Below are positions 1 to 22,802 of a DNA stretch of 22,802 bases, one piece after another. Made by a program: the position numbers and the translations under genes. Source of the stretch: a virus; IMG/VR virus record IMGVR_UViG_3300010885_006450, positions 1 through 22,802 of that record, one strand, 5' to 3'. The notes beneath the pieces were generated by a model, which saw nothing but the letters and a program-made list of their open reading frames with translations, was not told the origin of the DNA and ran no database searches. Position 1 is the stretch's first letter. Each line of letters opens with the position of its first letter.

Positions 1-81
1 ATTTACAATAGAACAAAACTAAGACAATTTAGTCTTCAACAGTATGTTGCTGGAGATATGAGCATGAAGGGTTATATCTAA
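1..81 (+). CDS. C-terminus of upstream gene, probably gp4-like head completion protein (partial)
   Basis: Frame 1 is open from the first base to a TAA at 79-81 and encodes 26 residues ending QYVAGDMSMKGYI. The gene begins outside the window. In T4 and T4-like cyanophages, gene 4 (also called 50), a head completion protein, lies directly upstream of gene 53. The short tail with its basic YNRTKLR and QYVAGDM segments is compatible with gp4, but too little is visible to prove it. The next gene starts one base after this stop, which suggests co-transcription and translational coupling. The gp4 assignment rests mainly on gene order. That this is the real end of a coding region is likelier than its identity. 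Confidence 0.5.
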   Translation: MYNRTKLRQFSLQQYVAGDMSMKGYI

Positions 82-82
82 A

Positions 83-400
83 ATGGCAAACGTTGAAAAG
101 AAAGTCAAGTACAGAAAAACCAGTCCCTGGGCTACAACAAAACAAAACAAATTGTACTTAGAATTAATGTCAGTTAGATCAGTGCCAGCAGAAAAAACTG
201 ATTTTAAATATGTCCTAGAAAATCAATATCGTCATCGCCCAGATCTATTGGCCTATGATCTTTACGGAGATCCTAAATTGTGGTGGGTTTTTGTACAACG
301 AAACATGGATATAATTAAAGATCCAATATACGATTTTGAACCCGGTATTGAAATTTATATTCCTAAGAAATCAAATTTACAAAATTACCTAGGAATATAA
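83..400 (+). CDS. 53: gp53-like baseplate wedge protein
   Basis: This 105-residue protein resembles the T4 gp53 family of wedge subunits, which have a LysM-like fold and help join wedges around the hub. The diagnostic part is about residues 40-97: YVLENQYRHRPDLLAYDLYG, then DPKLWWVFVQRN, a DPIYDFEPG turn and the final IYIP strand. This is the LysM-like pattern of a tyrosine/aspartate-rich helix, a tryptophan pair, and 'G..I.IP'. T4 gp53 is 196 residues, so this version keeps little beyond the core domain. No signal peptide or membrane segment is seen. ATG 83 follows the upstream stop by one base, with an AAGG at 67-70 as a rather distant ribosome site. The next gene begins one base after its stop. 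The family call is confident; the exact wedge contacts are inferred from T4. Confidence 0.85.
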   Translation: MANVEKKVKYRKTSPWATTKQNKLYLELMSVRSVPAEKTDFKYVLENQYRHRPDLLAYDLYGDPKLWWVFVQRNMDIIKDPIYDFEPGIEIYIPKKSNLQNYLGI

Positions 401-404
401 TATG
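391..404 (+). promoter_or_regulatory. Ribosome binding site and near-overlapping start of the hub gene
   Basis: AGGA at 391-394 lies inside the last codons of gp53, seven bases before ATG 402. The gp53 stop TAA (398-400) sits between them. This fixes the hub start at 402 and suggests that ribosomes finishing gp53 can reinitiate. Confidence 0.6.
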
Positions 405-2819
405 TGGGATGATTTTGAATTCAGCGGAGATGTTAACGACGACGATCCTGGAATATTAAATTTACGCAGGGGAGTGGCAGCAATATCGACCAATGTATCA
501 GATTCTGCATTAGCAAGTATCCAGGTTGATACTGAGTTTGGCGATCTTGATGGAGCAATAGCAAGAAACAACTATTGGAACCTTACAGGACTTACAACAC
601 CGTCTACTATAGATGGACCACCGTTTGAAAATATTTTAGAACAATTTGCATCATATGCTCCGTTGTGGACACTATGTTGCCTAACTCCAGACCAATTTAA
701 CAATCCTAGCTCATATAGAGGAATACCCAGCGCATTGGAGAATGTTGTATTTTCCAGTGCAGGTCGCTATGACGATAAACGTGCTACTACCATTGTAGGC
801 GAACCAGAGTATTATGTTAACAATTTTTCAATGGATGCAACACTAGCTGCTACCCAAAAAACAGGTAATACCAACCAGATTAAAATGACCTGGGATGTCT
901 ATGAACCTTATTCAATGGGTTATTTTATTCACAGTCTTCAAGCAGCGGCAATTAATGCAGGCTATCCTAATTATAACGGAACTCCTTATCTATTAAAATT
1001 AGAATTTGCAGGACATAAAGATAACGGCCAAATGTTTGGCAGTACAGCTGAATTAGAAAAGTACTTTGTAATTCAAATTACCAAAGTTACATTTTCTACA
1101 AATGAAGGTGGCTCAACATACAAGTGTGAAGCAGTACCGTGCAATCATACTGGTTTTACTAATATTGCTCAACAGGTTAAAACTGATCTTAAGTTGCGTG
1201 GAGAAGATATTAAAGAAATGCTAGTAGCCGGTGATGCTAGTTTATGTGTGACTTTAAATAGAGCCCAGGAAAAATTAAGAAAAGAAGGCAAGCAAGATGT
1301 TGCTGACAAGTACATTGTTGTATTTCCTGAAGATTGGGCAGATCGTGTTGGCCTACCAGGCGAAGATGCAGGAGGGAGTTGGACTGAAGACGAAGGCGGC
1401 CTCATGATTTTTGACCCAACGTTACCGATCTCTGCACCCTTAGTAGGACGTACAGGGCAGGATAGTTTAGATTTTGGATCAGGTCCCATAGGAACCAGTA
1501 GTCTAGGATTTGGTCCTAGCAGTGGCGGTAACTTTAATTTTGGCTTTGAAGGTGATGTTACTGATGAAGAAACAGGATTGATAAAAAGAGGCGAGCTACG
1601 TATTGATCCTAAACAACGAGAATTTCAATTTAAAGCCGGCGCTACAATACAAAATATTATACAAGAAATAGTATTAAGCAGTGAATATGCCAAAGACGCA
1701 ATTGATCCTAGCAAAGGAATAGATTCCAGCGGACGAATTTCTTGGTTTAGGGTAGACGTTCAAATAGTCATAGGTGACTTTGATCTAAAAAGAAATTGTA
1801 GACAAAGAACTTACATTTTTAGAGTATTGCCTTTTAAAGTACATGCCAGCGTATTTAGAAACCCTAGCGCCAACCCGCCAGGTTACGAAAAACTAAACAA
1901 AATTATTGGTAAAGAATACAAGTACATTTACACTGGTCAAAACAACGACATTATAAAATTTGACATACAAATTAATCAGCTGTTCCATCAAGGACAGATG
2001 CCAACTAGTGCAGAAGACAGTGAAAGTGTAGCCAATCCTGCAATTAATCAATCAGACGAAGATCCAGATCAACGACTAAAGAACGTTGACACAGACGATG
2101 CGGAAACAACAGCTACCCCAGATGCCAGCCCATCCTACGGCGATTTTGAAGTTACAAAAATTACTACCAAAGGTGGACCTGGTGCGCAAACAGTGGCAAG
2201 ACGTGTTGCAGAAGTGCTTAAAAATAAAATCTTAAATCAAGGCACTGGAGATATGACAAAAATATCTTTAGAAATTATTGGAGATCCTTATTGGATCAGC
2301 GACAGCGGTATGGGCAATTATCTTGGAGATGTTTATGATGGTCCAAATGCCGGCGGAGTCGATGCTATGAGAGATGCGGCCGGCAGTCTAAATTATCAAG
2401 GTACAGATACTTTTATTAGATTAATTTTTAGAACTCCAGTCGAACCTAACCTAGGAACTAGCGGCCAAGGTGGTCTTTATAATTTTCCTCCAGGCGAAAA
2501 AATTAATCCTTACAGCGGAATCTACAAAGTTATTAAATGTAATAATAAATTTAGTGACGGCAAATTTACACAAACCTTAGAAGCTACTCGTATGCCTAAT
2601 CAACCATGGGATTACGATCCTTACAAAGGTGCTAGTAAAAATTGGTCATCGGTTGATATTTCAGAACAAGACGTTATTGACCTTTCACCTAATAGTGATT
2701 ATTCTAATGATGTTGACTACAGTGATTTATTTGGGGTAGATGCTGGCGGCCTAGGCCCTGGATACTCTGATGAAGAAATAGCACAAAACAATGCCGATCT
2801 TGGCGATTGGAACGGATAA
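402..2819 (+). CDS. Baseplate hub protein, gp27/gpD-like (T4-like marine phage type)
   Basis: This 805-residue soluble protein lies immediately upstream of the gp5 spike and probably forms the torus that anchors it. The N-terminal part (about 70-260) has a hub-like beta-barrel character, with NILEQFASYAPLWTLCCLTP, RYDDKRATT and YFVIQITKVTF. A low-complexity linker rich in Gly, Ser, Asp and Phe follows (about 320-395). A second barrel spans about 400-530 (RTYIFRVLPFKVHASVFRNP, then YIYTGQNNDIIKFDIQIN). An acidic Asp/Glu-rich linker follows (about 535-585). The C-terminal domain (about 600-735) contains LEIIGDPYWI and YKVIKCNNKFSDGKFTQTLE, patterns common at the end of phage hub proteins. T4 gp27 is 391 residues, so this protein is about twice as long. 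I recognise it as the structural protein that sits next to gp5 in marine T4-like phages; direct homology to T4 gp27 is inferred from context and the C-terminal pattern. Confidence 0.7.
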   Translation: MWDDFEFSGDVNDDDPGILNLRRGVAAISTNVSDSALASIQVDTEFGDLDGAIARNNYWNLTGLTTPSTIDGPPFENILEQFASYAPLWTLCCLTPDQFNNPSSYRGIPSALENVVFSSAGRYDDKRATTIVGEPEYYVNNFSMDATLAATQKTGNTNQIKMTWDVYEPYSMGYFIHSLQAAAINAGYPNYNGTPYLLKLEFAGHKDNGQMFGSTAELEKYFVIQITKVTFSTNEGGSTYKCEAVPCNHTGFTNIAQQVKTDLKLRGEDIKEMLVAGDASLCVTLNRAQEKLRKEGKQDVADKYIVVFPEDWADRVGLPGEDAGGSWTEDEGGLMIFDPTLPISAPLVGRTGQDSLDFGSGPIGTSSLGFGPSSGGNFNFGFEGDVTDEETGLIKRGELRIDPKQREFQFKAGATIQNIIQEIVLSSEYAKDAIDPSKGIDSSGRISWFRVDVQIVIGDFDLKRNCRQRTYIFRVLPFKVHASVFRNPSANPPGYEKLNKIIGKEYKYIYTGQNNDIIKFDIQINQLFHQGQMPTSAEDSESVANPAINQSDEDPDQRLKNVDTDDAETTATPDASPSYGDFEVTKITTKGGPGAQTVARRVAEVLKNKILNQGTGDMTKISLEIIGDPYWISDSGMGNYLGDVYDGPNAGGVDAMRDAAGSLNYQGTDTFIRLIFRTPVEPNLGTSGQGGLYNFPPGEKINPYSGIYKVIKCNNKFSDGKFTQTLEATRMPNQPWDYDPYKGASKNWSSVDISEQDVIDLSPNSDYSNDVDYSDLFGVDAGGLGPGYSDEEIAQNNADLGDWNG

Positions 2820-2822
2820 CAA

Positions 2823-4583
2823 ATGGCACAAGTAAAAAGAGAATCAGCAAATAAAGAAGCAGACATATCTGGAGGTCCATTCCTAGCTAAAGTCATTGGG
2901 CATTTAGATCCTAGTTTCATGGGAGGACTCGAAGTCACACTATTAAAGAAAGACGGTAACAGTTTAGGAGATGCCGGACAAACTTACGGGGTTCGTTACG
3001 CTAGTCCATTTTTTGGATCAACTGCTTTTGAATTTCAAGGATCCAACAAAGACGATTTTAATGACAGCCAGAAAAGTTATGGTATGTGGTTTGTGCCTCC
3101 AGATGTTGGTGTAACAGTTATTATATTTTTTATAGATGGAGATCCTAGTCAAGGATACTGGATGGGTTGTGTTCCTGATAGATTTACCAATCACATGGTA
3201 CCTGCTATTGCAGGATCAGATGCTGTAGAATTTGCTGAAGGTGATGCTGAGTATTACGATGTTGGTACAGTTCCTGTAGCAGAAGTAAATCGTAGAGCTA
3301 ATGACCTTGAAGAAGGTATGGAAATAGACAAAATTCCTAAAGCAGTACATCCCTTCACAGATCATTTAAGAGAAGAAGGACTTCTTGCAGATGATGTTAG
3401 AGGAGTTTCAAAGAGTACCGCTCGTAGAAATGTACCTAGTAGTGTTTACGGAATTTCAACGCCCGGCCCGCTTGATCGTAGAGGCGGCGCCAAAAAATCT
3501 TTTATTGGCAAAGTACAAAGTCAAAGCCCAACACCTGTTCCTGTAAGTCGTCTAGGCGGCAGTCAATTTGTCATGGACGACGGCGACGACCGTTACCAAC
3601 GAAGAACTACAGCCAGTGAAGGTGGATACGATTATGCAGACACACTAGGAGGCGATAGTGGTGAACCTGCTATTCCTAAAGATGAATATGTAAGACTGCG
3701 TACACGAACAGGCCATCAAATTTTAATGCATTCTAGTGAAGATTTAATTTACATAGGTAACAGTAGAGGAACTAGCTGGATTGAAATGTCCAGCGATGGT
3801 AAAATTGATATTTTTGCCGAAGACAGTATCAGTATTCACACCAAGCAAGATTTTAATTTTTATGCTGATCGTGATTTTAATTTTGAAGCAGGAAGAAATA
3901 TCAATATGAAAGCTTCTGCTGTACACGAAACTGGTGGCGGAAACTTCCGTGTAGATACAGAAGCCAACACTAGATTTTTTGTCAAAGGTGATACAAAAAT
4001 TACCACAGAAGGTGAAGTACACATTGCTACATTAAAAGATAATCATATAACTTCTGTAATGAATAATAATTTTAAAAGCATTCTAAGCACCTATATTCAG
4101 TCAAGTTTAGACACTCATATGAAAGCAGGAACCAGCATTAATATTCAATCTGGTACAAGTATGGATATTAAATCCGGAGATGCTATGCAGGTAACTGCCG
4201 GAGGCGACGGTAGTTGGGGAGCTGCTAACTTGACATTCACGGGCGGAGCAATTAATCTTAATGGACCTGCTGCCCCTGATGCAGCAGATGCTACTAAATC
4301 GACAGCAGCAACACCTACACTGGCATTAGGTATCAATGGAAACATCGTAATCAATCCAGCAGCAGCTGAATGGGTCGGTGCAAGATACAACACAGAAACC
4401 CCGTTAGAAAGTATTATGTTTAGAATACCTATGCACGAACCTTGGCCTAATCATGAGAATTTAGATCCTCTATTAGTCAAACCTGATCTAACTGACAGAG
4501 AACAAGCAGGTGGTGGAGAAGACGGATTAGCAGCAGGCGGGGATGAAGGTGGTGGAGAAGACCCACCACCAGAGGAAGCATAA
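2823..4583 (+). CDS. 5: gp5-like baseplate spike (OB-fold plus beta-helix, no lysozyme domain)
   Basis: This 586-residue protein matches the VgrG/gp5 class that forms the trimeric membrane-piercing needle. Residues about 18-125 read as the OB-fold (FMGGLEVTLLKKDG, YGVRYASPFFG, YGMWFVPPDVGVTVIIFFID, YWMGCVPD). Residues 126-285 are a charged linker with short motifs such as VYGISTPGPLDRRGG. From about 289 (VRLRTRTGHQILMHSSEDL) the chain enters a beta-helix running to about 480. It has short repeating strands (KIDIFAEDSISIHT, DFNFYADRDFNFEAGRNI, SINIQSGTSMDIKSGD), as in the gp5 C-terminal prism. The glycoside hydrolase domain that T4 gp5 has between OB-fold and helix is absent. The end carries RIPMHEPWPNHENLDP and a Gly/Glu/Pro-rich acidic tail. 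ATG 2823 has a weak GGA six bases upstream and follows the hub stop by three bases. Confidence 0.88.
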   Translation: MAQVKRESANKEADISGGPFLAKVIGHLDPSFMGGLEVTLLKKDGNSLGDAGQTYGVRYASPFFGSTAFEFQGSNKDDFNDSQKSYGMWFVPPDVGVTVIIFFIDGDPSQGYWMGCVPDRFTNHMVPAIAGSDAVEFAEGDAEYYDVGTVPVAEVNRRANDLEEGMEIDKIPKAVHPFTDHLREEGLLADDVRGVSKSTARRNVPSSVYGISTPGPLDRRGGAKKSFIGKVQSQSPTPVPVSRLGGSQFVMDDGDDRYQRRTTASEGGYDYADTLGGDSGEPAIPKDEYVRLRTRTGHQILMHSSEDLIYIGNSRGTSWIEMSSDGKIDIFAEDSISIHTKQDFNFYADRDFNFEAGRNINMKASAVHETGGGNFRVDTEANTRFFVKGDTKITTEGEVHIATLKDNHITSVMNNNFKSILSTYIQSSLDTHMKAGTSINIQSGTSMDIKSGDAMQVTAGGDGSWGAANLTFTGGAINLNGPAAPDAADATKSTAATPTLALGINGNIVINPAAAEWVGARYNTETPLESIMFRIPMHEPWPNHENLDPLLVKPDLTDREQAGGGEDGLAAGGDEGGGEDPPPEEA

Positions 4584-4589
4584 AATATG
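4571..4589 (+). promoter_or_regulatory. Ribosome binding site for gp25
   Basis: AGAGGAAG (4571-4578) overlaps the last codons of the spike gene and lies about eight bases before ATG 4587. It is among the strongest Shine-Dalgarno matches in the window and supports this start. Confidence 0.6.
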
Positions 4590-5021
4590 GCCAAACTATA
4601 CAACCAACAATCAGTGGCAACTAACAAAGCCACTACAGCACAGACTAGTTCTAGTTTTACCTACAAAGGATTTAGCTCTAACGAAATTAAAAATAATTTT
4701 AAACTCTACGACATTAATCTAGTCAAAAGAGATTTAATGAATCATTTTTATATTCGTAAAGGCGAGAAATTAGAAAATCCTAATTTTGGAACTATTATTT
4801 GGGATATGCTATTTGAAAATTTTACACCCGAAATTAAAAAAATGATCACAGATGATGTACAGCAAATTATTAATTACGATCCAAGAGTTAGGGTTAACGC
4901 ATTAACCATTGATACTACAGATATGGGCATCCGCATACAAGCAGATGTAGTTTATTTGCCCTTTAATATCAATGAGCGTATGACTTTTGACTTTGATAAA
5001 AAGAATAATATTGTTAACTGA
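4587..5021 (+). CDS. 25: gp25-like baseplate wedge protein (GPW/gp25 family)
   Basis: This 144-residue protein is a clear member of the GPW/gp25 family, the wedge subunit from which the tail sheath starts to polymerise and which also occurs as TssE in type VI secretion. Residues about 38-110 hold the family core: LYDINLVKRDLMNHFYIRKG, RKGEKLENPNFGTIIWDMLF, PEIKKMITDDVQQIINYDPR and VRVNALTID. The first 35 residues are Ser/Thr/Gln-rich and look unstructured. T4 gp25 is 132 residues, so the length is normal. It lies between the spike and gp6, whereas in T4 gene 25 is in another cluster. The final strand (VVYLPFNINERMTFDF) completes the domain. Function in the baseplate core bundle with gp6 and gp53 is inferred from T4. 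Confidence 0.93.
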   Translation: MAKLYNQQSVATNKATTAQTSSSFTYKGFSSNEIKNNFKLYDINLVKRDLMNHFYIRKGEKLENPNFGTIIWDMLFENFTPEIKKMITDDVQQIINYDPRVRVNALTIDTTDMGIRIQADVVYLPFNINERMTFDFDKKNNIVN

Positions 5022-5063
5022 CCACTTTATTTTTTAGGGTAAATATGATATCAGGGCGTTAAA
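5022..5063 (+). promoter_or_regulatory. Largest intergenic gap: gp6 ribosome site, five-codon minicistron, weak late-promoter-like TAAATA
   Basis: At 42 bases this is the longest untranslated gap in the window. AGGG at 5053-5056 lies seven bases before the gp6 ATG at 5064. A five-codon frame (ATG 5045 to TAA 5060-5062, M-I-S-G-R) has its own AGGGT at 5036-5040 and ends one base before gp6. GGTAAATA (5038-5045) matches the T4 late promoter TATAAATA at six of eight bases, which in such AT-rich DNA is weak evidence. No hairpin plus T-run terminator is seen. Confidence 0.35.
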
Positions 5064-8000
5064 ATGACAACTACTACAAGACAAACAAATTTAATTATTA
5101 ACCAGGATTGGACAAGGATTTATCAGACCTTTAAAAATGCTGACTTTAAAAGCTACGACTTTGAGAATCTACGTCGTGTTATTATCACATATCTTCGTGA
5201 AAATTATCCAGAAGACTTTAACGATTACATTGAAAGCAGTGAATATCTTGCCCTGATTGATGCTGTTGCTTTCCTTGGTCAAAGTCTGGCTTTCCGTATT
5301 GACCTTGCTAGCCGCGAAAACTTTATTGAATTAGCTTCTCGTAGAGAAAGCGTCCTTCGTATAGCCCGTATGTTGAGCTATAATGCTAAGAGAAATATCG
5401 CCAGCAAAGGTCTGTTGAAGTTTGATACAGTGAGTACAACAGAAGCACTTCTAGATGCTAACGGAAAAAATCTAGCACGTCAAACAATTATCTGGAATGA
5501 TCCCACAAATGCTAATTGGAAAGAACAATTTGTTGCTGTGCTAAATGCCGCTATGGCAGATAATACAGAATTTGGTCGTAGTCAAGGTAATGCCACAATA
5601 CAAGGAATTCCTACAGAACAATATCGTTTCCGTACAGCCAATAGAGATATTCCTATATTTTCCTATGAGAAAAATGTTGCCGGACGTAGTATGCCTTTTG
5701 AGCTAGTAAGTACAGCATTTAAAGGCAGCGAAGAAATTTATGAAGAACCACCAGTTCCTGGAAACCAGGTAGGATTTATCTATAGAAATGACGGTAAAGG
5801 AACATCAAGTTCTAACACTGGGTTTTATTTTATGTTCAAACAAGGTAGTTTAGAACTTGCTGACTTCTCAGTAGCAGTTCCGACCACCAATGAGAAAGTT
5901 TCAGTAGATGCTAATAACATCAATAACGATGACGTTTGGTTGTTTTCTTTGGCATCTAACGGAGCCCAACAAGATTCTTGGACTAAAGTTTCAGCTCTCA
6001 CAGGAAACAATATTGCTTACAATTCTATAGAAAAAAATATTAGAAACATCTATGCAATATCTACAAAAAACAATGACAGGATAGATTTAGTTTTTGCCGA
6101 CGGCGTCTACGGAAATCTACCTCAAGGTCCGTTCCGTGTATATTATCGTACAAGTAATGGTTTGTCTTATAGCATCCTGCCTAATGAAATGAGAGGAATT
6201 AATATCAATATTCCTTATGTAAGCAAATCAGGCACCAAGCAAACACTCAGTATTAGCATGAGCTTAAAGTATACAGTTAGCAACAGTGTTCCTGCTGAGA
6301 CGGTTGAAAGTATTAGAACAAAAGCTCCTGCGCAATACTATACACAAAATAGAATGATCACAGCGGAAGATTATAATCTTGCGCCGTTGACCAGTAGCCA
6401 AGACATTTTAAAAGTTAAAGCAGTTAATAGAACTAGCAGTGGTGTATCACGAAATTTTGACATCATTGATGCCAGCGGAAAATATTCCAGCGTAAATGTT
6501 TTTGCCGATGATGGATTGATCTACAAACAAGAAAGCGAAACAAGTCTAGCATTTAAACCAATTAATAGAATTGATTCGGTTAATTTTATTAGAAAGAACA
6601 TAGAACCTTTGTTTACTAGCACAGGTGTTTATAATTACTATTTTACAAAATATGATAAAATTTTGTTTACTGATAATAACACTACCTGGACACAAATTAC
6701 CAGCGATATAAATGAAAGTACAGGATATTTTTTAAATGCTATCGATTTAACATTACAAAAAGTAAGTGGCTACACAACTAATACATTAAAATATGTAACC
6801 GTAGGTGCATTGATAAAATTTGTTCCGCCAGCAGGAAAAAGTTTTAAACGCGGTGAGTTAGTAACAACTAATGCGCTAGATCCCGATCAAACTGATCGTA
6901 TGTGGACAAAGATTATTAGAGTAGTAGGAGATGGTACTAATGCCAATAGAGGAGTATTAAGTACTGGTAAAGGGCCAATAGTTTTTAACGATATTATCCC
7001 AACAGGCGCGATTGCAGCAAGAATTGTTCCTAAGTTTGTTAATAATTTACCTGATGCATTAGAAACACAAATTGTTAATCTTTGTGCAGAAAACAAAAAC
7101 TTTGGTCTACGATTCGACTTGGCTACGTCTACATGGAAAATTATCACAGCCCCTAACATTGATTTGATCAATGCATTTGCATTAGGTAAAGCAGGTGACA
7201 CAACTAATAACAACGTTGACACTAGTTGGTTACTGTCATTTACAAAAGAAGCTGACGAATACAAAATTCGTGTACGAGTTTTAAATTATATTTTTGGTAG
7301 CCTAGAACAAAATAGATTTTATTATGATTCTGGGTCAAAAATTTATGATAGCAAAACAGGCAAGGTAATTAAAGATCAAATTAGAATTTTAGGAATAAAT
7401 CCTAAACCCACAGATACTGCTCCTATTAAAGAATCTTTAATATTTGAAGTAGACGATTCAATTAAATTCGAAGACGGTTTTCAAAGTGCAGAAGAAGTAC
7501 AGATTGCTTTTGCCGATAGAGACGACGACGGAGTAATTGATAATCCTGATGCGTTTGAACAAATTGTAGGACGTGATCAAGATTTAAAATATTTGTTTTT
7601 TGTTGAAAGCAAGGATACATTTGGTAACATTGTCTACAATTATTTTGATAACAGTCAAGAAGTTATTAAAATACGACAACAAGAAAATTCAGTTAGTGTT
7701 ACAGATTTCAATGACGGAGACCTAGTATATTTTTACGACAGCGCAGAAGATCGAGTTAAACGTGTAGATTACACATCAAACTCATTTATATTAGAACCTA
7801 CATATAATGCTAATATCGGCCGCTCAAGATTAAATTTTCAATATATTCATAATGCTGATGTGGATCGTAGAATTGATCCTAGTGTAAGCAATATTATTGA
7901 TGTTTATCTATTAACAAAATCCTATGATACTAGTTTTAGAAAATATCTGTCAGGCGGAGTAAAGACTAAACCAGAAGCGCCGAATAGTGATAGTTTAAGA

Positions 8001-8462
8001 ATAAGTTTTGGTAACACACTAGGAGAAATTAAATCAATTAGTGATGAGATCATTTATCATCCTGTAAACTACAAGGTATTATTTGGCTCAACAGCTGAAT
8101 ACGCCCTCCAAGCACAATTTAAAATAGTTAAAAATCCTAATAAAACAATTAATGACAACGACCTAAAGGTGAGAATTGTTTCTGCTATCAATGATTTCTT
8201 TGATGTTGCTAATTGGGACTTTGGAGATAGATTTTATCTAGGCGAACTAATCACATATATTACTAATGCAGTTAGTCCGGATCTAAGTAATTTAGTAATT
8301 GTTCCACGACAGCCTACACAGAGTTTTGGTAGTCTTTTTGAAATTCAAAGTGCTACCGATGAAATATTTGTTAGCGGAGCAACGGTAGATGACATCGTTA
8401 TTGTAACTTCGATCTCAGCATCTGAGATTCGTGTAAGTGCATCAAATATTGTATCATCATAA
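5064..8462 (+). CDS. 6: gp6-like baseplate wedge protein, enlarged
   Basis: This 1132-residue protein is a gp6 family wedge subunit, which in T4 forms the continuous ring of the inner baseplate. The N-terminus closely follows T4 gp6 as I recall it: SYDFENLRRVIITYLRENYP, FNDYIESSEYLALIDAVAFL, DLASRENFIELASRRESVLR and RMLSYNAKRNIASKGL (about 30-117). The baseplate-J-like centre includes LVFADGVYGNLPQG (about 341-354) and PAETVESIRTKAPAQYYTQN followed by RMITAEDYNL (about 410-439). The C-terminus has DFGDRFYLGELITYI and FGSLFEIQSATDEIFVSGAT (about 1051-1107). T4 gp6 is 660 residues; most of the extra length lies between about 490 and 945, a mostly beta-looking insert. That insert contains a DRDDDGVIDNPD loop at 818-829 resembling a calcium-binding motif. 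ATG 5064 has AGGG seven bases upstream. The family call is certain; the role of the insert is unknown. Confidence 0.93.
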   Translation: MTTTTRQTNLIINQDWTRIYQTFKNADFKSYDFENLRRVIITYLRENYPEDFNDYIESSEYLALIDAVAFLGQSLAFRIDLASRENFIELASRRESVLRIARMLSYNAKRNIASKGLLKFDTVSTTEALLDANGKNLARQTIIWNDPTNANWKEQFVAVLNAAMADNTEFGRSQGNATIQGIPTEQYRFRTANRDIPIFSYEKNVAGRSMPFELVSTAFKGSEEIYEEPPVPGNQVGFIYRNDGKGTSSSNTGFYFMFKQGSLELADFSVAVPTTNEKVSVDANNINNDDVWLFSLASNGAQQDSWTKVSALTGNNIAYNSIEKNIRNIYAISTKNNDRIDLVFADGVYGNLPQGPFRVYYRTSNGLSYSILPNEMRGININIPYVSKSGTKQTLSISMSLKYTVSNSVPAETVESIRTKAPAQYYTQNRMITAEDYNLAPLTSSQDILKVKAVNRTSSGVSRNFDIIDASGKYSSVNVFADDGLIYKQESETSLAFKPINRIDSVNFIRKNIEPLFTSTGVYNYYFTKYDKILFTDNNTTWTQITSDINESTGYFLNAIDLTLQKVSGYTTNTLKYVTVGALIKFVPPAGKSFKRGELVTTNALDPDQTDRMWTKIIRVVGDGTNANRGVLSTGKGPIVFNDIIPTGAIAARIVPKFVNNLPDALETQIVNLCAENKNFGLRFDLATSTWKIITAPNIDLINAFALGKAGDTTNNNVDTSWLLSFTKEADEYKIRVRVLNYIFGSLEQNRFYYDSGSKIYDSKTGKVIKDQIRILGINPKPTDTAPIKESLIFEVDDSIKFEDGFQSAEEVQIAFADRDDDGVIDNPDAFEQIVGRDQDLKYLFFVESKDTFGNIVYNYFDNSQEVIKIRQQENSVSVTDFNDGDLVYFYDSAEDRVKRVDYTSNSFILEPTYNANIGRSRLNFQYIHNADVDRRIDPSVSNIIDVYLLTKSYDTSFRKYLSGGVKTKPEAPNSDSLRISFGNTLGEIKSISDEIIYHPVNYKVLFGSTAEYALQAQFKIVKNPNKTINDNDLKVRIVSAINDFFDVANWDFGDRFYLGELITYITNAVSPDLSNLVIVPRQPTQSFGSLFEIQSATDEIFVSGATVDDIVIVTSISASEIRVSASNIVSS

Positions 8463-8464
8463 TC

Positions 8465-8479
8465 AAGGTATAAGAAATG
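8465..8479 (+). promoter_or_regulatory. Ribosome binding site for the giant gene
   Basis: AAGG at 8465-8468 lies eight bases before ATG 8477, just after the gp6 stop at 8460-8462. It supports ATG 8477 as the start. The conserved-looking N-terminal segment begins only a few residues later. Confidence 0.55.
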
Positions 8480-11400
8480 GCAGATCAAATTTTCCCTCAA
8501 AGTGGACTTCCTATTAGAAGAACCGTTGACCTATTGCCTCAGGTATTTAAAACAGAGACAAATGATAAGTTTATGGCCGCTGTGGTCGACCCTCTGGTCC
8601 AACCTGGCGTACTACAAAAAACAACTGGTTATATAGGCCGTCGCTGGGGTAAAACGTATAACGGCTCAGACATCTATCTTGATGATGACACAACATTAAG
8701 AAGTAGATATCAACTAGAACCTGGAGTAGTCATTAGCAATGAACAAGGACAGGTTGAGAATTTTTACGACTACATTGATTTTAAAAACCAACTACAATTT
8801 TTTAACAACTATAATGAACGTGATGATAAAATTACCAGTCAAGAACATTACAGTTGGACACCACCTATTGAGTGGGACATGTTTGTTAACTTCCGCGAAT
8901 ACTATTGGGTTCCAAGCGGACCACCTAGTGTAAAAGTTTTAGGACAAGGTAATGATATTGTTAGCACGTACAGAGTAAGACAAGGCACAACGTCTACTTG
9001 GATTTTTTATCCTGATGGATTAACAAATAATCCTACAATCACTCTTTATAGAGGACAAACATATAAATTTAATGTTAACAGTCCTAGAGAAGGATTTTTT
9101 ATTAGAACTGCCTATGACACAGGTAGTTTAAAATATCGACCAGAACTTCCTTATATCCCAAACCAGTTAGCAGTCTATGACGGAAAATTATGGAGAGCAT
9201 TAACCTATGTTAAAGCCAGCGTTGACGGAACAATCACAGAAGGACCAGACTGGGCAATAGTTGAAGACAGTGTACAGACATCTAAGTTTGATTACTCTGC
9301 CGGCATTACTAATAACGGTGCAACTAATGGAACAGTTACATTTGAAGTTCCTTACGATGCACCCGATATCCTTTATTACCAAAGCGCAATTAATCCTGAT
9401 AGATTTGGTAGATTTTTAATTCAAGACATCGAAAGCAATACCAGCATTGATATTGATAAAGAAGTTGTAGGAAAAGAAACCTATACCAGTAGCAACGGAG
9501 TTGAATTTACCAACGGCCTGGTAGTAAGATTTGGGGGAAATGTTACTCCTAAAAAATACTCTAAGGATAATTGGTTAGTTGAAAAAGTTGGGCGTTCTAT
9601 TGAATTAATTAAATTCTCATCTTTAGAAGTTCCTATTATTACAAGTCAAGTTCCGGAAGTTATTTTTGATAACACCGGATTTGATACTGATCCCTTTGAT
9701 GATGCTACATCTTACCCAGGGGAAAAAGATTACATTACTATTTGCAGAGCCAGCATCGATAGCAATCCCTGGTCTAGATACAATCGCTGGTTCCACAAAG
9801 CTACACTAGAACAAGCCCATAAACTTAATGGCAGTGACTTTGAAGCCGGAGACAGCTTTAGAGCCAAGCGACCAATTATTGAGTTTAGACCTAACCTACA
9901 ATTATTCAATCACGGAAGTGTTGCAAAAACTCCTGTAGATTTTATTGATACATTTACCACAGATGTGTTTTCAACCATTGAAGGCAGTGAAGGCTACAGT
10001 ATCGACGGTGAGTTTTTATACAATGGAGCAAGAATATTAATAATTGCTGATACTGATACATTAGCAAATAATAAAATATATCAGGTTAGCTTTATTACGC
10101 ACAACAACCGTAAACAAATAGCATTAAAATCTGTAGATGATTCTGACTCTTTATTAGGTGAATGCGTTCTGGTAAGATCGGGAAATGCAAATAAAGGGTT
10201 AATGTATTACTTTAACGGAACAAACTGGGTAAGAAGTCAAGACAAAACTAAAGTAAATCAAACTCCGTTGTTTGACATCTTCGATGTTAACGGAGTTAGT
10301 TTTGGTAATTCAGATTCTTATCCTGTTAGCACATTCCTTGGAACTCCTATTTTAGAATACAAAGTTGGCAATAGCGTAGCCGATATTGAATTGGGTTTTA
10401 GTTTAGATTACCTAAACATAGATAATGTTGGTGATATACAATTTAAATTTAATCTTGATTCTGATTCGTATACCTATTCTTTAAATCAACAGACAGTTAC
10501 AGTTAATCTAAACACTGGATTTTATAGATTTAATCCGTTAGATGAGTTTGGAAATTCATGGACTACAACTGACTCTGAATATCTGCAACCAATATTAGAT
10601 AGTAAAATCATTACAGAATCAACAAATTCAGTAACACTGACAACGGTAAATTGGGATTTGTTTGATGACGCTAATTCTAAAATTTTATTTTATTTAAACG
10701 GTGTTCATTTTAAAGATGCCTACACAAGAACCGAAGGAACATTTACCTTTGTAAATAATTTTTCAGTTAATGATGTTCTGTCAATTAAAGTTTTTACAGA
10801 TCTAGATCCTGACCAAGGATACTACGCAATACCACACGGACTTGAAAAGAATCCTTTAAACACAGAATTAAAAACTTTTACACTAGGACAGGCAATTGAT
10901 CATCTTAGCCTAGCACTTGATGTTGATGATAGATTTACTGGAATTTATCCAGGTAATAGTAATCTTAGAAATCTAGACGGGTATCAAAATAAAGCCACAA
11001 GATTTTTAAAACATTCCGGCGTAGCACCATTAGCCATTGATGTTCTTTGTGATAAAAATACAAATCTTATTAAGTCTCTAAGATATAATTCTAGATTATA
11101 TTCAACATTTAAAAATGAATTTATTACAAGAATAACAGAAACACCGCCCAATGATAATATTGCAGACTTTGTAGATACTGTTATATCTAATATGGGCCTA
11201 GCCAAAGATATATCAAATCCGTTTGCCGGAACTGACATGATTGGCAGCGGTGCTCATACTGATATAGATTATACAGTTGAAGATGAAGGAATTAAAGTTT
11301 TTGCTTTAAGTCAAAAATTTAATTTAACAGATCTTAGTGATAAAGCAGTTTATGTTTACTTAAACGACGTTCAACTTATTAACGGAGCAGACTATACATT

Positions 11401-14400
11401 TGATGACACATTTGGTTTTGTAAGATTGTCAGTGACACTAACCGAAGGCGATTCTATCAAGATAAAAGAATATGTTTCTACTGCTTTTAATTATATTCCA
11501 TACACTCCTACTAAGTTAGGTTTGTATAAAAAATATCTTCCACAAAAATTCTTAGACGACACATTCCAGACTCCTAGAGATGTAATTCAAGGACATGATG
11601 GTAGTATCATTACTGCATTTGACGATTATAGAGATGATGCTATTTTAGAATTAGAGCGTAGAATCTATAACAATATCAAACAAGAATACGATCATGCATT
11701 GTTTGATATAGATGCAATATTTGGAGGTTATTATGGAAACTCTCTGTATACCAAAGAAGATTTAGATGCAATTGTTTCCCCTGACTTCCTACGTTGGGTA
11801 TCAAATACAGATATAGATTATACAAACAATGATCTATACTTTGATAGACAAAACAGTTTTACCTATACCTATAGTAACATGACAGACCCTACAGGTTTAA
11901 AAAATCTTCCAGGCTACTGGAGAGGTGCATATCTATGGTTCTATGACACTACCCGACCACATACTTGTCCTTGGGAAATGTTAGGATTTAGTGAAAAGCC
12001 CGTATGGTGGGAAAAAGAATACGGACCAGCCCCCTATACCAGCGGCAATTTAATTCTTTGGGAAGATATTAGTCAGGGTATTATTCGTCAAGGTCCACGT
12101 GCAGGCACTCACGATCGATATGCTAGAAAATCAATATTGAGTCATATTCCTGCCGATGGAGACGGTAAACTCTTAAGCCCGTTAGATTCTGGTCTAGCTA
12201 CAAACTATACACTGGTCAACGACAGGGGAGATTATAAATTAGGTGACATTAGCCCTTCAGAATTTGCTTGGAGAAGTAGCTCAGAATGGCCATTTTCTGT
12301 TGTAGTAGCATTATCTTTATTAAAGCCATTTGAATTTATTACTGACAGTTTTGATAAATCTAGAATGACTGTTAATAAATTAGGACAGACTGTTTTTAGT
12401 GAGACGGGCATATTTGTTAAACTTTCAGATATGAAAGTTCCTACAGCTAGCGGAACTAGAGTATCGGGATTAATATCTTTTATTTCTAGTTATATAAAAA
12501 GTAAAAATTTAGATCCCGAACAGCTAATCACACGCATTAACAATTTAGATGTTAAGATATCATCTAGAATTTCTGGATTTGTAGATCAAACAGAACAAAA
12601 GTATTTGTTAGACAGTAAAAATCCTAGCTCAACTTCTAGTAGCATCTATGTTCCTAATGAAAATTACAACATTATTTTTAATGTCAGTTCTCCTATTGCC
12701 AGTCTTGTTTACAGCGGAGTATTAATTGAAAAACTAGCAGAAGGTTGGAAAGTAAGAGGATACGATAATCAATTATCATATTTTAATTATTTTGAATCTA
12801 TTGCTAGTAGCACTGATCCGTTAACCAGTGTTGGCGGAGTTAGCGCAAAATTTTATGATTGGGCTCCGGATAAAGTTTATAACAACGGAGACATTGTTAG
12901 AAATCAAAACGTCTACTATCGTGCATTGAAATCTCATACTAGTGTAGGTACATTTGATAAAGCACTGTGGAAGACACTGGCCAAACTACCTGTAGTTGGC
13001 GGTATTGATGCTTACTTTAGAAAGACTTTTGACAAACTTAAAACTAAAAAGATGTACTATGGTACAGTTTTAACAACTGTACAAGATGTTGTAGATTTTA
13101 TGTTGGGCTACGAAGCCTATCTAAAATTTATAGGATTTAATTTTGATCGTTATAATTCTGAAACCCAAACAGCATACAACTGGCAGACTAGTTGTAAAGA
13201 ATTCTTATTCTGGACTAAACATAACTGGGCAGTTGGCAGTTTATTAACACTAAGCCCTAGTGCTCAAGAAATTAACGTAAACATATTAAGTGGTGTTCCT
13301 GATAATTTATTTGATAGTTTTTATGACTACGAAATTTTTAAAAGCGACGGAACTCCGTTGTTACCAATTTTCTTAAATGTTAAGAGAGATTTTCAAAAGG
13401 TAGCTGTTAGTACAGTAAATTCCAATGACGGAATTTATTTCTTAAAACTTAACTATGTTTTAAAAGAACATGTTGTATTATTTGACGACCGCACAGTGTT
13501 TAATGATGTAGTCTATGACAAGACTACAGGCTACCGTCAAGAGCGTATTAAGAGTCGTGGCTTCCGTACAGTTGACTGGGACGGTGATTATACAAGTCCG
13601 GGATTCTTGTTTGACAATGTAAACATCCAACAATGGGGTCCGTACACTGATTATCGACTAGGAGATATTGTATCTTATAAGTCTTACAATTGGGTAAGCA
13701 TACAAAATCAACAAGGGTCAGAAACGTTTAATGATACTGTTTGGTCAAAGTTAGATACTGATCCTAAGAAAGGCCTAGTTGCTAATTTTGATTATAGAAT
13801 TAATCAATTCCAAGACTACTATGAATCTGATGCAGACGGATTAGGTTCTAGCCAACGCGACCTAAGTCGACATGTTATTGGATATCAAACTAGAGAATAT
13901 CTACAGGCCATGGCCGAAGATAATGTTAGTCAGTTTAGAATTTATCAAGGATTTATTAGAGAAAAAGGAACAGCCAATTCTGTTACTAAGGTATTTGAAA
14001 AATTAAGCAGAACTAATAATGGCAGTATTGAACTTAATGAAGAATGGGCGTTCCGTGTTGGAAGGTTTGGAGGCACGGATCAATCAACAGAAACAGAATT
14101 TAGAATTCATAAAAACGATTTAAAATTAAATCCGCAACCTATCTTATTGGCCCCGGTTGATACAGCTACTGATATATTAGATCTTTATCTTCGTGTGCCA
14201 GTGAATGATTTTACAATTGCAACATCTCCTTTTAACAAAGATATAAACCCTGTTAAAAAATATACGTTAACTCCTAGAATTGCTGGATATGTTAATGTAC
14301 TAGATGTTGATTACATTCTTCCTACAAGAGACGATATATTAAAACTTGATATTACTAAGTTTGAAGAAAATACACAAGTCTGGATTACCTTTGAAGAAAA

Positions 14401-17400
14401 TTCTTGGACTGTATTAAGATACAATATTGAAAAATTGTTGTTTTTAATGGATTTAAATGTTAACAAGACCAGAGTAGAACTTGTGGTCAACAGACCACAC
14501 GGTCTAAGCGTTGGAGACATTTTTGGTATTAGAAATGTACAGAATCTTCAAGGCTTCTATAAAATCACAGAAGTCCCTAATGTAAATGCCTTGGCGTTTC
14601 AGATATCTAAAGATGCTAAAGAACCTAAGTGGGAGCCAAGCACAGTAATAAATCTTGAATTGTTTAATGAGGCAAGATTCTCGTCTTATCAAAGTTTAGA
14701 TCTTGATAAAGTAGCTGCTCTTACAGACGGCTCAAAGCTATGGATTGACAAAAATGAATCTAACAAATGGGAAGTTGTAGAAAAACAAAGTCAGTTTAAA
14801 GTTACTGATCTTGCAGAATATGGAATCTCATTGCCAAAGAATAATGGTAAATCTGTAGTATATTCTGACGCACTAGCACAGATAATATCGTCAATGCCTG
14901 GCAGTAATATGGTAGTGGCTTATCTTGAAAGAGCTGAAGGTCTTAAGCCGTTCCAAACATTGTTAAAACCAAATAACATAAGCAATGCAGCTGATAAGGT
15001 GTTTGGTGAAACATTGACAATTAGTCCCGACGGCCGTTGGCTTGCAGTAGGGTCACCAAATGCTGCTGGCGTTAAATCGGATTATCAAGATATTTTTGCC
15101 CCAGCTGCTTCATATAGTAAAGGTAATATTGTATTATACCAAGGCAGATTATGGAGAGCTAAAATAGACCTTGCCGGAGATGGCAGCACAATAAATCTAG
15201 CCAATGATAATTGGGAAACAGCAACAATAGTTACAGCCAACGATCAAGGTACAAATAATGGCTACCAAGCTCAGGGAGCAGTTACCATGTACGAATGGAG
15301 CGGCCAAAGCTGGGTAGAAAAATTTACCTTTGTTAGCCCTCGCCAAGACGCCAATGAAAAATTTGGAGAAAAAATTGTACTTGGGGTAGATGCTGGAAAT
15401 TATTACATGGCAATTTCTGCTCCAGGCGCTCTTAACGAAACCGGCAGAGTCTATCTTTATAAGTATGCTCCTATAACAGAAGATACAACCCAAACAATTA
15501 CATTATCTGTTACAGTTGGTCCAGCCCAGGGTGCAGAAACAGGTTACAAGTATTACATTGACGAACAATATCATCCTAACTTAACATTAGAAGTTGGCAA
15601 TACCTATATATTTGATCAAACTGAGTTGAGTAATGTTTATTTTCCAAACCCAATTGAAGGAACAGTTACAAATAGACATCCTATTAATTTTAGCTCAGAT
15701 GACATCAACGGTCCATTGGGCAGCGGTACATTATACACAACAGGAGTTACCTATTATCTAGATAATAGACCAGTTACTCAGGCTCAGTACATAGCTGGGT
15801 TTGATGTAGCTACAACTAGATATGTTAAAGTAGTAGTCACAGAGTTAACAGCTGGTATTCTTTATTACTTCTCTTCAGCATTGCCGCTGACTATGGGTAA
15901 TTCGATGATTAAAAAATATCCAACCATCGCTAAAGAATGGCAAATTGTTCAGAATCAAAATTACAAAGGTGTTTACAATGCTGCTGGAGCCACAACTTAT
16001 GAGGTTGGTTCAATAGTATGGTATGATAATGCACTATGGCAGTCTTTAGAAGATCAAATAGGTGACGGAAGTACAATCACTATTAATTCAGGTCAATGGC
16101 AAAAATTAGATCCTGTAAGTACACAGAGTTCGTTGCCATCTAACCCTTCTATAAATGACGTTGATGATTCTACAGTAATATTAGCAGCTGGATTGTTGTC
16201 AGCAGATCAGTCATCAGAGTTGGTTAAAAAAGGAGATCGATTTGGATCAAGCCTAGCTATGAATAGAGATGGATCTATTCTAGTTATAGGTGCGCCGTTA
16301 AGTGACGGTCAATATTTTACAAACTACAAAGGCGAATGGAATGCATATCAAGAATATGCACAAGGAGATACAGTTAAGCGTAATGGATCTTATTATCAAC
16401 TAGGATCTAATGGAGTTGATTCTTCTTATAGAAGTTATGGAGAAACTCCTTCACCATCTGGTACTCCGTGGAGTTTGATAACTGTTGAATCTACAACCTC
16501 TTCCGGTAAAGTTTATATCTATAAGAAAGATTCCTACGGATTATATAATTTAATACAAACAATTAATGCAGGAAGTTTACCAGACATTAATGATTTACCT
16601 ATAAACGAAACAGTAGCTTCGGGCGATCTGTTTGGGTTTTCTATGGACGTAGATTATTCAGGAACAACATTAGTTGTATCAAGTCCTCAGGCAGATATTG
16701 GTCTACAAAATCAAGGTGCAGTTTATGTCTTTAAATTTGATACAGATTCTACTATTCCTGAATATAGACTAAAACAAAAATTACAGAGTTACGAAACTTA
16801 TAACAATGAGTTATTTGGATTTGGACTATCAATTAGCGAAAGAACAGAACGAATTGTTGTAGGAGCAAAAAATACTCCCTACATGCTGCCTACTTTGTTC
16901 GATATTGGCAACGGAACTAGATTTGACGGTGGCCGTACAACTTTCTCAGAAGATCAAGGCTATCCTGGACAGGTATATGTATTTGAATTGAAAGATCAAA
17001 TCTATATTTTATCTGAGAAATTGCAAGCCGAGTTAGGAGACAATGAAGGTTTTGGTTATGCATTAGATGCTACTGCTTCTGCTATTGTAACTGGTTCTCC
17101 CGATTATATGATAGCCGGAGAAAAAGTTGGCCGAACAAGGATCTTTAGAAAAGACCCCACAAAGAATAGTTTTACCACAGTAGGTGAAGAAACTGATCTA
17201 GTCAATATTGATTTGGTAAAGAGTATTTCTTTATATGACGATGAAAAAAATGTTAAACTAGCAGACGTTGATATTATTGACACAAATAAATTTAAGATTC
17301 TAGGATCAGCTGAAGAAGAAATTAAATTTAAAACACCATATGATCCAGCAACGTATACTAACGGAACAGATCAAGTTATTGTGGATGCAGACCAAGCATG

Positions 17401-20400
17401 GTTTGAAAAGAACATTGGCGCACTATGGTGGGATTTAAGTAAAGCAAAATGGGTATCGCATGAACAGGGAGATATTGCCTACCGATCAGGTATGTGGAAT
17501 CAATTGGCACCCGGCGCTTCTATAGACATATATGAATGGGTAGAAAGTTCAGTGTCTCCAACAGAATGGAATAAACTTGCAGATACGGTTGACGGATTAG
17601 CTAATAACATATCAGGACAGCCTGCATACGCTAACGCTGTCTACAGCATCAAGCGATTTACTAATTCTGCAACTGGCCTTCAGTCAGGCACAAAATATTA
17701 TTTCTGGGTAAAAAATAAAACAGTTATTCCTCAAGGTGTTCCAAGTAGAAAAATTTCTGCGGCTAATATTGTATCTTCGATAGTAAATCCTATTGGTGAA
17801 GGTGTACCAATTATTGCAATTATTGACAAGGATAAATTTCTTGCTTATAATTTTGATTCAGTAATCAAAGGAAATTCTGCGCTGCTTAATATTGAATACT
17901 ATAAAGAGGAAAGAATTCCAAATGTCATCCATACAGAATATCAATTGCTAACAGAAGGACAAGCATCTAGCCTACCTAGCGAAGCGTTAGAACAAAAATG
18001 GATAGACAGTTTAGTAGGATTTAATCAATCAGGGAACCCAGTTCCAGATCCAACATTACGCCCTAAACAAAAATACGGACTAGCATTTAGACCAATACAG
18101 ACTATTTTTGTAAACAGGGCAACAGCTTTAAAAATTGTCATAGATCGAATTAATTCTATACTAACAACTAAACCATTTGGTGATTTAATTGATTTTGAGT
18201 ATCTTAACAAAATAGATCCTCTTCCTAGTCCTTCTTTAAATTTATATGATGTATCTATTGATACCTACCCAGAATTATTAGAAGTAGGTATTGTAAGGGT
18301 AAAACCTGCTAGCCTATCTGCAAATGTTGTAGACGGAGTAATTGATACAATTGATGTTATAGATTCTGGATTTGGTTATAGAACAGTGCCGCCGATAATC
18401 ATCACCGGCGATGGTACTAATGCAAAAGCAGAAGCTGTTTTAGATAATCAAGGTCGTATAAGTTCTGTTACTGTGTTACAAAAAGGAAGAAAATATACAA
18501 CTGCAGATGTTTCTGTGCGTAGTTTCTCTGTACTAGTAAAATCAGATTCTACATTTAAAAATTACTGGAGTATATATTATTGGGATAATGTACGAGAAGG
18601 ATTCTTTAAATCCAAAGTACAGGCATATAATACTACCAACTATTGGAACTATGTAGATTGGTATTCGATTGGATTTAATTCTACAACTAGAATTGTTAGA
18701 GAAATAGCAGATATTTTCCAAGAAATAAATTATACATTTGAAATAGGTGATGTAGTTAGAGTTAAAGAATATGCCAACGGTGGCTGGGCATTACTACAAA
18801 GAGTAGTAGACGGAACCGGAAATATTTTATCTAACTATGAGTTAATAGGAAGACAGAACGGAACTATTGAAATAGCCAAAGACCTATACAACGTAAAAGT
18901 TTATGACTATGTTGCTACATATGACGAAGAAGTCTACGACAATCAGCCAACTAGAGAATTAAGAAATATTTTAAATGCTGTAAAGTATAATATTTTTATT
19001 GACGATTTAGATGCTGAATGGAATAAATTATTCTTCACCAGTATGAAATATGTATTCTCTGAACAATTGTATGTTGACTGGGCTTTTAAAACTAGCTTCT
19101 TAAATGCTGTGCATAATGTCGGCGATCTAGATCAACGTCCAAACTACAAGAACGATAACCTATCTAGTTTCCAACAATATCTTGAAGAAGTAAAACCGTT
19201 CAGAACTACTATTAGAGAATATACAAGTAGATACACAGATATTGATCATCAAGGAGCAGCTATAACTGACTTTGATGTGCCTCCTAAATATGACAAGGAA
19301 AATAGACAGGTGTTACCTGTGTTGTCTAATTCTGAAGAATTAAACACATATCCTTATAAGTGGTGGACAGATAATAATGGTTACGAAATAATAGATATAA
19401 AATTATCTAATCAAGGCGGTGACTATAAAACTCCTCCTAAGGTTTACATTACCGGAAACGGCACAGGTGCAACTGCACAGGCCTATATATCTAACGGTAA
19501 AGTATCTGGAATTAAAATGTTGACCACTGGGTCTGGTTATACTACGGCTGCTGTTAGTTTAATTGGAGGTAATGCTTCATCGACAAACATTGCCCAAGCA
19601 TCTCCTATACTAGGTAACGGTAAAGTACGATCATTTAATCTAGCCTTGCGATTCGATAGAATAACCAAGGACGGATCTTATTCAAACTATCAGTATGAAC
19701 AAACTTTTACCGCTGACGGATTTACTGCAATATTTGATTTAAATTATCCTCCTACAAGAGATAAAACTAAAATATCTGTAATAATTAACAGCGAAATAAT
19801 ATTAGATAGTGACTATTCTTTAACATTCTATACACTAGAGTCTGATACTTACGATCTGTTAAGAGGAAAATTAAGATTAAATTCACTTCCACCTGCAGGC
19901 AATGTTATTACAATTTACTATGAAAAAGATGATGCTGTTCTAGATGCAGTTGACAGAATTAACAAGTATTATAGCCCAACATCAGGCATGATAGGTAAAG
20001 AAATAAATCAACTTATGACTGGAATCGACTTTGGTGGTGTACAGATTCAAGGTACTACATTTGATGTCAGCGGCGGGTGGGATGCTCTTCCTTGGTTTAC
20101 TGACACATGGGACAGTGTAGAATCTAACAATGATTTCCATTATATTTCAGACGGTAGTACAGCTTATGTGACTCTTCCTGAAGCTCCTGCATTAGGACAA
20201 AGAATTTCTATATACCTAAAGCGTGTAGGTGATGGGATATTGCGTAGCATTGATACATTAGATTCTGCTGGAGCCCCAAGGGTTGTATTTGATCCAGGTG
20301 TTCCAGTTCCAGAAACAGTTCGTATAGATGATCCTAGTTTTGTTGTTTTCCCAGACGGATCTACAAACTGGGACTCAACAATAATACTAAATCCTCATGC

Positions 20401-22738
20401 CCAGATGCCAACATTTATTGGCGACGGTGTAACTAAGAATGTTGAAATTGGTCAATTTATCACAGTCAATCCCGGAGATACTTTAATATTTAGGCCTTTC
20501 GACAGCGATGGTACAGTTAACATCACTGATATTAATATTATTGATACAAATCTTTCTGGAGGAAGCCTCAGTGCTGTTAGTGGTGCTTATGTGACAGCTA
20601 CAGGAACAATGGCTGAAGATATCAGCATTGACGGTGGAAAATTTATTGGACCCGATCAAGTTCCTGCACCAGAGGAAAACATCCCTGGGCAAGTTCTTGA
20701 AAGTGTTAGTATCAAAGTTTTTCATTCTGTACAAACAGGAGCAACACCGTTGCAGTCTACAATTGTCAATGGTAACGGAATTACTAAAAACTTTAAAATT
20801 GGCCTAGATGTATTAGAATCTGAATCTGTAATGGTTTATGTAGATAAAATTAAATCTAGTACTATTGACTTAGATGGTAGCACAATAACCTATACAATTG
20901 ATTACAATTCTAACGAAGTGGTATTTATGAATGCACCTGCTAAAGGCAGTGTAGTTGAAATAATATCTATTGGTATTGGCGGAGTTGCATTATTAGATTA
21001 TCAAGAATTTGAAGCCGACGGCGAGACTTCAAACTTCTTAACTAAGGCAAATTATGTTGACACTGCTACAGTACTAGTTACTGTAGATGGTGTAGAAGTT
21101 GATGCATTGTTTGTCAATAGTACAGATGTAACAGATATTTCTGGAAAAACATTAATTCAATTTGCTAACCGTCCGGCTCGAAGACAGATTGTAAAAATTG
21201 TTTGCCTAGGAGCAGCTACAGATGTTGATTCCGGACAACAAGCAGTTGTAAGAGTAAATCAACAGGTTGTTATTTTTGATGGAAGCACACTAAGCTATGA
21301 TCTTGACAAGTTTGTAAACTTACAAAGAGCTAGTGCTACGGGATCAGTCCTAGTAGAAGTTAACGGACTTAAATTAACAGGACCAGAAACTGAATTTGTT
21401 GTATATGACGGAAGCAATAATGTTATAAACATTTTAAAAGATCCGTTGCAGCCTACAAATACAGCTACCCAACAAAATATTGAAGTCTTTGTTAACAACG
21501 AACAAAAACGATATATCTTAGATTATGTGTATGACGGTAATAATAATACTGTAACAGTATCTACAGAAGTGTTAACCGTTGGTGATGAGATTAAAATTGT
21601 CATTGATGTAAACAGTCAATATTCTTTTGAAAATAATAATATTGTGTTTGCCGGGACAACTTTTGTTGAAAATGACAGTACTATGACCTTGCAAGAATCG
21701 GATCAAATTACTGTGACCTGGTTCAGCGAGTACCCAAGCATGAATATCATCAGCGATGAATATGCCGGAGGAAAATCTAGATACCAGTTATCTAGAGGAC
21801 CAGTTAGTGCAAGTTATATTTGGGTATACGTAAACGGACAACGATTAACACAAGAAAAAGATTACGAAGTTTCAATCCCTAGGAACCTTGTATATCTACA
21901 ACAGCCAACATTATTAACTGATACAATCAAAATTGTGCAGTTTGGAAATTATGTAAGAAGACAAAGTCTAGGATTTGAAGTCTTTAAAGATATGCTAAAC
22001 ATACATCATTTTAAACGCTTTAGTATTGACAAAGCTGTAACATTGGTTAACGATTTATACTACTATGATCAAGAAATTACGTTAACTGATGCATCTAATT
22101 TGTTTGATCCTATTCCTTCTAGAAATATTCCAGGCACAGTTTATATCAACGGTGAACGTATAGATTACTATGTTAAAAATGAAAATGTTTTATCTCAACT
22201 AAGAAGAGGAAGTTCTGGAACATCTATTGCTGAAATGTATGCAGCCGGTACTCCTGCGGTTGATGTTAGCCGAGTTGAAAGTTTACCCTATAATGAAGAA
22301 CAGGAAAGATTAGATTTTGTCAGCGATGGCAGTAGTTTATTAGTAGGCCCATTATCGTATGTTCCTCTAATTAGTGAAAAAACATGGACTAGAACTACAA
22401 TCCCAACAGGGTTTGATAGTTGCGATCAAATTGAAGTTTTTGTTGCAGGAAAAAGATTGCGCAAAGATTCTGTTACAATTTATGATCAAACTTTAAACAT
22501 AACAAGTCCGCAGGCAGACGTTGAAGTTGAGCCAGAGTTTACTGTTGATGGAACTAATCCGTACATTAGATTAACTACTACAGTTCCTGCAGGAACACGC
22601 ATCACAATTATAAGAAAACTAGGAAAAGTTTGGTATGACCGAGGAGAAAGTTCAGCAAGTTCTGGTGTAACTCTGCTTAAGAATTCAGGAACAATACCCG
22701 AATTTTTAAAACAAAAGAGCACCGAGCTGCCTGAATAA
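8477..22738 (+). CDS. Giant modular baseplate/tail-fibre protein in the gp7 position
   Basis: One frame of 4753 codons (about 520 kDa) fills 63% of the window; T4 gp7, its positional counterpart, has 1032 residues. I recognise blocks shared by very large marine myovirus structural proteins: SGLPIRRTVDLLPQVF and GRRWGKTYNGSDIYLDDDTT near the N-terminus, NPWSRYNRWFHKATLEQAH (about 431-449), VIQGHDGS (about 1036), KWIDSLVGFNQSGNPVPDPT (about 3175) and ERIDYYVKNENVLSQLRRGS (about 4559). In order it holds a split cupredoxin-like domain (165-319), two fibre-like beta modules (about 717-1002), two aromatic modules (1460-1505, 1720-1761), a six-blade FG-GAP-like propeller with insertions (2176-2893), two glycine-rich repeats (about 3284-3350, 3637-3698), a helical block (about 3510-3586) and a C-terminal string of beta modules (about 3741-4717). 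No signal peptide or membrane segment is visible, and I count only seven cysteines. It probably joins wedge and host-binding roles. Homology to T4 gp7 is not shown; it is inferred from position. Confidence 0.75.
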   Translation: MADQIFPQSGLPIRRTVDLLPQVFKTETNDKFMAAVVDPLVQPGVLQKTTGYIGRRWGKTYNGSDIYLDDDTTLRSRYQLEPGVVISNEQGQVENFYDYIDFKNQLQFFNNYNERDDKITSQEHYSWTPPIEWDMFVNFREYYWVPSGPPSVKVLGQGNDIVSTYRVRQGTTSTWIFYPDGLTNNPTITLYRGQTYKFNVNSPREGFFIRTAYDTGSLKYRPELPYIPNQLAVYDGKLWRALTYVKASVDGTITEGPDWAIVEDSVQTSKFDYSAGITNNGATNGTVTFEVPYDAPDILYYQSAINPDRFGRFLIQDIESNTSIDIDKEVVGKETYTSSNGVEFTNGLVVRFGGNVTPKKYSKDNWLVEKVGRSIELIKFSSLEVPIITSQVPEVIFDNTGFDTDPFDDATSYPGEKDYITICRASIDSNPWSRYNRWFHKATLEQAHKLNGSDFEAGDSFRAKRPIIEFRPNLQLFNHGSVAKTPVDFIDTFTTDVFSTIEGSEGYSIDGEFLYNGARILIIADTDTLANNKIYQVSFITHNNRKQIALKSVDDSDSLLGECVLVRSGNANKGLMYYFNGTNWVRSQDKTKVNQTPLFDIFDVNGVSFGNSDSYPVSTFLGTPILEYKVGNSVADIELGFSLDYLNIDNVGDIQFKFNLDSDSYTYSLNQQTVTVNLNTGFYRFNPLDEFGNSWTTTDSEYLQPILDSKIITESTNSVTLTTVNWDLFDDANSKILFYLNGVHFKDAYTRTEGTFTFVNNFSVNDVLSIKVFTDLDPDQGYYAIPHGLEKNPLNTELKTFTLGQAIDHLSLALDVDDRFTGIYPGNSNLRNLDGYQNKATRFLKHSGVAPLAIDVLCDKNTNLIKSLRYNSRLYSTFKNEFITRITETPPNDNIADFVDTVISNMGLAKDISNPFAGTDMIGSGAHTDIDYTVEDEGIKVFALSQKFNLTDLSDKAVYVYLNDVQLINGADYTFDDTFGFVRLSVTLTEGDSIKIKEYVSTAFNYIPYTPTKLGLYKKYLPQKFLDDTFQTPRDVIQGHDGSIITAFDDYRDDAILELERRIYNNIKQEYDHALFDIDAIFGGYYGNSLYTKEDLDAIVSPDFLRWVSNTDIDYTNNDLYFDRQNSFTYTYSNMTDPTGLKNLPGYWRGAYLWFYDTTRPHTCPWEMLGFSEKPVWWEKEYGPAPYTSGNLILWEDISQGIIRQGPRAGTHDRYARKSILSHIPADGDGKLLSPLDSGLATNYTLVNDRGDYKLGDISPSEFAWRSSSEWPFSVVVALSLLKPFEFITDSFDKSRMTVNKLGQTVFSETGIFVKLSDMKVPTASGTRVSGLISFISSYIKSKNLDPEQLITRINNLDVKISSRISGFVDQTEQKYLLDSKNPSSTSSSIYVPNENYNIIFNVSSPIASLVYSGVLIEKLAEGWKVRGYDNQLSYFNYFESIASSTDPLTSVGGVSAKFYDWAPDKVYNNGDIVRNQNVYYRALKSHTSVGTFDKALWKTLAKLPVVGGIDAYFRKTFDKLKTKKMYYGTVLTTVQDVVDFMLGYEAYLKFIGFNFDRYNSETQTAYNWQTSCKEFLFWTKHNWAVGSLLTLSPSAQEINVNILSGVPDNLFDSFYDYEIFKSDGTPLLPIFLNVKRDFQKVAVSTVNSNDGIYFLKLNYVLKEHVVLFDDRTVFNDVVYDKTTGYRQERIKSRGFRTVDWDGDYTSPGFLFDNVNIQQWGPYTDYRLGDIVSYKSYNWVSIQNQQGSETFNDTVWSKLDTDPKKGLVANFDYRINQFQDYYESDADGLGSSQRDLSRHVIGYQTREYLQAMAEDNVSQFRIYQGFIREKGTANSVTKVFEKLSRTNNGSIELNEEWAFRVGRFGGTDQSTETEFRIHKNDLKLNPQPILLAPVDTATDILDLYLRVPVNDFTIATSPFNKDINPVKKYTLTPRIAGYVNVLDVDYILPTRDDILKLDITKFEENTQVWITFEENSWTVLRYNIEKLLFLMDLNVNKTRVELVVNRPHGLSVGDIFGIRNVQNLQGFYKITEVPNVNALAFQISKDAKEPKWEPSTVINLELFNEARFSSYQSLDLDKVAALTDGSKLWIDKNESNKWEVVEKQSQFKVTDLAEYGISLPKNNGKSVVYSDALAQIISSMPGSNMVVAYLERAEGLKPFQTLLKPNNISNAADKVFGETLTISPDGRWLAVGSPNAAGVKSDYQDIFAPAASYSKGNIVLYQGRLWRAKIDLAGDGSTINLANDNWETATIVTANDQGTNNGYQAQGAVTMYEWSGQSWVEKFTFVSPRQDANEKFGEKIVLGVDAGNYYMAISAPGALNETGRVYLYKYAPITEDTTQTITLSVTVGPAQGAETGYKYYIDEQYHPNLTLEVGNTYIFDQTELSNVYFPNPIEGTVTNRHPINFSSDDINGPLGSGTLYTTGVTYYLDNRPVTQAQYIAGFDVATTRYVKVVVTELTAGILYYFSSALPLTMGNSMIKKYPTIAKEWQIVQNQNYKGVYNAAGATTYEVGSIVWYDNALWQSLEDQIGDGSTITINSGQWQKLDPVSTQSSLPSNPSINDVDDSTVILAAGLLSADQSSELVKKGDRFGSSLAMNRDGSILVIGAPLSDGQYFTNYKGEWNAYQEYAQGDTVKRNGSYYQLGSNGVDSSYRSYGETPSPSGTPWSLITVESTTSSGKVYIYKKDSYGLYNLIQTINAGSLPDINDLPINETVASGDLFGFSMDVDYSGTTLVVSSPQADIGLQNQGAVYVFKFDTDSTIPEYRLKQKLQSYETYNNELFGFGLSISERTERIVVGAKNTPYMLPTLFDIGNGTRFDGGRTTFSEDQGYPGQVYVFELKDQIYILSEKLQAELGDNEGFGYALDATASAIVTGSPDYMIAGEKVGRTRIFRKDPTKNSFTTVGEETDLVNIDLVKSISLYDDEKNVKLADVDIIDTNKFKILGSAEEEIKFKTPYDPATYTNGTDQVIVDADQAWFEKNIGALWWDLSKAKWVSHEQGDIAYRSGMWNQLAPGASIDIYEWVESSVSPTEWNKLADTVDGLANNISGQPAYANAVYSIKRFTNSATGLQSGTKYYFWVKNKTVIPQGVPSRKISAANIVSSIVNPIGEGVPIIAIIDKDKFLAYNFDSVIKGNSALLNIEYYKEERIPNVIHTEYQLLTEGQASSLPSEALEQKWIDSLVGFNQSGNPVPDPTLRPKQKYGLAFRPIQTIFVNRATALKIVIDRINSILTTKPFGDLIDFEYLNKIDPLPSPSLNLYDVSIDTYPELLEVGIVRVKPASLSANVVDGVIDTIDVIDSGFGYRTVPPIIITGDGTNAKAEAVLDNQGRISSVTVLQKGRKYTTADVSVRSFSVLVKSDSTFKNYWSIYYWDNVREGFFKSKVQAYNTTNYWNYVDWYSIGFNSTTRIVREIADIFQEINYTFEIGDVVRVKEYANGGWALLQRVVDGTGNILSNYELIGRQNGTIEIAKDLYNVKVYDYVATYDEEVYDNQPTRELRNILNAVKYNIFIDDLDAEWNKLFFTSMKYVFSEQLYVDWAFKTSFLNAVHNVGDLDQRPNYKNDNLSSFQQYLEEVKPFRTTIREYTSRYTDIDHQGAAITDFDVPPKYDKENRQVLPVLSNSEELNTYPYKWWTDNNGYEIIDIKLSNQGGDYKTPPKVYITGNGTGATAQAYISNGKVSGIKMLTTGSGYTTAAVSLIGGNASSTNIAQASPILGNGKVRSFNLALRFDRITKDGSYSNYQYEQTFTADGFTAIFDLNYPPTRDKTKISVIINSEIILDSDYSLTFYTLESDTYDLLRGKLRLNSLPPAGNVITIYYEKDDAVLDAVDRINKYYSPTSGMIGKEINQLMTGIDFGGVQIQGTTFDVSGGWDALPWFTDTWDSVESNNDFHYISDGSTAYVTLPEAPALGQRISIYLKRVGDGILRSIDTLDSAGAPRVVFDPGVPVPETVRIDDPSFVVFPDGSTNWDSTIILNPHAQMPTFIGDGVTKNVEIGQFITVNPGDTLIFRPFDSDGTVNITDINIIDTNLSGGSLSAVSGAYVTATGTMAEDISIDGGKFIGPDQVPAPEENIPGQVLESVSIKVFHSVQTGATPLQSTIVNGNGITKNFKIGLDVLESESVMVYVDKIKSSTIDLDGSTITYTIDYNSNEVVFMNAPAKGSVVEIISIGIGGVALLDYQEFEADGETSNFLTKANYVDTATVLVTVDGVEVDALFVNSTDVTDISGKTLIQFANRPARRQIVKIVCLGAATDVDSGQQAVVRVNQQVVIFDGSTLSYDLDKFVNLQRASATGSVLVEVNGLKLTGPETEFVVYDGSNNVINILKDPLQPTNTATQQNIEVFVNNEQKRYILDYVYDGNNNTVTVSTEVLTVGDEIKIVIDVNSQYSFENNNIVFAGTTFVENDSTMTLQESDQITVTWFSEYPSMNIISDEYAGGKSRYQLSRGPVSASYIWVYVNGQRLTQEKDYEVSIPRNLVYLQQPTLLTDTIKIVQFGNYVRRQSLGFEVFKDMLNIHHFKRFSIDKAVTLVNDLYYYDQEITLTDASNLFDPIPSRNIPGTVYINGERIDYYVKNENVLSQLRRGSSGTSIAEMYAAGTPAVDVSRVESLPYNEEQERLDFVSDGSSLLVGPLSYVPLISEKTWTRTTIPTGFDSCDQIEVFVAGKRLRKDSVTIYDQTLNITSPQADVEVEPEFTVDGTNPYIRLTTTVPAGTRITIIRKLGKVWYDRGESSASSGVTLLKNSGTIPEFLKQKSTELPE
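8969..9433 (+). other. Split cupredoxin-like domain in the giant protein (residues about 165-319)
   Basis: The first half reads PTITLYRGQTYKFNVNSPRE (about 186-205), then FFIRTAYDTG. The second half reads YSAGITNNGATNGTVTFEVP (about 273-292), then DAPDILYYQSAINPDRFGRF. These are the strand patterns of the cupredoxin-like domains frequent in marine phage structural proteins. Between the halves sits an aromatic module (226-264). The His and Cys ligands usual in copper-binding relatives are not seen at the expected places, so a structural role is likelier. Confidence 0.45.
9152..9268 (+). repeat. CBM5/12-like aromatic module 1 (residues 226-264)
   Basis: The segment NQLAVYDGKLWRALTYVKAS, ending in GPDWAIVED, matches a six-fold recurring pattern in this protein: polar residue, V/I-x-Y/N, G/N-x-x-aromatic-x-A/S, a variable loop, then a Trp near the end. 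This resembles short chitin/polysaccharide-binding modules of families 5 and 12. It is inserted inside the split cupredoxin-like domain. Confidence 0.4.
12854..12991 (+). repeat. CBM5/12-like aromatic module 2 (residues 1460-1505)
   Basis: YDWAPDKVYNNGDIVRNQNV followed by YYRALKSHTSVG and ALWKTL gives the full pattern: Y-x-x-G-D-I-V, an aromatic pair, and a closing Trp about 25 residues later. This is among the best matches to a family 5/12-type module in the window. Confidence 0.5.
13634..13759 (+). repeat. CBM5/12-like aromatic module 3 (residues 1720-1761)
   Basis: WGPYTDYRLGDIVSYKSYNW, VSIQNQQGSETF and TVWSKL show the same order of Y-x-x-G-D-I-V, an aromatic residue at the W position, a 10-15 residue loop and a closing Trp. 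It lies about 215 residues after module 2, outside the propeller. Confidence 0.5.
15110..15232 (+). repeat. CBM5/12-like aromatic module 4, inside propeller blade 1 (residues 2212-2252)
   Basis: SYSKGNIVLYQGRLWRAKID, DGSTINLANDNWETA. It interrupts blade 1 between GSPNAAG and QGAVTMYEW. GRLWRA here echoes GKLWRA of module 1. Confidence 0.5.
15494..15910 (+). other. Second cupredoxin-like domain, between propeller blades 2 and 3 (residues about 2340-2478)
   Basis: The order is YKYYIDEQYHPNLTLEVGNT, YIFDQTELSNV, NRHPINFSSDD, TTGVTYYLDN, TRYVKVVVTELTAGILYYFS and a final MGNSM. This follows the marine-phage cupredoxin-like pattern (ligand-like HP after the FDQ strand, G-V-T turn, LYY strand, M-G end). 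The usual C-x(n)-H before the final Met-Gly is replaced by SSALPLTMG, so one ligand-like His remains but a complete copper site does not. Confidence 0.45.
15998..16117 (+). repeat. CBM5/12-like aromatic module 5 (residues 2508-2547)
   Basis: YEVGSIVWYDNALWQSLEDQ, DGSTITINSGQWQKLDP. It shares the DGSTI-x-(7-8)-W core with module 4, which suggests a recent duplication between the two. It lies between the second cupredoxin-like domain and blade 3. Confidence 0.5.
16325..16489 (+). repeat. CBM5/12-like aromatic module 6, inside propeller blade 3 (residues 2617-2671)
   Basis: YKGEWNAYQEYAQGDTVKRN, GSYYQLGSNG and GTPWSLITVE. It interrupts blade 3 between GAPLSDG and SGKVYIYKK, the same loop used in blade 1. 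The loop before the closing Trp is longer than in the other modules. Confidence 0.5.
18326..18524 (+). repeat. Glycine-rich GYxxxP repeat, copy 1 (residues about 3284-3350)
   Basis: IDVIDSGFGYRTVPPIIITG, DGTNAKAEAVLDNQGRISSV, then LQKGRKYTTADVSV. It matches copy 2 about 290 residues later in the order G-x-x-Y-x-x-x-P-x-V/I-x-I-T-G-x-G-T-x-A-x-A. The motif looks like a small beta-rich repeat of phage tail proteins. Confidence 0.55.
19385..19570 (+). repeat. Glycine-rich GYxxxP repeat, copy 2 (residues about 3637-3698)
   Basis: IDIKLSNQGGDYKTPPKVYI, TGNGTGATAQAYISNGKVSG, then MLTTGSGYTTAAVSLIGG. The second half of each copy (V-x-x-x-x-G-x-x-Y-T) restates the start of the first, so each copy is itself nearly a tandem pair. 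Confidence 0.55.
19696..22625 (+). repeat. C-terminal string of fibre-like beta modules (residues about 3741-4717)
   Basis: Degenerate units of about 60-100 residues recur. Each has a start such as F-x-A-D-G or V-x-x-G-x-(S/T)-x-x-F, a middle strand of the type V-x-V-(N/D)-G-x-x-(L/V), and an end of the type P-A-x-G-x-x-(V/I)-x-I. Examples are TADGFTAIFDLN with PPAGNVITIYYE, VMVYVDK with APAKGSVVEIIS, VLVTVDGVEV with RPARRQIVKIVC, VLVEVNGLKLTG, IWVYVNGQRLTQEKDYEV, and IEVFVAGKRLRKD with VPAGTRITIIRK. Two similar units lie far upstream near residues 717-774 and 939-1002. Such units are typical of extended phage fibres and support a rod-like C-terminal region. Confidence 0.5.
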
Positions 22739-22745
22739 ATATACT

Positions 22746-22802
22746 ATGGAACAGAAAAAAACAAGTGAACCGACTATGAAACACCAACAACCGCAGGAAA
22801 AA
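22746..22802 (+). CDS. Start of a downstream gene, unidentified (partial)
   Basis: An ATG seven bases after the giant gene's stop opens a frame that stays open to the window end, encoding MEQKKTSEPTMKHQQPQEK. The 19 visible residues are charged and Gln-rich and give no family. No clear Shine-Dalgarno sequence precedes this ATG, nor the in-frame ATG at 22776, so the start is uncertain. T4 order would put gene 8 (wedge) next, but the visible residues neither support nor exclude this. Tight spacing and shared strand suggest it belongs to the same transcript. Confidence 0.4.
   Translation, partial: MEQKKTSEPTMKHQQPQEK

Follow-up and report, generated by a model that had tools for sequence, protein, structure and literature searches.

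What is a β-propeller doing in the middle of a giant phage structural protein, and why do its loops carry additional small domains? The question is raised by a virus record of 22.8 kb from IMG/VR, analyzed over its whole length (22,802 nucleotides; hereafter, the window). The window ends at a 14.3-kb gene (8477..22738, + strand, as are all features below) encoding a giant virion structural protein of 4753 amino acids, which matches phrog_10938 and holds the propeller in its middle.

Results

The Giant Gene and Its Neighborhood

The genes of the window are arranged in the order gp53-like, virion protein, gp5-like spike, gp25, gp6-like, and giant, with the giant gene directly 3′ of the gp6-like baseplate wedge gene. 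Both this gene order and the placement of the giant after gp6 recur in most jumbo phages sampled from the RaK2/121Q, GAP32/CBB, PA5oct, and Atu_ph07 types. In Salicola phage SCTP-2 (L007), the giant homologue does not follow gp6 but is found ~95 kb from it, at 133–136 kb of the record. The PA5oct homologue, gp355, is flagged for ESI-MS/MS in its record, indicating detection in the virion. Given the gene order after gp6 and the PA5oct flag, we treated the giant as a baseplate-cluster virion structural protein, with the baseplate as its presumed exact location.

Two more specific annotations were considered. The position after gp6 would fit T4 gp7, and a profile–profile comparison with that protein found nothing (hhalign probability of 0.1 for both the whole protein and the core). 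The “baseplate wedge” match to phrog_438 covers only a GGxGY/GFGYxxxP-type repeat at residues 3279–3352 (18311–18532) and, being confined to the repeat, was discarded as evidence; this annotation is unreliable for the giants of this family. Solved-structure sequence searches with the backbone of the giant returned nothing useful.

A Seven-Bladed FG-GAP Propeller

Residues 2105–2904 of the giant are, in the predicted structure, a closed seven-bladed FG-GAP propeller. In Pfam searches, FG-GAP_2 (PF14312) scored above its cutoff in the window and was present in 48/48 relatives. We modeled residues 2066–2965 with AlphaFold2 using an alignment with 47 relatives, which gave a pTM of 0.73 and pLDDT mostly above 90 in the blades; confidence was lowest in a cupredoxin-like insert, a linker, and the C-terminal end. 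The strand order in the model gives seven four-stranded blades. An earlier note, made from the letters alone, had numbered six blades in a propeller at 15002–17155 (residues 2176–2893). The FG-GAP blades and the closed disc agree with that reading; its count fell short by one because it missed blade 1 (residues 2105–2166, 14789..14974), which lies upstream of its start, consists of model strands 62–65, 70–75, 80–87, and 90–98 with pLDDT mostly above 90, and is conserved in relatives. The later blades, described there as compact, are fairly so from the fifth (16613..16810, the best PF14312 stretch) to the seventh (17042..17188), all three being defined in the AlphaFold2 model, except that the sixth (16811..17041) has a long B–C loop of 25–30 residues.

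The best match among solved structures was the integrin αL headpiece (VIA-align Z 25.9, rmsd 3.0 over 360 residues), spanning residues 40–831 of the model on residues 1–591 of the chain; the headpiece alignment overall covers model residues 40–836. The headpieces of integrins αL, αM, αX, αV, and α5 all scored Z 23–26 at ~3 Å over 350–380 residues. Besides integrins, the fold matches were nonenzymatic propellers, and those among viral predicted structures included giant-virus FG-GAP proteins, uncultured Caudovirales proteins, and an Atu_ph07 “hemagglutinin.” A module-free homologue (L091) was modeled with a pTM of 0.71 and a mean pLDDT of only 66, and its best match was integrin αM (Z 34.7 over 353 residues). 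Across the two models and the module-free homologues, the predicted propeller closes and its modules can be removed without loss of the blades. Neither of the two outcomes that the earlier note had set against its own reading, an unclosed fold or modules integral to the blades, was found.

The resemblance to the integrin α subunit (αI integrins such as αL and αM) extends from the seven-bladed fold (VIA Z 24–35) and the FG-GAP signatures to the register, with model residue 40 falling on integrin residue 1, and to the presence of an extra domain in an inter-blade D–A loop. Unlike integrins, the giant lacks DxDxDG calcium loops, its A–B loops reading SPDGRW, NRDGSI, DYSGTT, SERTER, and the like. 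Integrin α carries a MIDAS I domain between blades 2 and 3 as well as thigh and calf domains; for the giant, Pfam gave no VWA match. The inserts of the propeller are CBM-like and sit at other blades, and the propeller itself lies within a phage structural protein. We claim kinship for the fold and the repeat family only.

Modules in Equivalent Loops

Three CBM5/12-like modules, M1–M3, interrupt the disc. M1 (residues 2196–2264, 15062..15268; PF02839) is found in the B–C loop of blade 2, between strands A and B (FGETLTISPDGRWLAVGSP, 14990..15061; AlphaFold2 model and module profile) and strands C and D (QGAVTMYEW..SWVEKFTF, 15269..15346; AlphaFold2 model). M3 (residues 2613–2672, 16313..16492; module profile) occupies the corresponding loop of blade 4, following strands A and B (FGSSLAMNRDGSILVIGAP, 16223..16312; PF14312 and AlphaFold2 model) and preceding strands C and D (GKVYIYKK..LYNLIQTI, 16493..16612; AlphaFold2 model). 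As both modules separate strands B and C, in the model strands and in comparison with module-free homologues, the insertion sites are topologically equivalent. The earlier proposal of equivalent sites is thus confirmed, M1 lying between the AVGSP B strand and the QGAVTMYEW C strand and M3 between the IGAP B strand and GKVYIYKK.

That note had also placed a cupredoxin-like domain and a further aromatic module between two blades. M2 (residues 2494–2552, 15956..16132; module profile) does lie there, in the D–A loop between blades 3 and 4, but the cupredoxin-like domain (residues 2336–2484, 15482..15928) interrupts the C–D hairpin of blade 3, between strands A to C (residues 2291–2335, 15347..15481; AlphaFold2 model) and strand D (KEWQIVQN, 15929..15955; model strand 421–425). 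The domain is found only in the close clade of the window, and in relatives without it, strand C runs directly into strand D. It had no match in Pfam or in the solved-structure sequence search, and its AlphaFold2 pLDDT is low.

In propellers, the B–C and D–A loops lie on one face and the A–B and C–D loops on the other, the former being the ligand face in integrins. With M1 and M3 in B–C loops and M2 in a D–A loop, the three modules should share a face and project from it, an assignment resting on propeller topology, by which the cupredoxin-like domain in the C–D hairpin would be on the opposite face. Placing all modules on one face, as was first suggested, fits M1–M3 but is too strong a statement, given the opposite position of the cupredoxin-like insert and the use of both faces by the inserts of relatives. 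Two relatives, L080 and L092, have inserts of 367 and 411 amino acids near blade 3; they align poorly there and were left out of the face assignment.

PF02839 (CBM5/12) matched the whole giant with an E-value of 3.6e-15, 56.1 bits over the cutoff, while the modules alone scored 21.3 (M1), 15.1 (M2), and 14.0 bits (M3), all below the 26.2 cutoff. The module profile nevertheless grouped all three as CBM5/12-like, and the same profile finds chitinases, tail spikes, and fibers; in Pfam, CBM_5_12 was present in 46/48 relatives. CBM5/12 domains bind chitin with an exposed aromatic pair positioned after the Y-x-A strand. In the alignment columns this chitinase-type pair is missing from M1–M3: AKYWT of 2rts aligns with ALENV-type residues, and the aromatics are not conserved.

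Further CBM5/12-like modules are found elsewhere in the giant, at 9134–9262 (residues 220–262) and 12857–12940 (residues 1461–1488), the first apparently inside another cupredoxin-like stretch. In Vibrio phage 2.275.O (L013), the annotation places a CBM5/12 domain in the gp6-like baseplate wedge (18001–21864) as well. In a solved-structure profile search, the same module family was found in contractile-tail proteins (tail spike 8fqc, All3316 7b5h, and F2-pyocin fiber 25vf), the carriers being spikes, fibers, and a small tail protein. Since CBM5/12-like modules occur elsewhere in the giant as well as in the spikes and fibers of other contractile systems, they may serve generally as structural building blocks.

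The Propeller as an Insertion

Homologues align with the giant before approximately residue 1890 and again from approximately residue 2880. On the 5′ side, the insertion is flanked by a backbone hairpin (GSKLWID..WEVVEKQ, 14729..14788; model strands 22–27 and 34–38) that could be matched by eye to GKVWIDSINSDNDWAVAVV in PA5oct and SVWVFRDMDNNWNIYEL in CBB. On the 3′ side, conserved backbone (17189..18196) shows 25–33% identity to the homologues in PA5oct, Phosso, Atu_ph07, CBB, RaK2, and Vibrio 2.275.O. PA5oct crosses the propeller site, from GKVWIDSINSDNDWAVAVV to DSKLFENAYFYD, in about 15–20 residues (upstream flank matched by eye), and in CBB-type phages the site is taken up by a short stretch of unrelated sequence. 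In Phosso (L005, ~1740–3175) and Atu_ph07 (L006, ~1650–3170), the aligned flanks enclose 1400–1500 amino acids of other repeats, dominated by the GGxGYxxxPxVxV type. The phrog_10938 giants of RaK2/121Q, GAP32/CBB, PA5oct, and Atu_ph07 share the gene position and an alignable backbone on either side but have no propeller. When records of cultured phages were searched for the propeller, no carrier was found. Because the propeller is missing from homologues in cultured jumbo phages whose flanks are clearly similar, it is an insertion in the giant, and the long repeat tracts at the same interval in Phosso and Atu_ph07 suggest a general hotspot for insertions.

Module Turnover among Relatives

A scan of IMG/VR with the backbone returned 80 loci, from which we aligned 49 nonredundant propeller regions. 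All 49 align over seven blades, and the blades are kept across about 24–75% identity. Around them, modules come and go at the loops in the comparison of related phages that the earlier note had proposed as a check. L091 has none of M1–M3, L047 has M1 only, L054 and L063 have M1 and M3 without M2, and L084, L092, and L095 have M1 and M2 without M3; M2 is also missing in L053, and in L067 a further hairpin carries one more M3-like module. Depending on the relative, the C–D hairpin of blade 3 is empty or contains one of at least four different domains, and two regions far apart on the tree (L022 and L033) share the same domain in this hairpin at 44% identity. The tree requires several independent changes of module state, with uncertainty at long branches, L091 above all.

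The turnover extends to modules within modules. A module of ~53 amino acids (GRTYTI..LGTTDF..G..F.AT..GTGTGTV) is found inside M2 in L060, L069, L070, L071, and L082 and recurs in a loop of the seventh blade (L023) and near the distal end of the protein, around residue 4766 (L028); by eye, it is also nested inside M1 (L033) and M3 (L072). It thus seems to be mobile within the giant, CBM-like modules included. When close relatives are compared, identity is 46–59% for M1 and M3 and mostly 52–80% for the blades, a faster divergence of the modules that can also be explained by relaxed constraint.

Discussion

The reading we prefer, to which we assign a probability of about one-half, is that the region is an integrin-α-like seven-bladed FG-GAP display platform in a jumbo-myovirus baseplate-cluster giant, with loops swapping modules, most likely for host adsorption. 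What computation shows is a seven-bladed fold that was inserted as a whole, with equivalent loop sites and modules that turn over; the adhesive role is drawn by analogy with CBM-decorated siphophages (PMC6669499) and the propeller of phi11 Gp45 (PMC4901313). In siphophages, the CBMs of evolved Dit proteins and of the neck and tail of 936 phages vary between relatives and are regarded as adsorption aids, and two of them, as GFP fusions, bound the phage-specific host (PMC6669499). There, too, CBMs sit on structural virion proteins; the phages and scaffolds differ, with no integrin-like propeller, and binding has been demonstrated for some of the siphophage CBMs. The receptor-binding protein Gp45 of phi11 is a five-bladed homotrimeric β-propeller whose cavity could accommodate GlcNAc; it is likewise a propeller in a baseplate host-recognition device, and the abstract of that study describes no loop-inserted modules (PMC4901313). 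By these analogies, the propeller is probably a changeable adhesive head, and the earlier idea that M1–M3 form a multivalent binding head is plausible.

Under the preferred reading, the propeller would be a stable disc serving as a display platform, whose surface loops accept small β modules, CBM5/12-like ones in the B–C and D–A loops and other domains in the C–D hairpin of blade 3. The ~53-amino-acid module nests within the CBM-like modules, and lineages gain, lose, and swap modules. Most likely, the disc would present the modules at the tail tip, where many copies would bind polymers of the host surface avidly during adsorption and could readily change these contacts. More tentatively, an uncultured jumbo-phage lineage may have independently built an integrin-style adhesion head, with the ligand-face loops as a plug-in array for exchangeable, nested binding modules and the module content setting the surfaces bound.

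The main rival, which we consider possible but doubtful, is that the propeller and its modules are a structural spacer, bracing wedges or docking tail fibers in an oversized baseplate, and that the turnover is near-neutral accretion. Such a role would suit an insertion hotspot that in Atu_ph07 and Phosso holds ~1400–1500 amino acids of unrelated repeats, a giant family full of small β modules, and the failure to keep the sugar-contacting aromatics. The blades are kept while the modules turn over, however, fitting a scaffold with replaceable surface parts, and M1 and M3 evolve faster than this scaffold. The partner could instead be a phage protein, the propeller face being a docking ring for a separate receptor-binding fiber and the modules tuning the contact. 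The integrin propeller, with a similar closure and fold, binds its β subunit via the same face, and PA5oct has a gp10-like fiber gene three genes after the giant, but the module composition is more variable than would be expected at a fixed interface between proteins, and we regard this arrangement as unlikely. Enzymatic propellers occur on phage tailspikes, and a sialidase- or lyase-like propeller degrading or sensing glycans would have that precedent; the fold matches to integrins and nonenzymatic propellers, together with the lack of any glycosidase family match in Pfam, make it very improbable here.

Neither FG-GAP propellers nor phage CBMs are new in themselves. No paper came up in literature searches pairing FG-GAP with baseplates or jumbo phages, and two jumbo-phage reviews contain none of the terms propeller, integrin, or FG-GAP; the searches found no description of an FG-GAP propeller combined with CBMs, with recurrent and nested loop insertion, in a baseplate-cluster protein of a jumbo phage, which is weak evidence for novelty, as the literature searched covers subscription papers sparsely. 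That phage tails are decorated with binding modules is known. A conserved propeller whose loops are recurrent landing sites for modules, including modules inside modules, is a natural example of a plug-in display scaffold, and it leads to a prediction, open to testing, of how attachment is diversified in jumbo phages.
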